Below, in pieces: positions 1-64,000 of a DNA stretch of 64,000 bases. The first letter of the stretch is position 1; each line of letters starts with the position of its first letter. Both the position numbers and the translations under genes were made by a program. The notes beneath the pieces were generated by a model, which searched no databases, was not told where the DNA came from, and saw only the letters and a program-made list of their open reading frames with translations. Source of the DNA: Pseudoxanthomonas composti (GTDB taxonomy: Bacteria > Pseudomonadota > Gammaproteobacteria > Xanthomonadales > Xanthomonadaceae); the NCBI RefSeq assembly GCF_004122095.1, contig NZ_SAWZ01000011.1, positions 1-64,000 of the forward strand, in the 5' to 3' direction.

Positions 1-345
1 GCGCCGCGATGGTGGATGGAAGAGCGCCATCCACCCTACGTAGGGTGGATGGAAGAGCGCCATCCACCCTACGTAGGGTGGGCAACGCGAAGCTTGCCCA
101 CCGGGGCTTCGGCGGACGACTGAGGTGATGGCACGCGCGCGCTTCGGTCGATGCGCGGCGATGGTGGATGGAAGAGCGCCATCCACCCTGCGTAGGGTGG
201 GCAACGCGAAGCTTGGCCACCGGGGCTTTGGCGGACGACTAAGGTGAGGGCGTGCGCGCTTCGGTCGATTCGTCGCGGTGGTGGATGGAAGAGCGTCATC
301 CACCCTACGTGGGGTAGACAACGCGAAGCTTGTCCACCAAGCGAA
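1..345. repeat. Three tandem copies of a ~118-150 bp palindromic repeat
   Basis: Copies begin at about 1, 153 and 271. Each has a GGTGGATGGAAGAGCG...CATCCACC palindrome, then GTAGGGTGGGCAACGCGAAG and its inverted partner ending CCACC, then a spacer with GGACGACT and GCTTCGGTCGAT. The first copy carries an extra internal duplication of the palindrome, and the third stops after the second palindrome. The GTAGGGTGGGCAACGCGAAG unit resembles REP-like sequences known from many proteobacteria. Such arrays usually fold into hairpins and lie between genes. No ORF here looks real. Positions 346-543 between the array and the catalase gene show only a Shine-Dalgarno sequence. Confidence 0.85.
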
Positions 346-543
346 TCGCGCCCACGAACCGCGCCGACGAGACCGGTGTTCCGGAACGACCGCTGCGAAG
401 CTGCACGCACACGCTTCGTGCAAGAAGTGCACGGCGTAACGATCCGGGAGGCGATCACAACATGCGCCTGACATCGATTTACGCCGTCGCGCCTAGCGTC
501 GTGTCCCACAGGGGACACCGAGCAAGAAAGGAGCCAGGCACAC

Positions 544-1449
544 ATGTTCATGCACAACAAGCGGCTGCAGTACACCGTCCACGTCGCCGCACCCAATCCT
601 CAGTTGGCCACGCTCATGCTGGAGCAATTCGGTGGCCCACAGGGCGAGCTTGCGGCTGCGATGCGCTACTTCACCCAGGCGCTGGCCGAGGACGATCCGG
701 GCCGCAAGGACATGCTCTACGACATCGCTACCGAAGAGTTGAGCCACCTGGAGATCATCGGCTCCATCATCACCATGCTCAACAAGGGCGCCAAGGGTGA
801 GCTGGCCGAGGGCATGGTGGAAACGGCCGACATGCGCTTCCTCACCGGCAACAGCACCAGCCAGACCGAAGCCATCCTTTATGGCAATGGTCCGGCCCTG
901 GTGAATTCCAGCGGCGTGCCGTGGACGGCGGCCTACATCGACACCATCGGTGAACCCACCGCGGACCTGCGTTCCAACATCGCCGCCGAGGCGCGCGCCA
1001 AGATGGTGTATGAGCGCCTGATCGGCGTCACCGACGATCCGGGCATCAAGGATGCGCTGACCTTCCTGATGACGCGCGAAGTGGCGCACCAGAAGTCCTT
1101 CGAAAAGGCCTTGTACGCGATCAAGGACAACTTCCCGCCGGGCAAGATGCCGGGCGATCCGGCCTTCACCGACCTGTACTTCGACATGTCCCAGGGCGAT
1201 GTGGGCAACGCGCGCGGGCCGTGGAACCAGGGCGCGCAGTGGGAGGTCATCGACGACCGCGAGGCGCAGTCGGCGGTGGATGGCGGCGACGGCTCGGCGA
1301 GCGTCGTGCTGACCGCGCAGCAACAGGCCGCGCTGGAGGCCTTCGCACTGCGTACCGCCTCGGACCCCACCGGCGATCCGACCACCGGTGCCGACCTGGG
1401 CGCAGGGCCGGGCGCCGGTGCCACCAAGAAGGGGCCGGCCGAGCCTTGA
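544..1449 (+). CDS. Manganese (non-heme) catalase
   Basis: A 301-residue protein of the dinuclear manganese catalase family (KatN-like), which converts hydrogen peroxide to water and oxygen without heme. Candidate metal ligands are visible: E35 in GPQGELAAAMRY, E65 and H68 in ATEELSHLE, a second pair in the helix ARAKMVYERL and in TREVAHQKSF. The length fits the family (about 270-310). The tail from about residue 255 is low-complexity, rich in Gly, Ala and Thr, as in other members. The start at 544 is supported by AAAGGAG at 527-533; an in-frame ATG at 550 is an alternative. It stands alone, followed by a terminator, next to DNA-repair genes, which suggests a stress-response role. Function is assigned by family resemblance and visible ligands. 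Confidence 0.95.
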   Translation: MFMHNKRLQYTVHVAAPNPQLATLMLEQFGGPQGELAAAMRYFTQALAEDDPGRKDMLYDIATEELSHLEIIGSIITMLNKGAKGELAEGMVETADMRFLTGNSTSQTEAILYGNGPALVNSSGVPWTAAYIDTIGEPTADLRSNIAAEARAKMVYERLIGVTDDPGIKDALTFLMTREVAHQKSFEKALYAIKDNFPPGKMPGDPAFTDLYFDMSQGDVGNARGPWNQGAQWEVIDDREAQSAVDGGDGSASVVLTAQQQAALEAFALRTASDPTGDPTTGADLGAGPGAGATKKGPAEP

Positions 1450-1463
1450 TGGACGCGCGAGTC

Positions 1464-1487
1464 AGGGGCGGCATGGCTGCCCCTTTT
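1464..1487 (+). terminator. Rho-independent terminator after the catalase gene
   Basis: The 9-bp stem AGGGGCGGC / GCTGCCCCT (one G-U pair) has the 3-base loop ATG and is followed by TTTT. It lies 14 bases after the catalase stop and separates the gene from ku. Confidence 0.8.
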
Positions 1488-1550
1488 CGTTCACACCTGG
1501 GCGATGACGCCGGCGCTACAACGGCGGCAGTTTCCCGCGGGGTGAATTGA

Positions 1551-2486
1551 ATGGCCAGGCCAATCTGGAGTGGGTCGCTGTCGTTCGGGCTGTTGAACGT
1601 GCCGGTGTCGCTGATGTCTGGCGAGCGGCGCATGGACCTGAGCCTGCGCATGCTCGATGCGCGCGACAAGAAGCCGATCCGTTACGAGCGCGTCAATGCG
1701 GACACCGGCGAGGAAGTGCCGTGGAAGGACATCGTCAAGGCCTTCGAGTACGACAAGGGCAGCTATGTGGTGATCGAAAAGGAAGACATCGCCGCGGCCG
1801 CGCCGGAGACCCACGAATCGATCGACGTGGAGGCGTTCGTGGATGCCGCCAGCATCGGCCTGCGCTTCTTCGAGAAGCCCTACATCCTGGTGCCGGGCAA
1901 GAAGGCGGAGAAGGGCTACGTGCTGCTGCGCGAGACGCTCAAGCAGACCGGCAAGGTCGGCATCGCGCGGGTGGTGATCCGCACGCGCGAATACATCTGT
2001 GCGGTCATGCCCGAGGGCGATGCGCTGATCATGATCCTGCTGCGCTATCCGCAGGAGCTGGTCTCGCCGGAGGAGTACAAGTTGCCGCAGGGCGACACGG
2101 CCAGCTACCGCGTCACGCCCAAGGAGCTGGAGATGGCCACGCAGCTCATCGACAGCATGACCTCCGAATGGACACCGGACGACTACCAGGACGAGTTCCG
2201 CGAGCGCCTGTCGGACATCATCAAGAAACGCATGAAGCAGGCCGGCGCCACGACCAAGTTCGAGGAGCCCGCCCAGCACGAGGATTCGACCACCAACGTG
2301 GTGGACTTCATGTCGCTGCTGCAGAAGAGCCTGGAAACCAACAAGCGCACCCCCGCCAAGGGCACGCCGGTCAAGACCGCCAGCAAGCCCACCAAGGCCG
2401 CCAAGAAGGCCACGACCAAGAAGGCGGCCAAGAAATCGACCACCAAGAAGACCTCGGCAAAGAAGGCCGTGCGCAAGTCGGCCTGA
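1551..2486 (+). CDS. ku: Non-homologous end-joining protein Ku
   Basis: A 311-residue bacterial Ku homologue. It starts with the typical ARPIWSGSLSFGLLNVPVSL and continues through the Ku core with RYERVNADTGEEVPW and ILVPGKKAEKGYVLLRE. Bacterial Ku forms a homodimeric ring that binds double-strand ends and recruits LigD. Residues from about 265 to the end form a Lys/Ala/Thr-rich basic tail (repeated TKKA-like units), as in many bacterial Ku proteins, where the tail binds DNA. It is followed on the same strand by a DUF3606 gene and ligD, so this is a compact NHEJ locus. The ATG at 1551 is chosen because the family-typical N-terminus begins there. Confidence 0.97.
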   Translation: MARPIWSGSLSFGLLNVPVSLMSGERRMDLSLRMLDARDKKPIRYERVNADTGEEVPWKDIVKAFEYDKGSYVVIEKEDIAAAAPETHESIDVEAFVDAASIGLRFFEKPYILVPGKKAEKGYVLLRETLKQTGKVGIARVVIRTREYICAVMPEGDALIMILLRYPQELVSPEEYKLPQGDTASYRVTPKELEMATQLIDSMTSEWTPDDYQDEFRERLSDIIKKRMKQAGATTKFEEPAQHEDSTTNVVDFMSLLQKSLETNKRTPAKGTPVKTASKPTKAAKKATTKKAAKKSTTKKTSAKKAVRKSA

Positions 2487-2516
2487 GCGTCCAACCCACC
2501 ATCGAAGGAGACCGCC

Positions 2517-2693
2517 ATGAGCGATGACAAGGCCAAGACCGGCGCGCCGGACCGCGACCGCATCAACGTCAACGAAGACTACGAGCTGCAGTACTGGACC
2601 AAGGCCCTGGGCGTCAGCGCCGACGAGCTGCGCGAAGCTGTGCGCGCGGCGGGGACCAGCGCCGACGCGGTGCGCCGGCACCTCGGGAAATAG
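2517..2693 (+). CDS. DUF3606 small protein
   Basis: A 58-residue protein whose centre, DRDRINVNEDYELQYWTK followed by ALGVSADELREAV and TSADAVRRHL, matches the DUF3606 family. The function is unknown; the end of the chain looks like a small helical DNA- or protein-binding fold. AAGGAG at 2505-2510 gives good spacing to the ATG at 2517. It sits 30 bases after ku and 12 bases before ligD, so it is probably co-transcribed with them. A role in end joining is only an inference from position, because DUF3606 genes are also common elsewhere in proteobacterial genomes. Confidence 0.9.
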   Translation: MSDDKAKTGAPDRDRINVNEDYELQYWTKALGVSADELREAVRAAGTSADAVRRHLGK

Positions 2694-2705
2694 GTTCACC
2701 GCGCC

Positions 2706-5303
2706 ATGTCGTTGACCGAATACCGCCGCAAGCGCAGCTTCGACAGCACCCGGGAGCCCGAGCCCGGCAAGGCCCTGCCCAAGGGCCGGCGGGCGATCTT
2801 CGTGGTGCAGCTGCACCATGCCAGCCGCCGGCACTACGACTTCCGCCTGCAGATCGGTGATGCGTTGAAGAGCTGGGCGGTGCCCAAGGGGCCCAGCTAC
2901 GATCCCAAGGTCAAGCGCATGGCGGTGGAAGTGGAGGACCACCCGGTGGACTACGCCGAGTTCGAAGGCGAGATTCCCAAGGGGCAATACGGTGGCGGAC
3001 ACGTGGCGCAGTTCGACCGCGGGGTCTGGGCCACCACCGGCGATCCGGAGGCGCAGCTGGCCAAGGGGCACCTGCGCTTCGAGCTGTTCGGCGACAAGCT
3101 CAAGGGCGGCTGGCACCTGGTGCGCTCCGGCAAGGCCGCCAGGCAGCCGCAGTGGCTGCTGTTCAAGGACGAGGATGCCTTCGCCAGCAAGGTGGAAGCG
3201 GACGATTTGCTGGGCGATGTCACCCAGCCACCGGCGGCGGACCTCAAGCGCGCCGGCAGTGGCAAGCCGGACAAGCGCGGCCTGAAGCAAGTCTCGGTCC
3301 CGCGCAGGAAGCGCCGCAAGGACTGGGGCGCCAAAGCTTCGGCCTTGCCGCATGCCAAGCGCGCCAAGGCGCCGGACGGTCCGTTCTCGCCACAGCTGGC
3401 AAGGCTCGGGCAGCAGCCGCCTGCGGGCGAGCAGTGGATCCACGAGATCAAGTGGGATGGCTACCGGATCCTGGCCACCGTGGCCGAGGGCCAGGTTCGG
3501 CTGTGGTCGCGCAATGCCCTGGAGTGGACCGACAAGATTCCCGAGATTCGCAACGCGGTGGCCGCCCTGGGACTGCGTTCGGGCGCGCTGGATGGCGAGC
3601 TGATCGCTGGCAGCGGCAGCCGCGAGGACTTCAACCTGTTGCAGGCCACCTTGTCCGGCGAGCGCCAGGGCACGCTGGCCTATGCGCTGTTCGATCTGCT
3701 GCACGTGGACGGGGTGGATATCGCCGATGCGCCGTTGCTGGAGCGCAAGGCCCTGCTCAAGCAACTGCTGGACGATGCCGACGCCGCGCACCTGGCCTTC
3801 AGCTCGCATATCCAGGCCGATGGCGACGCGGCCTACCGGCTCGCGGCCGAGCGCGACTTCGAAGGCATCATCTCCAAGCGGGGCGATCGCGCCTATCAGG
3901 GCGGCAGGAGCGATGAGTGGCGCAAGACCAAGCTGCTGGCCACCGATGAGTTCGCCGTGGTCGGCTACACCGCACCGAAAGGCAGCCGCAGCGGGTTCGG
4001 CTCGCTGCTGCTGGCGCGCCCCGACGCGCAGCATGGCTGGCGCTATGCCGGGCGCGTGGGGTCCGGCTTCAACGACGAAACGATCCAGGCCCTCAGCGAA
4101 AGGCTGGGCAAGCCGGGCAGCAAGACGCCTTCGGTGTACGTGCCGGAGAACGACACCGACCTGCGCTCGGCCATCTGGTTCGCGCCCAGGTTCGTAGTGG
4201 AAGTGCACTCGCGTGGCATCGGTGGCCAGTCGCTGTTGCGGCAGGCCTCGTTCAAGACCGTCAGGCCGGACAAGGACGTGGGCGACCTGGCCGACTCGGA
4301 CCAGGGCCCGCGCCAGCGCCGGGCCAAGCCGGCAGCGGCCGCGACGGCCGCGAAGAAAGGCACCGCGGCCACCAAGGCCAAACAGTCGGCTCCGGCGCGC
4401 AAGGCCGGCAGCAAGGCAGCGCCCGCCGCGCGGCAGCCACCGCCGCTGTCATCGCCCGGCAAGCTGTTGTTCCCGGACGACAAGATCACCAAGCAGGACG
4501 TGTGGAACTACTACGAGGCCGTGATGGATCACCTGCTGCCGGAGGTGATCGACCGCCCCTTGTCCATCATCCGCTGTCCGGCCGGCACCGGGCGGCCCTG
4601 CTTCTTCCAGAAGCACCACACCGCGGGCCTGGAGCTGGTGGACTCGGTGCGCCTGAAGGAGGACAGCGGCGTCAACGCGCACTACCTGGTGGTGCGCGAC
4701 CCCGCCAGCCTGCTGGAGCTGGTGCAATTCAACGCGCTGGAGTTCCACCCCTGGGGCAGCCACGCCGAGGCGCCGGATCGCGCCGACCGGGTGGTGTTCG
4801 ACCTGGATCCGGGGCCGGGCGTGTCCTTCGACGAGGTCAAGCGCGCGGCCGTGGAAATCCGCAAGCTCCTGGAGCAGCTGGAACTGCAGTCCTTCCTGCG
4901 GGTGTCCGGCGGCAAGGGCCTGCACGTGGTGGTGCCGCTGAACCCGGGGTGCGACTGGGACCTGACCAAGCGCTTTGCCAAGGGGTTCGCCGATGCGCTG
5001 GCGCAGCAGTCGCCGGACCGCTTCGTGTCCACCGCGACCAAGCGCCTGCGCAAGGGGCGGATCTTCGTGGACTACCTGCGCAACGGGCGCGGCGCTACCG
5101 CTGTGGCGTCCTACTCGCTGCGCGGACGGCCCGGCGCGCCGGTGGCCATGCCGTTGTCCTGGAGCGAGCTGGGCAAGCTCAAGCGCGCCGATGCCTTCAC
5201 CCTCAAGGACGTGCCCGCCAAGCTCAAGCGCCGCCGCAAGGATCCGTGGGAGGGCATCTCGATGCTGAAGCAGAACCTGGCCCGCTGGGCCGATAGCGAG
5301 TAG
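2706..5303 (+). CDS. ligD: ATP-dependent DNA ligase LigD (three-domain NHEJ enzyme)
   Basis: An 865-residue multifunctional end-joining enzyme with the domain order phosphoesterase-ligase-polymerase, as in Pseudomonas LigD. The 3'-phosphoesterase domain covers about residues 30-160 (VVQLHHASRRHYDFRLQ, EGEIPKGQYGGG). The ligase domain covers about 220-540 with the nucleotidyl-lysine motif EIKWDGYR, catalytic K249. A basic Ala/Lys-rich linker spans about 535-575. The primase-like polymerase domain runs to the end, with PCFFQKHH near 635 and the metal-binding FDLDPGPG near 700. The ATG at 2706 follows the DUF3606 gene by 12 bases. With Ku it should repair double-strand breaks, mainly in non-growing cells. 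All three catalytic cores look intact. Confidence 0.97.
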   Translation: MSLTEYRRKRSFDSTREPEPGKALPKGRRAIFVVQLHHASRRHYDFRLQIGDALKSWAVPKGPSYDPKVKRMAVEVEDHPVDYAEFEGEIPKGQYGGGHVAQFDRGVWATTGDPEAQLAKGHLRFELFGDKLKGGWHLVRSGKAARQPQWLLFKDEDAFASKVEADDLLGDVTQPPAADLKRAGSGKPDKRGLKQVSVPRRKRRKDWGAKASALPHAKRAKAPDGPFSPQLARLGQQPPAGEQWIHEIKWDGYRILATVAEGQVRLWSRNALEWTDKIPEIRNAVAALGLRSGALDGELIAGSGSREDFNLLQATLSGERQGTLAYALFDLLHVDGVDIADAPLLERKALLKQLLDDADAAHLAFSSHIQADGDAAYRLAAERDFEGIISKRGDRAYQGGRSDEWRKTKLLATDEFAVVGYTAPKGSRSGFGSLLLARPDAQHGWRYAGRVGSGFNDETIQALSERLGKPGSKTPSVYVPENDTDLRSAIWFAPRFVVEVHSRGIGGQSLLRQASFKTVRPDKDVGDLADSDQGPRQRRAKPAAAATAAKKGTAATKAKQSAPARKAGSKAAPAARQPPPLSSPGKLLFPDDKITKQDVWNYYEAVMDHLLPEVIDRPLSIIRCPAGTGRPCFFQKHHTAGLELVDSVRLKEDSGVNAHYLVVRDPASLLELVQFNALEFHPWGSHAEAPDRADRVVFDLDPGPGVSFDEVKRAAVEIRKLLEQLELQSFLRVSGGKGLHVVVPLNPGCDWDLTKRFAKGFADALAQQSPDRFVSTATKRLRKGRIFVDYLRNGRGATAVASYSLRGRPGAPVAMPLSWSELGKLKRADAFTLKDVPAKLKRRRKDPWEGISMLKQNLARWADSE

Positions 5304-5645
5304 GGCGCTGGCGTAAGCGTGCAAGGAACCGGGTGTCGCTGGGACAAGGTCCTGGTGCGTGCCATCGCGGGCTTGCCGCGCCATTGAACTCCGACTGACG
5401 CCAAACGCTTTCGTGGGAGCGGCTTCAGCCGCGAAGGGACTTTACCGGGAGGTCCCTTCGCGGCTGAAGCGGCTCCCACAGGGGATCGCGGACGCCGCGC
5501 GCCCATGGCGGCGCCAGGGTGTCCACGCCACGCGCCATCCTTGGCGCAATGGCACAGCGAAGGTCTTGCACGAAGTGCGCGCGCGCATCGGCGCGGACGT
5601 AACGCCGCTGTGTGTTTCCCTGGCGCCTGTTCGAAGGAGCGCCTC
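5304..5645. other. Intergenic region between ligD and a lipoprotein gene
   Basis: A 342-base gap. It holds the REP-like palindrome at 5413-5480, described separately, and the Shine-Dalgarno GAAGGAG of the next gene at 5634-5640. I see no coding region or clear promoter. Confidence 0.6.
5413..5480. repeat. REP-like inverted repeat, copy 1
   Basis: GTGGGAGCGGCTTCAGCCGC opens the element and its inverted complement closes it at 5480, with an inner GGGAC...GTCCC pairing. The whole element can form one long hairpin. Related elements occur at 17345-17430, 25515-25585 and 25685-25752 in this window, always between genes, as expected of dispersed REP sequences. Confidence 0.85.
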
Positions 5646-6392
5646 ATGAAGATCCCCGCAGTCCCCCTCATTGCCGCCTGCTGCCTGTCCGCCTGCGGTG
5701 GCGATGATTCGCCTTCCCAGGTGCGGGCCCCCGGCGGCAAGGCGCAGGCCGACACCGCTGTGCTGGAGGCTGGCGCGGCCGCGCTCCAGGACCGCCCGCC
5801 GGTGGAAGCGCTCAACGCCTATCTGGATGGGTTCCACTTCTACAACGGTACGCCCGAGGGGCAAATGGAGGCGCATCACTACTGCGCCATCCTCAACGAG
5901 GATCTGATCCAGTGCGTGATCTACGATGGCAACGTCGGCCAGGCCAAGCTCATGGGCGTGGAGTACATCGTCAGCGAGAAACTCTTCAAGACGCTGCCGG
6001 CGGCCGAGCGCACGTTCTGGCACAGCCATGTCCACGAGGTGAAGTCCGGCCAGCTCATCGCCCCGGGCATCCCCAAGCTGGCCGAGCACCGGTTGATGGA
6101 AAAACTGGTCAGCACCTATGGCAAGACCTGGCACACCTGGCATACGGATCGCAAGAAATCCCTGCCCACCGGCGTGCCGCAGCTGATGATGGGCTTCACC
6201 GCCGACGGACAGGCCCGCGCGGACATGGTGGCCGCGCGCGACCGGCGCATGCAGGTTTCCAGCGAGCAGAACCGCCAGGAACGCCAGGACATCCCGGTCC
6301 CGCAGATCGTGGAAGGCGCCGACCACTGGCAGCGCCAGGCGCCGGTGCAGCTCGGCGATCCCACCGGCGCGCCGCACGAGCACACGCCATAG
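5646..6392 (+). CDS. DUF1264 (OBAP-like) lipoprotein
   Basis: A 248-residue protein with a lipoprotein signal: MKIPAVPLIAACCLSAC with lipobox LSAC, so Cys17 is the probable lipidated residue. The body from about residue 45 (ALNAYLDGFHFYNG, MEAHHYCAILNEDLIQC, KLMGVEYIVSEKLF, FWHSHVHEVKSG, YGKTWHTWH) matches DUF1264, a family that includes plant oil-body-associated proteins. Its biochemical role in bacteria is not established. The GAAGGAG at 5634-5640 sets the start at 5646 rather than any upstream codon. The His-rich stretches HSHVHE and WHTWH could bind metal, which is inference only. It stands alone on its strand. Confidence 0.9.
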   Translation: MKIPAVPLIAACCLSACGGDDSPSQVRAPGGKAQADTAVLEAGAAALQDRPPVEALNAYLDGFHFYNGTPEGQMEAHHYCAILNEDLIQCVIYDGNVGQAKLMGVEYIVSEKLFKTLPAAERTFWHSHVHEVKSGQLIAPGIPKLAEHRLMEKLVSTYGKTWHTWHTDRKKSLPTGVPQLMMGFTADGQARADMVAARDRRMQVSSEQNRQERQDIPVPQIVEGADHWQRQAPVQLGDPTGAPHEHTP

Positions 6393-6478
6393 GCGCGGCC
6401 TGTCGCTGTCGCAGGGCTTGAGACGGGCGTGGGACAGGCTGCCCGTGCCAGTTCGCCCTGAAGTTTCGCAAGTCCGCC

Positions 6479-7336
6479 ATGCCCAGCCGTGCCAAGCGCG
6501 CCCGCCGCGCTGCCGATGTCCTCGAATACGCCTATCCATCCCACCTGCGCGATTGCGTCGATGCCCTGCCCAGGTCGCCCGGCGTCTACACCTTTCACGG
6601 CAGGCACGGGTCGCTGCCGCTCTACATCGGCAAGAGCATCAATATTCGCCAGCGGGTCATGGACCACTGCCGCACGCCGGAGGAGGCCTCGCTGTTGCGC
6701 CAGACCACGGCGGTAAGCCATGTCGAAATGGCCGGCGATATCGGGGCGCGGCTGCTGGAGGCGCAGCTGGTGAAGCGGCAGTCGCCCCTGTACAACAAGC
6801 TGCTGCGCAAGGTGCCGCGGCAGTTCTCGATCCGGCTCTACCGGGGTGAGGTCTCCATTGCGCATTCGGCCGAATGCGACGTCACCGCCTCGCCGATGCT
6901 GTTCGGGCTCTACTCCAGCCCACAATCGGCACGCAAGACGCTACGGCGGCTGGCCGATACGCATCGGCTCTGTTACGGGTTGGTGGGAATCGAGCGTCAC
7001 ATTGCCGGGCGTCCCTGCTTTCGCGCCATGCTCAAGCGGTGCGCGGGCGCCTGCTACGGCGAGGAGCCGCTGGAGGCGCATGAAGAGCGCCTGCGTTCGG
7101 CCTTGATCCGCCTGGAGCTGTCGACCTGGCCGTTTCCTGGCGCGATTGCGCTGCGGGAGCAGGGCGAGGGGCTGCAGCAGTTCCACGTGCTCGATGCGTG
7201 GCAGTACCTGGGCAGCGTTCCAGCCTTGGCGCAGGCCGGTGAGTTGGCGGGTGCATCGGCGGGTTTCGACCGCGATTCCTACAAGATCATCAAGGCCGCG
7301 ATCGAGTCGGGGCTGCACGAGGTCAGCGTGCTCTGA
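6479..7336 (+). CDS. cho: Cho-like GIY-YIG excinuclease (UvrC homologue)
   Basis: A 285-residue endonuclease of the UvrC N-terminal type. The GIY-YIG domain occupies about residues 30-115 with GVYTFHG (35-41), LYIGKSINIRQRV (48-60, conserved Arg58) and LLEAQLVKRQSPLYNKLL. A second region (about 140-285) resembles Cho, with CAGACYGEEPLEAHEERL. Cho makes the 3' incision in nucleotide excision repair at lesions UvrC handles poorly. It lacks the UvrC C-terminal nuclease half, as expected for Cho. The assignment to Cho rather than another GIY-YIG protein rests on length and the C-terminal region. Confidence 0.88.
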   Translation: MPSRAKRARRAADVLEYAYPSHLRDCVDALPRSPGVYTFHGRHGSLPLYIGKSINIRQRVMDHCRTPEEASLLRQTTAVSHVEMAGDIGARLLEAQLVKRQSPLYNKLLRKVPRQFSIRLYRGEVSIAHSAECDVTASPMLFGLYSSPQSARKTLRRLADTHRLCYGLVGIERHIAGRPCFRAMLKRCAGACYGEEPLEAHEERLRSALIRLELSTWPFPGAIALREQGEGLQQFHVLDAWQYLGSVPALAQAGELAGASAGFDRDSYKIIKAAIESGLHEVSVL

Positions 7337-7400
7337 GTCTTTTCCAAACGCGTGCGCCGTACCGCGACCCACCTCCGCGGGCCGCGGCACGCAGGCGCAT

Positions 7401-7571
7401 TCAGTGGCGTGCGTTGTCGCGTGCCTTGCCCACTTCGCTTTGGACCTTGCCAGCGCCCTTCTGCAACTTGCCTTCCACTTCCTGGCTCTTGTTGCCGGTC
7501 ACCTTGCCAGCGACTTCCTTGGCAGTGCCCTTGACCTGATTCTTGGCGCCTTCGATGCGATTCTTGTCCAC
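7401..7571 (-). CDS. CsbD-family stress protein
   Basis: A 56-residue hydrophilic, Lys-rich protein: VDKNRIEGAKNQVKGTAKEV followed by KVTGNKSQEVEGKLQKGAGK, which is the CsbD signature. CsbD proteins are abundant general-stress proteins of unknown mechanism. The start is taken as GTG at 7571 because GGAG lies 6 bases upstream on this strand. A longer version would add residues without family similarity. It is convergent with the cho gene. Confidence 0.88.
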   Translation of the reverse strand: MDKNRIEGAKNQVKGTAKEVAGKVTGNKSQEVEGKLQKGAGKVQSEVGKARDNARH

Positions 7572-7694
7572 AGCTGACTCCGAAAGTTGAAGCCCGGTAC
7601 GGGCGGGGCCAAGGTGCGCGCGCCGCAGTGTGGTCCGAGTGAAAAGCATGCACGCTGTCCCATCGACGTTTATCCGGCGGAAAGCTCAGCTGCG

Positions 7695-7889
7695 CTAGGG
7701 CGAGCGCAGCGAGGCCTGCAAGGCGGCCGCGATCGCGGCATCGCCACTGACCAGGTCCTTCCAGGCAAGCGCCAGCCCCTTGCGCTTGCCCTTGGGCACC
7801 AGCCGTAGCCCTTCGGGATCGATGGTGAGTGTGTAAGCGGTCTCTTCGATCACCAGCTCGCGTCGCAGCGGTTTGTCCAGGGGCGTCAT
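7695..7889 (-). CDS. Small conserved protein coupled to the alkyladenine glycosylase gene
   Basis: A 64-residue protein (begins MTPLDKPLRRELVIEETAYT, then LTIDPEGLRLVPKGKRKGLALAWKDLVSGD). I do not recognise a named family. The pattern, a short beta-rich stretch followed by a basic segment and AWKDL, is what small conserved proteobacterial proteins often show. Its ATG overlaps the TGA of the upstream glycosylase gene by 4 bases (ATGA at 7889-7886), which indicates translational coupling. Function is unknown. Confidence 0.7.
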   Translation of the reverse strand: MTPLDKPLRRELVIEETAYTLTIDPEGLRLVPKGKRKGLALAWKDLVSGDAAIAAALQASLRSP

Positions 7890-8521
7890 GGCAAATCCTT
7901 GCGCGGTCGCACGCGCGGAGCAGGGCGTCGGGAAACATGTGGGTGGTCTGGCACATGCCAGCGCCACGGGAAATCGATGGCTTTGCTGATGCCGATCCGC
8001 GGCCCGATGGCAGGCTCGACTGCCGGCGGCATCCCATCGCTGACGATGCGGATGCCACGGTCGCCGGTCACCAGGTCGGCGCCATCCAGCGCCTTGGTGA
8101 TCCCCAGGGCCTGCGATAGCCGCCCCGGGCCACTGCCCAGCGCCTGCAGCTTGTCCACGCCTGGCCGGGCCTGGCGGATGCGCTCCAGGCCCGCCACTGG
8201 CTCGATGGCGCGCAGCAACACACCCCAGCCCTGGCCGGCATCGCCGCACACGGCATTGGCGCCCCAGTGCATGCCATAGGAGAAGTACACGTACAGGTGC
8301 CCCGGCTCGCCGAACATCGTGGCGGTGCGGGGGGTGGGGCCACGGAACGAATGGGCGGCCGGATCCTCCGTGCCGGCGTAGGCCTCCACCTCGACGATCC
8401 TGCCTGCACGTCCATCGTCTTTGACCAGCAGCTTGTTCAGCAGCTCGGGCGCCACCAGCGTGGGGTGGCGTCGGTAGAAGTCGCGCGGCAGCGTCAGCCA
8501 GTTCAAATCATCACGCTGCAT
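7886..8521 (-). CDS. DNA-3-methyladenine glycosylase (AAG/MPG type)
   Basis: A 211-residue base-excision repair enzyme of the mammalian-type alkyladenine glycosylase family. Typical segments are LPRDFYRRHPTLVAPELLNK, IVEVEAYAGTEDPAAHSFRG, TMFGEPGHLYVYFSYGMHW, GVLLRAIEP and GPGRLSQALGI. It removes alkylated purines such as 3-methyladenine and hypoxanthine. The ATG at 8521 is chosen because homology begins directly after it; the upstream reading frame has no family similarity. The C-terminus ends in a short Arg/Pro-rich stretch. It forms a two-gene unit with the small gene at 7695-7889. Confidence 0.94.
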   Translation of the reverse strand: MQRDDLNWLTLPRDFYRRHPTLVAPELLNKLLVKDDGRAGRIVEVEAYAGTEDPAAHSFRGPTPRTATMFGEPGHLYVYFSYGMHWGANAVCGDAGQGWGVLLRAIEPVAGLERIRQARPGVDKLQALGSGPGRLSQALGITKALDGADLVTGDRGIRIVSDGMPPAVEPAIGPRIGISKAIDFPWRWHVPDHPHVSRRPAPRVRPRKDLP

Positions 8522-8719
8522 GCAGGCCCCATGTCCGTCTGAACGCCCCGGCGCTGCCCGGCGGGCGCGCCGAAGATCCCGGGATGCGAACGCCCGCCTG
8601 CACGCCCACCGGCCTGGCTGGGGCGGCCCCGGCTCGGCCACGCCCGGGGAGGCCCGGCATCGGCAGGCGAGCCGGCGCGATGGCCCTGGACACGTGGGGC
8701 GCGACCAGATGTACAATGC

Positions 8720-8737
8720 GTTCAGAAATTACTGAAC
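8720..8737. promoter_or_regulatory. Perfect palindrome GTTCAG-N6-CTGAAC, likely operator
   Basis: The inverted repeat GTTCAGAAATTACTGAAC lies 15 bases before the GTG start of the GbsR-like regulator and so upstream of the whole regulator-cydAB operon. Its position and symmetry suit binding of a dimeric winged-helix regulator, most likely the product of the next gene acting on its own operon. A -10-like TACAAT lies just upstream at 8712-8717. Assignment is inference. Confidence 0.6.
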
Positions 8738-8752
8738 GATCAGGATGTTCAA

Positions 8753-9337
8753 GTGGAATCACTACCGTCCTCCATCCAGCGCTTCGTGCTGCATTTCGGG
8801 GAAATGGGAAGCAGGTGGGGCATCAACAGGACCGTGGGCCAGATCTACGCCCTGCTGTTCTTGTCAGACCGCCCGCTAACCGGGGATGAAATCGCCGACA
8901 CGCTGTCGATGTCGCGCTCGAACGTGAGCATGGGGCTGAAGGAACTGGATTCCTGGCGGCTGATCCGCAAGCGCCACCTGCCCGGCGACAGGCGCGAGTA
9001 CATCGAAACGCCCAGCGATGTCTGGCAGATCGCGCGCACCCTGATCGAGGAGCGGCGCCGCCGCGAGATCGACCCCACGCTGACCCTGCTGCGCGACGTC
9101 CTGCTGGAGCGCCCTGCCGGGGCCGAGGAAAAACATGCACAGCTCAAGATGCGCGAGATGCACGATTTCATCGAGCTGTTGACCCTGTGGAGCGACGATA
9201 TCCAGAAACTGGACGACACCAGCCTGCGGCAGCTGCTCAACCTGGGCCGGGGCGTGTCGCGCGTGTTCGAGCTCAAGGGCAAGGTGAGTCTGTTGAAGAG
9301 CGCCGCGCGCGCCAAGCCGGTCGATAGGAGCCCCTGA
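8753..9337 (+). CDS. GbsR/MarR-like transcriptional regulator
   Basis: A 194-residue protein with a winged helix-turn-helix at about residues 25-90 (GINRTVGQIYALLFLSDRPL, TGDEIADTLSMSRSNVSMGL, KELDSWRLIRKRHLPGDRRE). It is of the GbsR type, MarR-like with an extended C-terminal helical part. Its GTG start is preceded by AGGA at 8742-8745 and by the palindrome at 8720-8737. The last base of its stop codon is the first base of the cydA ATG (TGATG), so it is probably co-transcribed and translationally coupled with the terminal oxidase genes it likely controls. The signal it senses is unknown. Confidence 0.9.
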   Translation: MESLPSSIQRFVLHFGEMGSRWGINRTVGQIYALLFLSDRPLTGDEIADTLSMSRSNVSMGLKELDSWRLIRKRHLPGDRREYIETPSDVWQIARTLIEERRRREIDPTLTLLRDVLLERPAGAEEKHAQLKMREMHDFIELLTLWSDDIQKLDDTSLRQLLNLGRGVSRVFELKGKVSLLKSAARAKPVDRSP

Positions 9338-10734
9338 TGGATGCCTTGTTGCTTGCCAGAGCGCAGTTCGCCTTTACCGTCTCCTTCCACTTCATCTTCC
9401 CGGCCTTCTCCATTGGCCTGGCCAGCTACCTGATGGTGCTGGAGGGGCTGTGGCTGAAGACCGGCAGCGGTCTGTACGCCAACCTCTATCGCTACTGGTT
9501 GAAGATCTTCGCCGTGGTCTTCGGCATGGGCGTGGTCTCCGGGATCGTGATGTCCTACCAGTTCGGGACCAACTGGTCGGTGTTCTCGGCCAAGGCCGGG
9601 CCCATCATCGGCCCGCTGATGGCCTACGAGGTGATGACCGCCTTCTTCCTGGAAGCCGGCTTCCTGGGGGTGATGCTATTCGGCATCAACAAGGTAGGGC
9701 CGCGGCTGCATTTCTTCGCCACCTGCATGGTCGCCCTGGGCACCCTGATCTCGGCGACCTGGATCCTCAGCGTGAACAGCTGGATGCAGACCCCGGCCGG
9801 CTACGCCATCAACGAGGCCGGGCAGTTCGTCCCCGCGGGGTCATGGTGGCCCATCGTGTTCAACCCGAGCTTCCCGTATCGCCTGGTGCATACGGTCATC
9901 GCCGCCTTCCTGACCACCTCGCTGGTGGTGGGCGCGGTGGGCGCGTGGCACCTGCTGCGCGACCGCAGCAATCCCGGCGCGCGCAAGATGTTCTCCATGG
10001 CCATGTGGATGCTGGCGGTGAGCGCCCCGATCCAGATCCTGGCCGGCGATGCCCACGGCCTGAATACGCTGGAGCGCCAACCTGCCAAGGTGCTGGCGAT
10101 GGAAGGCGACTACCGGCCCAGTCCGGACGGGGCGCCATTGATCCTGTTCGGCCTGCCCGACAGCGAGCAGGGCAGGGTGCGCTATGAGGTCGCCATCCCC
10201 AAGGTCGGCTCGCTGATCCTCAAGCACGATCCGAACGCCCCGCTGCAGGGCCTGACCGATTTCCCCAAGGAGCTGTGGCCGCCGGTGCCGGTCGTGTTCT
10301 GGTCCTTCCGCATCATGGTCGGCCTGGGCATGGCGATGCTGGCGCTGGGCCTGTTCGGACTGCTGGCCCGCTATCGCAGGAAGCTGTACGAATGGGCGCT
10401 GCTGCATCGGGCGGCGGTAGCCATGGGCCCGGCCGGTTTCGTTGCGGTCATCGCCGGATGGGTGACCACCGAAGTCGGGCGCCAGCCGTTCACGGTGTAT
10501 GGGCTGATGCGCACGGCCGATTCGGCCTCGCCGCTGGATGCCTCGGCCTTGGCCGTGTCCCTGCTGGCCTTCGTGGTGGTGTATTTCTTCGCCTTCGGTG
10601 CCGGCACCTATTACATCCTGCGCCTGATGGCCAAGCCACCGCAGCCGCACGAGCCGGCGCCGCCGCGTGTGCCACAGCGCGCGGCCGGCATCACGCCCGC
10701 CGCGGCGGTCGACGCCAACGTCAAGGAGCACTGA
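9337..10734 (+). CDS. cydA: Cytochrome bd-type quinol oxidase subunit I (CioA-like)
   Basis: A 465-residue integral membrane protein with multiple hydrophobic helices from ARAQFAFTVSFHFIFPAFSI at the N-terminus. H18 is the candidate heme ligand, and GRQPFTVYGLMRT the conserved segment late in the chain. It catalyses quinol oxidation with reduction of oxygen to water. At 465 residues it is shorter than E. coli CydA (522), consistent with a short Q-loop as in the cyanide-insensitive CIO branch. The C-terminal 40 residues are Pro/Ala-rich. The gene order regulator-cydA-cydB-DUF2474 marks a CIO-type operon. Confidence 0.96.
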   Translation: MDALLLARAQFAFTVSFHFIFPAFSIGLASYLMVLEGLWLKTGSGLYANLYRYWLKIFAVVFGMGVVSGIVMSYQFGTNWSVFSAKAGPIIGPLMAYEVMTAFFLEAGFLGVMLFGINKVGPRLHFFATCMVALGTLISATWILSVNSWMQTPAGYAINEAGQFVPAGSWWPIVFNPSFPYRLVHTVIAAFLTTSLVVGAVGAWHLLRDRSNPGARKMFSMAMWMLAVSAPIQILAGDAHGLNTLERQPAKVLAMEGDYRPSPDGAPLILFGLPDSEQGRVRYEVAIPKVGSLILKHDPNAPLQGLTDFPKELWPPVPVVFWSFRIMVGLGMAMLALGLFGLLARYRRKLYEWALLHRAAVAMGPAGFVAVIAGWVTTEVGRQPFTVYGLMRTADSASPLDASALAVSLLAFVVVYFFAFGAGTYYILRLMAKPPQPHEPAPPRVPQRAAGITPAAAVDANVKEH

Positions 10735-10735
10735 C

Positions 10736-11740
10736 ATGGAAGCGCTGGATCTGACCTTGATCTGGGCCGGCATCATTGCCCTGGCCGTGTTCGCCTACGT
10801 GGTCATGGACGGCTTCGACCTGGGCATCGGCATCCTGTTCCCCACCTTCGCCGTGGGCGAGGAACGCGACCAGGCGATGAACTCGATCGCGCCGGTGTGG
10901 GATGGCAACGAGACCTGGCTGGTCATGGGCGGCGGCGGGCTGATGGCCGCCTTTCCCATCGCCTACGCCATCGTGCTGCCGGCCACTTACCCGCTGGTGA
11001 TCGCCATGCTGCTGGGCCTGGTCTTTCGCGGCGTGGCCTTCGAGTTCCGCTGGCGCGACCCGGCGCATCGCGCGTTCTGGGACTGGGCCTTCTGCATCGG
11101 CTCGGTGGTGGCCACCTTCTCGCAAGGGGTGATGCTGGGCGCCATCCTGCAGGGCATCCATGTCGAGCAGGGCGCCTATGCCGGCGGCTGGCTGGACTGG
11201 CTGAGCCCGTTCTCGCTGCTGACCGGGGCGGCGCTGCTGATCGGCTACGCGCTGCTGGGTGCGACCTGGTTGTTCGGCAAGGTGGAAGGCACGGCGCAGC
11301 AGCATGCGCGCAGGATGGCCGGACGCCTGGCCTGGATCATGCTGCTGGCCATCGCCGTGGTCAGCGCCGCCACGCCCCTCCTCAACCTGGAGTACGCCCG
11401 ACGCTGGCTGGAGTTCCCCAGCGTGCTGCTGACCGCCCAGGTGCCGCTGCTGACCATCATCGCCATGGTCCTGCTGCTGCGCGGGCTGCGCAAAGGGCGG
11501 GAGCGTTTGCCGTTCCTGATGGCGCTGGGGTTGTTCCTGCTGGGCTTCATCGGGCTGCTGATCAGCGTCTTTCCCTACGTAGTCCCTGGCGCGGTCACCA
11601 TCTGGGAGGCGGCCGTTCCCAGGGAAAGCCAGGTCTTCCTGCTGGTCGGCACGGCCATCATCATCCCGGTCATCGTCCTGTACACCAGCTGGTCGTACTG
11701 GGTCTTCCGCGGCAAGGTGGGAACCGAGGGGTACCACTGA
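10736..11740 (+). CDS. cydB: Cytochrome bd-type quinol oxidase subunit II (CioB-like)
   Basis: A 334-residue membrane protein beginning MEALDLTLIWAGIIALAVFA, then YVVMDGFDLGIGILFP, and NSIAPVWDGNETWLV, the hallmark of CydB. Eight or nine hydrophobic segments can be seen. It is the structural partner of CydA. The ATG at 10736 follows the cydA stop by one base; an earlier in-frame start would lie inside cydA. Its stop is one base before the next small gene. Confidence 0.96.
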   Translation: MEALDLTLIWAGIIALAVFAYVVMDGFDLGIGILFPTFAVGEERDQAMNSIAPVWDGNETWLVMGGGGLMAAFPIAYAIVLPATYPLVIAMLLGLVFRGVAFEFRWRDPAHRAFWDWAFCIGSVVATFSQGVMLGAILQGIHVEQGAYAGGWLDWLSPFSLLTGAALLIGYALLGATWLFGKVEGTAQQHARRMAGRLAWIMLLAIAVVSAATPLLNLEYARRWLEFPSVLLTAQVPLLTIIAMVLLLRGLRKGRERLPFLMALGLFLLGFIGLLISVFPYVVPGAVTIWEAAVPRESQVFLLVGTAIIIPVIVLYTSWSYWVFRGKVGTEGYH

Positions 11741-11741
11741 C

Positions 11742-11858
11742 ATGGACAGGCAGGCGCCGCTCTGGCAGCGACTGGGCTGGATGGTCGCCATCTGGCTGGC
11801 CAGCGTGCTCGCCCTGGGGGCGGTGGCGAGCGTGATCCGCTTCTGGCTCAAGGGGTGA
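11742..11858 (+). CDS. DUF2474 single-helix membrane peptide of the bd oxidase
   Basis: A 38-residue peptide: WQRLGWMVAIWLASVLALGA forms one transmembrane helix, followed by a short basic end. This matches DUF2474, small proteins encoded directly after CioAB-type oxidase genes. It is a candidate for a small subunit analogous to CydX. It begins one base after the cydB stop. Confidence 0.85.
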   Translation: MDRQAPLWQRLGWMVAIWLASVLALGAVASVIRFWLKG

Positions 11859-11953
11859 GGGACGCGGCCTGCCTTCCGGGCGTGCACCGCGTCTTGTCCT
11901 GGCGTTGACACGGCCGTCGGTAGCCTGAGGCCGACTCGCCTGGAACCGGTTTC

Positions 11954-12088
11954 GTGCACAACTCCATGTTTCTCACCGTTGCCGCCACGATCGGCGTTGG
12001 CCTGATCCTCGGGATCGCCGCCATCGTGGTGCACGACGTGGTGGCCAACTACCGGCGCATGGTGCGGCTGGGGCGCAACGCGCGCTAG
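11954..12088 (+). CDS. Possible small single-helix membrane protein
   Basis: GTG-started frame of 44 residues (40 from the ATG at 11966). It contains the hydrophobic segment FLTVAATIGVGLILGIAAIV followed by a cytoplasmic-looking basic tail NYRRMVRLGRNAR. The positive-inside pattern and clean hydrophobic helix suggest a real peptide, but no Shine-Dalgarno or family match is evident. It lies about 95 bases after the DUF2474 gene on the same strand. Confidence 0.4.
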   Translation: MHNSMFLTVAATIGVGLILGIAAIVVHDVVANYRRMVRLGRNAR

Positions 12089-12199
12089 CCAAGTCTGCGG
12101 CGTAGACACATTGCAGCGGCTGTCAACGCCTTTCTCGTCGAATGCTGCACGGCCATATCTGGATAGAGGCCAGCACCTTCTAGACCCCAGGAGCCGCCC

Positions 12200-12493
12200 T
12201 CAAGGCTCCCGCGGCGCGCGTCGAAGCACCTTTTCGGTGAGTTCCTGCAGCTGGTGGCTCAGCGGGCTCAATACCCGCATCTGCTCGCCATCGGCAAGCC
12301 GCGCGGCGGAGGTCTGCAGCGATTGCGCCAGCACCGCCGAGACCCGCTGGTCCCATGCTTCCCGGAACTCGACCGGGTATGGGTGGGTGGCGATGAGCGT
12401 ATCGAGCATCGCCCCCTGGGCCAGGACCAGGGCCTGCAGCTCGGCCAGGGCGCGCGTGGTGTCGGCAAGTGACAAGCGTTCGTCGTCTTTCAT
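12200..12493 (-). CDS. Hypothetical helical protein
   Basis: A 97-residue soluble, probably all-helical protein (SLADTTRALAELQALVLAQG, then LSPLSHQLQELTEKVL). No family is recognised. Codon usage fits the genome (G/C at third positions). There is no clear Shine-Dalgarno before the ATG at 12493. It is a lone gene on the minus strand between the oxidase operon and the DUF1349 gene. Confidence 0.55.
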   Translation of the reverse strand: MKDDERLSLADTTRALAELQALVLAQGAMLDTLIATHPYPVEFREAWDQRVSAVLAQSLQTSAARLADGEQMRVLSPLSHQLQELTEKVLRRAPREP

Positions 12494-12855
12494 GAGTACG
12501 GGCCGGCACCACGGAGGGGCACGAGACTAGCCGGGCGCTCGTGAGCGTTTTGCAGTGGATGGCCCCCGTGCCGCGCATACGGCGCCGACTTGCAGTCGGA
12601 GAAGGGGGTTAGAGGGGCGGAAGCCAAATCATGCCTTCGCAAGCCTGCGCTGGGCCCTGTGTGGGCGTGGCGGGTAGTGAGTGATGCCGACGGCGATGCA
12701 GGACCTGCAGCCCCTGCATCCCCGCACGCAGCTGCCATCGTCCGGCGGCGGGACGTAAAGCCCGCCACCTCGTCCTGGCGCGCACAGGCGCGTGCGCGGC
12801 AAGGCGGGTACCCTGTGGCATTCGGTCACTGCAGGCTGCCGCTCCGGGAGGATCC
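12494..12855. other. Intergenic stretch without recognised content
   Basis: About 360 bases between divergent genes. Only the Shine-Dalgarno of the DUF1349 gene (GGGAGG at about 12846) stands out. It presumably contains the promoters of both neighbours. No credible reading frame or repeat was found. Confidence 0.5.
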
Positions 12856-13542
12856 ATGGCCATCAAGGACACCACATCAGTGGATATCGGGCGACGCACC
12901 GCCTTGGGCCAGCTGGCCGCGGGCAGCGTGGTCCTCGCCGCCGGCGCGGAGGAACGCCAGAGCGCCTGGACGCAGGGCACCTGGCTCAATCCGCCCGCGA
13001 CCCATCGCGTGGTGGAGGGCGATGCGCTGGAGGTGGTGACCGACAAGGCCACCGACTTCTGGCGCGAGACGCACTACGGGTTCACGCGCGACAGCGGGCA
13101 CTTCCTGGGCATGAAGACCGCGGCGGCCTTCACCTGCCAGCTGCGGATCCGCGGACAGTTCCAGGCGCTGTACGACCAGGCGGGCCTGATGATCCGCCTC
13201 AACCCGCGCCAATGGGTCAAGGCCGGGATCGAGCTGAGCGATGGCCGGGCGATGTTGAGCAGCGTGCTTACCGACGGCAGGTCCGATTGGGCCACCGGCC
13301 CCTACGAGGGCGACCCGGCCGATTTCTGGATCCGCGCCACGGTGGCCAAGGGCGTGCTGCGCCTGCAGGTCTCGGCCGATGGAAAGCACTGGCCGTTGAT
13401 GCGACTGTGCCCGTTCCCCGAGGCCGACCACTATCTCGCCGGCCCGATGACGTGTACGCCCGAGCGCCAGGGGCTGAAGGTGCGCTTTTCCGATTGGCAG
13501 TTGGGGCCGGTGCTGGGCAAGGAGCTGCACGACCTGAGCTGA
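12856..13542 (+). CDS. DUF1349 family protein (concanavalin-like fold)
   Basis: A 228-residue protein whose body (THRVVEGDALEVVTDKATDF, GHFLGMKTAAAFTCQLRIRG, QFQALYDQAGLMIRLNPRQW, VKAGIELSDGR) matches DUF1349. This family has a concanavalin-A-like jelly-roll fold, relatives of which bind or cleave carbohydrates; no function is established. The N-terminus GRRTALGQLAAGSVVLAAGA has a twin-arginine followed by a hydrophobic stretch, a possible Tat signal. GGGAGG ahead of the ATG supports the start. The neighbour glgX is a glycan enzyme, but a shared role is only suggested by position. Confidence 0.85.
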   Translation: MAIKDTTSVDIGRRTALGQLAAGSVVLAAGAEERQSAWTQGTWLNPPATHRVVEGDALEVVTDKATDFWRETHYGFTRDSGHFLGMKTAAAFTCQLRIRGQFQALYDQAGLMIRLNPRQWVKAGIELSDGRAMLSSVLTDGRSDWATGPYEGDPADFWIRATVAKGVLRLQVSADGKHWPLMRLCPFPEADHYLAGPMTCTPERQGLKVRFSDWQLGPVLGKELHDLS

Positions 13543-13697
13543 GGCCCGGCGCGCGTATCGGGCGCATAGGGACAGGTGCGCGATCGCGGGCGTGTGCCCG
13601 CATCGCCAAGGTGCACACGCCGTGCACAGCATCAATCGGAAGCTGCGGCACCCCCAAGACGCAATTCCGCGCTTGGCGAGCCTGCGAGCCCCCCCCA

Positions 13698-15821
13698 ATG
13701 CGCGATACCGCCAAATACACCACCCCGTCCCGAGTCCGGGAGGGGCGCCCCTTCCCGCGTGGCGCCACCTACGACGGAAACGGCACCAACTTCGCGCTGT
13801 TCAGTGCCCATGCCACCAAGGTGGAGCTGTGCCTGTTCGACGAGGCCGGCACCGAGGAGCGCATCGAGCTGCCCGAATACACCAACGAGATCTGGCACGG
13901 CTATCTGCCCGACGTGAAGCCTGGCCAGCGCTATGGCTACCGCGTGCACGGCCCGTACGCGCCGGAGCAGGGGCATCGGTTCAATCACCACAAGCTGCTG
14001 CTGGACCCGTACGCGCGCGAGATCGACGGCGACCTGACCTGGGCTGATGAACTCTACGGCTATACCGTGGGCCATCCCGATGGCGACCTGAGCTTCGATG
14101 AGCGCGACAGCGCCCCGTTCATGCCCAAGGCCGTGGTGGTCCAGGACGATTACGATTGGGGCGATGACCAGCGCCTGCTGACGCCGTGGAGCGAGAGCTT
14201 CATCTACGAGACCCACGTGCGTGGCATCACCATGCGCCGCGATGACGTGCCCGAGGAACTGCGCGGCACCTTCGCAGGGCTCGCCCAGGAGCCGGTGCTG
14301 TCCTACATCAAGTCGCTGGGGGTCAGCGCGGTTGAGCTGCTGCCGGTACACGGCTACCTGGACGACCAGTACCTGCAGGACAAGAACCTGCGCAATTACT
14401 GGGGCTACAACACGCTGGCCTTCTTCGCGCTGAAGTCGCGCTATCTGTCCTCGGGGCATCGCGACGAGTTCCGCGACATGGTCAAGGCCATGCACCGCCA
14501 GGGCCTGGAGGTGATCCTGGATGTGGTCTACAACCACACCGCCGAAGGCAACGAGATGGGGCCCACGCTGTCCTTCAAGGGCATCGACAACGCCAGCTAT
14601 TACCGCCTGGCCGAAGACAAGCGCTACTACATCAACGACACCGGCACGGGCAACACGCTCAACCTGAGCAACTTCCGCGTCATCCAGTTCGTCAACGACT
14701 CGCTGCGCTACTGGGCCGGTGAGATGCACGTGGACGGCTTCCGCTTCGACCTGGCCACCATCCTGGGGCGCGAGCCCACCGGCTTCGACCAGCGCAACGG
14801 GTTCCTGGACGCGTGCGGGCAGGACCCGTTGCTGTCGCAGGTCAAGCTGATCGCCGAGCCGTGGGACTGCGGCCCGGGTGGCTACCAGGTCGGCCACTTC
14901 CCGCCGGGCTGGGCCGAGTGGAACGACAAGTTCCGCGACAACGCGCGCAGCTTCTGGAAGGGCGACGAAGGCAAGCTGGCCGAGTTCGCCACGCGCTTCA
15001 CCGGCTCGGCCGACCTATTCGACCGTCGCGGGCGTCGGCCCTGGTCCTCGGTCAATTTCATCACCGCCCATGATGGCTTCACCCTGCGCGACCTGGTCAG
15101 CTACAACGACAAGCACAACCAGGCCAACGGCGAGGACAACCGCGACGGCTCCGACCACGACTCCTCCTGCAACTACGGGGTCGAAGGCGAGACCGACGAT
15201 GCGGGCATCCTGGCCTTGCGCGAGCGGCAGATGAAGAACCTGCTTGCCACCCTGCTGCTGGCGCAGGGCACGCCGATGATGCTGGCCGGCGACGAGCGCG
15301 CGCAGACCCAGGGCGGCAACAACAACACCTATTGCCAGGACAACGAGATCACCTGGATCGACTGGCACAACGATCCCACCGAAGGGCGCCTGGCGGACTT
15401 CGTGCGCCAGCTCACCCAGGTGCGCAAGCAATACCCCATCCTGACCCGCGGACGCTTTCTCAACGGGCAGTACAACGAGCAGGCGGGGTTGAAGGATCTG
15501 ACCTGGCTCAACCCCAGCGGCGATGAAATGCGCGATGAGGACTGGTCCGATGCCGGCGCGCGCTCGGTGGGACTGGTGCTGGAAGGCAAGGCCCAGGCCT
15601 CGGGAGTGCGCGAGCATGCGCACGATGCCACCTTGCTGATCCTGATCAACGCCTACCACGAAGGCGTGAGCTTTCGACTGCCCGACGACGAGGACCAGCC
15701 CCTGCACTGGAAGCTGGTGCTGTCCACCGACGATGAGCTGGACCGCAACTCGGTGCCGAAGGGCTCGACCGACTTCCTGGCGCCGCCGCGCAGTGTGACG
15801 CTGTTCGAGTGCAAGAGCTGA
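13698..15821 (+). CDS. glgX: Glycogen debranching enzyme GlgX
   Basis: A 707-residue GH13 enzyme of the GlgX/isoamylase type. It hydrolyses alpha-1,6 branches in limit dextrins of glycogen. Order: an N-terminal CBM48-like domain (FALFSAHATKVELCLFDEAG, about residues 25-120), then the (beta/alpha)8 barrel. The barrel holds motif I DVVYNHT near 275, the nucleophile motif GFRFDLA near 348, the acid/base motif AEPWD near 387 and TAHDG near 457. A C-terminal beta domain follows. The ATG at 13698 is chosen because the family N-terminus starts there. The upstream frame, open back to 12792, overlaps the DUF1349 gene in another phase and is not credible. No other glycogen genes are adjacent. Confidence 0.95.
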   Translation: MRDTAKYTTPSRVREGRPFPRGATYDGNGTNFALFSAHATKVELCLFDEAGTEERIELPEYTNEIWHGYLPDVKPGQRYGYRVHGPYAPEQGHRFNHHKLLLDPYAREIDGDLTWADELYGYTVGHPDGDLSFDERDSAPFMPKAVVVQDDYDWGDDQRLLTPWSESFIYETHVRGITMRRDDVPEELRGTFAGLAQEPVLSYIKSLGVSAVELLPVHGYLDDQYLQDKNLRNYWGYNTLAFFALKSRYLSSGHRDEFRDMVKAMHRQGLEVILDVVYNHTAEGNEMGPTLSFKGIDNASYYRLAEDKRYYINDTGTGNTLNLSNFRVIQFVNDSLRYWAGEMHVDGFRFDLATILGREPTGFDQRNGFLDACGQDPLLSQVKLIAEPWDCGPGGYQVGHFPPGWAEWNDKFRDNARSFWKGDEGKLAEFATRFTGSADLFDRRGRRPWSSVNFITAHDGFTLRDLVSYNDKHNQANGEDNRDGSDHDSSCNYGVEGETDDAGILALRERQMKNLLATLLLAQGTPMMLAGDERAQTQGGNNNTYCQDNEITWIDWHNDPTEGRLADFVRQLTQVRKQYPILTRGRFLNGQYNEQAGLKDLTWLNPSGDEMRDEDWSDAGARSVGLVLEGKAQASGVREHAHDATLLILINAYHEGVSFRLPDDEDQPLHWKLVLSTDDELDRNSVPKGSTDFLAPPRSVTLFECKS

Positions 15822-16159
15822 TGTGACGCCGGGCGCACGCCGCGGCTGGTAATGCGGTGTGCGCCTGCTGGCATTGGCGTTATGGGCATCGCCAGACGTG
15901 TGCCCGTTCGCTCTCACAGTTGCTGGTTGGGGCTTGGAGCATCAGGCCCGGCATCGCCGTTTGAACAGGGAGGGTGGCCACGCGGTATCCGCTGCCCGCG
16001 CGGCCTATGACGCGCAAGGGCCCAAGCGCACTGGTGGATGACGCATGGCGTGAAGACCAAGCGCTGGCGCGCAGCCGCATGGCAGCTGGGCGATCGCTTC
16101 GCCGACGATGTTTAGGTTGATCGCGAATGCCACTGCCCGCCGCTTCGACGGGCGGCGTC
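15822..16159. other. Intergenic region after glgX
   Basis: A 338-base gap between convergent genes. It holds the strong stem-loop at 15832-15865. Beyond that I see no gene or repeat. Confidence 0.5.
15832..15865. terminator. Strong stem-loop downstream of glgX
   Basis: GGCGCAC-g-CCGC pairs with GCGG-t-GTGCGCC around a 10-base loop, so the stem has 11 pairs plus one internal mismatch. It starts 10 bases after the glgX stop. There is no U-run, so it may protect the 3' end or act with Rho rather than terminate on its own. Confidence 0.5.
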
Positions 16160-16438
16160 CTAATCGGCTTCGAGTTCCAGGTCCGCGGGCGGCCGTGCCC
16201 GGGCGTGGCGGGTACCGAAACTGCCCTCGACAAAGCGTCGCGCGGCCACCATCAGCGGCTCGATGTCGCCCTGTGGACTGGTCAGCGGTCCAAACGGCTC
16301 TCTGAATTCACCGACGCCGCGGATGGAAATGCGCTGTACATGGAGGTCGCCGCCGGCGCCTTCCCACATTTCCACCCAGTAGGTTCGGCCATCGCAAGCG
16401 CCGTGTCGGAAGATCCTGGTCTGTACATCCCGGTCCAT
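16160..16438 (-). CDS. Hypothetical small protein
   Basis: A 92-residue protein (MDRDVQTRIFRHGACDGRTY, WVEMWEGAGGDLHVQRISIR, then PLMVAARRFVEGSFGTRHAR). No family is recognised. The ATG at 16438 is preferred because GAGG precedes it with 6-base spacing; an ATG at 16465 would add nine residues. Codon usage is typical of the window. The first half looks like alternating beta strands, and the tail is acidic. Function is unknown. Confidence 0.55.
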   Translation of the reverse strand: MDRDVQTRIFRHGACDGRTYWVEMWEGAGGDLHVQRISIRGVGEFREPFGPLTSPQGDIEPLMVAARRFVEGSFGTRHARARPPADLELEAD

Positions 16439-16649
16439 GGTGCGCCTCGTGGTTCCCTTGCTCATACCTTACGCGCCGGAGCGCGAGACGGTGTGAGGAA
16501 GCGCGAGGAATCACAGGCGAGGGCGGGTGGCTGAGACGATATCGTCGCATCCGCGCAGAGGGCCGGCTCCGCGCTTGTACCAGTCGGGCCGGTGCATACA
16601 CAGGACCGCGCCGGGCGTAAACCACGTCCGGCGCCGGTCCGCAGGGGGG

Positions 16650-17138
16650 TCAACGCAGGTCGACCTTGGCCACGTGGTCCTTGTAGTCCTTCTTCGGGTC
16701 GCGTCCCAGCAGCAGTTTCAGGCCTGCCACCAGGCTCGAGCCGTTCTTCCAGATCTCGGCCTGCTCGGCGTCCAGGCGCAGCAGCGCAAGCTTGGGATCG
16801 TCCTTGCCCTGCTCGTACCACGCCGCGATGAAGGGGTTCCACAGGCGGTCGATCACCTCGCGATTGTCATCGCGCGAGAGCGTGCCGCGGATGCTGGCGA
16901 ACACATCGTGATCCTTGGAGGCGAAGGCTGCGATGGCGCGGTGGCCGCCGCCGAGCTTCTGGACCATGGCGTTGTCGGTGGCGGTGAAGAACCAGATAGG
17001 GCCGTTCTCATCACCTTCGATCATGGCGGTCATGGGACGGGTATGGCCGTCCTCCAGTCCTTCCAGGCCCAGCATCACGGTGCGGTCGGACTTGAGCGCC
17101 TTCCAGAAAGCGGTTTCGAGCTCGTCGGGTGTGGTCAT
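16650..17138 (-). CDS. Pyridoxamine 5'-phosphate oxidase-like general stress protein
   Basis: A 162-residue protein of the FMN-binding split-barrel group (stress protein 26 type). Typical segments are AFWKALKSDRTVMLGLEG, RPMTAMIEGDENGPIWFFTA, AIAAFASKDHDVFASIRGTL, VIDRLWNPFIAAWYEQGKDD and EIWKN. Relatives bind flavin, and their substrates are mostly unknown; true PdxH activity is unlikely. The ATG at 17138 has GGAG upstream (in the sequence complementary to 17147-17150). It ends before a short intergenic region and the hypothetical gene at 16160. Confidence 0.88.
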   Translation of the reverse strand: MTTPDELETAFWKALKSDRTVMLGLEGLEDGHTRPMTAMIEGDENGPIWFFTATDNAMVQKLGGGHRAIAAFASKDHDVFASIRGTLSRDDNREVIDRLWNPFIAAWYEQGKDDPKLALLRLDAEQAEIWKNGSSLVAGLKLLLGRDPKKDYKDHVAKVDLR

Positions 17139-17344
17139 TGCATTGACTCCATGCGGTGGTCGGACCCGGAGCATGGGCCTGCGCCTGTCGAATCCGTGTG
17201 TCGATCCGGCAAGGTGTTCAGCAGTTACAAAGCACAGGGTCGAAGGCTGGAGCACGTCGATGGCTGGCGAACAGTGCAAAGATGTCACCAGGACATCTCG
17301 ACCAACTTGTTCTTACCGCGAAGGATTCCGCCGCCAACCGCACT

Positions 17345-17430
17345 GTGGGAGCGGCTTCAGCCGCGAAGGGGCCTTCCGGTAAAGCCCCTTCGCGGCTAAT
17401 GGCCCGAGGCCACCCAGAGCCGCTCCCACA
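17345..17430. repeat. REP-like inverted repeat, copy 2
   Basis: It begins GTGGGAGCGGCTTCAGCCGC and ends with CCGCTCCCAC. The centre contains GAAGGGGC...GCCCCTTC, so two nested stems can form. It lies just downstream of the AraC-family gene. Confidence 0.85.
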
Positions 17431-17445
17431 AGCGCAGACCAACAC

Positions 17446-18231
17446 TCAGCCAGGCATGCCCAGGCCCTCGGAGACATCCTCAGCTTGCGCCAACTCCTGC
17501 ATGAACCTGCGCGGCGTGACGCCGGCGATGGCGCGGAACTCGGCGATCAGATGCGCCTGGTCGCAATAGCCCGCATCGGCGGCGATCGCGGCCCAGTGCG
17601 CCTTCGGCGACCCGATCGCTGAGCTCACCGCCTGCTTGAACCGCTGCAGCCGCGCATAGGCTTTCGGATTCAACCCGATCTCGTCCTGGAAGATCCGCCG
17701 CAGGTGTCGCTCGCTCACGCCCAGCGTGCGCGCGACGCTCGCCACGTCCTGGTAGGGCAGGGATTCCATCGCCGCGTGGATCAGTGGCTGACGCTCCGCC
17801 GCGCGCACGCATGCGCCGCGCTCGGCCAGCGCTTCACCCAGCACGCGCACTGCCGCCTCTGGCGTTGGCAGCCCCTCGAGCTGTCCCAGCAAGCGATCGC
17901 AGGCCGCCGATCCCCACAGCGTATCCAGGGCCACCACGCGCCCCAGCAGATCGCGCGGCGCGACACCGAGCAATCGGCGCGAAGCGCCTGGCGCGAGCCT
18001 GACGAACAAGGTGCGCTGCCCGGCCTGGATGCGTTTGCGATGCGCGCGCGGGCGAGCGCCCATCGCGTAGGCTTCCACGCCGCCGCTGCCATCACGGACC
18101 ACCACATGCAGGTGGGCGCTGGGCATCACCACCCGGTCCAGCGCCTGTTGGCAGTGATGCAGGAAGACCCCGCTGACCGGCGTGGGAAGCCCCTGGCGCA
18201 GGGTGAGGCGAGTCGGGATGGCCAGTGGCAT
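17446..18231 (-). CDS. AraC-family transcriptional regulator
   Basis: A 261-residue protein with a C-terminal AraC/XylS double helix-turn-helix: DVASVARTLGVSERHLRRIF, NPKAYARLQRFKQAV, and AAIAADAGYCDQAHLIAEFR ending with ITGVTPRRF-like AIAGVTPRRF. The N-terminal part (about 1-150) is an AraC-type effector domain without a recognised ligand. The ATG at 18231 is chosen because the frame further upstream runs into the start of the divergent epimerase-like gene at 18341. The roughly 110-base shared promoter region suggests that it controls that gene, and perhaps itself. Confidence 0.9.
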   Translation of the reverse strand: MPLAIPTRLTLRQGLPTPVSGVFLHHCQQALDRVVMPSAHLHVVVRDGSGGVEAYAMGARPRAHRKRIQAGQRTLFVRLAPGASRRLLGVAPRDLLGRVVALDTLWGSAACDRLLGQLEGLPTPEAAVRVLGEALAERGACVRAAERQPLIHAAMESLPYQDVASVARTLGVSERHLRRIFQDEIGLNPKAYARLQRFKQAVSSAIGSPKAHWAAIAADAGYCDQAHLIAEFRAIAGVTPRRFMQELAQAEDVSEGLGMPG

Positions 18232-18340
18232 CGGGCCATTGTGTGGCCGGCCCAGCGCCCGGCACAAGCTGGCCGATTTTTCCAATGCGTCCGGGACGCG
18301 CCTGGCTAGGCTCATCGCTTTCCAAGCAAGCGAGCGAGCC

Positions 18341-19171
18341 ATGAAACTGTTGTTGACCGGCGCCACCGGCAAGGTGGGCAGTCGTCTGTTGGGGCGGCTG
18401 CTGGCACAGGGCCATCAGGTCACGGCCCTGGTCCGCGATACCGCGCGTGCCCGGGACATGCTGGGCACGGAGGTGTCCATCGCCGCAGGCGATCTGCTGG
18501 ATGCCGCCTCCCTGGCGCGCGCCCTGGCGGGCATGGAGGCGGTGATCCACTGCGCGGCTTTCTTCCGCGGCGCCACCAGCCAGCAGGCGCATGCGACCAA
18601 CCAAGACGGGACACGGCACTTGGCCGAGGCGGCGCGAAAGGCCGGCGCGCGCCGATTCGTCTTTGCCAGCACCGGTCTGGTCTATGGGCCTTCGCCGGGA
18701 CGTCTGGTGAACGAGGACGACGCCTGCGCGCCGGTCGATGCCTACCCGTTGAGCAAGCTGGCGGCCGAACGCGCGCTGTTGGCCATGCCGGAGCTGGATG
18801 TGCGCGTGCTGCGGTTTCCCTTCGTCTACGGCGACGGGGACCGGCATATCGAGGAGATTGCCGCGTTCGCGCGCGGCTTCGCCCCGGACCTGCGGATGTC
18901 CATCGCCCATCACCAGGACATCGCCCAGAGCGTGATCAGGCTGCTGGAGGCCGCGGCACCCGGGCACCGGCTCTACAACGTGGTGGACGATCACGCGCCG
19001 ACGTTTTCCGAGCTGATGGCGGCGGTGGGCCAACCCGCCCCGGACGGAACGCAGGCCGAGCGCGGCGCGGCCTTCGGTGCCCTGATGGATGGCAGCAGAC
19101 TGCGGCAAGACCTGGGCTTCGCGCCGGTCTATCCCCGCTTGCAGGATGCGGTCCGGGCCGGTGCGCTGTAG
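18341..19171 (+). CDS. NAD(P)-dependent epimerase/dehydratase (extended SDR)
   Basis: A 276-residue extended short-chain dehydrogenase. The Rossmann motif TGATGKVG is at residues 6-13, and the catalytic Tyr and Lys lie in YPLSK, with FASTGLVYGPSP upstream. The substrate cannot be read from the sequence; relatives act on nucleotide sugars or small carbonyl compounds. The ATG at 18341 directly begins the MKLLLTGATGK signature. It is divergent from an AraC-family regulator that probably governs it. Confidence 0.9.
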   Translation: MKLLLTGATGKVGSRLLGRLLAQGHQVTALVRDTARARDMLGTEVSIAAGDLLDAASLARALAGMEAVIHCAAFFRGATSQQAHATNQDGTRHLAEAARKAGARRFVFASTGLVYGPSPGRLVNEDDACAPVDAYPLSKLAAERALLAMPELDVRVLRFPFVYGDGDRHIEEIAAFARGFAPDLRMSIAHHQDIAQSVIRLLEAAAPGHRLYNVVDDHAPTFSELMAAVGQPAPDGTQAERGAAFGALMDGSRLRQDLGFAPVYPRLQDAVRAGAL

Positions 19172-19385
19172 CGTCATGTGCCGACCCGGCTTCAGGCCTC
19201 GGACAATTCTGACACGAGGCGATCTGCGCGCGGCTTGATTGTGGCGAGCGGTTGTTCGAAGTGCTCATTTGCCAAGCCGCTGTCGGTCGCGAACCGATGG
19301 ACGCGCCCTCACATCCAGCGGCCACGGTGCCAAGCGCGTCACGACGTGCTATCAATGCCGCGCCCAGCCCTGGTGCGCGCGCGCT

Positions 19386-20294
19386 GTGACCATCAAGTTC
19401 GACCTCAACGACCTGCAGGCCTTTCGCGCCGTGGCCGAAAGCGGAAGCTTCCGCCGCGCGGCCGAAACGATCCGCATCACCCAGCCCGCGCTGAGCCGCA
19501 GGATCGACAAGCTGGAGTCGGCGTTGAACGTGAAGCTGTTCGAGCGCACCACCCGCCAGGTCAGCCTGACCACGGTGGGGCGCGCCTTCATGCCGCAGGT
19601 CGAGCGCATGCTCGACGACCTCGACCTGGCGCTGATGAGCATCGGCGATGCTGGATCCAGCCGCATGGGCACGGTGACCGTGGCCTGCGTGCCCTCGGCC
19701 GCCTACTTCTTCATGCCGCGCGCGATCAGCGGGCTGCACCAGCGCTTTCCCCGGATCAGGATCCGCCTGTTCGATGGCAGCGCCAGCCATGTCAGCGCCG
19801 CAGTGGCCTCCGGCGATGCCGATTTCGGCGTCAGCTTCAGCGGCAATCTCTCGCCTGAGGTCGAGTTCGAATCGCTGCTGCAGGAGCGCTACGTCATCGC
19901 CTGTCGTCGCGACCATCCGCTGGCGCGGCGCAAGACGGTGACGTGGAAGGAAGCCTACACCCACGACTACATCACCCTGGACAAGAGCTCGGGCAATCGC
20001 CTGGTCCTGGACCGGGCGCTGGCCGATTTCACACCGGACAAGCCGAGCATCTGCGAGACCCGGCACGTGACCACGTTGATTGGGCTGGTGGAGGCCGGGG
20101 TGGGAATCGCGGCGGTCCCGTCCATCGCCATGCCGCCGGATCCGCATCCGCTGCTGGCCGCGGTGCCCTTGCGCGAGCCAGAGGTCGCGCGCAACGTGGG
20201 CATCCTTAAGCGTCGCGGCCGGACCTTGACTCCGGCGGCACTGGAGCTGGAAAAGCTGCTGCGCGAGACCCGGCTGGACTCAGCGGGCGACTGA
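19386..20294 (+). CDS. LysR-family transcriptional regulator
   Basis: A 302-residue protein with the N-terminal LysR helix-turn-helix (FDLNDLQAFRAVAESGSFRR, AAETIRITQPALSRRIDKLE) and a periplasmic-binding-protein-like effector domain from about residue 90. It starts at GTG 19386, where the LysR signature begins. It ends 15 bases inside the 3' end of the convergent binding-protein gene at 20280. The neighbouring transporter genes are plausible targets, since LysR regulators of di- or tricarboxylate uptake often lie in this arrangement. Confidence 0.92.
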   Translation: MTIKFDLNDLQAFRAVAESGSFRRAAETIRITQPALSRRIDKLESALNVKLFERTTRQVSLTTVGRAFMPQVERMLDDLDLALMSIGDAGSSRMGTVTVACVPSAAYFFMPRAISGLHQRFPRIRIRLFDGSASHVSAAVASGDADFGVSFSGNLSPEVEFESLLQERYVIACRRDHPLARRKTVTWKEAYTHDYITLDKSSGNRLVLDRALADFTPDKPSICETRHVTTLIGLVEAGVGIAAVPSIAMPPDPHPLLAAVPLREPEVARNVGILKRRGRTLTPAALELEKLLRETRLDSAGD

Positions 20295-21059
20295 GTCCAG
20301 GCCGGTCTGTTCGGCGATGGCCGCCGCCTCTGGCGATTGCAGGTAGCGCAGCAGCTGCTCGGCCTCGTGCCGATGCTGGGCGCCTACCGGAATGCCTGCC
20401 GCATACCGGGTGATGGACTGGACCTGCTCCGGAATCCGGCCGACGAAGTCCGCACCCTGGATGGGCAACAGTTCGGCCACCTGCTGGAAGCCGAGCTGGT
20501 ACTGCCCATCGGCGACCACCGAGGCCACCGGGATGCGCTCGATCTTGCGGCTCTTGGGCGTCATCTGGGGCTCGATGCCCAGGCGCTTGAACAGCGTGCG
20601 CTCGATGTACACGCCACTGGCGCTGTCCGAGTAGGCGACCGAGCGCGCATCCAGCAGGGTCTGCTTCAAGGCCTGCACGCTGTCGATCGCCGGCTTGGGC
20701 GCACCATGGCGCACGACCAGGCCGATGCGCGAATCGGCGATCTCCACGCGCGAGGCCGGGTCCACCAGGCCCTGATCGATCAACTGCTGCAGGGCCGAGC
20801 CGACCATGATGACCAGGTCGGCATGCTCGCCGTTCTTCAGGCGGGTCGGGATGGACTGGGGCGTAGCGCCCATCGACGGGCCGTGGACGGTTTCCACCTC
20901 GACGCCGGTCTGCTTGCCGTAGGCAGGTGCCAGGCGGGCCAGGGCGGCGGTATAGCCGCCGGAAGTCATCACCGTGAGCTCGCGTGCCCAGCAGGGCGCT
21001 GGCAGCAGCGAGAGCAGCAGCGACAGCAGCAGGACGCGGCGGCGCAGGCGCGAGATCAC
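20280..21059 (-). CDS. Periplasmic solute-binding protein, ModA/sulfate-binding-like
   Basis: A 259-residue protein with signal peptide [20 protein letters not shown] and probable cleavage after Ala25. The mature chain begins [20 protein letters not shown] and shows the type-2 binding-protein pattern ([60 protein letters not shown]). It resembles ModA-like proteins, although no ABC transporter genes are adjacent. Instead its GTG start overlaps the stop of an MFS transporter gene (GTGA), implying coupled translation. It may present or sense the substrate of that transporter; the ligand is not known. Confidence 0.85.
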
Positions 21060-22390
21060 TTGGCGACCGCCACGGCTTCGACCACGCGTTGCGGCCGGCC
21101 CTGATAGCGGCGGTACATGTACAGCGTCGCCGCCAGCGCGCACAACGCGGCCAGGATCAGCCAGTACGCCGGCGCGCCCTTGTCGCCGGTGGCATGGATC
21201 AGCCAGGTCGAAATGGCCGGGGTGAAGCCGCCGAAGAACGCGGTGGCCAGGCTGTAGGCCAGCGAAAAGCCTGCCACGCGCACGTGCGCCGGCATGATCT
21301 CGGTCAGGGCCGGGATCAGCGCGCCGTTGTAGATGCCGTAGATGAAGGACAGCCACAGCAGCACCTGCAGCATGTGCGCAAAGCTTGGCGCGTTGGCCAG
21401 GAAGGACAGCACCGGATAGGCCGTCAGCGCGCACAGCGCCGACATGGCCAGCAGCAGCGGCTTGCGGCCAAAGCGGTCGCTCAGCGCGCCGCCGATGGGC
21501 AACCAGATGAAGTTGGACACGCCCACCAGCAAGGTCACGATCAGCGCATCGCCGGTGCTGAGCTTGAGCACGGTCTTGCCGAAGGTCGGTGCGTAGACGG
21601 TGATGAGGTAGAAGGCGGTGGTGGTCATGGCCACCATCAGCATCCCGGCGACCACGGTGCCGGCGCTGCGCATCAGGCCGCTGACCACGCCCTTCATGGT
21701 CGGGCGATGCTTGCGCTGCTGGAACTCCTTGGTTTCCTCCAGGCTGCGACGCAGCAGGAAGATGAAGGGAATGATGACGCAGCCCACCGCGAAGGGGATG
21801 CGCCAGCCCCACTGCGCCAGGTCCTGCGCGGGCATGAGCTGGTTGAGCAGATAGCCGATGGCGGCCGCCGCGACGATGGCCAGCTGCTGGCTGGCCGACT
21901 GCCAGCTGGCGAAGAAGCCACGCCGGCCCGGGGTGGCCATTTCGGCCAGGTACACCGACACCCCGCCCATCTCCGCACCGGCGGAAAAGCCCTGCAGCAG
22001 CCTGCCCAGCAGCACCAGGGCCGGCGCGAGCAGGCCGATGCTGGCATAGCCCGGCACCATTACGATCAGCACCGTGCCGCTGGCCATGATCGCCAGGGTG
22101 ACGACCAGTCCCTTGCGGCGTCCGACATCGTCGATGTAGGCACCGAGGATCACCGCGCCCAGCGGCCGCATCAGGAAGCCCGCGCCGAACACGGCGAAGG
22201 TCATCATCAGCGAGGCGAACTCGTTGGAAGCGGGAAAGAACACCGCCGCGATCTGCGTGGCATAGAAGCCGAAGAGGAAGAAGTCGAACTGCTCCAGGAA
22301 GTTGCCCGAGGTCACCCTCAGCACCATTCCCAGCTTGGATTGGGCGCCTGTCGGCGCATGGCGATGGCCTTGCATGGAATCTCCAGACAT
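21056..22390 (-). CDS. MFS transporter, MHS family (citrate/tricarballylate:H+ symporter-like)
   Basis: A 444-residue protein with 12 probable membrane helices. [20 protein letters not shown] near residue 27, [29 protein letters not shown] and the [11 protein letters not shown] loop after helix 8 are typical of the metabolite:H+ symporter branch, which includes citrate, tricarballylate and shikimate carriers. The citrate/tricarballylate assignment is by resemblance and context only. It is the first gene of a two-gene unit with the binding protein, and the LysR gene faces it from the other side. Confidence 0.88.
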
Positions 22391-22869
22391 CTGCGCGAGG
22401 CGCGCTTAAGGACAGATGCGATCGATTCTGCAAGCGCCTTTCGGCGGCGATAATTGCCGGTTTCTCATCGACTGATGCACGTGGCGCATCACCACGTCAC
22501 GCTCGGTCGCGCGCCTCCTTGTGGTTCAAGGGGATAGGGCCGCGATACCCGTCGGGCGGACACTTGCCCGCCGGCCGCGCCCCGCCACCGACACGACCAA
22601 AGTCTTAGATCGCAGGCCGCCTGCTGCCGTGTGTCAGGGCGCGGCGGGTGGCGATCGCGAAGCGTCCATTGGCGCATCTTCCGGAAACGGGCACAACACC
22701 GCAGTTCAGGGCATCAGCGATGCGGATGTTGCCAAGTGGCGTGAGCGCTGCAATGCGGTCTTGCTCCAGCAGCGCCTGGAAATTCGTCGCGCCGAAAGCG
22801 GCGCGGCGCGTGCCCTCTGCGGACGTGCCCTGCCGCCTTGAGCGCGCGGATATCGCGCAAGCGGCCTGC
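22391..22869. other. Intergenic stretch without recognised genes
   Basis: About 480 bases between the MFS gene start and the 3' end of the next minus-strand gene. Reading frames here lack coding character. The promoter of the transporter unit is expected in its left part. I see no repeat or hairpin of note. Confidence 0.5.
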
Positions 22870-23421
22870 CTAGCAGCGGTGCCAGGGTTGGTCGAGTGCG
22901 ACGAGCGCGTCCGGGCCTGCGAGCAGCAGCCATTGCAGCGGCGAGATGGCGTTCAGCGCCAGTGGAAGGTGCCGGCCATCTTGATCGGCCTGGACCAGCA
23001 CCTTGGCCTCGCCGTGTCGCCCCGCAGTATCGGCCACGCTGTAGCGCAGTGCCGGAAGGTAGGCGATGCCGTCGGGCGGCAACCAATCACAGGGCCCGCC
23101 CGCATCGCGTCGATCGCTGCGGAATCCGATCACCGGGATCACGCAGCGCTGGGTGTTCCATACGGCGTGATCGATCGCGCCGAACGTGGCCGCATCGACC
23201 TGACCGTCGTAGGCATCGCGCCGGTCTCCACGCTCAAGGCCGAAGGTCGCCTCGGCAATGTCGGAACAACGCGCGGCGCGATCAATGACAGTGAGTGAAC
23301 CACCGAGCGCGATCTCACCGTCGCGCCGCGGCGTTGCCGAAAGCGCCACCGGATCGCATGCGTTCTGCCTGAGTTGGATCAGGTGAGTGATGACCATATG
23401 CATCTCATCTTCGAATGACAC
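22870..23421 (-). CDS. Unknown protein, member 1 of an in-window paralogous pair
   Basis: A 183-residue soluble protein. The GTG at 23421 is chosen because a very strong Shine-Dalgarno (GGGAGGAG, complement of 23430-23437) lies 8 bases upstream; the ATG at 23397 is an alternative. Recognisable blocks are THLIQLR, ATFGLERGDRRDAYDG, HAVWNTQRCVIPVIGFRSDR, GIAYLPALRYSVADTAGRHG, EAKVLVQAD and LPLALNAISPLQWLLL. The same blocks in the same order occur in the protein at 38192-38710, so the two form a family. I recognise no named domain. It is divergent from the Cys-rich gene at 23621. Confidence 0.8.
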   Translation of the reverse strand: MSFEDEMHMVITHLIQLRQNACDPVALSATPRRDGEIALGGSLTVIDRAARCSDIAEATFGLERGDRRDAYDGQVDAATFGAIDHAVWNTQRCVIPVIGFRSDRRDAGGPCDWLPPDGIAYLPALRYSVADTAGRHGEAKVLVQADQDGRHLPLALNAISPLQWLLLAGPDALVALDQPWHRC

Positions 23422-23620
23422 CCAACAGGCTCCTCCCGCAGACGCGAGCGATGTGTGCGCGCCGTCAGGAAACGATTGTTCCCGCGTGCCGTCCGTCGTG
23501 TCCCCTTCCTTGTCCTTCGCGTTGCCTGCAAGATCTGCACGGTCGGCGCGCGCGTCTCACCGTTGCGGAACGGCGCTAACGCAACCTGTGAGCCCGAACA
23601 GACACACCAGGGAGCCTGTC

Positions 23621-23845
23621 ATGGGGATCTGCGACACCTGCGGAAACGTCTACGACAACACCTTTTCCATCCGGCAAGGCGATCGCCAAGCCACCTACGA
23701 CTCGTTCGAGTGCGCCATCCAGGGCTTCGCGCCGCGTTGTGCCCACTGCGGCTGCCCCGTGCTGGGGCACGGGGTCGAGGATGCAGGGGCGATCTACTGC
23801 TGCGGCCATTGCGCGCGCAGCAAGGTGCTGAAGGACAATCACTGA
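23621..23845 (+). CDS. Small Cys-rich metal-binding protein (metallothionein/zinc-ribbon-like)
   Basis: A 74-residue protein with nine cysteines at 4, 7, 31, 40, 43, 45, 60, 61 and 64, in motifs CDTCG, CAHCGC and CCGHC, plus several His. The pattern implies binding of zinc or another soft metal. Similar small proteins occur in other proteobacteria, often annotated as metallothionein-like. GGGAG six bases before the ATG at 23621 fixes the start. It is divergent from the unknown gene at 22870, with about 200 bases between them. The physiological role is unknown. Confidence 0.85.
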   Translation: MGICDTCGNVYDNTFSIRQGDRQATYDSFECAIQGFAPRCAHCGCPVLGHGVEDAGAIYCCGHCARSKVLKDNH

Positions 23846-23899
23846 AAGTCCTTGCCGCGCGGCTCGCCCGCGGACGTCCGGCAGGACGCGGCCAAGCCC

Positions 23900-24964
23900 T
23901 CAGGGAATGAGCTTGTCCCTGCGCAATCGCGCGAACAGCTCGAAGAACGCATCGTCGCTGGGCTGATACGCCAGAAAGCCCATGCGCCGGCTCTTGGACA
24001 TGTCGGTCACCACCTCCAGCGGACGGCCCAGGTCGGCATCGGTGTGCCAGGGCGAGACCAGCCGCGTCATATCCGATTCCACCAGCCCGTGCGCGCCGGC
24101 GAGCGCCTTCCAGCGCGGCGCATCGTCGGCCATCTGTTGCTCCAGTGGCCGTAGCTCGCCGGTGAATGGTGCCGCTTCCAGCTCGAACCACTGCGCCAGG
24201 CGCTGCCACATCCAACGCCAACGGAACACGTCGCCGTTGACGATGTTGAAGGCCTGGTTGGCCGCTGCCGGCGTCTGCGTGGCCCAGATCAACTGGCGCG
24301 CCAGCTGGCGCGCATCGGTCATGTCGGTCAGCCCGTTCCACTGCGCGGCCGAGCCCGGGAAGTAGAAAGGACGGCCGCTGGCCTTGCACAGGCTGGCGTA
24401 GACCGCCAGCGTGGTGCCCATGTTCATCGCGTTGCCGACCGCCGCGCCAATCACCGTGTGCGGGCGATGCACGCTCCAGTGAAAGCCATCGCGCGCAGCA
24501 GCAGCAAACAGCGCGTCCTCCTGGGCGTAATAGAAATTGTCCACGTCCAGCCGGTCCTGATCCTCGCGGAACGGGGTCTGCGGCAGGCTGCTCTGGGCGT
24601 AGGCTTCAAACGGGCCCAGGTAATGCTTCAGGCCGGTGACCAGGGCGACATGCCGCACCGTGCCCGCCTCGGCCAGGGCGTCGAGCAGGTGCCGCACCAT
24701 GGCGCCGTTGACGCGGATGTTCTCGGCCTCGGTGGCCTGGCGCGCCCAGGTGGTGATGAACACATGCGTGGGCGTCAGGCCTGCCAGCGCCGCCTGCGTG
24801 GCGGCCGGGTCCTGCAGGTCCGCGGCGATCCGCCTCACGCCGGCGCGCAGGGTGTCCGGCCGCCGCGCCAGGCCACTGACCTCCCAGCCCTCGGCGAGCA
24901 GCTGATCGATCAAGGCATTGCCGGTAATTCCCGTGGCACCGACCACCAAGGCATGTCGCGTCAC
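23900..24964 (-). CDS. SDR-family oxidoreductase (PRISE / progesterone 5-beta-reductase-like)
   Basis: A 354-residue atypical SDR. The N-terminal ALVVGATGITGNALIDQLLA contains the nucleotide-binding GATGITG. Later segments FITTWARQATEAENIRVNGA, GLKHYLGPFEAYA, FYYAQEDALFAAA and WSVHRPHTVIGAAVGNAMNM are typical of the PRISE/SDR75 group, enone reductases acting on steroid- or iridoid-like carbonyls. The native substrate is unknown. The GTG at 24964 is preferred, with GGAG 8 bases upstream; a GTG at 24973 adds three residues. It is divergent from the HxlR regulator. Confidence 0.88.
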   Translation of the reverse strand: MTRHALVVGATGITGNALIDQLLAEGWEVSGLARRPDTLRAGVRRIAADLQDPAATQAALAGLTPTHVFITTWARQATEAENIRVNGAMVRHLLDALAEAGTVRHVALVTGLKHYLGPFEAYAQSSLPQTPFREDQDRLDVDNFYYAQEDALFAAAARDGFHWSVHRPHTVIGAAVGNAMNMGTTLAVYASLCKASGRPFYFPGSAAQWNGLTDMTDARQLARQLIWATQTPAAANQAFNIVNGDVFRWRWMWQRLAQWFELEAAPFTGELRPLEQQMADDAPRWKALAGAHGLVESDMTRLVSPWHTDADLGRPLEVVTDMSKSRRMGFLAYQPSDDAFFELFARLRRDKLIP

Positions 24965-25046
24965 ACTGTCCACTCCAATCGACCAGGGCGCCACCATAGA
25001 CAAGGCGGTGCGCCTCTCCAAGCAGGCACGAAATGGTGACCACCCG

Positions 25047-25430
25047 ATGAAGTCAGGTACCCCCGAAGAGGAATGGCGGGAGGATTGCGCCCCAAGGCGA
25101 GTGTTGGAGCTGTTCAGCACCAAGTGGACCTCGATGGTGCTGCATACCTTGCTGGTCCGCCACGGCGGTACTACGCGCACGGGGGCGTTGCACCGAAGCC
25201 TGCCGGCGATTTCCAAGAAGATGCTGACCCAGACCCTGCGCGAGCTGGAGGAGGCCGGAGCGCTGACGCGTACGGTTCACCCCACCGTCCCACCGGCCGT
25301 GGAATACGCCTTGACGCCGCTGGGTGTGCAACTGGTGGAGCCGATCGAATTGGTCTACGACTGGGCGCGCCGGAACGCCGCCGCGCTGGACGCGCTCAAG
25401 CCAAGGCCGACTTCGCGCCGCCGGGGTTGA
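25047..25430 (+). CDS. HxlR-family transcriptional regulator
   Basis: A 127-residue winged-helix protein with the HxlR pattern: CAPRRVLELFSTKWTSMVLH, HRSLPAISKKMLTQTLREL, EEAGALTRTVHPTVPPAVEY and LTPLG. A single Cys near the N-terminus (C14) is common in redox- or aldehyde-sensing members. The ATG at 25047 begins the family signature. It is divergent from the SDR oxidoreductase with about 80 bases between the starts, so it probably regulates that gene in response to a reactive compound. Confidence 0.92.
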   Translation: MKSGTPEEEWREDCAPRRVLELFSTKWTSMVLHTLLVRHGGTTRTGALHRSLPAISKKMLTQTLRELEEAGALTRTVHPTVPPAVEYALTPLGVQLVEPIELVYDWARRNAAALDALKPRPTSRRRG

Positions 25431-25514
25431 TCGCGCCAGACGCGCGCTGATCGGGTCGCGCCGTTTGGCCGTGGGAGTTGCGCCCCCTGTTCGCGTGGTG
25501 GCACGCGTGTGCGC

Positions 25515-25585
25515 GTGGCAGCGGCTTCAGCCGCGAACTGACTGTCCTAGGGGCAAGCCCTTCGCCGATGAATCGGCTCCTACAC
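25515..25585. repeat. REP-like element, copy 3 (diverged)
   Basis: It begins GTGGCAGCGGCTTCAGCCGC and ends GATGAATCGGCTCCTACAC. Compared with copies 1 and 2 the closing arm has changed to CGCCGATGAATCGGCTCC, as in copy 4, so this is a subfamily. Confidence 0.75.
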
Positions 25586-25684
25586 GATTACGCTCGGAAG
25601 CGGCTGGGGTGGCCTCGGGTATCAGTTGCAGCGCCTTCCGAGGCAAGGCTCCTTGCTGATAGATCGGCTCGCTCAGGACCGTGC

Positions 25685-25752
25685 GTGGGAGCGGCTTCAG
25701 CCGCGAATGGGCTTCCCAGGCAAGCCCATTCGCCGATGAATCGGCTCCCACA
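25685..25752. repeat. REP-like element, copy 4
   Basis: It begins GTGGGAGCGGCTTCAGCCGC, with inner arms GAATGGGCTT...AAGCCCATTC, and closes with CGATGAATCGGCTCCCAC. It shares the closing arm type of copy 3. Confidence 0.8.
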
Positions 25753-25990
25753 CCCGGCGTACGAGGGAATCGTCGCTGGCCCCCGCGGCACGGGCGCCGC
25801 AGGCACGCAAGTTATGCACGGGTGACCCGCCGGCTTGACGCCCGCTGCGAAGCCACTTAACGCCAAGCCAGGAGGATCTGCCGGCAATGGCGCACCGCAT
25901 TCGCAGTATCTGCGGCGCGCCGGACCAGGCGCCGCGGAGCGCATGCAGCGCTCCAGAGGCGAGATAGCACAGAGAATGGAGAAACAAGGC

Positions 25991-26503
25991 ATGGCGACAG
26001 AACAAATCGAGAACCTGAAGGACTGGCTGCGCGATGCGCATGCGATGGAACAGCAGGCCGAGTCGATGCTCAAGGCACAGGCGGCACGGCTGGAGCACTA
26101 CCCGCGCCTGAAGGCCAGGATCGAGGAACATCTGCAGGAAACCCAGGCACAGAAGGCGTTGCTGGAAGGATGCTTCGAGCGGCTGGACATCAGCCCCTCC
26201 ACGATCAAGGACGCGCTGGGCAAGGTTGCAGCCATCGGCCAGGCGCTGGGCGGCTCGGTGAATTCGGATGAGGTGGTCAAGGGCGTGATCGCCAGCTACG
26301 TGTTCGAGAATCTCGAAATCGCCAGTTACACCTCGCTCAAGGCCGCCGCGCAGGCAGTGGGCGACAGCGCCGTGGCGCAGGTCTGCGACCAGATCCTCCC
26401 CCAGGAGCAGGCCATGGCCGACTGGCTGCGCCAGTACATCCCCGAGGTGACCGAGGAGTTCCTGGCGCGCGACGCGACGCCCGGCGTGACCGCCAAGAAG
26501 TAA
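25991..26503 (+). CDS. DUF892 ferritin-like protein (YciE/YciF family)
   Basis: A 170-residue all-helical protein. IENLKDWLRDAHAMEQQAES, RLEHYPRLKARIEEHLQETQ and VFENLEIASYTSLKAAAQA show the DUF892 four-helix pattern with Glu and His residues of a ferritin-like di-metal site. Such proteins are induced by stress; the function is not settled. GGAG nine bases before the ATG at 25991 supports this start; the frame is open further upstream without homology. A second, different DUF892 gene follows about 100 bases later. Confidence 0.88.
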   Translation: MATEQIENLKDWLRDAHAMEQQAESMLKAQAARLEHYPRLKARIEEHLQETQAQKALLEGCFERLDISPSTIKDALGKVAAIGQALGGSVNSDEVVKGVIASYVFENLEIASYTSLKAAAQAVGDSAVAQVCDQILPQEQAMADWLRQYIPEVTEEFLARDATPGVTAKK

Positions 26504-26602
26504 CCACAGGCTGCGGCGCGCGCGACTGCGATCTGGCATCGCGTAGCGCCGGCGGTCGCCTGACCGCGCCATCTTCTTTCATACGACCCACGAGAGGTAT
26601 AC

Positions 26603-27097
26603 ATGTCCATCAAGACCGCAGAAGAATTGTTCGTCCATGAACTGTCCGACATCTACAGCGCGGAAAAGCAGCTGACCAAGGCGCTGCCGAGGCTGGCCCG
26701 AGCCTCTTCCAATCCCGCCCTGGCCGAGGCCTTCACCGCGCACCTGGAAGAAACGCAGGGGCAGATCGAGCGTATCGACCAGCTGGTCGAGCTGCTCGGT
26801 ATCCGCTTGAAGCGCATCAAGTGCGCTGCGATGGAAGGCCTGGTGGAGGAGGGCAAGGAAGTCATCGACAGCATCGAGGAAGGCCCGGTGCGTGATGCCG
26901 CGCTGATTGGCGGCGCGCAGAAGGTGGAGCATTACGAAATCGCCTCCTACGGCACCCTGGCCGCGCTGGCGAAGAATCTGGGCTACAAGGACGCCATCCC
27001 GCTCATCCTGGAAACGCTGAAGGAAGAGAAGTCCACCGACGAGAAGCTGACCCTGCTGGCCGAAGGCGGCGGCAACCAGGCTGCGGCGAAAAAGTGA
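26603..27097 (+). CDS. DUF892 ferritin-like protein (YciE/YciF family)
   Basis: A 164-residue helical protein starting MSIKTAEELFVHELSDIYSA, EKQLTKALPRLARAS, with HLEETQGQIERIDQLVELLG, CAAMEGLVEEGKEVI and KVEHYEIASYGTLAALAKNL. This is the classic YciF pattern, with candidate metal ligands in HLEET and EHYE. It is only distantly similar to the neighbour at 25991. The two probably form an operon closed by the hairpin at 27109-27156. A general-stress role is likely from the family. Confidence 0.92.
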   Translation: MSIKTAEELFVHELSDIYSAEKQLTKALPRLARASSNPALAEAFTAHLEETQGQIERIDQLVELLGIRLKRIKCAAMEGLVEEGKEVIDSIEEGPVRDAALIGGAQKVEHYEIASYGTLAALAKNLGYKDAIPLILETLKEEKSTDEKLTLLAEGGGNQAAAKK

Positions 27098-27108
27098 GCA
27101 ACCGCTTG

Positions 27109-27160
27109 AACTGCCGTCTCGTGGTGCGCTCATACGCGTGCCATGGGACGGCAGTTTCTT
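27109..27160 (+). terminator. Stem-loop with T-rich tail after the DUF892 pair
   Basis: AACTGCCGTC (27109-27118) pairs perfectly with GACGGCAGTT (27147-27156) around a 28-base loop, followed by TCTTTAT. The long loop is unusual, but the 10-bp stem and T-rich end suit a terminator. Confidence 0.65.
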
Positions 27161-27268
27161 TATCCGTGACGGTCGCACTCCGCGAACGACCACACGCCTG
27201 CGGCCCGGGCGAGCACGCGTAACAGGCTTCGGCGCCGCGCTTCGGTGAGTGCCCGGGTCTGATTGTCG

Positions 27269-27793
27269 TCAGTCAGCTCGAGGCAACCCGAAGGACTCTT
27301 CCAGGATCGCCAGCGCATGCGCGCGCCGGGTTGGCGTCTCTGCGGCGATCAGCTCAGGTGCGACGCGGACATCGAAACCGCGCATCGAACCATCGATGGC
27401 CGTGGCCAGCACACAGAGGTCGGCCGCCACGCCGACCACCGTAATCCGCTGGATGTTCTCGGCGCGGAGCAGGCCCTCCAGTGAGGTCTTGAAGAAGCCG
27501 GAATGGCCAGGCTTGACCACAACTGGGGTCTCGGGCCCGACATGCAGCTGCTGCGCCACAGCCGCACTGGGGCCGCCGAGTGCGCGCATGGCGTTCGCGA
27601 ACTCCGTCGCGCTCCTGGCAGCACCCACCTCGTCATTGCTGTAGATCACGTGTCCGCCTTGTTCCAGGCATCGCAGGCTGGCGCGCGCGATGGGTGCTGC
27701 AATCGCGATGGCATTCTTCGCCAGCTCCGCCGCGCCGGGAAAATCGAAGCAGTTGAACATGTCGACGACGATGAGCGCTGAGTGCTTGGCCAT
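27269..27793 (-). CDS. Isochorismatase-like cysteine hydrolase
   Basis: A 174-residue alpha/beta hydrolase of the isochorismatase/nicotinamidase superfamily. The catalytic triad can be placed as D11 (ALIVVDMFN), K94 (VVVKPGHSGFF) and C127 (GVAADLCVLATA). It hydrolyses an amide, carbamate or vinyl-ether substrate that cannot be named from sequence. The ATG at 27793 directly precedes the family N-terminus MAKHSALIVVD. The gene is divergent from the alcohol dehydrogenase at 28069, with about 275 bases between them. Confidence 0.92.
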   Translation of the reverse strand: MAKHSALIVVDMFNCFDFPGAAELAKNAIAIAAPIARASLRCLEQGGHVIYSNDEVGAARSATEFANAMRALGGPSAAVAQQLHVGPETPVVVKPGHSGFFKTSLEGLLRAENIQRITVVGVAADLCVLATAIDGSMRGFDVRVAPELIAAETPTRRAHALAILEESFGLPRAD

Positions 27794-28068
27794 GGCGCAT
27801 TGAATTTCCGCGGTTGTTGCCGGCACGTGTAGAGCGGCTTCCTGCAGCACACCTATGACGACCTGCGGATGCTGCGCAACTCAGGAACAGGCCAGGCACA
27901 TCACGGCGTAGCGCTGCTTTCAGGGCTCCGTGCGTGCGCATGCATGCCCGTGGTGCCGCGGTACACCGCAGATTTTTCGCGCCGCCCCGCGCATCCTCCG
28001 CGGAGTTCACCAGCAGCAGATCCCGTGGTGCCTACAACACCCGATATCTTCTCAGCGGGAGTTGCGTC

Positions 28069-29232
28069 ATGAAAGCACTGACCTATCACGGCAAGAAGGA
28101 TGTCCGGGTCGAAACCGTCCCGGATCCGGAACTCCAGGACGCCGACGACATCCTGCTGCGTGTCACCGCCACCGCGATCTGCGGCTCGGACCTGCACCTG
28201 TTCCATGGCAAGATTCCCGAGACCCGGCACGGGGACATCTTCGGCCATGAGTTCATGGGCATCGTCGAGGAAGCGGGTCCTTCGGTGACCAATGTCAAGG
28301 TCGGCGACCGGGTGGTGATTCCCTTCGTGATCGCCTGCGGGCAATGCTTCTTCTGCGAGCACGAGTTGTTCGCCGCGTGCGAGACGACCAACAAGGGCCA
28401 GGGCGCCAGCCTGCGCAAGCGCACGGAAATGACGCCGCCGGCCGCGCTGTTCGGCTACTCGCACCTCTACGGCGGCGTGCCGGGTGGACAGGCCGAACTG
28501 GTGCGGGTGCCCAAGGCCAACGTCGGCCCGCTGGTGATTCCCGGCAGCCTGGCCGATGAGCGCGTGCTGTTCCTGTCCGACATCCTGCCGACCGGCTACC
28601 AGGCGGTGGTCAACGCCAGGGTCGGGCCGGGCTCCACGCTGGCCATCTTCGGCGCCGGAGCGGTCGGGCTGATGGCGGCGGCGTGCGCGCGCATGCTGGG
28701 CGTGGAGGAGATCTACATGGTGGATGCCGAGGACTATCGCCTGGACTTCGCCGTGGCCACCTACGGGGTGATCCCGATCGACCTCAACCAGGGCGATCCG
28801 TCCGAGCGCATCCTCGAGAAGACCGCCGGCCGCGGCGTGTCCGCCTCCATCGATGCGGTCGGGTTCGAGGCCAAGGGCAGCACCACCGAGACCGTGCTGA
28901 GCACCCTGAAGCTGGAAACCAGCTCGGGAGTGGTGCTACGTCATTGCATTACTGCGACCCGACGCGGCGGTGTCGTCAGCGTCCCGGGCGTGTATGCCGG
29001 CTTCATCCATGGCTTCCTCATCGGCGATGCCTTCGACAAGGGGCTCGCCTTCGCCACCGGGCAGACCCACGTGCAGAAGTTCCTCCCTGAGCTTTTGAAC
29101 TTCATCGAGGAAGGCAGGCTGCAACCCGACGTGATCATCTCCCACCGGATGAAGCTGGCCGAAGCCGCCGACGGCTACAGGATCTTCGACGAGAAGCAGG
29201 ACCAGTGCCGCAAGGTCGTACTCACGCCCTGA
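28069..29232 (+). CDS. Zinc-dependent alcohol dehydrogenase (formaldehyde-dehydrogenase-like)
   Basis: A 387-residue medium-chain dehydrogenase. Catalytic zinc ligands are C38 (ICGSD) and H60-E61 (GHEF), and structural zinc ligands are C90, C93, C96 and C104 ([15 protein letters not shown]). The nucleotide-binding motif is [12 protein letters not shown]. The length and the long insert after the structural zinc site fit the glutathione-independent formaldehyde dehydrogenase-like branch; the true substrate may be another alcohol or aldehyde. GGGAG upstream of the ATG at 28069 supports this start over the longer open frame. It is a single gene. Confidence 0.93.
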
Positions 29233-29310
29233 CCCTGGCTTACCGCAAGCGACGGCTCCCCAGCGTGCGTGCTGCGCGACTGGGTGCGCACACAGAATTT
29301 TGCCTCCGCC

Positions 29311-29592
29311 TCACGCGGATCCGAGCCTGACCACGCGCGTGATGTCTTCGAGCTTGATCAGTCTGGACTGGCCATCTTCGGCATCCACGCGCACCAGACC
29401 GTTGAAACCTTCCTGGCCATCGCCGTCCACGCCAAGGACCACGGCCGGACGCTCGACGACAGTGCCCTTGAAGACGGTCTGGTCGCGCATGTGGAACTCG
29501 AACTTGCCTTCGGCATCCAGCTCCAGCTGCAGCGCCCGAAGCTGTTCCACACTGGCCGGGTCGGTCGCTGTGTGATTTGTCACCTTGGTCAT
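29311..29592 (-). CDS. DUF3247 family protein
   Basis: A 93-residue protein. The core VEQLRALQLELDAEGKFEFH, TVFKGTVVERPAVVLGVDGD and GLVRVDAEDGQSRLIKLEDI matches DUF3247, a Sm-like small barrel family largely restricted to Xanthomonadaceae. The ATG at 29592 is chosen for GGAG eight bases upstream. Function is unknown, although the fold is related to RNA-binding Sm proteins. It supports the taxonomic assignment of the window. Confidence 0.85.
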   Translation of the reverse strand: MTKVTNHTATDPASVEQLRALQLELDAEGKFEFHMRDQTVFKGTVVERPAVVLGVDGDGQEGFNGLVRVDAEDGQSRLIKLEDITRVVRLGSA

Positions 29593-29829
29593 CTGGCTCA
29601 CTCCTGCGTTGGCGGTTGTCATCGATGTCAGGCGCCTGCGGGCAGTAGGATCGCCGTAAGGCGCGCCTGCGCCGAGGCTGCGCGCGACAGCGTTATCGAT
29701 GCGCAGGCAACAGGATGGAACTCGACTTGCGGTGGCTGCGCCGTGAAAAAAGTTCATGACAGAGGTGGCGGTGCCTTCAGAGATCGGGGAAGCAATCCAC
29801 GCGCAAGGCATCGCGCGGATGCGCATGCC

Positions 29830-30429
29830 TCAGAACACGTCCCGCACCAGTCGATATGCGGCCACCGCGATACCATCATGGATCATGAGCGTCGTGAAGA
29901 CCTCCAGCGCCAGCGCCGCGGCCAGCGCCCAGCGCATTCCCAGCCGGCTGGCCAGGGCGAAACCGATCAGGCTGAAGGCCGAATCGGCCAGGGAGTTCAG
30001 CACGCTGTCGCCGTGATAGGGCGGGGCGGCGTTGGTGGCATTGCTCAGCAGCGCGATCGCCCAGCGCGAATTCTCTGCGACTTCCCAGAGCGTGCTGCTG
30101 ATCAGCGTCAGCAGGCACAAGTCGATGGCCGGCCACCGCGGTCGCAGCCAGGACAGGCCGACGAAGCACAACATGCCGAAGGCAGCGTGCAGCAGGGAAT
30201 AGAAATCGGCCAGCTGCTGCGAGTTTTCCGCCGGATCCTGGCCGAGCTGCCACAGCGACACGTGTCCGCATGGGCAGGTCAACGGCCTGCCTGCCAGCCA
30301 TAGCGCCGCGACGTGGACGATCAGGCACGCGGCCACCACCAGTCCCACGTGCCGCAGCCAGGCCCAGCGCGGGAAGGCGTGCCGTGCCTGGCGGGTGAAT
30401 CCATTGAGGTGATGGGTCAGCCAGTTCAA
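29830..30429 (-). CDS. DUF2585 (UPF0314) membrane protein
   Basis: A 199-residue membrane protein with about five hydrophobic segments. The motifs CPCGHVSLWQLGQDPAENSQ, FYSLLHAAFGMLCFVGLSWL, STLWEVAENSRWAI and PPYHGDSVLNSLADSAFSLI are those of DUF2585. Function is unknown. The most likely start is TTG at 30429, since no ATG or GTG fits well and no clear Shine-Dalgarno is seen, so the N-terminus is uncertain. It is divergent from crtZ, about 110 bases away. Confidence 0.82.
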   Translation of the reverse strand: MNWLTHHLNGFTRQARHAFPRWAWLRHVGLVVAACLIVHVAALWLAGRPLTCPCGHVSLWQLGQDPAENSQQLADFYSLLHAAFGMLCFVGLSWLRPRWPAIDLCLLTLISSTLWEVAENSRWAIALLSNATNAAPPYHGDSVLNSLADSAFSLIGFALASRLGMRWALAAALALEVFTTLMIHDGIAVAAYRLVRDVF

Positions 30430-30537
30430 TCAGTAGTCTCGGGGCGGGGCGGTCCGTACGCGCGCAAGTGAGAAGCCCGTGTGACTGGCGCGGCGCGCGA
30501 GCCTCGTATGATCGCCCTTCCCAAGGTGGACGTGTCC

Positions 30538-31068
30538 ATGTCTGTTCTCACCAACACCCTCGTGTTTCTCGGCAGCCTGCTGGCCATGGAGCTGGTCGCG
30601 CTGCTGGTGCACCGCCACGTGATGCATGGCTGGGGGTGGCGATGGCATGCATCGCATCACCACAAGCGGACCGGTGTGTTCGAGAAGAACGACCTGTACG
30701 CGGTGTTCTTCGCCGGTGCCGCCATCGCGCTCATTTACGCCGGCTCGCGGGGGTATCACCCGTTGGAGTGGATCGGCGCGGGCATGACGGCCTATGGCCT
30801 GTTGTACTTCGTGTTCCACGACGGGCTGGTGCACAAGCGCTGGCCGTTCCGCCACACGCCGCGCTCGGGCTACCTCAAGCGCCTGTACCAGGCGCACCGG
30901 CTGCATCACGCGGTCGAGGGAAGACACGGCTGCGTGTCCTATGGATTTCTCTGGGCGCCTTCGGTCAAGCAGTTGAAAGCCGAGCTGCACAGGCTTCATG
31001 GCGGACCCATCAAGAAGGCACCGTTGGCCAGCTCAGCCAAGGCGCCAGCCGGGCGGGCGCTGCCATAG
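30538..31068 (+). CDS. crtZ: Beta-carotene hydroxylase CrtZ
   Basis: A 176-residue membrane di-iron hydroxylase. It converts beta-carotene through beta-cryptoxanthin to zeaxanthin. The four His clusters of the family are present: HRHVMH, HASHHH, HDGLVH and HRLHH. AAGGTGG eight bases before the ATG at 30538 decides the start; the frame is open further upstream. It is the only crt gene on the plus strand. Its last 36 bases overlap the end of crtB on the other strand, so the two transcripts converge. Confidence 0.95.
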   Translation: MSVLTNTLVFLGSLLAMELVALLVHRHVMHGWGWRWHASHHHKRTGVFEKNDLYAVFFAGAAIALIYAGSRGYHPLEWIGAGMTAYGLLYFVFHDGLVHKRWPFRHTPRSGYLKRLYQAHRLHHAVEGRHGCVSYGFLWAPSVKQLKAELHRLHGGPIKKAPLASSAKAPAGRALP

Positions 31069-31971
31069 GCCATCGGGCCTGGGCGCGGCCCTGGCCCATC
31101 TGGAGACCAAGGCCCTGCCCAGGCCGCCGAGCATCAGCCGCAGCTTGGTGGGGGTGGAGGTCCGCACCCGGCTGTCCCAGGCCCGCGCGCCGCGCCGCTT
31201 GACCTGGATGCCGATCTGTCGATACACGCCGTGGGCCGACGCGACAGCCCAAGCGGACCGGAACGGAAGCGCCGGCAGGCCCTGCAGCGCCGAGGCGTAG
31301 TAGGGCTCGGCCGCATCGACCAGGCGCGCGGCAAGTGCGGCCAGCCGATCGCGGTGCTGTCTTGCGCCCAGGTCGGACTGCGCCAGCCGCTGTTCCTGCA
31401 GCCAGCGGCGCGGCAGGTAGCAGCGGCCCACCTGCGCATCCTCGACCAGGTCGCGGGCGATGTTGGTCAGCTGGAACGCCAGACCAAGATCGCAGGCGCG
31501 GTCCAGCGCGTCGCGTCCGCTGGCGCCCATCACCTGGCACATCATCAGCCCCACCACGCCGGCCACGCCGTAGCAGTAGCGCAGCGTGTCCTCGAAGGTC
31601 TCGTACACCGTCCCGCGCACATCCATGGCATAGCCATCCAGGTGCGCCAGCGCCAGCTGTTCTGGAAGTCGGTGACGCCTTGCCACCGTGCGCAGCGCCC
31701 GAAACGGCGGGCTGTCCACTGGCGCCTCGGCACAGGCCTGGCGTGTCTGCACGTAAAGCGCGTCCAGCCGGGCCACCGCCTCGGTGCGGGACATCCGCTG
31801 GGCGCCATGGCCCAGGTCCTGGCCGTCCACCTGGTCATCGCAATGCCGGCACCAGGCGTAGAGCAGGGTGACGCTTTCGCGGCTGCGTGCATCGAACAAC
31901 CTGGCGGCCGCCGAAAAGCTCTTCGAGCCCTGGCGGATGGCCGCAGCGGCGTAATCCTCATCCGCGCTCAT
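31033..31971 (-). CDS. crtB: Phytoene synthase CrtB
   Basis: A 312-residue squalene/phytoene synthase that condenses two geranylgeranyl diphosphates to phytoene. The Asp-rich motifs are DDQVD at 45-49 and RDLVEDAQVGRCYLP later; LLYAWCRHCDD and QLTNIARDL are diagnostic. The C-terminus after about 275 is Arg/Trp-rich. It is the last gene of the crt operon: its ATG overlaps the crtI stop by 4 bases. Its 3' end runs 36 bases into crtZ on the opposite strand. Confidence 0.96.
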   Translation of the reverse strand: MSADEDYAAAAIRQGSKSFSAAARLFDARSRESVTLLYAWCRHCDDQVDGQDLGHGAQRMSRTEAVARLDALYVQTRQACAEAPVDSPPFRALRTVARRHRLPEQLALAHLDGYAMDVRGTVYETFEDTLRYCYGVAGVVGLMMCQVMGASGRDALDRACDLGLAFQLTNIARDLVEDAQVGRCYLPRRWLQEQRLAQSDLGARQHRDRLAALAARLVDAAEPYYASALQGLPALPFRSAWAVASAHGVYRQIGIQVKRRGARAWDSRVRTSTPTKLRLMLGGLGRALVSRWARAAPRPDGLWQRPPGWRLG

Positions 31972-33461
31972 GGCATCGCCAGGTCATCGAGCATGAGCTG
32001 TGCGGTGGCCTTGGCCGAGCCCACCACGCCGGGAACGCCCGCGCCCGGATGCGTGCCCGCGCCCACCAGATACAGGTTGGGAAGGTCCGCATCGCGGTTG
32101 TGCGGCCTGAACCAGGCGCTCTGGGTCAGGATGGGCTCCAGGGAAAAGGCCGAACCGTGGTACGCATTGAGCTCATCCCGGAAGGTGAAGGGGGTGATGA
32201 AGTGGCTGGTGACCAGCTGCTGGCGCAGCCCCGGCATGTAGAAGCGCTCGAGATAGTCGAAGATCCTGTCGCGGTAGCGCGGCCCTTCCTCATCCCAATC
32301 GATGTCCGCGTTGCCCAGGTGCGGCACCGGCGCGAGCACGTAGTGGCTGCCGCAGCCCGGCGGCGCCAGCGACGGATCGGTCACGCAGGGCGCATGCAGG
32401 TACAGCGAGAAATCCTCTGGCAGGGTGGGGCCCTTGAAGATCTCGTCGATCAGCCCGCGGTAGCGCTGCCCGAAGCACACGGTGTGGTGCCGCAGCTGGG
32501 CGTGGTGGTGGTCCAGGCCGAAATAGAGCACGAACAGGGACATGCTGAAGCGCTTGCGCTTGAGCGATGCGGCCCGTCGCTGCGCCGGTGGGTGATGGCC
32601 CAGCAGGCGCTCGTAGGTATGCACCACATCGGCGTTGGAGGCGATGGCATCCACCGGGAACTGCGACCCATCGGCCAGGCGGATCGACGCGGCGCGTCCA
32701 TGCTCGACCTCGATGCGCGTGGCATCGGCATCGAGCAGCAGTTTTCCGCCCAGGTCCTGGAAAAGCTTCACCATGCCGTTGACCAGCGCGCCGGTGCCGC
32801 CCTTGGGAAACCACACCCCCCAGCGACGTTCCAGCGCGTGGATCAAGGTGTAGATGGAAGAGGTCTTGTAGGGGTTGCCGCCCACCAGCAGCGAGTGGAA
32901 CGAGAACGCCTGTCGCAGCTGCTCGTCCTGGATGAAGCGCGAGACGATGCCGTAGACGCTCTTCCAGGCCTCCAGCTTGGCCAGCTGCGGCCCGGCGCTG
33001 AGCATGTCCCGGAAAGACAGGAAGGGCACGGCGCCCAGCTCGAGGTAGCCAGCTTCGAAGACCGCCTTGGAATAGGCGAGGAACTTCTGGTAACCGGCCA
33101 CGTCGGCCGGGTTGCGCGCATGGATCTGCCGGTCCAGCGCTTCCTGGTCGTTGGCGTAGTCGAAGTGCGTGCCGTCCTCCCAGCACAGCCGATAGAACGG
33201 ATCCACCGGCAGCATGTCCACGTAATCGGACATGCGCCGGCCGCTGAGCGCGAACAGCTCCTCCAGCGCGGTGGGGTCGGTGATGACCGTGGGCCCGCCA
33301 TCGAACACGAAGCCCTCGCGCTCGTACACGTAGGCGCGGCCGCCGGGCTTGTCGCGTCGCTCCAGCAAGGTGGTGGCCACGCCCGCCGACTGCAGGCGGA
33401 TGGCCAGCGCCAGCCCACCGAAGCCGGCGCCGACCACGACGGCACGCTTCTGATGACTCAT
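31968..33461 (-). CDS. crtI: Phytoene desaturase CrtI
   Basis: A 497-residue FAD enzyme performing the four-step desaturation of phytoene to lycopene. The N-terminal dinucleotide-binding motif VVVGAGFGGLALAIRL is followed by LLERRDKPGGRAYVYEREGF and FDGGPTVITDP. The C-terminal bacterial-type desaturase signature region NLYLVGAGTHPGAGVPGVVG is intact. Start and stop overlap crtY and crtB respectively (ATGA type). Length matches the bacterial family (about 490-510). Confidence 0.96.
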   Translation of the reverse strand: MSHQKRAVVVGAGFGGLALAIRLQSAGVATTLLERRDKPGGRAYVYEREGFVFDGGPTVITDPTALEELFALSGRRMSDYVDMLPVDPFYRLCWEDGTHFDYANDQEALDRQIHARNPADVAGYQKFLAYSKAVFEAGYLELGAVPFLSFRDMLSAGPQLAKLEAWKSVYGIVSRFIQDEQLRQAFSFHSLLVGGNPYKTSSIYTLIHALERRWGVWFPKGGTGALVNGMVKLFQDLGGKLLLDADATRIEVEHGRAASIRLADGSQFPVDAIASNADVVHTYERLLGHHPPAQRRAASLKRKRFSMSLFVLYFGLDHHHAQLRHHTVCFGQRYRGLIDEIFKGPTLPEDFSLYLHAPCVTDPSLAPPGCGSHYVLAPVPHLGNADIDWDEEGPRYRDRIFDYLERFYMPGLRQQLVTSHFITPFTFRDELNAYHGSAFSLEPILTQSAWFRPHNRDADLPNLYLVGAGTHPGAGVPGVVGSAKATAQLMLDDLAMP

Positions 33462-34630
33462 CTTGTGTTCCTTAGATGTGCAGGGGAGGCCAGCGCGGCG
33501 CGCAAGGCCTCGGCCAGCGGGATGGGGGGTTTCCCGGACAGGATGCGCAGCTTGTCGGCCAGCGTCAGCCGGTCGGCGTAGAAGCGCTGGATCAGCCCTT
33601 GCGGCAGGCCGTAGAAGCGCTGCATCACCCGCCAGCGCTGCTGGGGCTGGCCGGCCATGAAGAACAGGCGGTTGAGCAGGCGGAAAAAGCCCTGCCTGCG
33701 CCAGCTGGTCAGGGCTTGCTCACGGGTGATGCGCGCCACGGTGGCCGCATCCAACTGGCCGCTGTCGGCCAGTCGTTCGGCCAGCCTGGCCGCGTACGGG
33801 AGGGAGTAGCCCGTGGTCGGGTGAAACAACGCGGCGGCCAGTCCCGCGCGCGGCTGCGGATCGTGCGCGGGCCAGAAGCGCTGGAAATCCCCATCCAGAA
33901 CGATGGGCAGCACGCCGCGCTCGCAGCCCAGTTGTTCGGCCACCTTCAGGCCGCGCGCCTGCGCATAGGCGGCGATGTTGGCCGTGGCCTGTTCGACCGC
34001 GACCTGCGGGCTGCTGGTGTAGTGCGTGTCCTCGATCAACAGCGTGTCCGGGCTGAAAGGCAGCACGTAGACGAAGCGATAGCCCTGGCCTTGCGCGACG
34101 CTGGCGTCCATCAGGGTGGGCGCGCGCAGCCCGTGCGGGGTTTCAGTGCGCAGGGTGTGGCCGACGAAGGCCTGGTAACCCAGCGCCAGGTGCGGGCTGG
34201 GGCGCGCGCCGCGACCGTCGATCACCGCGCCTGCGCGCAGCCGGCGGCCATCGGATAGCGTGACCTGGGTCGGGGAGAGGTGGGCCACCTCGGCGCCCAC
34301 GCGCATGTTCTCGCCCAGCGCCGCGCCCACCTGGCGCGCCAAGTCCTCGGACAGGAGGCTGGAATACGCCCCGTCCAGCTGCCGGTGCAGCCCCGGGAAG
34401 CGCACCTCGTAGCCGTTCCAGCTGTGGCGCGCCAGCGGCAGGACCCACGCGCGCGTGGCGGCCGACAGATCGGTGTGGTGGAAGGACCAGGTGTGCTGGC
34501 CGCAGGGCACAGCCTGGCGCTCCAGCAACAGCACGCGCAGCCCGGGCCTGAGCGCATGCATGCGCAGGGCGATCAGCGCATTGGCCAGGCCACCACCGAC
34601 CAGGATGACATCAGCGTCCGTTTCGCTCAT
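33458..34630 (-). CDS. crtY: Lycopene beta-cyclase CrtY
   Basis: A 390-residue flavoprotein of the CrtY type that cyclises both ends of lycopene to give beta-carotene. The N-terminal ADVILVGGGLANALIALRM is the nucleotide-binding motif. QHTWSFHHTDLS, HPTTGYSLPYAARLAERLAD and FYGLPQGLIQRFYADRLTLA are family landmarks. The ATG at 34630 overlaps the stop of crtX. The open frame further upstream lies within crtX in another phase and is ignored. Confidence 0.95.
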   Translation of the reverse strand: MSETDADVILVGGGLANALIALRMHALRPGLRVLLLERQAVPCGQHTWSFHHTDLSAATRAWVLPLARHSWNGYEVRFPGLHRQLDGAYSSLLSEDLARQVGAALGENMRVGAEVAHLSPTQVTLSDGRRLRAGAVIDGRGARPSPHLALGYQAFVGHTLRTETPHGLRAPTLMDASVAQGQGYRFVYVLPFSPDTLLIEDTHYTSSPQVAVEQATANIAAYAQARGLKVAEQLGCERGVLPIVLDGDFQRFWPAHDPQPRAGLAAALFHPTTGYSLPYAARLAERLADSGQLDAATVARITREQALTSWRRQGFFRLLNRLFFMAGQPQQRWRVMQRFYGLPQGLIQRFYADRLTLADKLRILSGKPPIPLAEALRAALASPAHLRNTR

Positions 34631-35901
34631 GCAGGGACAGCCGATGGCGAACGCGCAGTGGTGGCCTGGATGATGTCCGCAGCGCGCTCGCTCCCCCCCG
34701 CCTGGCCGATCTGCACGCCGATCTCGCGCGCCGCCGCCGCATAGGCAGGGCGGTCCAGCAGTGCCGCCAGCGCCTGGGCGATCTGCCTGGCGGTGCACCA
34801 CCGCGCCGACAGGCGCAGGCCGGCACCGGCATGGACGACACGCGCAGCCACGCCCGGCTGATCGAAGGCGATCGGCAGGGCCAGCATGGGCACACCGGCC
34901 ACGCACGCGTCCAGGGCGGTGTTCAACCCGGCGTGGGTGACCACCGCGTCGGCGCGCGCCAGCATCGCGCGTTGCGGCACCGAGTGCACCACCATGACCT
35001 CGCCCGGCACTTCCAGCGCGCGTGCGCGCTCAGGCGACAGGCCGCCGCAATGGGCGATCACCAGCTGCACCTTCAAACCGCGACAGGCGCGCGCGATGCG
35101 CTTGAACAGGGCCAGCCGATGCCCCTGCAACGTGCCCAGCGAGGCGAAGACCACCTTGCGACCGTCCGCCAGCGGCAGCGCCAACGGCGGGTCCTCGGCC
35201 GCCGGACGAAGTGGCCCGACGTGATGGAAATGCGGCGGTGGCTGCTGCCGCGGAAAGTCGAAGCGTTCCACCGTCTGGCTGATCTGCGCAAGCGGCGAGA
35301 GGCAGTCGTGCAGCCCCGCGCGCGCGCCCAGGCCAAGCCGCGCGGCCTGCGCGGCGATCGTGCGATCCAGCGGCCGCATCAGCATGTCGTAGACCTGCTG
35401 GCTGCTGCGATACAGCTGCAGCGCCGACGGCCCGGTGGCGTACTCCCACGGCATCACCGGCAACGGGATGCCCGGCTCGCGATTGATCGGCAGGGCGCAG
35501 GCGACCGAGACGAAGGGCAGCCCCAACGCCTGCGCGACCAACGCGCCGGCCGCTTCCATCTGGTCGCAGATCACCGCCTCCACGCCGGCGTGGACAAAGG
35601 CCTCCGGTAGCGCCTCGCACAGCATCTGCGTGGTCAGGCTGACATCGCCGATCACCCGCTTCAGGCCCAGCGGCCCGCCCGGATTGGCCGCCCGCGCCAG
35701 CATCGCGCGCACCGTGCCAGCCTGCCGCGCAGGGTCGCCGACCGCGTGAAATGCCACGGGGCCCGGCTCCACCAGCGCGGCCGCATCGGCCTGATGAAAG
35801 AACGTGGCGCGATGCCCCCGGGCGACCAGACGCTGGGCGATGGCCTGCAGGGCGCGGAAGTGGCTGGGAAACGCCGGGCCAACCAGGGCAAAGTGGGTCA
35901 T
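34627..35901 (-). CDS. crtX: Zeaxanthin glucosyltransferase CrtX
   Basis: A 424-residue GT1-family glycosyltransferase that transfers glucose to the hydroxyls of zeaxanthin. It starts with [20 protein letters not shown]. The C-terminal donor-binding region [57 protein letters not shown] is the UDP-sugar transferase signature. Presence of crtX in the operon implies glucosylated end products. The ATG overlaps the idi stop (ATGA) and the stop overlaps the crtY start. Confidence 0.95.
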
Positions 35902-36974
35902 GCCGCTTCGATCGACCCCGGCTCGCGCTGCCTGACCAGTCTTGCCTGGCGCAGTGCGGCCAGATCGCCGCTGCCGGTGCAGAAGCAGGCGATGCGCAGC
36001 TGCTGGGCCATGACCTCGAAGTGCTCGATCACCGACTCGGTCGACTCGACCGCGCTGTTCAACACCGAGGCGGCCTGACCGATCAGGTCCGCGCCCAGGG
36101 CGATGGCCTTGGCCGCATCGATCCCATCGCGCACGCCGCCCGAGGCAATGAGCGGCACCGTCGGCAGGCACTGCCGCACGGCCACCAGCGCCTCGGCCGT
36201 GGGGATGCCCCAGTTGGCGAATGCGCTGGCCACGGCGCGGTCCCTCAGCGTCGGCGCGCGTTCGGATTCCACGGCCGCCCAACTGGTGCCGCCAGCGCCG
36301 GCCACGTCGATGACGGCCACGCCGGCCTCCACCAGTTGCCGCGCCACCTCCGCCGACAGCCCCGCGCCGACCTCCTTGACCACGATGGGCGTGCGCGACT
36401 GCCGCGCAAGCGTCTCCAGCGCGACCAGGACGCCGCGCCAGTCGCGGTCGCCGCCGGCCTGCACGGCTTCCTGCAGGGGATTGAGGTGGATGATCAAGGC
36501 ATCGGCATCGATCATCTGCACCGCGCGCAGCGCCAGCTGCACGCCGCCACTGCGCAGCTGCGCCGCGCCCAGGTTGGCCAGGATCGGTACGTCGGGCGCG
36601 CGCTTGCGCAGGTCGCGGGTGAGGCCGTGATCGGCTGCGGTCTCCAGCGCCACGCGCTGGGAGCCCACCGCAATGGCGATGCGCAGCGCCTGCGCCGCTT
36701 CGGCCAGGTGGCGGTTGATGCCCTTGGCGCGCAGGGCGCCGCCTGTCATCGAACTGATCAGGAACGGCGCCTTCAGATCGCGCCCCAGGAAACGGGTCTC
36801 CAGCGAGATCGCATCCAGGTCCAGCTCAGGCAGTGCGCAGTGCTCGAATCGGTAGCCATCCAGGCCCGTGCGGGTCCGCGCCAGCGCGCGACGCTGGTCC
36901 AGCACGATATCCAGGTGATCGTTCTTGCGGGAGACGTGACAATCCGGGGCCGCGCCCTTGCTCGCCAGCCCCAT
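35898..36974 (-). CDS. fni: Type 2 isopentenyl-diphosphate delta-isomerase
   Basis: A 358-residue FMN-dependent isomerase (IDI-2), interconverting IPP and DMAPP. Typical segments are [90 protein letters not shown] and [20 protein letters not shown]. Its place between crtE and crtX shows that it serves carotenoid precursor supply. Start and stop overlap both neighbours (TGATG with crtE, ATGA with crtX). IDI-2 is unrelated to the type 1 idi found near many other crt clusters. Confidence 0.96.
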
Positions 36975-37861
36975 CACGGCACCTTGAACAGCTTGCGGCA
37001 GTACTGCAGCAGCGGGCTGGAGGCGCCGAACAGATCGGCAAGCGCGGTTTCGATGCGCTGCACATGCTGGCGCATCTGCTCGCGCGAATGGGCAATGCCC
37101 AACAGGCTGATCAGGGTGGACTTGCCTGCATCCTGGCCCGAGTCCTTGCCCGAGCTGGTGCTGTCTTCGCCGTCCTGCAGATCGTCCTGCAGCTGGAAGG
37201 CCTGGCCCAGTTCCAGGGCGAGCCTGCGCAGGGACTGACGAGTCTGGGTATCGGTCTGGGCCACCACTGCCGTCATCTCGAACGCAGCGGCGAACAGGGC
37301 CCCGGTCTTCAGCGCATTCTTGTTGCTGACCTGGTCGGCGCTCTGCTCGGGCGCCTCGCGCAGATCCAGGCATTGCCCCCCGACCAGGCCCTGCGGACCG
37401 ATGGCGCAGGCCAGCAGGGCCACGAGTTGGTTCCTGGTCTCTGGCTGCACCTCGGGCAGGCCAGCCAGCAGCGAAAAGGCTTGGCTCAACAGGCCGATCG
37501 AGGCGAGCGCGGCGATGTCCTCGCCGAAGCGGCGGTGGATGGTCGGCCTGCCGCGGCGCATCTGCGCGTTGTCCATGCACGGCATGTCATCCAGCACCAG
37601 CGAGGCCGCATGCACCATCTCCACCGCGCAGGCCGCATCCAACAGCCCGCGCGTGGGCGCGTCCAGCTCATGACCGATGGCCAGCATCATCACCGGCCGC
37701 GTGCGCTTGCCCGGGCCCGTGGCTGCTTCGCGGATCGCTAGCGCGACCAGGTCGCCGGGATCGCCCGGCCGGGGAAGCAGTTCGCCAAGACGGCGGTCGA
37801 CCAGCGCCTTCAGCGCATCGGGTGAGTGGTGTAGTCCAGGTATGGTCGCCAGTGCCCGCAC
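36974..37861 (-). CDS. crtE: Geranylgeranyl diphosphate synthase CrtE
   Basis: A 295-residue trans-prenyltransferase making geranylgeranyl diphosphate. The first Asp-rich motif, DDMPCMD, lies at about 91-97 within [20 protein letters not shown], and the second, DDLQD, in [24 protein letters not shown] precedes them. The GTG at 37861 is chosen because GGGAG lies 5 bases upstream (complement of 37867-37871) and the length then matches CrtE of Pantoea (about 302). The frame stays open to GTG 38056, but the extra 65 residues have no family similarity. It is the first gene of the six-gene operon. Confidence 0.93.
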
Positions 37862-38191
37862 GGATGCTCCCGACCACCGCTCGGTGGCGCTGATTTGCAG
37901 AATTGAAGGCGCCACGTCGCTGGCGTCTTGAACTTCATGAATAGTGCCGGACGTGGTGTAAAAGCTGTCGTCACACACAGGGCTCGATGAGGTGAGCAGG
38001 TGGCGATCGGTGGGCGCGCAGGTGGCGTCGTCGGCGCCGCGCGTCTGGGACTTCACCTGCGCGCGCGGCTTTTGCTGGATGCAAGCGGTTGTCCTGCGAT
38101 GCCAACGCTTTCGCTCTGCGCTGCGTGACGCTTCGCGCAGCGGCGCTCGTCGACGATCTTGTCCAGAGCGCTGCGATATCGGGCAATAGCG
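37862..38191. other. Leader region of the carotenoid operon
   Basis: A 330-base gap upstream of crtE and downstream of an unknown minus-strand gene. The operon promoter should lie here. On the minus strand TTTTAC and TATTCAT near 37936-37960 are loosely promoter-like, but I cannot assign them. Confidence 0.4.
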
Positions 38192-38710
38192 TTATAGACG
38201 CCGCCAGGCCTGGCACAGCATCGACAGCGCCTGCTCGCCGTCTAGCCTCAGCCAGTCGCGTGGCGCGACATCGCCCAACGCCAGCGGCAGCGGACCCAGT
38301 GGCGGCTGCTCGCGCACCATCAGCTTGCATTCGCCGTGGCGCCCGTCGTCGTCCGGGACGCTGTAACGCAGCGCGGGCAGATAGGTCAGCTTGCCCGAAG
38401 CCGTCACCCATCGCCGCGCTTCGGCTTTTGTCGCAGCACGTTTCCGAAAACCGATGGCCGGCACCAGGCAACGCTGGGTCTGCCACACCGCCTGCTCGGC
38501 CAGGCTCAGATGATCGGCATCCGCAATCGCATCGAAGGGATGCCTGGGATTTCCACACTCCACACCGAATGTGCATTCGGCCACGACCGTACTTTCCTCG
38601 CGTCGCTCGATCACCGCCAGCAGCTCGCCGAGGGCGACCTCTCTCTCTGTCGCGCCTTCGCGCGCGTCGGCCTGCCAATGCCGCAGTTGAATGAGATGCG
38701 TCAGTGCCAT
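38192..38710 (-). CDS. Unknown protein, member 2 of an in-window paralogous pair
   Basis: A 172-residue protein sharing ordered blocks with the protein at 22870-23421: THLIQLRHWQADA, EVALGELLAVIERREES, ECTFGVECGNPRHPFD, QAVWQTQRCLVPAIGFRKRA, GKLTYLPALRYSVPDDDGRH, GECKLMV and PLALGDVAPRDWLRLDGEQA. AGGAGG ahead of the ATG at 38710 fixes the start. No named domain is recognised. It lies upstream of crtE on the same strand with 330 bases between, so it is not evidently part of the crt operon. Confidence 0.8.
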   Translation of the reverse strand: MALTHLIQLRHWQADAREGATEREVALGELLAVIERREESTVVAECTFGVECGNPRHPFDAIADADHLSLAEQAVWQTQRCLVPAIGFRKRAATKAEARRWVTASGKLTYLPALRYSVPDDDGRHGECKLMVREQPPLGPLPLALGDVAPRDWLRLDGEQALSMLCQAWRRL

Positions 38711-39199
38711 GGAGCCTCCTGGTAGAGTTCTGTGCCCCCTTCCGCAGATTGGTCGAGACTTTGGAACGGGAGGCCAAGGTTTCAACCGCTAAATGGCTCA
38801 AACGTGACCGCTGCAGAGTATTGGGGTGAATGTCGGGCGCATCGCTTGAGATGGCCGCTACATAAAGTCGCCGACCCCAGAGGTTGCGCGAGCGCTGCCT
38901 GAAGGGTGTCATGTCAGCGCTTGATCACGCGTTATCTCCTGAGTGCGGCCTGGAGTGCACCACTGGAGGCTTCGCCAGAAGGCGCGAGGATTGATTCAAA
39001 ACAACGGGCGGCAGACGACAGACATTCGCGAGCGGACATGCAGGGAGCCTGGCTTGTCACGATGCCGCGATACGCGCTCGCGGCTAGCCTTGCGCGGCAG
39101 CAGACAAAGGTCAGTTGGTCGCCAAGCCAGGGGGTGCCGACGGAGCGCACCTATCCAGCCCCTCGCCGACCGGTCGCACTGGGTTAGGAGCGCGATTGC
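38711..39199. other. Gene-free stretch
   Basis: About 490 bases. Short frames here lack coding character and no repeat or hairpin stands out. It may be decayed sequence at the edge of the variable RHS region. Confidence 0.45.
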
Positions 39200-39484
39200 T
39201 CACTCCCCGGCACGGTGGTCAGATGCAGGTCCCGGCGTAGCGCCAAGACCCTCGCTCAGCAAGCGCAGACCGACCATGGTCATCGTGCCGTGCACCGCGC
39301 AGCTCGGGCAGGTCAGGCTCGCCCCCGAATCATGAGTCGCGATAAAGCCGGGTCCACCCACGGCGGCCCCCCACCGATGCGCGCAACGCAGGCACTCGGC
39401 AATAAGGGATGAAATCCCGATCCACCGCCCCGCGCTGTACAGCGGAACGGCCTGATGGATGTTGAAACATGCAGTCTGCAGCAT
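39200..39484 (-). CDS. Small zinc-ribbon-like protein
   Basis: A 94-residue protein with two CxxC knuckles: C31-x2-C34 (ECLRC) and C59-x2-C62 (TCPSC), separated by 24 residues, which is a zinc-ribbon arrangement. The ATG at 39484 has GGAGGG (complement of 39490-39495) five bases upstream, a strong Shine-Dalgarno. The same frame is open to 39901, but that extension is Arg/Pro-rich and not credible. No family name can be given. It stands alone in a gene-poor region between the crt genes and the RHS gene. Confidence 0.6.
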   Translation of the reverse strand: MLQTACFNIHQAVPLYSAGRWIGISSLIAECLRCAHRWGAAVGGPGFIATHDSGASLTCPSCAVHGTMTMVGLRLLSEGLGATPGPASDHRAGE

Positions 39485-40219
39485 CGATGCCCTCCACGGC
39501 TCGGAAGCGGCCCTGACGCGAAGCGCTCCCAGGCAACGCAGGCCGTTATCAGCACTACAGCCGTCTGCAACGCGAAACGCGGCCACGTCAGGCCGCGTGC
39601 GCGTCGCGGGGCCTGGGGCCGTGGGTGACGCGCGCCGGCGCTTGCCGTTGCTGCATTGAAGCATTGGCGCCACAGCCCGGCGAATCGGCATGCAGTCAGC
39701 GAGTTGAAGACGTGGGTGTCCAGCTGTGGGCGGGGAGGGTAGCGGCCCGACACGCAGTCGATCCAACAACCGGGAGCGGGGAGGCCGCTCTGCAAGCCGC
39801 AGACCGCAGCCCCGTGCTCTCTCACCGACCGGCCCTGGAATTCCACCACGCCAGCGCAGAGACGCTCTCTCAAGGCTGACGCATGCCCCCGTTGGCACCA
39901 CCGCCCTTAACTCGAGGAGAGCGCCGTCTTAGAAGCCCACCAAAGCCGCAAAAAGAAAGCCCCGCCTTTCGACGGGGCTCTTCGAGGGCCCGACATCAGC
40001 TATCGGGGGCTCCCCTGCAGCAGGACCGCGAGATCAGCTGGTGAACGGGAGTTTGGGCCGGCGGATGTGAGGCTGCTGAGAAGGCTGATTGAGAGAGGTA
40101 AGCCCTTGACCGACTGTTGACGCCTGATGTGCGAAGCGACAATCATCCTTAACTGTCGTCTGGGGACGATGTACGGGTAGCAAGAACAGGAATTCTTCCC
40201 TTCCACTTTAAGGATCGAT
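39485..40219. other. Gene-poor stretch before the RHS gene
   Basis: About 735 bases. It holds the Shine-Dalgarno of the zinc-ribbon gene, the hairpin at 39950-39979 and, at its end, the leader of the RHS gene with TAAGGA at about 40208-40213. No credible gene was found, although the hairpin suggests that a transcript from the right once ended here. Confidence 0.5.
39950..39979 (-). terminator. Rho-independent terminator reading leftward
   Basis: On the minus strand AGCCCCG pairs with CGGGGCT around an 8-base loop, followed by TTTCTTTTT, a textbook terminator. No minus-strand gene is recognisable to its right before the RHS gene starts, so it is orphaned. Confidence 0.75.
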
Positions 40220-43200
40220 ATGAAGCCCGCTGTCTCAAGTGCGAGGGGTCCTAGGCATTTGCTTTCGTTTGCTACCCATTTCATGGGGGCAATTGCTGCT
40301 CTGGCCCTGACGGGCGGAGCTTTTGCCGGCTCCGCAGTCGCGCAGACTGTCAGTGCTTGCTACGAGGGCGTCTGCAAGAGCTCGCTTAGTGAAGCGGAAG
40401 CGCTCATGCGGCAAGACCCCATCTACGGGAGCCTGTTCCGCAAGTCGACGTCTCGTCTTCTTACTGTGAGTGACAGGTCGTCGACCCGTGCTATCCAGTA
40501 CGATGTTGATAACACGGTGCCAGAGAGGTTTTATCAGCCCGGTTACGTCATGGACGGCTGGGGCTCTTATGAAACGGGCTGCGCGGCCTCTGAGAGTGAT
40601 GAATATACCTGCGTAAGTGAGCAGGAGATTATAGCTCGCTTTGCCGCGTCCATGAAAAATTTATACGCCGGTTGCAACTTGCGGAATGAAGCTATCGGAG
40701 GCTCCTACATCGAGCCGTTTAGGACTGTTAGGTCTTATTACAATGGGTCCTCGGGTAGTACCGGAAAAATCGATAGCACGCATCAAGGCGCAGGGCCGAA
40801 CGGCCAAAAAGCATGGAGTTATGAAGTCAATTGCCCCGCATGGGGTGAGCCTGTAATTTGGTATCCGCGCTGGCATCCGATCTATAAGACTCAGGTCTTT
40901 CAGTGTCCAGTTGGCTTCTATGCTGAAGATGGAATTTCGGCGGCGTACGCCGATGCCAATACGAGCCCAGACGCGATCGTCGAGTGGCCAAAACTTTGCG
41001 CGCCTGGAAAGCAGTACGCTGAGATCAGCGTCACCACAACGCAGGTGGCGAGCCCATGCACTGCGCATCCTTGCCATCCTTCCACAGGTGATAAATCAAG
41101 GGCGGAAGTCGATTTCGAGTTTGCTGGGCGGCCTTTTGTGCGTAGCTATCACTCTCTCGGCCAAGCTTCAGGACACTCCGGATCGGGAGCTTCTTGGTCA
41201 CATACCTACGAAGAGCGTCTAGATATCTACGGAAGTGTCGTGCTCGTCGATGAGCGCGGTTTTGTTGAGACCTTTTCCGCCCTCAACTCCGCAGCGGATC
41301 GTTTGCGAGGAAGAAATTCCCAGCGGCTGCTCACGTTGGACAGCAACCATCGCTATCACCTCTATGAGGCAAACCGGGCCGAGAAGATCTTTGACAGGTC
41401 GGGGAGTCTTATCTCAGTAGTCGATCCAAACAAGCCAGCTCATAGCCTTGAGTTGGTGTATACGAACGGGCGACTCGCCAGAGTGACTGATGGTACCGGG
41501 CGCTCACTCGTGTTTCATTACTCGGGAGGCTTGCTGAGCTCGATTGACCGGCCCGACGGGCAGAAGGTCAGCTATTATTATGATGGCGACAACAACCTCA
41601 GCGCTGTTGACTACGGCGGGGGCGTGGTTAAAAAGTATCACTACCATGAGCCTGAGCTTGCCGGCTCTAATCAAATTAATCACCTCACTGGCATCACGTC
41701 TGAGGACGGGCGCCGCTATGCTAGCTTCGCATACGACAGCAAGGATCGTGTTGTTTCCAGCGTTTTGCACGTCGCCGATGCAAGGGTGGAGCGTACCTAC
41801 CTGAATTACTCATCCGAGACGTCGGTTTCAGTTGTAGTGGACGGGGAGGGAGATACGACATACACCATCGAGCCTGGCATGTACCGCCGAATCACCGCGG
41901 TCTCGCGTCCTAACGGGAGCAGTGGCTACCAGTTCAACAGTGATGATCGTCTCGCGCAGGAGACGGACGCAAAGGGGGTGGTGACTTCCTATACCTACAC
42001 GGACGCGTACCCTAGCTCGATCGTTCGCGGTGTAGGGACAGCGAGCGAGAGAAAGGAAGTCATCTTGCGCGACGCCAATAATCAGACTGTGAGACGCGAG
42101 CTCTGGTCTAAGGCTGGTGGAACGGAGAGGCTGGAATCAGTTGAGGCATTTGTTTACGACAATGCGCGTCGGCTGCAAGCGTCTTGCGCCGTCGACCCTG
42201 CTGTATCGGTCGCGGCGAGTTATCAGTGCGGATCATCTGCATCGGCTCCGGCGGGGGTGAGGCAGCGCAGGTTCACCTACTGTGATACTTCTGACGCTGC
42301 GCAATGTCCGCTTTTGAGTCTGATGAAATCCGCTGTCGGCGGCACTGAGCCGGAAGTCGCCTTGGAGTATCGCGCCGTTGATCATGCTGTGTGCACAACC
42401 AATCAAGCTGGTTGCGCTTATCGCAAAGGCGACCTCTGGAAAATCACCAACGGCCTGGGCCAGGTCACCGAAACCCTGGCTTACGACGGCGCCGGCCGCC
42501 CCAAATCGGTCAAGGACCCCAACGGCGTCATCACCGATTACGAGTACCACGTCCGCGGCTGGCTGACCGCGGTCAAGGTGCGCGGCACCAACAACAGCGC
42601 CGAGACCGACGACCGCATTACCCGCATCGAGTATTGGCCCACCGGCCTGGTCAAGAAGGTCAGCCTGCCCATGGGCGCCGCGACCAACTACACCTACGAT
42701 GCCGCCCATCGCCTGACCCAGGTCTCGGACAACGCCGGCAACAAGATCGTCTACACGCTGGACAATGCCGGTAACCGCATCAAGGAAGAGGTCAAGAACT
42801 CCAGCGGCACGCTCAAGGCCACCCTGAGCCGGGTCTACAACCAGCTCGGCCAGCTGGCCACGGCGGCCGACGCCAGCGCCAATCCGACCGACTTCTCCTA
42901 CGACGCCAATGGCAACACCACTGGCACCGAGGACGCCCTGGGCCGCACGACCAGCTACGCCTTCGACGCCCTGAATCGGCTGAAGGAGTCCATCCAGGAC
43001 ACCGCGGGTATCCAGGCCAAGACCGGCGTGAAGTACAACGCCCTGGACCAAGTCACCGAGGTGACCGACCCCAAGGGCCTGAAGACCACCTACAAGTACA
43101 ACGGCTTTGGAGACCTGACCGAACTCAAGAGCCCGGACACCGGCACCACCACCTACACCTACGACGAGGCCGGCAACGTCAAGACCGCCAAGGATGCCCG

Positions 43201-45055
43201 TGGCAAGACCGCCACCTATGCCTACGATGGTCTGAACCGGGTCACCTCGATCGGCTACGCCAGCACCGCCCTCAACGTCACCTACGGCTACGACACGGCC
43301 GGCACGGCCTGCGCCAGCGGCGAGACCTTCGCCAAGGGCCGCCTGAGCTCGATGACTGACGGGGCAGGCAGTACCCAGTACTGCTACAACCGCTTCGGCG
43401 ATTTGGTGCGCAAGGTGCAGACCATCAACGGTGTCAGCCTGACCCTGCGCTACACCTATGCAGCCAATGGCAACCTCACCGGCATGGTCTACCCGGACAA
43501 CACCGTCGTGGACTACACGCGTGACGTGCAGGGCAGGGTGACGGCGGTGGGTGTGACCCGACCGGCGGCCAGCCGTGAGGTCGTGCTCAGCCAAGCCAGC
43601 TACCACCCCTTCGGCCCCGTGGCTGGCTGGACCTATGGCAACGGCCGCACCATGAGCCGGCCGGTGGATCTGGACTACCGCCCCCTAGCCATCGTCGACT
43701 CGGCCGCCGATGGCCTTCAGGTCGCCTTTGGCTACGACCCGGTGGGCAACCTGACCAGCCTGAACTCGGCCACCAACACCACCCCGCAGCTGACCATCGG
43801 CTACGACGCCCTGGGCCGACTGACCTCGCTGAGCGATCCCAACGCCACCCAGCCGTTGGAGGCCTACACCTATGACGCCACCGGCAACCGCACCAGCGCC
43901 AAGCAGAACGGCCTCACCAAGGCCTACACCTATGCCTCGACCAGCCACCGCCTGACCAATGTCGGCGGCCTGGCCAGAAGCTACGCCGCCGACGGCAGCA
44001 CCACCGCCCTCAACGGCACAGCCAAGCAGTTCACCTACGACGACACCGGCCGGATGCAGCAGGCCAAGAACGGCAGCACCGTGGTGATGAACTACCGCTA
44101 CAACGGGCGAGGCGAGCGCACCCGCGCCTATCTCGGCAGCGCCAACACCTACACGCTCTACGACGAGGCCGGCCACTGGCTGGGCGACTACGGCAACAAC
44201 GGCACAGTCATCCAACAGGCGATCTGGATGGAAGACCTGCCGGTGGGCGTGGTCACCACCGCCAAGACCCACTACCTCCAGCCCGATCACCTAGGCACCC
44301 CACGCGCTGTCATCGACCCTGCTAGCAACAAGGCCATCTGGAGCTGGAGCATCCGCGGTGAAGCCTTCGGCGCTACCGCACCGAACGAGGACCCCGACCA
44401 GGACGGGCAGGCGTTCGTCTTCAACCTGCGATTCCCCGGACAGCGCTATGACGCGGCGAGCGGACTGAACTACAACTACTTCCGGGACTATGAGCCTGGC
44501 ACGGGGCGGTATGTGCAGAGCGACCCGATTGGCTTTGCCGGCGGCATATCAACGTATGGATACGTCAGCAATTCCCCGCTCGAGTACCTTGATGCACTCG
44601 GACTCCAGAGGGGCATCCCGATCCGTGGTCCTACCACTCCCGGATATCCGGGTAGTTCGGGTGGCTACTACGATCCCAACAGTCCCTACAACACGGGTCC
44701 AAACGGTGAGACTGTATACCCAGGCATGTCTATCCCAAGCTCTGCCGATATCGTAGCCGGCATCCTCACATCGCCGCTTCTTACGTCTCCTGCTTCTCCG
44801 GTCCCCACGTTCCTTTCGTTAACCAAGCATCTATCGAGCGAGATGGCGTGCGGTGAAGGTGAGAATTGCCAGAGGCGTTACGAAGAAGAGGCGGCTCGAT
44901 GCGAAACTTGGCGAGGTCGAGGACCGCGCGGTGAGAGTGAGCGGTGGTACTACGCCTGTCTCTCCCGTGCCGCAAATCGGCGTAACCTATGCACGGGTAA
45001 CGGTGGTCCGACTGGCGAAGAACCACCAGAATGGTCTGGCAGAGATTTGCGATAA
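40220..45055 (+). CDS. Secreted RHS/YD-repeat polymorphic toxin-like protein
   Basis: A 1611-residue RHS protein. Residues 1-41 form a Sec signal (hydrophobic FMGAIAALALTGGAFAGSAV, cleavage likely after AVA). A Cys-containing N-terminal region follows. A DUF6531-like start of the repeat shell lies near 275 (CHPSTGDKSRAEVDFEFAGR). Many YD repeats (GRLTSLSDP, YTYDATGNRT type) run to about 1370. The RHS core is DHLGTPRAVID ... FPGQRYDAASGLNYNYFRDY, EPGTGRYVQSDPIGFAGG, ending LDALGL near 1462. The 149-residue tip has six cysteines at its end and is a candidate toxin of unknown type. TAAGGA precedes the ATG. No VgrG, PAAR or Tc genes are adjacent. The first ~735 residues and the tip are encoded by visibly lower-GC DNA than the core. 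Confidence 0.92.
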   Translation: MKPAVSSARGPRHLLSFATHFMGAIAALALTGGAFAGSAVAQTVSACYEGVCKSSLSEAEALMRQDPIYGSLFRKSTSRLLTVSDRSSTRAIQYDVDNTVPERFYQPGYVMDGWGSYETGCAASESDEYTCVSEQEIIARFAASMKNLYAGCNLRNEAIGGSYIEPFRTVRSYYNGSSGSTGKIDSTHQGAGPNGQKAWSYEVNCPAWGEPVIWYPRWHPIYKTQVFQCPVGFYAEDGISAAYADANTSPDAIVEWPKLCAPGKQYAEISVTTTQVASPCTAHPCHPSTGDKSRAEVDFEFAGRPFVRSYHSLGQASGHSGSGASWSHTYEERLDIYGSVVLVDERGFVETFSALNSAADRLRGRNSQRLLTLDSNHRYHLYEANRAEKIFDRSGSLISVVDPNKPAHSLELVYTNGRLARVTDGTGRSLVFHYSGGLLSSIDRPDGQKVSYYYDGDNNLSAVDYGGGVVKKYHYHEPELAGSNQINHLTGITSEDGRRYASFAYDSKDRVVSSVLHVADARVERTYLNYSSETSVSVVVDGEGDTTYTIEPGMYRRITAVSRPNGSSGYQFNSDDRLAQETDAKGVVTSYTYTDAYPSSIVRGVGTASERKEVILRDANNQTVRRELWSKAGGTERLESVEAFVYDNARRLQASCAVDPAVSVAASYQCGSSASAPAGVRQRRFTYCDTSDAAQCPLLSLMKSAVGGTEPEVALEYRAVDHAVCTTNQAGCAYRKGDLWKITNGLGQVTETLAYDGAGRPKSVKDPNGVITDYEYHVRGWLTAVKVRGTNNSAETDDRITRIEYWPTGLVKKVSLPMGAATNYTYDAAHRLTQVSDNAGNKIVYTLDNAGNRIKEEVKNSSGTLKATLSRVYNQLGQLATAADASANPTDFSYDANGNTTGTEDALGRTTSYAFDALNRLKESIQDTAGIQAKTGVKYNALDQVTEVTDPKGLKTTYKYNGFGDLTELKSPDTGTTTYTYDEAGNVKTAKDARGKTATYAYDGLNRVTSIGYASTALNVTYGYDTAGTACASGETFAKGRLSSMTDGAGSTQYCYNRFGDLVRKVQTINGVSLTLRYTYAANGNLTGMVYPDNTVVDYTRDVQGRVTAVGVTRPAASREVVLSQASYHPFGPVAGWTYGNGRTMSRPVDLDYRPLAIVDSAADGLQVAFGYDPVGNLTSLNSATNTTPQLTIGYDALGRLTSLSDPNATQPLEAYTYDATGNRTSAKQNGLTKAYTYASTSHRLTNVGGLARSYAADGSTTALNGTAKQFTYDDTGRMQQAKNGSTVVMNYRYNGRGERTRAYLGSANTYTLYDEAGHWLGDYGNNGTVIQQAIWMEDLPVGVVTTAKTHYLQPDHLGTPRAVIDPASNKAIWSWSIRGEAFGATAPNEDPDQDGQAFVFNLRFPGQRYDAASGLNYNYFRDYEPGTGRYVQSDPIGFAGGISTYGYVSNSPLEYLDALGLQRGIPIRGPTTPGYPGSSGGYYDPNSPYNTGPNGETVYPGMSIPSSADIVAGILTSPLLTSPASPVPTFLSLTKHLSSEMACGEGENCQRRYEEEAARCETWRGRGPRGESERWYYACLSRAANRRNLCTGNGGPTGEEPPEWSGRDLR

Positions 45056-45057
45056 GT

Positions 45058-45444
45058 ATGGAAGAGGTAGACGCTAACACGGGCGCACGAGAGAGTAAGT
45101 TCCCCTCTGGGGAATTGGAGTCGCGAGGTAATTTTATCGACGGGCGCCAAGTGGGAAAACACCAAAGGTGGCACAGAAATGGAAGACTGTTCTCAGAGAT
45201 TGAGTACAAAGATGGCGTAATGGATGGCGTAATCCGTGAGTGGGACGAATCTGGTCAAATGACGCTTTGCGCCAATTTGTGCTCTGGCGAGTTCCATGGC
45301 AAATACCGGACCTGGTGGAATTCTGGCTCGCTCAAGGAGGATGGTGAGTTTAGGATGGGAAAGCGAGTTGGAAAGTACGTCTGGTACAAGTCAGACGGAT
45401 CTGTGTGGCGGGAGCTCGATTTTCCGGTCGATACATCGGAATGA
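45058..45444 (+). CDS. YwqK/MORN-variant protein, candidate immunity to the RHS tip
   Basis: A 128-residue protein built of MORN-like repeats: FPSGELESRGNFIDGRQVGK, HQRWHRNGRLFSEIEYKDGV, SGEFHGKYRTWWNSGSLKED, GEFRMGKRVGKYVWYKSDG. This is the pattern of the YwqK family annotated as antitoxin or immunity. Its ATG lies two bases after the RHS stop, so translation is coupled; an ATG at 45031 inside the RHS gene would add nine residues. Base composition is low-GC like the RHS tip. Position directly behind a polymorphic toxin tip is the main reason to call it immunity, which is inference. Confidence 0.82.
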   Translation: MEEVDANTGARESKFPSGELESRGNFIDGRQVGKHQRWHRNGRLFSEIEYKDGVMDGVIREWDESGQMTLCANLCSGEFHGKYRTWWNSGSLKEDGEFRMGKRVGKYVWYKSDGSVWRELDFPVDTSE

Positions 45445-45489
45445 TCTTTCCATTGAAACGGGCGCTCATTTAGACGTTCGAAAAAGCCT

Positions 45490-46332
45490 TCAACGAATCG
45501 CCTTCTGATAAACCGAAGGCGCCAGCGCCTTGAGCCCGCTCTGCACATCGCCCAGATGCTCCGAGTGCCCGATGCAGAGATAGGCGCCGGGCTTGAGGCA
45601 GGCGACGACGCGTGCGATTACCTGCGCTTTGGTGGCCTGGTTGAAATAGATCATGACGTTGCGCAGGAACACCACGTCGAACTGGCCCAGCCGCGGCAGC
45701 GCGGTGGTCAGGTTGGCCTGGGCGAAGCGCACCTTGCTGCGCAGCGCCGGATCGATCAGCAGGCTGCCGGCATGCTCTTGCTGGCCGCGCAGGCAGTAGC
45801 GCTTGAGATATGCCTGAGAAAGATGCTCCAGACGCTGCATGGGGTATTGACCGCGGCAGGCGATGGCCAGCATGCGGGTGCTGATGTCCGTGCCCAGGAC
45901 TTCGAAGGGCCGGCCATGCCGGACCTGATCCAGCACCATGGCCGCGCTGTAGGCTTCCTCGCCGCTGGAGCTGGCGGCGCTCCAGAAGCGGAACGTGCCC
46001 GGCCCAGCCTGGCGGGCGACGTCCTGCAGGAAGTCGAAGTGCTTGGGCTCGCGGAAGAAGTAGGTCTCGTTGGTGGTCAGCAGATCCACCGCGGTCTGCG
46101 CCTCGGCGCCGCCGTCCGGGCGGCCCAGCAGGGCCAGGTAATCGCCATAGCTGGCAACGCCGCACGCGGACAGGCGCTTTTGCAGGCGGCCGCATACCAG
46201 CGATTGCTTGGAGGCGGCCAGATGGATGCCGGCGCGCTGCTGGATGAAGCGCTGGATCTGGGCGAACTCGGCCGGGGTGATTGCCGGCGCGTCGCCCAGC
46301 ATCCGGTGATCGCCCATGGCCTGGGCGGACAT
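45490..46332 (-). CDS. cheR: Chemotaxis protein methyltransferase CheR
   Basis: A 280-residue SAM-dependent methyltransferase that methylates glutamates of chemoreceptors. The N-terminal helical CheR domain (EFAQIQRFIQQRAGIHLAAS) is followed by the catalytic domain with TTNETYFFREPKHFDFL, FRFWSAASSSGEEAYSAAMV, VLGTDISTRMLAIA and FDVVFLRNVMIYFN. The ATG starts one base after the cheW stop. It is the last gene of a receptor-cheW-cheR unit; no cheB or cheD follows, because the RHS island lies directly beyond. Confidence 0.95.
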   Translation of the reverse strand: MSAQAMGDHRMLGDAPAITPAEFAQIQRFIQQRAGIHLAASKQSLVCGRLQKRLSACGVASYGDYLALLGRPDGGAEAQTAVDLLTTNETYFFREPKHFDFLQDVARQAGPGTFRFWSAASSSGEEAYSAAMVLDQVRHGRPFEVLGTDISTRMLAIACRGQYPMQRLEHLSQAYLKRYCLRGQQEHAGSLLIDPALRSKVRFAQANLTTALPRLGQFDVVFLRNVMIYFNQATKAQVIARVVACLKPGAYLCIGHSEHLGDVQSGLKALAPSVYQKAIR

Positions 46333-46333
46333 G

Positions 46334-46867
46334 TCAGTGCAGCTCCGCCAGCTCGGCGTTCGCCTCGCCCCAGGCCTGCAGGTCCAGGATCCGGTGCATG
46401 TCCAGCAGGATCACGAACCCCGAGGCGCGTTTGGCGATGCCGGTGATGAAATCGCTGCGCACGTGCGTGCCGAACGGGGGCGGCTCGTCGATCTCGGCCG
46501 CGCTCAGTTCCATCACCTCGTGGACCGCGTCGACCTGCACACCCATGATCTGCGCCTGGTCGCCGTGTTCGACCGCCACGATGACGATGCAGCTGCGGCG
46601 GGTGACAGCGCTGGCCGGCTTGCCCAGGCGGACCAGCAGGTCCACCACCGGGACCACGGCCCCACGCAGGTTGATCACCCCGCGCAGGCCGGCGGGCATC
46701 ATCGGCACCGGCGCCGGCTCACGGTACTCGATGATCTCCTTCACCCCCAGGATGGAGGTGCCGAGGATTTCGCTGCCCAGGCTGAAGGTAAGGTACTGCG
46801 AGGCCTGCGCAGCGATCGGAGCCGACCCAGCGGCGGCCGATGCCGCAGCGGAAGCATGAGTGTGCAT
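46334..46867 (-). CDS. cheW: Chemotaxis coupling protein CheW
   Basis: A 177-residue adaptor linking receptors to the CheA kinase. The CheW fold starts at YLTFSLGSEILGTSILGVKE, then PAPVPMMPAGLRGVINLRGA, VVPVVDLLVRLG and DAVHEVMELSAAEID. About 20 N-terminal Ala-rich residues precede it. It lies 11 bases after the receptor gene and one base before cheR, so all three are co-transcribed. Confidence 0.95.
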   Translation of the reverse strand: MHTHASAAASAAAGSAPIAAQASQYLTFSLGSEILGTSILGVKEIIEYREPAPVPMMPAGLRGVINLRGAVVPVVDLLVRLGKPASAVTRRSCIVIVAVEHGDQAQIMGVQVDAVHEVMELSAAEIDEPPPFGTHVRSDFITGIAKRASGFVILLDMHRILDLQAWGEANAELAELH

Positions 46868-46878
46868 CGCGACCTCCC

Positions 46879-48543
46879 TCAGAACCGCGTGAACTTGGAA
46901 TCGTCCAGGAACTCACCGTGCGGCTGCGCGTAGGCCAGGTGGGTGCCCGCGGCGACCGACAGGCGCTGGCGCGAGGGCGCCGCACGCTTGCTGGGGGCCA
47001 CGTCCGCCACGCCCTGCGCCGGACGCGGCGCGCTGCCGGGCAGGCGGAAGAACGCCATGGCCTGCTGCAACTGCGCGGCCTGGGCGCTCATCTCCTCGGA
47101 CGTCGCGGCCAGTTCTTCCGAAGCGGAAGCGTTCTGCTGGGTGGTCTGGTTGAGCTGGATCACCGCCGCGTTGATCTGGCTGACGCCGGAGGACTGCTCC
47201 TCGGAGGCGGCCGAGATTTCCTGCACCAGGTCGGAGGTCTTCTTGATGCTGGGGACGATGGTGTCCAGCAGGCGGCCGGCCTGGTCGGCCAGCTCCACGC
47301 TGCTGCTGGCCACCTCGCCGATTTCCTGCGCCGCGACCTGGCTGCGTTCGGCCAGCTTGCGCACCTCGGCGGCCACCACGGCAAAGCCCTTGCCATGTTC
47401 GCCTGCCCGTGCCGCCTCGATGGCCGCATTGAGCGCCAGCAGGTTGGTCTGGTAAGCGATGTCGTCGATGATGCCGATCTTCTGCGCGATCTGCTTCATC
47501 GCCTGGGTGCTGGCGGTGACCACTTCGCCGCCCTTGACCGCATCCTGCGCGGCTTGCGTTGCCATCGAGTCGGTGACGCGCGAGTTCTCGGTGTTCTGTG
47601 CGATCGAGGCGGTCATCTGCTCCAGCGACGCGCTGGTCTGCTCGACGCTGGCGGCCTGCTCGCTGGACGCCTGGCTCAGCGACTGCGCCGTGGCGCTGAC
47701 TTCCTCGGAGGCGCCGGCCAGGGCATGGGCGCTGCCGTTGACTTCGCCGACCACCGCCGACAGCTTGGAGACCATTGTGCGCATGGCTTCCAGCAGACGG
47801 CCGGTCTCATCGCGCCCGGTCGGCTCGATCTGCATCGTCAGGTCGCCTTCGGCCAGGCCGTTGGCCACGGCCACCGCGCGCCGGATCGGCACCGTGACGC
47901 TGCGGCTCATCCACACGCCGGTGCCAATGCCGATCAGCACGCCGGCGATGGTGATGGACAGCATCTTGAGCACGATGCCGCGGTAGATCTCATCAGTGGC
48001 GTCGTTGGCGGCGGCCGCGGCGGTCTGCTTGAGCTTGCTCAGCTCGCTCATGGTCTGGTCCAGCACGTCGGCGTGGCCGCGCACGGTTTTCAGGGACGCC
48101 ACCAGCTCCGGATTCAGCGCCAGGTTTTCCTTCTCCGCCAGGTCCAGGCTGTGCTGCAGTTCGGCCAGGTAGGTGACCCAGCGCTGCTCGAAGCCGACGA
48201 ACAGCTGCTGCGTCTGCGGATTCTCGTCGAACAGCGGCTTGGCGCTGGCCATCTCGGTCTGCACCGCCGCGATGTACTGCTTCATCCGCTCGCGGTGGTG
48301 GTCGCGCTCTTCCTGGGTCTGGGCCAACAGGAAGTTGGCGCGCGAGCGGCCCAGATAGATGAGGTTGATGTTGGCCTCCTTGACGCTGGACAGGCCCATC
48401 AACTCCTTGTCATACAGGCTGGTGGCCAGCTCGCTGATGCGCCGCGAATCGCGAATGCCCTGCCAGCCGATGACGCCACCGATCGCCGCCAGTACCAGGA
48501 AGGCAGCGGTGAGACGGACTCCAATCTTGATATTGCCCAACAT
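46879..48543 (-). CDS. Methyl-accepting chemotaxis protein (4HB-type receptor)
   Basis: A 554-residue inner-membrane chemoreceptor. TM1 is at about 10-28 ([17 protein letters not shown]), followed by a periplasmic four-helix-bundle ligand domain (about 35-185), TM2 at about 190-212 ([19 protein letters not shown]), HAMP, and a long cytoplasmic coiled coil. The highly conserved tip [40 protein letters not shown] is present. The C-terminus ends DDSKFTRF, not the NWETF-type CheR tether. AGAGGA precedes the ATG at 48543. The ligand is unknown. Confidence 0.95.
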
Positions 48544-49359
48544 GATGCGTTCCTCTTAAGTGGCTCAGGCGGCTTGGGCGTCGAGCGCGGTGTCGTGGGG
48601 GTAATGCGTTGGTTCGATCTGGATGACGATTGCGCGGATGCCCCGCGTCATGGCCGCGTGCCTACTGCGCTGCGCGGCCGCAAGTACAGAGGCGCCAGGG
48701 GGCCGAAGCTGGTGGAACATCAGCAACTGGGCACCGGTGGAATGCCTGGCAGCCGACCTGGGATTAACCGATGCGTAAAACCCGCTCGAGGACTCGCCAC
48801 ACATCGACCGGTCGGACGCCGACGTGCATCTGCAGGTCACCCCGTCCGGAGCAACGCTGGTGCTTTGCTGGGTGTCCTGAATCTCGACTACGGGCATGGC
48901 TGAGCTCCTGCTTCGACGCTTCCTTGAAATCATTAACGTCTTGTGTAGAAGCGCCTTGAAGCTCGGTTTCGTTTTCCTAGATTCACATCGCATTCACAGC
49001 GTTTCCCGCGCTCCGAGCGGGAAATTAAGGAATGAACGTCAAATTTTTTCTTCGATTCGAAACGTTGACTCGCTGTGGCATGTCCGCTTTTGGGCGCGCA
49101 CTCGACCACGCTTTGGCCAGCGTTTCACCACGGTTGGTTCCATCGGGCGCAGGTTCCGACCTTCGGAGGTTGGTCGTGCGCGGACCACGGCGCATGCACG
49201 TCGTGCGCCGAGGGCATGCTCCGCACAATCGCTCTGCGATTGGCGGACAACTCGCGGGAGTGAGAAGGCTGAAGCTTCGCGTCGGTGAATTGGCGCACGG
49301 CGCCACGATGCGATCGAGGTTGCCAGGGTGTGCGCGCGCCGCAATCAACCTAGCTGCGA
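48544..49359. other. Long intergenic region between the chemoreceptor gene and umuC
   Basis: About 815 bases. It must hold the promoter of the chemotaxis unit. An 8-bp perfect hairpin (TTTCCCGC / GCGGGAAA, 49002-49024) is the only striking structure. A 142-codon minus-strand frame at 48565-48993 has poor coding character. By eye, 48950-49080 is AT-richer than its surroundings. Confidence 0.5.
49002..49024. other. Perfect 8-bp inverted repeat
   Basis: TTTCCCGC (49002-49009) and GCGGGAAA (49017-49024) flank a 7-base loop. No U-run follows on either strand, so it may be an operator or RNA hairpin rather than a terminator. Confidence 0.4.
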
Positions 49360-50646
49360 TCAGCAGCGGGCGCTTGGAAGATCGGAGAGCGTGGTCGTGA
49401 ACATGCCCGACAGCAGCGCCTGCTGCGAGTGCCACTGCGCGCCGCGCTGCCAGCCGCTGGCGCCCAGCCCGGCGGCGCTGCGGCCGAAGCGGCGGTTGAT
49501 CGCGTCCAGGGTGGCCATCAGCCTGTCGTCGCCATGACGCGCGGGGCCGAACAGGTCCGCCTGCAACTGTTCGGGGCGGGCCAGGTCCATCAGCCACACC
49601 CCGGCCTTCTTGTAGGCGTGGCCCTGGCGCATGAAACCCTGCGAAAGCCGCCGCACCGTCGCCAGGATCAGGCGGGTGTCGGAGGTGGCCGCGGGCAGGC
49701 GCGCGGTGCGGGTGGGGTTGTGCTGTGGCACGCCGGGCTTGAACGGATCGGTCTCGGCCAGGATGCCGATGGCGCTGGTGGTCAGCCCCTGCTGGCGTAG
49801 CTTTTCGGTGGCGCGGATGGCGAAGGTGGCGAGTGCATCGGCCATGTCCTGGGTGTTGTCCACCCACTCGCCGAAGGAGCGGCTGACCATGATCTGCTGG
49901 CGGTCGGGTTCGACCTCGGCCAGCTCGAGGCAGGGGCGTCCTTGCACTTCGCGTTGGGTACGCGCCATGACCACGCCGAAGTGGGTGAGCACGTCGTCCG
50001 GCGGCGCATCGCGCAGGTCCGCCACGGTGTGCACGCCACGCGCCCGCAGGCGCGCCGCCCAGCGGTGGCCCACGCCCCAGACTTCGCCGACCGGCGTTGC
50101 GCGCAAGACCGCATCCAGGGTGATGGGCGCCAGCGCAGCCAGGTCGCACACGCCGGCAAAGTCGGCCGGATAGCTGCCTGGCTTGCGCGCGGCCTCCTTG
50201 GCGATGTGGTTGGCCAGCTTGGCCAAGGTCTTGGTGGGGCCAATGCCCACGCAATTGGGGATGCCGGTCCAGCGGTGCACGCGCTCGCGTAGCGCCACCA
50301 TGCGCGCGTAGCGGTCGCCGATTCCGGCCAGGTCCAGGAACGACTCGTCGATGGAGTACACCTCCACCCGCGGCACCGCCGCGCGCAGGATCGCGCCGAT
50401 GCGCGCGGCGATGTTGCCGTAAAGCCCGAAATTGGCCGAGCGCATCGCCAGCTGCCGGCGCACCTGCGGTTCCACCTTGTGGATCGGGTGGCCCATGGTG
50501 ATGCCCAGCGCCTTGGCCTCATCGGACCGGGCGATCGCGCAGCCATCGTTGTTGCTCAGCACCACCAGCGGCCGCCCGCGCAGCTCGGGCTGGAACACCC
50601 GCTCGACGGAGCAGTAGAAGTTGTTGCCGTCGATCAGCGCGAACAT
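49360..50646 (-). CDS. umuC: Error-prone DNA polymerase V subunit UmuC
   Basis: A 428-residue Y-family polymerase. D6 ([17 protein letters not shown]) and D100-E101 ([11 protein letters not shown]) are the catalytic carboxylates. [39 protein letters not shown] and [12 protein letters not shown] are the palm and thumb landmarks. It performs translesion synthesis with UmuD'. Its ATG overlaps the umuD stop (TGATG). The length is normal for UmuC (about 420) and it appears intact. Confidence 0.96.
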
Positions 50647-51125
50647 CAGCGCCCTTTGCGGCTATGGCCCCGGGTGATCTGGCGCGCCACGCTGACGACC
50701 GCGAACACCTCCACCTCGGTTTCCGGCGCCAGCACGATCGCCGGCACGTAGGGGTTGCGGCTATGCAGTTCGATGTGGTCGGCGGCGACCTTGAGCACCT
50801 TGCAGGTGGGCTGGTTGCCATCCCAGGTGGCCACCACGATGTCGCCATCCAAAGGTGTGACCGAGCGGTCCACGATCAGGATGTCGCCGTCGCAGATGCC
50901 GGCATGCAGCATGCTCTCGCCCTCGGCCTTGTACATGTAGGTGGCCGGCGGATTGCGCACCAGCACCCGGTTGAGGTCGATCTCATCGTCCTGGTAGTCC
51001 TCGGCCGGGGACGGGAAGCCCAGCTGGATGCGCAGCGCGCTGACGGGCATGGACAGCGCCGGTGGATCGACCACAGCGATGCCCAGGTAGCGGGCGTAGG
51101 TATGGGGGGCAGGCAGGTAAAGCAT
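50646..51125 (-). CDS. umuD: UmuD, LexA-like self-cleaving SOS protein
   Basis: A 159-residue S24 peptidase-like protein, the regulatory subunit of polymerase V. The catalytic dyad is S71 ([10 protein letters not shown]) and K109 (TCKVLKV). The cleavage region reads [20 protein letters not shown], so the scissile bond is L35-G36, where E. coli UmuD has Cys-Gly. The extra ~11 N-terminal residues relative to E. coli contain a Pro-rich stretch. The ATG at 51125 lies 51 bases downstream of a LexA box. Overlap with umuC indicates coupled expression. Confidence 0.94.
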
Positions 51126-51176
51126 GGCGCGAACTCTCGCGGGATGAGGTCTCAAGTCGCGAGACGGGCGAGAAAG

Positions 51177-51191
51177 TTAGCAAAAATACTA
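51177..51191 (-). promoter_or_regulatory. LexA box upstream of umuDC
   Basis: TTAGCAAAAATACTA fits exactly the TTAG-N6-TACTA consensus described for LexA in Xanthomonadales. It is about 50 bases before the umuD start, a normal place for an SOS operator. It indicates damage-induced expression of umuDC. Confidence 0.85.
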
Positions 51192-51409
51192 ATGGCGGGC
51201 CTGAATTGGGAGGCGGAGGCGCGGCGGCTTCGTCATGTTAGGTACGAGCGCCCACGCGTTTGATCGAGCGGCGCCGAGCTGCGCCCGCACTCGCTCAGGT
51301 CAGCGGCTGTTGAAGCCATGCCTGTTGTCGTCGCAAGCCGGTTGCAGAGATGCCTCGGCAGTCAACTCGCGTGATCAGATTCGCGGAGGCCTTTGGGCGA
51401 GCTGCCCAC

Positions 51410-52801
51410 TCACTCGTTACGAGCAGGCGCATCCAGCGCCTGCGCAGGCGGTGCTTCATCCACCGCACTGGGCGCGGGCCCATAGCGTCCGGGCAGGGCG
51501 CGCGAGGCCAGCGGGAAGCGCTGGCCAATGGCATGCACCGGGGAGATGACGGCCGCGGTGGCATTCACGCCGGCGGCGGCGCGCTGGCGCAGGGCGACGT
51601 AGTGCTCCAGCAGGCCGCATAGGATCCAGAAATTGCCCATGACCGGGCCTTCGTAGAAGGGGCTGCCGTAGGCGTTGCCCAGGCCGACGGCCACCACCAT
51701 CAGCGTGAATCCCAGCGTCAGCGCCTTGCCCTCGGTGTCCTGGGAAGGCACCTTGCGCACCATGCTTGCGCCGAACCACAGCAGGCTGGCCAGCACCAGC
51801 AGCAGCGCGCCCAGGCCCAGCGGCCCGGTCTCGGCCAGGGTCAGCATGTAGATGCTGTGGGCGTCGTAGCCGGCATAGCGCGGGACGTAGGTGCCGATGT
51901 TGCGCTTGAAGCGGTTCAGGCCCACGCCCAGCGGGTGGTCCTGCCACATCTCGAAGGCGCCGGCCCAGATCTCGAAGCGGCTGGCGGTGCTGTCGTCGAG
52001 CTGCTCGTCGCCCACCGCGTCCTGCTGCTGGGTCTCGGCCACGCGCTGGGTCACGCTGTCCGGCAGCAGGCCCACCGCCGGTACCATCAGGATGCCGATC
52101 AGCGTGGCCAGGATCACGTTGCGGCGGATCAGCAGCAGCGCCACGCAGACCAGCGCGATCAGATAGGACTGGCGCGAGTAGGTGGCCATGATGGCGATGG
52201 CCAGCAGGCCGATGCCCACCACCGCGCCCAGGCGCCAGAGCTTCTGCCCGCGCAGGAACAGCGCCAGGGCGACGAACAGCGGCATGAACATGGCGTAGAA
52301 CACGCCGGCGCGGTTGGAGTCGCGGAAGTCGGTGCCGAACGGGCCGGAAGCGCGGCGGGTCTCGTTGAAGTTGCCGAAGCCGTAGTCCAGGCCTTCGCGC
52401 ACGGCTTCCAGGCCGGCCACCGCGGCCACCACGGCGACCAGGATGATCAGCTGCCGGGTGCTCTTCTCGTCCTGCCCGCAGCGCCGGTACACGAAGTACA
52501 GCAGCGGATAGAACAGCAGGTTCTTCAGGTAGGTGATGTCCTCGATGGCATCGCCCGGCTGGCGCAGCATGCCGATCACGCAGGACAGGGTCAGCGCGCC
52601 GAACAGCAGCAGCAGCGGCACGGTCAGCGGCGAACGCCCGATGGCGGTCTGGTGCCGCGGCTTGAGCACCAGCAGGCCGGCCACGCACAGGCCGAACAGG
52701 ATGTTGGAGACGTTGACCGCGGGAATGCCGGTGGAGAAGTCCAGGTGAAGCTGGTTCACCATGAACACGATCGGCACCATCAACAACCACTTCAACATCA
52801 T
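51410..52801 (-). CDS. O-antigen ligase/polymerase-like membrane protein
   Basis: A 463-residue protein with about 11-12 hydrophobic segments. A large periplasmic loop (about 245-330) contains RFEIWAGAFEMWQDHPLGVG, LNRFKRNIG and the HSIYMLTLAETGPLG motif. This is the Wzy_C/O-antigen-ligase family pattern, whose members polymerise or ligate lipid-linked glycans in the periplasm. In this cluster it probably polymerises the exopolysaccharide repeat. Two adjacent ATGs (52801 and 52798) overlap the upstream asnB stop. The C-terminal 50 residues are Pro/Ala-rich. It is the last gene of the operon. Confidence 0.9.
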   Translation of the reverse strand: MMLKWLLMVPIVFMVNQLHLDFSTGIPAVNVSNILFGLCVAGLLVLKPRHQTAIGRSPLTVPLLLLFGALTLSCVIGMLRQPGDAIEDITYLKNLLFYPLLYFVYRRCGQDEKSTRQLIILVAVVAAVAGLEAVREGLDYGFGNFNETRRASGPFGTDFRDSNRAGVFYAMFMPLFVALALFLRGQKLWRLGAVVGIGLLAIAIMATYSRQSYLIALVCVALLLIRRNVILATLIGILMVPAVGLLPDSVTQRVAETQQQDAVGDEQLDDSTASRFEIWAGAFEMWQDHPLGVGLNRFKRNIGTYVPRYAGYDAHSIYMLTLAETGPLGLGALLLVLASLLWFGASMVRKVPSQDTEGKALTLGFTLMVVAVGLGNAYGSPFYEGPVMGNFWILCGLLEHYVALRQRAAAGVNATAAVISPVHAIGQRFPLASRALPGRYGPAPSAVDEAPPAQALDAPARNE

Positions 52802-54675
52802 GCCGCTCCGGCCGGCGCATCCAGGAAGGTGCGCGCCCAGCGTTCCAGGCACAGCACCTGCCACAGCGGCTCGCTGTGGTCCACCGCGCCGGAAAGGTGC
52901 TCGGCCAGCAGGCCGTCGGCGGCGGCCGGGTCGATCAGCCCGCGTTCGCGGAAGCTGCGCGAAGCGAAGGTGTCCGCGGCCAGGGCGCGCAGCGGCCCGC
53001 GGAACCAGGCCGGCAGCGGCACGCCGAAGCCCTGCTTGGGCTTGCTGATGGCGCGCGGCGGCAGCCACGGCGCGGCGACCTCGCGCAGCAGGTGCTTGCC
53101 ACGGCCATCGCGCACGCGCAGCGACTCGGGCAGGCGCAGGGCGAACTCCACCAGCGAGGTAGCCAGGAACGGCGAGCGTCCCTCCAGCGAGGCAGCCATG
53201 GCCATGCGGTCCAGCTTCACCAGGATGTCGTCGGGCAGATAGCTCTGCAGGTCGATCGCCACGGCGCGGTCCAGCACCGAATCGCCGGCGCCGAGATCGC
53301 TGCCGGCCTGGTGTAGCAGGGGCAGGTCGTAGTGCTGGGCGCCACCGGCGCCGGCGCGCAGCGCGCTGGCCGTGTCCGGACGGGTCAGGGCCACGCCGCT
53401 GAGGTAGCGCTGGGCGAAGGGCAGGCGCATGCGCTCGCCGATGCGGCCCAGCCGCTTGCCCAGCGGGTCGGGCACGATGGCCCCGGCCATGGACAGGGCC
53501 AGCGCGGCGGGCTTGCGCAGCGCGCCGCTGCGCTCCAGGGTCATCAGCTTGAGATAGCGGTCGTAGCCGCCGAACAGCTCGTCGCCGCCATCGCCGGTCA
53601 GCACCATCTTCACGTGCTGGGCGGCCAGTTCGGACACCAGGTAGGTGGGCACGGCCGAGGCGTCGGCGAAAGGCTCGTCGAAGTGGAACACCAGCTTGTC
53701 CAGCAGGCCCACCGCATCGGGTTGCACGACCAGCTCATGGTGCTCGGTGCCTAGGTGGCGGGCCACCCGGCGGGCATCGTCCAGCTCGTTGTAGGCGTCT
53801 TCGCTGAAGCCGATGGTGAAGGTCTTGACCGGACGCTGCATGCGGCGCGCCATCAGCGCCACCACGGTGCTGGAGTCCAGTCCGCCGCTCAGGAACGCGC
53901 CGAACGGCACGTCGGCCACCAGCCGGCTGGAGACGGCCTGGTCCAGCAAGGTTTCCAGCTGTTCGGCCGCTTCGGTCTGGCTCAGCTGCAGCTTAGGCCC
54001 CATCGACGGCTGCCAGTAGCGATGCAGCGAGACCTGGCCGTTGCACACGCGCAGCAGGTGGCCCGGCGGCAGCTTGTGCACGTCGCGGAAAATCGAGCGC
54101 GGGCAGGGCACGTAGCCGTAGGTCAGGTAGGCGCGCAGGGCGTCCGGGTCGATCTCGCGCGGGCAGTCCGGCGATTGCAGCAGCGACTTGAGTTCCGAGC
54201 CGAACAGGATGCGCTGCGCGTTGGCCGTGTAGTACAGCGGCTTTTCGCCCAGGCGGTCGCGCGCCAGCAGCAGCTCGCCACTGCGCGTGTCCCAGATGGC
54301 CACGCCGAACATGCCGTCGAGCCGGGTGAACGCGTCGGCGCCCCAGCGCAGGTAGGCCTGCAGGATGACTTCGGTATCGCCCTGGGTGTGGAAGACGTGG
54401 CCGGCCGCTTCCAGCTCGCGCCGCAGTTCGCGGTAGTTGTAGATCTCGCCGTTGAACACCAGCGCCACGCGCCGGTCGGCGCCATACAGCGGCTGGTGGC
54501 TGCCGGCGACATCGATGATGGCCAGGCGGCGCATGCCCAGCAGGGCACGCTGGTCATGATGGATGCCGGTGTCGTCCGGCCCGCGATGGGCGATGACCTC
54601 GGTCATGCGCTGGCCCAGGGCCAGGGAAGGCGCCGGCTGGCCGGGGGCCACGACAAGTCCTGCGATGCCGCACAT
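52798..54675 (-). CDS. Glutamine-dependent asparagine synthase-type amidotransferase
   Basis: A 625-residue AsnB-like enzyme. The class II glutaminase begins MCGIAGLVVA with the N-terminal nucleophile Cys2, and RGPDDTG and NGEIYNYREL line its active site. The synthetase domain has the PP-loop SGGLDSS at 263-269, and TGDGGDELFGGYDRYL follows. In EPS clusters of the exosortase-A type such proteins are thought to amidate a sugar acid or other polymer constituent rather than make asparagine. It is separated from the upstream glycosyltransferase gene by three bases. Both active sites look intact. Confidence 0.94.
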   Translation of the reverse strand: MCGIAGLVVAPGQPAPSLALGQRMTEVIAHRGPDDTGIHHDQRALLGMRRLAIIDVAGSHQPLYGADRRVALVFNGEIYNYRELRRELEAAGHVFHTQGDTEVILQAYLRWGADAFTRLDGMFGVAIWDTRSGELLLARDRLGEKPLYYTANAQRILFGSELKSLLQSPDCPREIDPDALRAYLTYGYVPCPRSIFRDVHKLPPGHLLRVCNGQVSLHRYWQPSMGPKLQLSQTEAAEQLETLLDQAVSSRLVADVPFGAFLSGGLDSSTVVALMARRMQRPVKTFTIGFSEDAYNELDDARRVARHLGTEHHELVVQPDAVGLLDKLVFHFDEPFADASAVPTYLVSELAAQHVKMVLTGDGGDELFGGYDRYLKLMTLERSGALRKPAALALSMAGAIVPDPLGKRLGRIGERMRLPFAQRYLSGVALTRPDTASALRAGAGGAQHYDLPLLHQAGSDLGAGDSVLDRAVAIDLQSYLPDDILVKLDRMAMAASLEGRSPFLATSLVEFALRLPESLRVRDGRGKHLLREVAAPWLPPRAISKPKQGFGVPLPAWFRGPLRALAADTFASRSFRERGLIDPAAADGLLAEHLSGAVDHSEPLWQVLCLERWARTFLDAPAGAA

Positions 54676-54678
54676 CGG

Positions 54679-55869
54679 TCAGATCCCCGTCCCGGCCAGG
54701 GCCGAGCGTTCCTGCACCGGCGCCGGCTGGCCACGATAGATCGCAAGCAGGCGGGCCAGCACGCGCTCCAGTCCGGCCTGGCGCTCCACCGCCACGCGCG
54801 CGGCTTCGCCCATGGCCTGGCGCGCGTGCGCGGGCAGCGCGGCGGCCTGGGCCAAGGCCTGCGCCAGCCCGGCGCGGTCGCCCGGCTCGAACAGCCAGCC
54901 GGTCTCGGCGCGCACGAAATCCTCGTTGCCGCTGATGCGGCTGGCCACCATCGGCAGGCCCGAGGCCATGGATTCGAGCAGCGTGTTGGACAGGCCCTCG
55001 ATGCGCGAAGGCAGCACGCCCAGGTTGGCATCGGCCAGCACGCGCTCGATGTCGTTGCGATGCCCGGCGAAGTCCACCTGCGTGGCGATGCCCAGCGCCT
55101 GCGCGCGGGCCTTCAGGCCCTCTTCCAGCGAGCCGGTGCCGACCACCAGCAGGCTGGCCTGCGGGTGCGCCGGGGCGATGTCGGAGAAGGCGTCCAGCAG
55201 CGTGTCCAGGCCTTTTTCCTTTTCCAGGCGGCCGATGAACACGAAGCGCGCCGGCGCATCGGGCGCGCGGGTGACGCCGGCGAAGCGCTGCGTATCGACC
55301 GCATTGGGGATGGCGGCGATGCGCTCGGCGGGAATGCCGCGCGCGGCCAGGGTCTTGGCGATGCGCTGGCTGATGACCTGCCAGGTGCCGATCCGCAGCA
55401 GGGCCTTGTAGGCGATGCGGTCCCAGAAGGGCGCGTTCGGCGCCAGGGTACCCATTTCCAGCTCCCACCAGCCCGAGACCTTGGCCAGCACGCGCTTGTC
55501 CAGCCAGCTGCCCAGCAGCGCGCAGACCGCGCCCATGCGGTGAGCAATGTGCACGTGCCAGGCGTCGTAGCGGTGGCGGCGGCGGACCAGGAACGCGGCC
55601 AGGGTCAGCCACAGCAGCGGACCGCTGAACAGACGGATGTGCGGGTAGCGCAGGCGCACCACCGGCACGCCATCGACGCGGCAGACCCGGCCCTGCAGGC
55701 CATCGCGCAGCTGCGGCGCCAGCACGGTGACACGGTGCCCGCGCGCGCGCAGGGCGCGCGAGAGCGTGCGCACCTGGGCCTCGGCGCCGCCGCCGCGCTG
55801 GGCCGGGTAGGCGGCCTCCAGCACCATCAGCACGCGGACGGGAGTCTCAGTGGACAGCGGAGCGCGCAT
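54679..55869 (-). CDS. Glycosyltransferase family 4
   Basis: A 396-residue GT-B retaining glycosyltransferase. The N-terminal half has the glycine-rich donor-fold start LMVLEAAYPAQRGGGAEAQV. The C-terminal half has IPNAVDTQRFAG, FVFIGRLEKEKGLDTLLDAF and the E-x7-E motif in EGLSNTLLESMASGLPMVAS. It should add one sugar to the lipid-linked EPS repeat in the cytoplasm; sugar and linkage cannot be told. Its start lies 23 bases inside the upstream asparagine-synthase-like gene. Confidence 0.92.
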   Translation of the reverse strand: MRAPLSTETPVRVLMVLEAAYPAQRGGGAEAQVRTLSRALRARGHRVTVLAPQLRDGLQGRVCRVDGVPVVRLRYPHIRLFSGPLLWLTLAAFLVRRRHRYDAWHVHIAHRMGAVCALLGSWLDKRVLAKVSGWWELEMGTLAPNAPFWDRIAYKALLRIGTWQVISQRIAKTLAARGIPAERIAAIPNAVDTQRFAGVTRAPDAPARFVFIGRLEKEKGLDTLLDAFSDIAPAHPQASLLVVGTGSLEEGLKARAQALGIATQVDFAGHRNDIERVLADANLGVLPSRIEGLSNTLLESMASGLPMVASRISGNEDFVRAETGWLFEPGDRAGLAQALAQAAALPAHARQAMGEAARVAVERQAGLERVLARLLAIYRGQPAPVQERSALAGTGI

Positions 55870-57637
55870 CGAAGTACTTCCTCATCCACAGTTCCAGAAC
55901 CAGCAGTTGCCACAGCGCGGCCGAATGGTCCGCGCCGCCGGCCATGTGCATCTCCACCAGCCGGCTGACGAAGGCCGGTTCGATCCAGCCGCGTGCCTGC
56001 GTGCGCTCATCCAGCAGCACCTGCCGCACGCGGGTCTGCATCGGGCCGGGCTCCTTCATCCACACCGCGATCGGCAGGCCGAAGCCCTGCTTGGGCTTCT
56101 TGAGGATGTCGGTGGGCAGGATGCCGACCATGGCCTGCTTGAACAGCCAGCGCTTCTGCGTGCCGCGCAGCTTGGCATCGGCCGGCAGGCGGCCGCAGAA
56201 GGCCACCAGCGCCTTGTCCAGATACGGGAATCGCGCGGCGACGCCATGATGGCGGCAGGCGCGGTGCACCTTGACCAGGTCGTTCTGGGCGATGGCCATG
56301 GCCAGGTCCAGGCGCATGATCTGGTTGAGCGGGTCGACCGGGCCGCCTTCGGCGTAGGTCTGGCGCATGTAGTCCAGCGAGGCATCGCGATCGACCTGGG
56401 CGCGGAACGCCGGGGTCAGCAGCGCCTCGTAGTATTCCGAGGCGAAGGCATCGTCCTGGTAGAAGCGGTCCGGATTGGGCATGGCGCCGCGCCGGGTGTA
56501 GTTGCGCACGCGGTTGAGCGTCCAGTTGCTGCCGCCGCCGACGGCATTGCCGATCGCCACGCCCAGGGCCTTCAGCGGCGCGGGCAGGCGATAGAAGCGC
56601 TCCATCAGCTTGTCCTTGGCGTAGCGCTCGTTGCCGCCGAAGATCTCATCGCCGCCGTCGCCGCCCAGCATCACCGTCATGCCCAGCTGCTGGCCCAGTT
56701 GCGCGCAGGCCAGGGTCGGCACGGCCGAGGCGTTGCCGAAGGGCTGGTCGTAGGCCTGGATCACCGTGTCCAGCATGTCCAGCGCCCGGTCGCGGTCCAC
56801 GCGCTCGGTGTAGGGCTCGGCGCCGCAGGCGCGGCTGGCGATGCGCGCGAACTCCAGCTCGTCGTATCCGGCCTCCTCGAAGCCGATCGAGCAGGTCTTC
56901 ACCTGCCCGTCGCTGGCCAGGATGCTGGTGATGCTGCTGCTGTCGGTGCCACCGCTGAGGAAGCAGCCCCAGGTCATGTCCTTGTCAGGGCGATGCGCGC
57001 GCACGCTGTCGATCATGCGCTCGCGCAGGGCCTTGGCCAGGGCGTGGTCGCCACCGTGCAGGTCGGCCGGATACTCGGGCAGGTAGTAGCGATCGGCGTG
57101 CGCGCCCTGCAGCGACAGCTGCAGGCGAGTCCCGGGCATGACGCGGCGGATGTCGGCACAGATGGTCAGCGGGGCCGGGATGCAGGCGAAGTTGAGGTAG
57201 TGATAGACCGCCTGCAGGTCCGGCTGGCGGCGCACGCCGGGTGCGTCCAGCAACAGGCGCAGGTCGGTGGCGATGGCGAAATGGCCATCGCGGGCGTACC
57301 AGTACAGCGGCAGCGAGCCGAAATGGTCGGTGGTGGCCAGGAACGCCTCTTCCGCCGCCCCGCCCCAGGCCACCTGCGCGAAGCGCCCGCGCCACTGCGA
57401 GGCCACCGCCTCGATCGCCGGCTGCGCGCCGTCTTCCAGCTGGCCTTCGATCAGGTCGGCCAGGGCCACCCAGCGCGTCCCGGCCGCGGTCTGACCGCGA
57501 TGCACGTCCCCGCGCACGGCGGCGATCGTGCCAGGTGCGGGCCCGGCCAGCGGCTGGAAACCCTCCAGCCCGTCCAGCCACGCCTGCGCGCGCGGCCCAT
57601 AGGCCACGATGAAGTCGCCGGTCACCGCCACGGTCAT
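55847..57637 (-). CDS. Asparagine synthase-like protein lacking the glutaminase cysteine
   Basis: A 596-residue AsnB paralogue. The N-terminal domain (about 1-180) keeps the class II fold remnants (FATTDHFGSLPLYWYARDGH-like segment) but starts MTVAVTGDF, without Cys2 and without the RGPD and NGEIYNY motifs. It should therefore be unable to hydrolyse glutamine. The synthetase domain has the PP-loop SGGTDSS at 228-234 and GGDGGDEIFGGNERYAKDK. It may use free ammonia or another amine donor, or form peptide-like bonds as beta-lactam synthetase does. Its ATG overlaps the upstream stop by 4 bases. Confidence 0.9.
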   Translation of the reverse strand: MTVAVTGDFIVAYGPRAQAWLDGLEGFQPLAGPAPGTIAAVRGDVHRGQTAAGTRWVALADLIEGQLEDGAQPAIEAVASQWRGRFAQVAWGGAAEEAFLATTDHFGSLPLYWYARDGHFAIATDLRLLLDAPGVRRQPDLQAVYHYLNFACIPAPLTICADIRRVMPGTRLQLSLQGAHADRYYLPEYPADLHGGDHALAKALRERMIDSVRAHRPDKDMTWGCFLSGGTDSSSITSILASDGQVKTCSIGFEEAGYDELEFARIASRACGAEPYTERVDRDRALDMLDTVIQAYDQPFGNASAVPTLACAQLGQQLGMTVMLGGDGGDEIFGGNERYAKDKLMERFYRLPAPLKALGVAIGNAVGGGSNWTLNRVRNYTRRGAMPNPDRFYQDDAFASEYYEALLTPAFRAQVDRDASLDYMRQTYAEGGPVDPLNQIMRLDLAMAIAQNDLVKVHRACRHHGVAARFPYLDKALVAFCGRLPADAKLRGTQKRWLFKQAMVGILPTDILKKPKQGFGLPIAVWMKEPGPMQTRVRQVLLDERTQARGWIEPAFVSRLVEMHMAGGADHSAALWQLLVLELWMRKYFDARSAVH

Positions 57638-58800
57638 GCGCGCTGCTCCCGCGGTGCGTCGTTCTTCATGGAAACAGGGCGGTGCATGCAGCGCTCGTAG
57701 ATGGCAGTGGTGGCCGCGACCAGCGCCGGGATGGAATAGCGCGCCTGCATAGTCGCCCGCGCTTGGCGGCCCAGCTGCTGGCGCAGGGGGGCATCGGTGG
57801 TGAAGCGCTGGATCAGTTGCGCCAGCATGGCATCGTCGTCCGTGTCGAACAGGGCGCCATCATGGCCGTTTTCGATCAGCTCCGGGTTACCGCCCACGTT
57901 GGAGGCGATCACCGGGCATCCGCTGGACATGGCCTCCATGACCACGTTGGACATGCCCTCGTAGCGCGATGGCAGCACGGTGAAGTCGGCGGCCTGCATT
58001 AGCGCCAGGGTGTCGTCGCGTTCGCCCAGGAAGCGCACGTCGGCCCCCAGCGCCAGCGTCTCGACCTGGCGCTGCAGCACCGCGCGCAGCGGGCCGTCGC
58101 CGGCCAGCAGCAACAGCGGGCGATGGGCCAGCGGCAGGCGCGAAAGCGCGCGCAGCAGGCAGGGGATGTTCTTGGCCTCGACCAGGCGGCCCACGTACAG
58201 CGCCAACACGCGCTCCGGCGGCACGGCCAGCGCCTGACGCATGACCTGCCTGGCGCTGTCCTCTGGCAGGTCCGGGATGACGATGCCGTTGGGCACCACG
58301 TCGATCCTGGCCAGCGGCACGCCGGCGCGCTCGGAGGCCGCTTCCGCGCCGGCCTGGGAATTGGAGATCACCGCCGCGCTGCTGCGCAGGATCACCCGCT
58401 TGATCCGCCAGAACCAGCCGGGCATCTCCACGTACAGCCCACGTACCGAGGCCACGCGCCTGGCGCGCGAGAACCCCAGCAGGCTGGCGATCAGCGTCCA
58501 CAGCTCGGCGGTCAGCGAAAACGCATGCACCAGGTCGTAGCGGCCCTTGCGCAGCAGCGCGGCGTAGCGCAGCACGAAGCCCGGGTCGATGCGCCCGCGC
58601 TTGGGCAGGTGATGCACCACGATGCCCTGGGCTTCCAGCTGGTCCACCAGAAACGAGCGCTGGCGGAAGTACAGCAGCTCCGGCTGCCAGCGGCTGCGGT
58701 CCAGGCCGGACAGCAGGCGGGTGATCTGGCGCTGGCTGCCACCGACTTCCATTTCGTCGGTGACCACCAGCAGGCGGCGCGGGGACGCATCAGCCGGCAT
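57634..58800 (-). CDS. Glycosyltransferase family 4
   Basis: A 388-residue GT-B enzyme. The start LLVVTDEMEVGGSQRQITRL has the GGSQRQ acceptor-side loop typical of EPS transferases. The donor domain shows VVPNGIVIPD, LALYVGRLVEAKNIPCLLRA and the E-x7-E in YEGMSNVVMEAMSSGCPVIA. It overlaps the next gene upstream by 11 bases and the next gene downstream by 4. The substrate is unknown. Confidence 0.92.
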   Translation of the reverse strand: MPADASPRRLLVVTDEMEVGGSQRQITRLLSGLDRSRWQPELLYFRQRSFLVDQLEAQGIVVHHLPKRGRIDPGFVLRYAALLRKGRYDLVHAFSLTAELWTLIASLLGFSRARRVASVRGLYVEMPGWFWRIKRVILRSSAAVISNSQAGAEAASERAGVPLARIDVVPNGIVIPDLPEDSARQVMRQALAVPPERVLALYVGRLVEAKNIPCLLRALSRLPLAHRPLLLLAGDGPLRAVLQRQVETLALGADVRFLGERDDTLALMQAADFTVLPSRYEGMSNVVMEAMSSGCPVIASNVGGNPELIENGHDGALFDTDDDAMLAQLIQRFTTDAPLRQQLGRQARATMQARYSIPALVAATTAIYERCMHRPVSMKNDAPREQRA

Positions 58801-60016
58801 GGGCGACCTCGCTCATGTAGGCGCGCAGGCGGCGGGTCTCGGTGCGCACGTCGAAGGCTCGCTCGATCTGCGCGCGCGCCTGCAGGGCCAGCTGCGTGCG
58901 CAGCGGCGCGTCGTCGAGCAGGCGCGCGATGGCATCGGCCAGGGCCACCGGATCGCGTTGCTCCACCAGCAGGCCGCTGTGGCCGTCTTCCACCAGCTCG
59001 GGGATACCGGACACGCGCGTGCTGACCACGGCGCAGCCGGTGGCCATGGCCTCCATCAGCGCCACCGGGATGCCATCGCGGTTGCCGTCCACGGCCACTT
59101 CCGAGGGCATCACGAACACGGCGGCCTGGTTCATCCACTCGCGCACCACGTGCTGCGGCTGGGCGCCGGTGAACTGCACCTGCCGCTCCAGGCCGCTGGC
59201 CAGCACCTGCGCCCGCAGCGCGTGCTCCAGCGGGCCGGAGCCGACCAGGCGGCAGCGGAACTCCACGCCGCGCTCGCGCAGCAGCGCCAGCGCGCTGACC
59301 AGGGTGGAAAAGCCCTTGATCGGGTCCAGCCGGCCCACGGTCAGCAGCGTGCGCGGTTCGCGCCCCTCGGGCAGGTACGGCGTGTTGGCCGCATCCACGC
59401 CGCAATGGATCACCTTCAGCGAGGCATCGGCATGGGCGCCGTGCTCGCGCAGCCACAGGGTGTTGAACTGGGAAATGGTGACGGCCAGGGCGGCGTCGTG
59501 CAGCTTGCGCGCCACCAGCTGGTCTTCCACGAAGATGTCGTGGGCGTGGCAGGTGAAGCCGAACGGCCGGCCCAGCAGCTGGCCCAGGGTCCAGGCCACG
59601 GTGGAGGGATAGGTGGCCCAGTGCGAGTACACCAGCTGCGGATCGAAGCGGCGCAGCCAGGCGGCCTGCTCCAGCCCCCGCAGCCAGGCGACCAGCGACT
59701 TGGCCAGCACGGCCGGCTTGCGCCAGTGTCCGCCGATCACCGTCGCCAGGCTGCCCAGCACCACGCCAGGATGCGCCAGCAGCTCGCGCGCGGCCGACAC
59801 CAGCGCGCCAGCCATCGAGGCGGGGTGGCGCACGCGGTCCATCAGCGCCGCCGCTTCGGGCTGGACCAGCGCTTCGCTGGGGCGCTTGAGCGAGAGCACG
59901 CGCACGTCCACGCCTTCGTCGATCAGCGCCTGGATCTCGCGCACGATGAAGGTTTCCGACCAGCACGGGAACAGCGAGACTACGTAGACCACGCGGTGCA
60001 GGGAAGACGAGGTCAT
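58790..60016 (-). CDS. Glycosyltransferase family 4
   Basis: A 408-residue GT-B enzyme. VVYVVSLFPCWSETFIVREI is the usual N-terminus of a GT4 subgroup found in EPS and colanic-acid-type clusters (compare WcaL/AmsK). VIHCGVDAANTPY, LTVGRLDPIKGFSTLVSALA and the E-x7-E in DGIPVALMEAMATGCAVVST follow. It lies three bases after the GT2 gene. The specific sugar is not deducible. Confidence 0.92.
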   Translation of the reverse strand: MTSSSLHRVVYVVSLFPCWSETFIVREIQALIDEGVDVRVLSLKRPSEALVQPEAAALMDRVRHPASMAGALVSAARELLAHPGVVLGSLATVIGGHWRKPAVLAKSLVAWLRGLEQAAWLRRFDPQLVYSHWATYPSTVAWTLGQLLGRPFGFTCHAHDIFVEDQLVARKLHDAALAVTISQFNTLWLREHGAHADASLKVIHCGVDAANTPYLPEGREPRTLLTVGRLDPIKGFSTLVSALALLRERGVEFRCRLVGSGPLEHALRAQVLASGLERQVQFTGAQPQHVVREWMNQAAVFVMPSEVAVDGNRDGIPVALMEAMATGCAVVSTRVSGIPELVEDGHSGLLVEQRDPVALADAIARLLDDAPLRTQLALQARAQIERAFDVRTETRRLRAYMSEVAHAG

Positions 60017-60019
60017 GGG

Positions 60020-61156
60020 TCAGGCGTCCCGAGCCGGGGTGATCTGCCACAGATGCGCCTGCCGGTTGCGCAGGTAGTCGGGCAGGGCGATCAGGGCGCT
60101 GGTATTGAGGCTGGCGAAGGCCGTGGCCAGGCGCACCGGCAGCCAGCGGGCCGTGCCCGGGAGCAGGCGGCCCGCCAGCGCGGTGAGCCAGCCGCCGAGC
60201 TGCAGCGCCAGCATCAGGCCGAAGAACCGGCTGCCGTCCAGGGCCAGCCACGCACTGCTGAGCAGCATCGCCAGCAGTAGCCACGGGGCGAGCAGGCGCA
60301 GCCACTTGTGGCCCCACAGGCGCAGCGCCAGCGGGTGCGCGCCGGGGATGGCAAGCTGCGGCCAGCGGTGGATCAGCTGAAAGTTGCCGGCCAGGGTGCG
60401 GCGCTTGCGGCGCTCCTCGGCCAGCGGGTCGGTGGCGGCTCGGTCCCAGGCGCGGGCGGCTGGCTCGAACACCACGCGCCAGCCCTGGGCCGCCATCGCC
60501 AGCGGAATCCACATATCGTCCAGCACCAGGCCGGGCGGGATGGCGGGCAGCGCCTGGCGGCGGGCGCAGTACAGCGCGCCGGTCACGCCCACCAGCGAGC
60601 CGCTGGCGCTCTCCAGCTTGCGGATGGCTTTTTCGTAGCGCCAGTAGGCATCCACCCCGCGGCCGTAGTCGCCGTCGGCCTCCAGCATCAGCTCGCCGCT
60701 GGCGGCGCCGACCTGCGGGTCGGCCAACACCGCCGCCAGGGCGCGGGCCGCGCCTGCTTCCACGCGCTGGCGCACGTCGGTGAACAGCACCAGCTCGCCG
60801 CGCAGCTGCGGGACCACATCGGCCAGGCACGCGGACTTGCCGCGGCGCTGGCTGAATTCATGGACCTGCACCCCGTTGCAGGCGCGGGCGATGGCGGCGC
60901 TGGCATCGGTGCAGCCATCGCAGACCACGTGCAAACGCATGGCATCGACCGGGTAGTTCTGCGCCATCAGGTTGGCCAGCTTGGTGGCCAGGTGCGCGGC
61001 GCCGTTGTGCACCACCACCACGACATCGAGCACCGGCGTCTGCGCCGCGCGCCGCACCGGCTGCGGGCGCAGGCGCGCGCGCACGGCCATGAGCAGCGGG
61101 TAGCCGGCGTAGGCCAGCAGGACGCCAGCCGCGGACAGCCAGAACAGCAGGGTCAC
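60020..61156 (-). CDS. Membrane glycosyltransferase family 2
   Basis: A 378-residue GT-A processive-like transferase. It has one N-terminal membrane helix (LLFWLSAAGVLLAYAGYPLL), then a catalytic domain with VVVVHNGAAHLATKLANLMA, VVCDGCTDAS, LVLFTDVRQRVEAGAARALA and a DDMWIPLAMAAQGW segment resembling ED-type catalytic motifs. Two or three helices lie near the C-terminus. The GTG start overlaps the deacetylase stop (GTGA). It probably adds a sugar at the membrane face. Confidence 0.9.
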   Translation of the reverse strand: MTLLFWLSAAGVLLAYAGYPLLMAVRARLRPQPVRRAAQTPVLDVVVVVHNGAAHLATKLANLMAQNYPVDAMRLHVVCDGCTDASAAIARACNGVQVHEFSQRRGKSACLADVVPQLRGELVLFTDVRQRVEAGAARALAAVLADPQVGAASGELMLEADGDYGRGVDAYWRYEKAIRKLESASGSLVGVTGALYCARRQALPAIPPGLVLDDMWIPLAMAAQGWRVVFEPAARAWDRAATDPLAEERRKRRTLAGNFQLIHRWPQLAIPGAHPLALRLWGHKWLRLLAPWLLLAMLLSSAWLALDGSRFFGLMLALQLGGWLTALAGRLLPGTARWLPVRLATAFASLNTSALIALPDYLRNRQAHLWQITPARDA

Positions 61157-61983
61157 GGTGCGCCCCGAAGGACCGACAGGGCGCGGTTGCGGGCCCATTC
61201 GTAAGGGGCGTTGCCCATCACCCGCTTGAGCGTGGCAAGGCCCGCGTAACGCAGGCGGTCGCGCCGCAGCGTGGCGGCATCGCCAACGATCCACTGGTCG
61301 AAGCGGTCTTCGGCCTGGCTGGCGGTGACCGCAAGGCGCGGCAGGATGGTGCCGGGCTGGGCGGGCAGGGCGCCGGGGCGCGAGGACAGCACATGGTGGA
61401 AGCCGCACTCCAGCGCGGTCTGCGCCAGGTTGCGCGGCATGCGGCCGCCTGGCGGCGCCAGCAGCGTCACCGACTGCCCGATCTCGTCCTCGATGCGCTC
61501 ACGCGAGTCGCGCAGGCTGCGTCGCAGCTCCGCCTCGGACAGATCGGTCAGGTAGATGTGGCGCTCGCCATGGGACTGGATGGACATGCCGGCCTGGGCC
61601 ATCTCGCGCAGCTCGCTCCAGCTGGCGAAGCCAGGGGTGCCGACATTGGCCGGGTTGATGAAGAAATCGGCGGTCATGCCATGGCGCAACAGCAGCCCCA
61701 GGGCCAGGTGGCGGTTGCTGATGTGGCCATCGTCGAAGGTCAGCAGCACCGGGTGCGCATGCAGGCCGAGCAGCCAGTCGCGCACCGAGCCGCCGCCGCC
61801 GGCGATCTGGCGCACGCGATGCAGTTGGCGGTCGAACACGCGCGTGAGCAGCGTGTACTCCGGGTCCTGGCCGGCAGGGTGCCGGCCGGGCTCGGACAGC
61901 GCGTGGTACATCAGCGCAACGCCCGCCCGATCCTTGGCGGGACGCGCAGCTGGATGTCCGGTTGGCTGGGTGGCGATGAGCAT
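61153..61983 (-). CDS. Polysaccharide deacetylase (CE4 / NodB homology)
   Basis: A 276-residue protein with the NodB fold: ALMYHALSEPGRHP, then motif 1 LLTFDDGHISN (catalytic TFDDG), motif 2 SIQSHGERHIYLTDLS (S-H-G-x3-H) and motif 3 TLLAPPGGRMPRNLAQTA. It would remove acetyl groups from amino sugars of the polymer or its precursor. No signal peptide or membrane helix is obvious, so it appears cytoplasmic, as in several EPS clusters. The ATG at 61983 lies five bases after the barrel gene's stop. No clear Shine-Dalgarno is visible. Confidence 0.92.
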   Translation of the reverse strand: MLIATQPTGHPAARPAKDRAGVALMYHALSEPGRHPAGQDPEYTLLTRVFDRQLHRVRQIAGGGGSVRDWLLGLHAHPVLLTFDDGHISNRHLALGLLLRHGMTADFFINPANVGTPGFASWSELREMAQAGMSIQSHGERHIYLTDLSEAELRRSLRDSRERIEDEIGQSVTLLAPPGGRMPRNLAQTALECGFHHVLSSRPGALPAQPGTILPRLAVTASQAEDRFDQWIVGDAATLRRDRLRYAGLATLKRVMGNAPYEWARNRALSVLRGAP

Positions 61984-61988
61984 GCAGA

Positions 61989-63329
61989 TCAGCGGCGGTA
62001 GGTGACTGAGACGATGGCGCTGTTTTCCGTGTAGTTCTGGCCCTGGATCGAGCTGCTGCGCTCGCGGCGCAGCAGGTCCAGACGGGCGCTCCATCGACGT
62101 GAGAAACGCTGTGCCAGGCCGATACCGGCCAGCTTGTCGGTGTCGGTGCGCGAAACCGTGTCGAAATCGCGGCGCTGCCAGTTGGCCATGAACGACAGCG
62201 TGGTCAGCTGCCGCAGCTGCCAGCTGCCCACCAGCTGCAGGCCCTGCAGGTCCTGGTCGAAGGTGTCCTGCTGCTCGTAGCGCAGGCGGCCCACGTACGG
62301 GTCCACGGTCAGGTTCAGGCGCTCGCCGGTGTAGGTCCAGGACGCGTTGGCGCGCTGCTCGCGGAACACGTCCGGAATGATCTGGATCCCCGGGATGACA
62401 GAACCCAGCGACGGGTCGCCCGGCAGCACGGGAATGACCGTGCCGGTGGCGGTGTCCAGGTTGAGCAACATGTCCTGGGCCGCATCGGCGAACTGGTCGG
62501 AAAAACCCACGCGGAAGGTGCCGCGCGCGCCCGGGGTCCAGCTCAGGTCGGCCCGCAGCAGCGGCCCGGAGGCCTGCTGGTTGAGATTGCGCTGGTCCAG
62601 TCGGGTGTAGCCGGCATCGATGTCCAGCGTGGCCGAGGCCAGCTCGCGCCGGTAGGTCAGGTAGGCGTCGTAGCGGTCGTAGTCGTACAGCGAGCTGATC
62701 TGGTCGTACTCGATGCGCGAGGCTTCGACATTGACCAGGCCCTGGGTGACGCCGCTGAAATCGCGCTGCAGGCGCGCGGCGGCCGAGTAGCGCGCGCTGT
62801 TGAAGCTGGCGGTTTCCTCGGCGTAGCTGTCGGTGTAGCGCAGGTCCAGCTGCGCCTTGGTGGTCTTGCCCAGGCGCGCGTAGAAGGTCGGGCCGGCCTC
62901 GAAGACGTTGATCTGTTGCTGGTTGCCCGGGGTGAAGGCCTGCAGCGTATCCACCGACTGCTGGCTCAGCGTCTCGCGCGCGAACAGGCTGAAGCGGTCG
63001 GGCGACAGGCGCCATTCCATGTCGCCGCGGACCTCGCCACGCCAGTCGTCGGCGTAGGTGTTTTCCTGGTAGGTCAGGTACTGCAGGTCGCCGGCCAGGT
63101 CCAGGTCGAGCGCCGGGCCGTGCTGATCCAGGTCGAAACGGAAGCGCGGGGCGACGATGGTGTCGCTGCGCTCATCGGCCTGGCTGAGGTTGATGTTGTC
63201 GCTGTGCAGCACGCCCAGGCCGACCTGGTAATCGAAACGCGCGGCCAGGGCCGGCACGGGCAGCAGCGCCGCCAATGCGGCGGCGCACAGGGTGGGCTTG
63301 GGCGCGGTGCGCTTGTTGCGGACGGCCAC
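61989..63329 (-). CDS. Outer-membrane beta-barrel protein of the EPS cluster
   Basis: A 446-residue exported protein. The signal peptide includes PTLCAAALAALLPVPALAAR. The mature part is made of alternating amphipathic strands ending in an aromatic/Arg C-terminus (SAIVSVTYRR), for example RFDYQVGLGVLHSDNINLSQ, ARLGKTTKAQLDLRYTDSYA and LAGIGLAQRFSRRWSARLDL. The style matches the TIGR03016 PEP-CTERM/exosortase-associated outer-membrane proteins. It may serve in polymer export. The GTG at 63329 is chosen for GGGAG nine bases upstream and the compact signal peptide. It follows the kinase-like gene by four bases. Confidence 0.85.
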   Translation of the reverse strand: MAVRNKRTAPKPTLCAAALAALLPVPALAARFDYQVGLGVLHSDNINLSQADERSDTIVAPRFRFDLDQHGPALDLDLAGDLQYLTYQENTYADDWRGEVRGDMEWRLSPDRFSLFARETLSQQSVDTLQAFTPGNQQQINVFEAGPTFYARLGKTTKAQLDLRYTDSYAEETASFNSARYSAAARLQRDFSGVTQGLVNVEASRIEYDQISSLYDYDRYDAYLTYRRELASATLDIDAGYTRLDQRNLNQQASGPLLRADLSWTPGARGTFRVGFSDQFADAAQDMLLNLDTATGTVIPVLPGDPSLGSVIPGIQIIPDVFREQRANASWTYTGERLNLTVDPYVGRLRYEQQDTFDQDLQGLQLVGSWQLRQLTTLSFMANWQRRDFDTVSRTDTDKLAGIGLAQRFSRRWSARLDLLRRERSSSIQGQNYTENSAIVSVTYRR

Positions 63330-63333
63330 GGCC

Positions 63334-64000
63334 TCAGACTCCCTCATTGAAGACGACACCAGCGAACTTGCCCGGGCTGAAATCCGCGGCCGCCTGCGCG
63401 ATCGCCGAGGGGGTGTCGCGGCCGTAGCCGGCCACCAGCACCACGATATCGGCCAGCTCGGACAGGATGCGCGCGTCGGGCGCGCCGCGCACCGGCGGTG
63501 CATCCAGGAAGATGTGGCAGTTCGGGCTGCGCGTGCGCACGGTGTCCAGCAGCAGGCGCAGGCGCGGGGAGGACAGGAACTCGCTGGCCATCTCGCGCGA
63601 GTTGCCGGCCGGCAGCAGCTGCAGGCGGGCGATGCCGGTGTCGTGGATGACCTGGTCGGCCTCGGCGTTGCGGTCTTCGAGGTAGTCGATCAGGCCCATG
63701 GACGGGCTCAGCTTGAGGGTGGCGTGCTGCGAGGGATGGCGCAGGTCGCAGTCCACCAGCAGCGCGCTGCGGCTCTCGTCGAAAGACACCGCGGTGGCCA
63801 GGTTGCGGGCCACGTAGCTGCCGCCGCTGCCACGGCTGACCGGCGCGACCAGGGTGATGGCGCCGGGCTGGGTCACCGACAGCACCCGCGTGCGCAGGTC
63901 GCGGAAGGCATCCACTTCCGCGCGCGACTGCTCGCCGCGGTAGATGGTGGCGCGCTCTTCCAGCTGCACCGGGGTCAGCTCGGTGTTGGCCACGCGCGGC
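63334..64000 (-). CDS. CpsD/CapB-like ATPase of the EPS cluster, degenerate Walker A (possibly partial)
   Basis: At least 220 residues are visible, with the right edge of the window cutting the 5' side. A GTG at 63993 could be the start, but the frame remains open to the edge. The fold is that of BY-kinase ATPases of EPS systems: AEVDAFRDLRTRVL, LVAPVSRGSGGSYVARNLA at the Walker A position, SALLVDCDLRHPS (Walker A') and CHIFLDAPPVRGAPDARI (Walker B). The Walker A Lys-Ser/Thr (GKT/S) is replaced by GGSY, and no Tyr cluster ends the chain (FNEGV). It may therefore be a non-kinase regulator of chain length. It is the first visible gene of the EPS operon. Confidence 0.85.
   Translation of the reverse strand, partial: PRVANTELTPVQLEERATIYRGEQSRAEVDAFRDLRTRVLSVTQPGAITLVAPVSRGSGGSYVARNLATAVSFDESRSALLVDCDLRHPSQHATLKLSPSMGLIDYLEDRNAEADQVIHDTGIARLQLLPAGNSREMASEFLSSPRLRLLLDTVRTRSPNCHIFLDAPPVRGAPDARILSELADIVVLVAGYGRDTPSAIAQAAADFSPGKFAGVVFNEGV

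Follow-up and report, generated by a model that had tools for sequence, protein, structure and literature searches.

RHS/WapA-type and Teneurin-like toxins are built on a common plan, in which a YD-repeat shell is followed by a short variable C-terminal domain and, directly behind it, by a small gene. Cleavage at the end of the core is a general trait of RHS proteins, and the usual motif at this position is DPxGL. PMC13018210 depicts bacterial TLPs as shells that enclose a toxic tip, with Sec export predicted for part of them, and their tips as polymorphic, about 15 kDa on average, and accompanied by cognate immunity proteins. The locus reported here lies in a 64,000-nucleotide stretch of contig NZ_SAWZ01000011.1 of Pseudoxanthomonas composti (the window) and follows the same plan. 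However, it differs from the known RHS and TLP toxins in that its tip and its immunity type match no toxin family searched, and its comparison with the TLP architecture covers the YD shell.

The gene arrangement also resembles YwqJ-YwqK of Bacillus subtilis, in that a small antitoxin gene adjoins the toxin gene. YwqK is a MORN-repeat protein, and the toxin domain of YwqJ is of the deaminase type. PMC8321402 lists the pair as a putative polymorphic toxin with its antitoxin. Unlike in that pair, the carrier in the window is an RHS protein rather than an LXG protein, the toxin domain is a different one, and the small protein gives no match to a YwqK model in the Pfam and NCBIfam searches. A "YwqK domain" is named in a figure legend about T6SS-related effectors of Pseudomonas fluorescens F113, some of them with Rhs domains (PMC7970981), and in Paraburkholderia phymatum vgrG is followed by the gene for a "YwqK family antitoxin" (PMC8356804), so MORN-type genes beside genes for secreted toxins are not new. 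Both of these are T6SS settings, however, and the sections of the two articles available to us note no pairing with a five-Cys tip. A survey of the literature at the level of titles and the beginnings of abstracts likewise returned no pairing of a MORN protein with a five-Cys tip on an RHS protein, and the main text of a polymorphic toxin survey (PMC3482391), as far as it was accessible, gave no match for MORN, YwqK, or cysteine-rich. Judged by its sequence, the tip-MORN pair is a candidate new type of tip and immunity protein in a kind of system that is itself well known.

The RHS Protein

The features of the locus are listed below.

40220..45055, + strand: putative secreted RHS/YD-repeat polymorphic toxin, open frame of 1611 aa, stop at 45053-45055
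40220..40342, + strand: Sec-type signal peptide, residues 1-41, predicted cleavage between AVA and Q, assigned by eye with a hydropathy peak of 1.61 at residue 22
41066..41275, + strand: DUF6531, residues 283-352 (Pfam PF20148, 40.8 bits)
44363..44605, + strand: RHS-associated core domain, residues 1382-1462, with the end SDPIG...LDALGL (TIGR03696, 67.5 bits)
44606..44848, + strand: Pro/Gly-rich linker of the tip, apparently exchangeable from tip comparison, residues 1463-1543
44849..45052, + strand: candidate toxin domain, five-Cys helical hairpin, residues 1544-1611, C-x5-C-x10-C-x18-C-x10-C
45058..45444, + strand: MORN-repeat (MORN_2, PF07661) protein of 128 aa, without a hydrophobic N-terminus, candidate immunity protein

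The first-pass annotation of this DNA had described an N-terminal signal peptide, a YD-repeat shell with a core ending at LDALGL, and a mode of release that does not involve a T6SS; the first two points are confirmed, and the third is supported. The Sec-type signal is recognizable by eye and as a hydropathy peak, the Pfam search finds 18 stretches of RHS repeats (PF05593) in the 1611-residue protein, and the TIGR03696 match ends at residue 1462. The protein thus contains both the RHS/YD repeats and the RHS-associated core of an RHS polymorphic toxin. Both core Asp residues (SDPIG, LDALGL) are present, and the position of the DPxGL motif reads DALGL. PAAR and VgrG domains give no match in the RHS protein up to E 1 in Pfam, and TssC/VipB (PF05943), the sole T6SS gene searched, has no match in the genome, with a positive E. 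coli control; neither the sheath gene nor the PAAR or VgrG domain of a T6SS Rhs effector was therefore found. Because a Sec signal is present and the genome shows no T6SS sheath gene, export probably proceeds through Sec and a further outer step.

The GC content is 0.52-0.59 in the front part of the RHS gene and 0.51-0.58 across the tip and the MORN gene, compared with about 0.65-0.70 for most of the flanking DNA. Third-position GC is 0.72 in the RHS gene and 0.57 in the MORN gene. Of the eight nearest called frames, six have values of 0.83-0.91, and the other two (38192 and 48565), which are doubtful frames, have 0.70 and 0.72. On this composition, recent acquisition is likely.

The Tip and Its Five-Cys Domain

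The tip follows the core end LDALGL and comprises 149 residues (1463-1611), in agreement with the earlier annotation. The count of six cysteines with C-x3 to C-x10 spacings given there does not hold, since the cysteines number five (residues 1544, 1550, 1561, 1580, and 1591), are spaced x5, x10, x18, and x10, and include no C-x3. The pattern arises in none of 20,000 shuffles of the window tip. A comparison of five tips, those of the window, protein P0005, and genomes G615, G1136, and G459, yields C-x5..9-C-x10-C-x18-C-x10-C in every one of them, and among 38 RHS loci the x18 form of the five-Cys pattern is restricted to the window, G615, G1136, and G459. The proposal that all 149 residues form the toxin therefore has to be narrowed: the tip exists, and from these alignments the conserved unit, and thus the candidate toxin part, is its last 68 residues, with front residues that appear to be exchangeable. 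In the window and P0005 the front segment is Pro/Gly-rich. The front segments of G615, G1136, and G459 are Gly/Ala-rich and glycine-zipper-like and contain 9-19 GxxxG/A motifs; that of G459 scores 20.4 bits against Gly-zipper_Omp, below the threshold of 25. Indeed, the tips of G1136 and G459 are 54% identical in the front segment and 29% in the hairpin, and the combination of similar fronts with hardly similar hairpins indicates that the tip is made of two exchangeable parts.

The window tip has no family match in Pfam, NCBIfam, PADLOC, PHROGs, or the sequences of the PDB, and a PDB search with a four-sequence tip profile gives a best E of 0.81. The hairpin contains no conserved His and no recognized catalytic motif, and the former argues against His-based nuclease chemistry. 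An AlphaFold2 model built from two sequences, the window tip and P0005, has a mean pLDDT of 48.5 with 30 residues at 70-90. At this low confidence it shows helices at tip residues 85-102 and 111-130, and comparison of the model with PDB structures returns generic helical matches only. All cysteines but the first (tip residues 88, 99, 118, and 129) are located on the two modelled helices, and for this reason cross-helix disulfides 88-129 and 99-118, with the first Cys unpaired, are likely on the basis of the model.

A protein database search finds the tip in one other protein, P0005, where the match spans 44% of the query at 64% identity. Tip profile searches add G615 and the divergent tip of G459 among 398 genomes of the order, and G1136 (84.5 bits) among 395 genomes of the family; G1136 was outside the profile that found it. 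The open frames of G1136 and G459 as read, 1111 and 719 codons, are both shorter than that of the window. Plasmids, phages, and viral contigs searched contain no tip relatives. We did not accept as relatives 13 places in 12 genomes with tip-profile matches of 17-24 bits; seven of the 13 have internal stops, and the nine checked by motif show no Cys pattern of this kind. The weak profile matches in G643, G499, G811, G773, and G029 were not counted either, and a Natronomonas match (L036; 31 matched residues at 45% identity, no Cys motif) is ascribed to chance. A separate RHS tip, in G039 (L046), has a similar Cys grammar, C-x5-C-x10-C-x13-C-x10-C, which occurs in 4 of 20,000 shuffles. It has x13 where the window tip has x18, is followed directly by a DUF6968 gene instead of a MORN gene, and shows no significant profile similarity to the window tip family (hhalign probability 2.6%).

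Tips and Cores among Relatives

The first-pass annotation had named conservation of the tip alongside the core in all relatives as an outcome that would speak against a toxin. With the last 302 core residues as the query, 17 of the 41 genomes searched contain core matches, the window's own included, at 29 further distinct places. None of these 29 core-sharing ends (L051 and L062 among them; one is cut by the locus end) carries the window tip, which is also absent at E 0.01 from all 60 other related genomes searched, so conservation of the core does not extend to the tip. Five genomes of the same genus have cores 54-62% identical to that of the window and different tips. The variability of the tip behind a similar core is that of an RHS polymorphic toxin. 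The other tips at core-sharing ends include a DUF4329 domain in G017 and several that are Cys-rich in other ways, and eight of the 29 ends share an overlap of exactly 4 nt between the RHS stop and the gene that follows. The affinities of core and hairpin can also differ within one protein: the G615 core is nearest to that of G459 (55%), whereas its hairpin is 49-55% identical to those of the window, P0005, and G1136 and only 32% identical to that of G459. Core relationships therefore do not explain which proteins share the tip.

The genome of the window encodes two additional RHS proteins. One (L068, G000:C12:424000-431500, ORF 1269-5711) carries an HEYYH motif in its tip and is followed directly by a lipoprotein-like gene, and a similar tip with a similar neighbour occurs in G048 (L065). 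The tip of the other (L067, G000:C2:120000-134000, ORF 7175-12544) matches the Tae4 amidase (PF14113, 32.4 bits), and a 230-aa frame overlaps the end of this RHS gene.

Linkage of the MORN Gene to the Tip

As annotated earlier, the MORN gene begins two bases behind the RHS gene, at 45058 after the stop at 45053-45055. An alternative in-frame ATG is present at 45031, and the start at 45058 is favoured because the relative in G615 starts 4 nt after the RHS stop. The 128-aa product matches MORN_2 (PF07661) with 52 bits (cut-off 29.6). The MORN half of the previous YwqK/MORN label is thus confirmed. The YwqK half depends on these MORN_2 repeats alone, since no model match is found in Pfam or in NCBIfam 20.0, a release that may lack a YwqK model. 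The Pfam MORN_2 model run against the whole genome gave no matches, but this search, which missed the window gene itself and in which no control genome was positive, is uninformative.

A MORN gene lies directly behind the RHS stop in the window (+2 nt), in G615 (+4 nt; 43% identical to the window protein), and in G1136 (+1 nt; 50% identical), where two MORN genes stand in tandem behind the tip. Adjacency of tip and MORN gene is therefore seen at all three close tip loci with readable downstream DNA, counting the window and leaving out P0005. All frames of the 38 RHS loci were scanned with a profile built from ten MORN relatives, with the three positive loci part of the profile by construction. 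The informative outcome is that it gives no match in the 35 others (partly overlapping, about 31 distinct ends), the divergent G459 among them; at two of these 35 the neighbours are at most partly visible, since L049 stops ~70 nt behind the RHS stop and L065 soon after its second end. Linkage of the MORN gene to this tip type elsewhere had been a further point raised with the first-pass annotation, and it is found behind the tip in both G615 and G1136 and at none of the 35 other RHS loci.

A specific small gene behind the tip that travels with it is thus present at three of three close loci, although not at G459, where the gene behind the divergent tip encodes an unnamed 80-aa protein of a different kind. 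This exception suggests that MORN genes do not accompany the fold in every case. Considering that the pair is found again in two further genera, on RHS carriers that differ, and that the 35 other loci give no MORN match, the sequence data make it very probable that the five-Cys tip and the MORN protein are a candidate toxin-immunity pair that has moved as a unit, which strengthens the inference of the first-pass annotation. In a simple hydropathy scan, none of ten MORN proteins has a hydrophobic N-terminus or a membrane segment. These observations suggest that protection by the MORN protein would take place in the cytoplasm, which we think reasonably likely from the scan, and that the target of the tip is probably cytoplasmic as well.

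MORN Relatives without the Tip

At E 1e-4, one of 36 other genomes of the genus, G028, contains a MORN relative (46% identity over 107 residues). The gene (L071, L107; G028:C3:320500-329840) lies within an array of 19 near-identical attC-like sites, most with GCCTAAC/GTTAGGC-type ends, together with an integron integrase (TIGR02249, 454.6 bits; cut-off 265). The flanking attC sites and integrase of an integron gene cassette are therefore present for the G028 relative, and the window contains no attC repeat of the G028 type. The cassettes of G028 hold small genes, and six that were searched beside the MORN relative have no Pfam match. For Vibrio cholerae, a 2017 article reports so far no evidence of integrase-driven insertion of effector-immunity modules (PMC5361080); in G028, which belongs to another genus, an immunity-type MORN gene does lie in a cassette array.

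In contexts of 9-11 kb, the MORN relatives of G524, G681, and G539 are not directly behind an RHS gene. That of G681 precedes two genes, one unnamed and one for a DUF2750 protein, and that of G539 lies in a row of small genes, ~3.9 kb behind an end that looks RHS-like by eye. The weaker matches in G555, G491, G050, G527, and G653 were left out of this count, and no MORN relatives were found in viral contigs. The occurrence of MORN relatives away from the tip is the pattern expected for orphan immunity genes and resembles that of immunity arrays and chromosomal integrons, in that such genes occur without this RHS type and, in one case, between attC sites.

Two further observations concern the surroundings of these genes. 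In G615 (L079), small frames at 7151-9202 behind the tip-MORN pair are a possible orphan immunity array, and one of them, 8621-9202, looks similar by eye to the gene that follows the RHS tip of G022 (L041). In G524 (L098), the MORN gene is behind a radical-SAM gene, and the DNA behind it contains short pieces that, by eye, are like the end of the radical-SAM gene, perhaps a duplication on insertion.

Proposed Mechanism and Alternatives

An RHS polymorphic toxin with a cognate immunity gene is the best overall explanation of this locus, and we hold it with good confidence. In such a mechanism, the RHS protein would leave the producer by Sec and then by a further outer step, without a T6SS. The RHS shell would hold the tip, and cleavage near the SDPIG...DALGL core end would release it. 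Once released, the tip would be a small helical hairpin held together by disulfides. It would enter a competitor, with the front segment, be it linker or glycine zipper, helping its entry, and would halt growth through binding to a target in the cytoplasm and not through His-dependent catalysis. For its part, the MORN protein would stay in the cytoplasm, bind the tip, and protect kin. That the tip is a non-enzymatic binder is a tentative element of this mechanism. Several observations weigh against the explanation as a whole: a disulfide-rich domain acting in the reducing cytoplasm is awkward, the pair is found at only two loci beyond the window, and G459 has a five-Cys tip with another gene behind it. 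In addition, the MORN protein P0006 is 84% identical to that of the window, yet the window's own protein and P0005 are the only RHS proteins recovered by the tip search, which covered a size range of about 886-2819 aa. The frames read for G1136 and G459 are shorter than that of the window, and the structure model, with its mean pLDDT of 48.5 from two sequences, is poor.

The Cys-rich end could instead anchor an RHS surface protein at its C terminus or contribute to its stability, with the MORN protein as a chaperone or assembly partner. The small size of the domain (68 aa), its lack of a recognized catalytic motif or conserved His, and the retention of the Cys spacing across genera would all fit a structural role. 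However, the same-genus proteins with cores 54-62% identical lack the domain and bear other tips, one of the two additional RHS proteins of the window's genome has the Tae4-like amidase tip, and MORN copies occur without this RHS type, one of them as an integron cassette, which fits immunity and not a dedicated chaperone; we regard an anchor as improbable. A membrane-active toxin, in which the segment before the hairpin inserts into the inner membrane and the Cys hairpin serves as a cap, is somewhat easier to entertain, although still unlikely. Gly/Ala-rich segments with GxxxG/A motifs precede the hairpin in three of the five tips (G615, G1136, and G459), and a precedent is offered by EsxX, for which PMC12744356 reports a glycine-zipper, membrane-depolarizing toxin tip. 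The window and P0005, however, have Pro/Gly linkers instead. Immunity proteins to pore formers typically possess a membrane segment or a signal, and neither is seen in any of the ten MORN proteins in the hydropathy scan.

The MORN gene might also be a bystander from an array of immunity genes, with the true immunity gene elsewhere, and the presence of MORN relatives among small genes away from the tip in G681 and G539 lends this some plausibility. Against it stands the direct adjacency at three of three close tip loci, which represent three genera, and at none of the 35 other RHS loci, and we give it very little weight. On balance, the toxin with its cognate immunity gene remains our preferred reading.

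Conclusions

The candidate toxin unit is reduced here to a 68-residue Cys hairpin behind interchangeable linkers or glycine zippers, and together with the MORN protein it provides a small, testable candidate toxin-immunity pair without described relatives in the libraries searched. To our knowledge, the roles of MORN repeats in bacteria are mostly unclear, and the recurring tip-MORN pairing gives a bacterial MORN group a likely function. A more speculative extension, which we put forward with some doubt, is that chromosomal integrons of this group store orphan RHS immunity genes, as with the MORN gene of G028, and that a five-Cys hairpin superfamily pairs with several immunity families. If true, the superfamily would pair with MORN, with DUF6968 (G039), and with the unnamed 80-aa protein (G459), and the MORN cassette of G028 would protect its strain against a toxin that it does not make itself and would be transferable as a cassette. 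The integron cassette suggests a route by which immunity genes may spread without their toxins.
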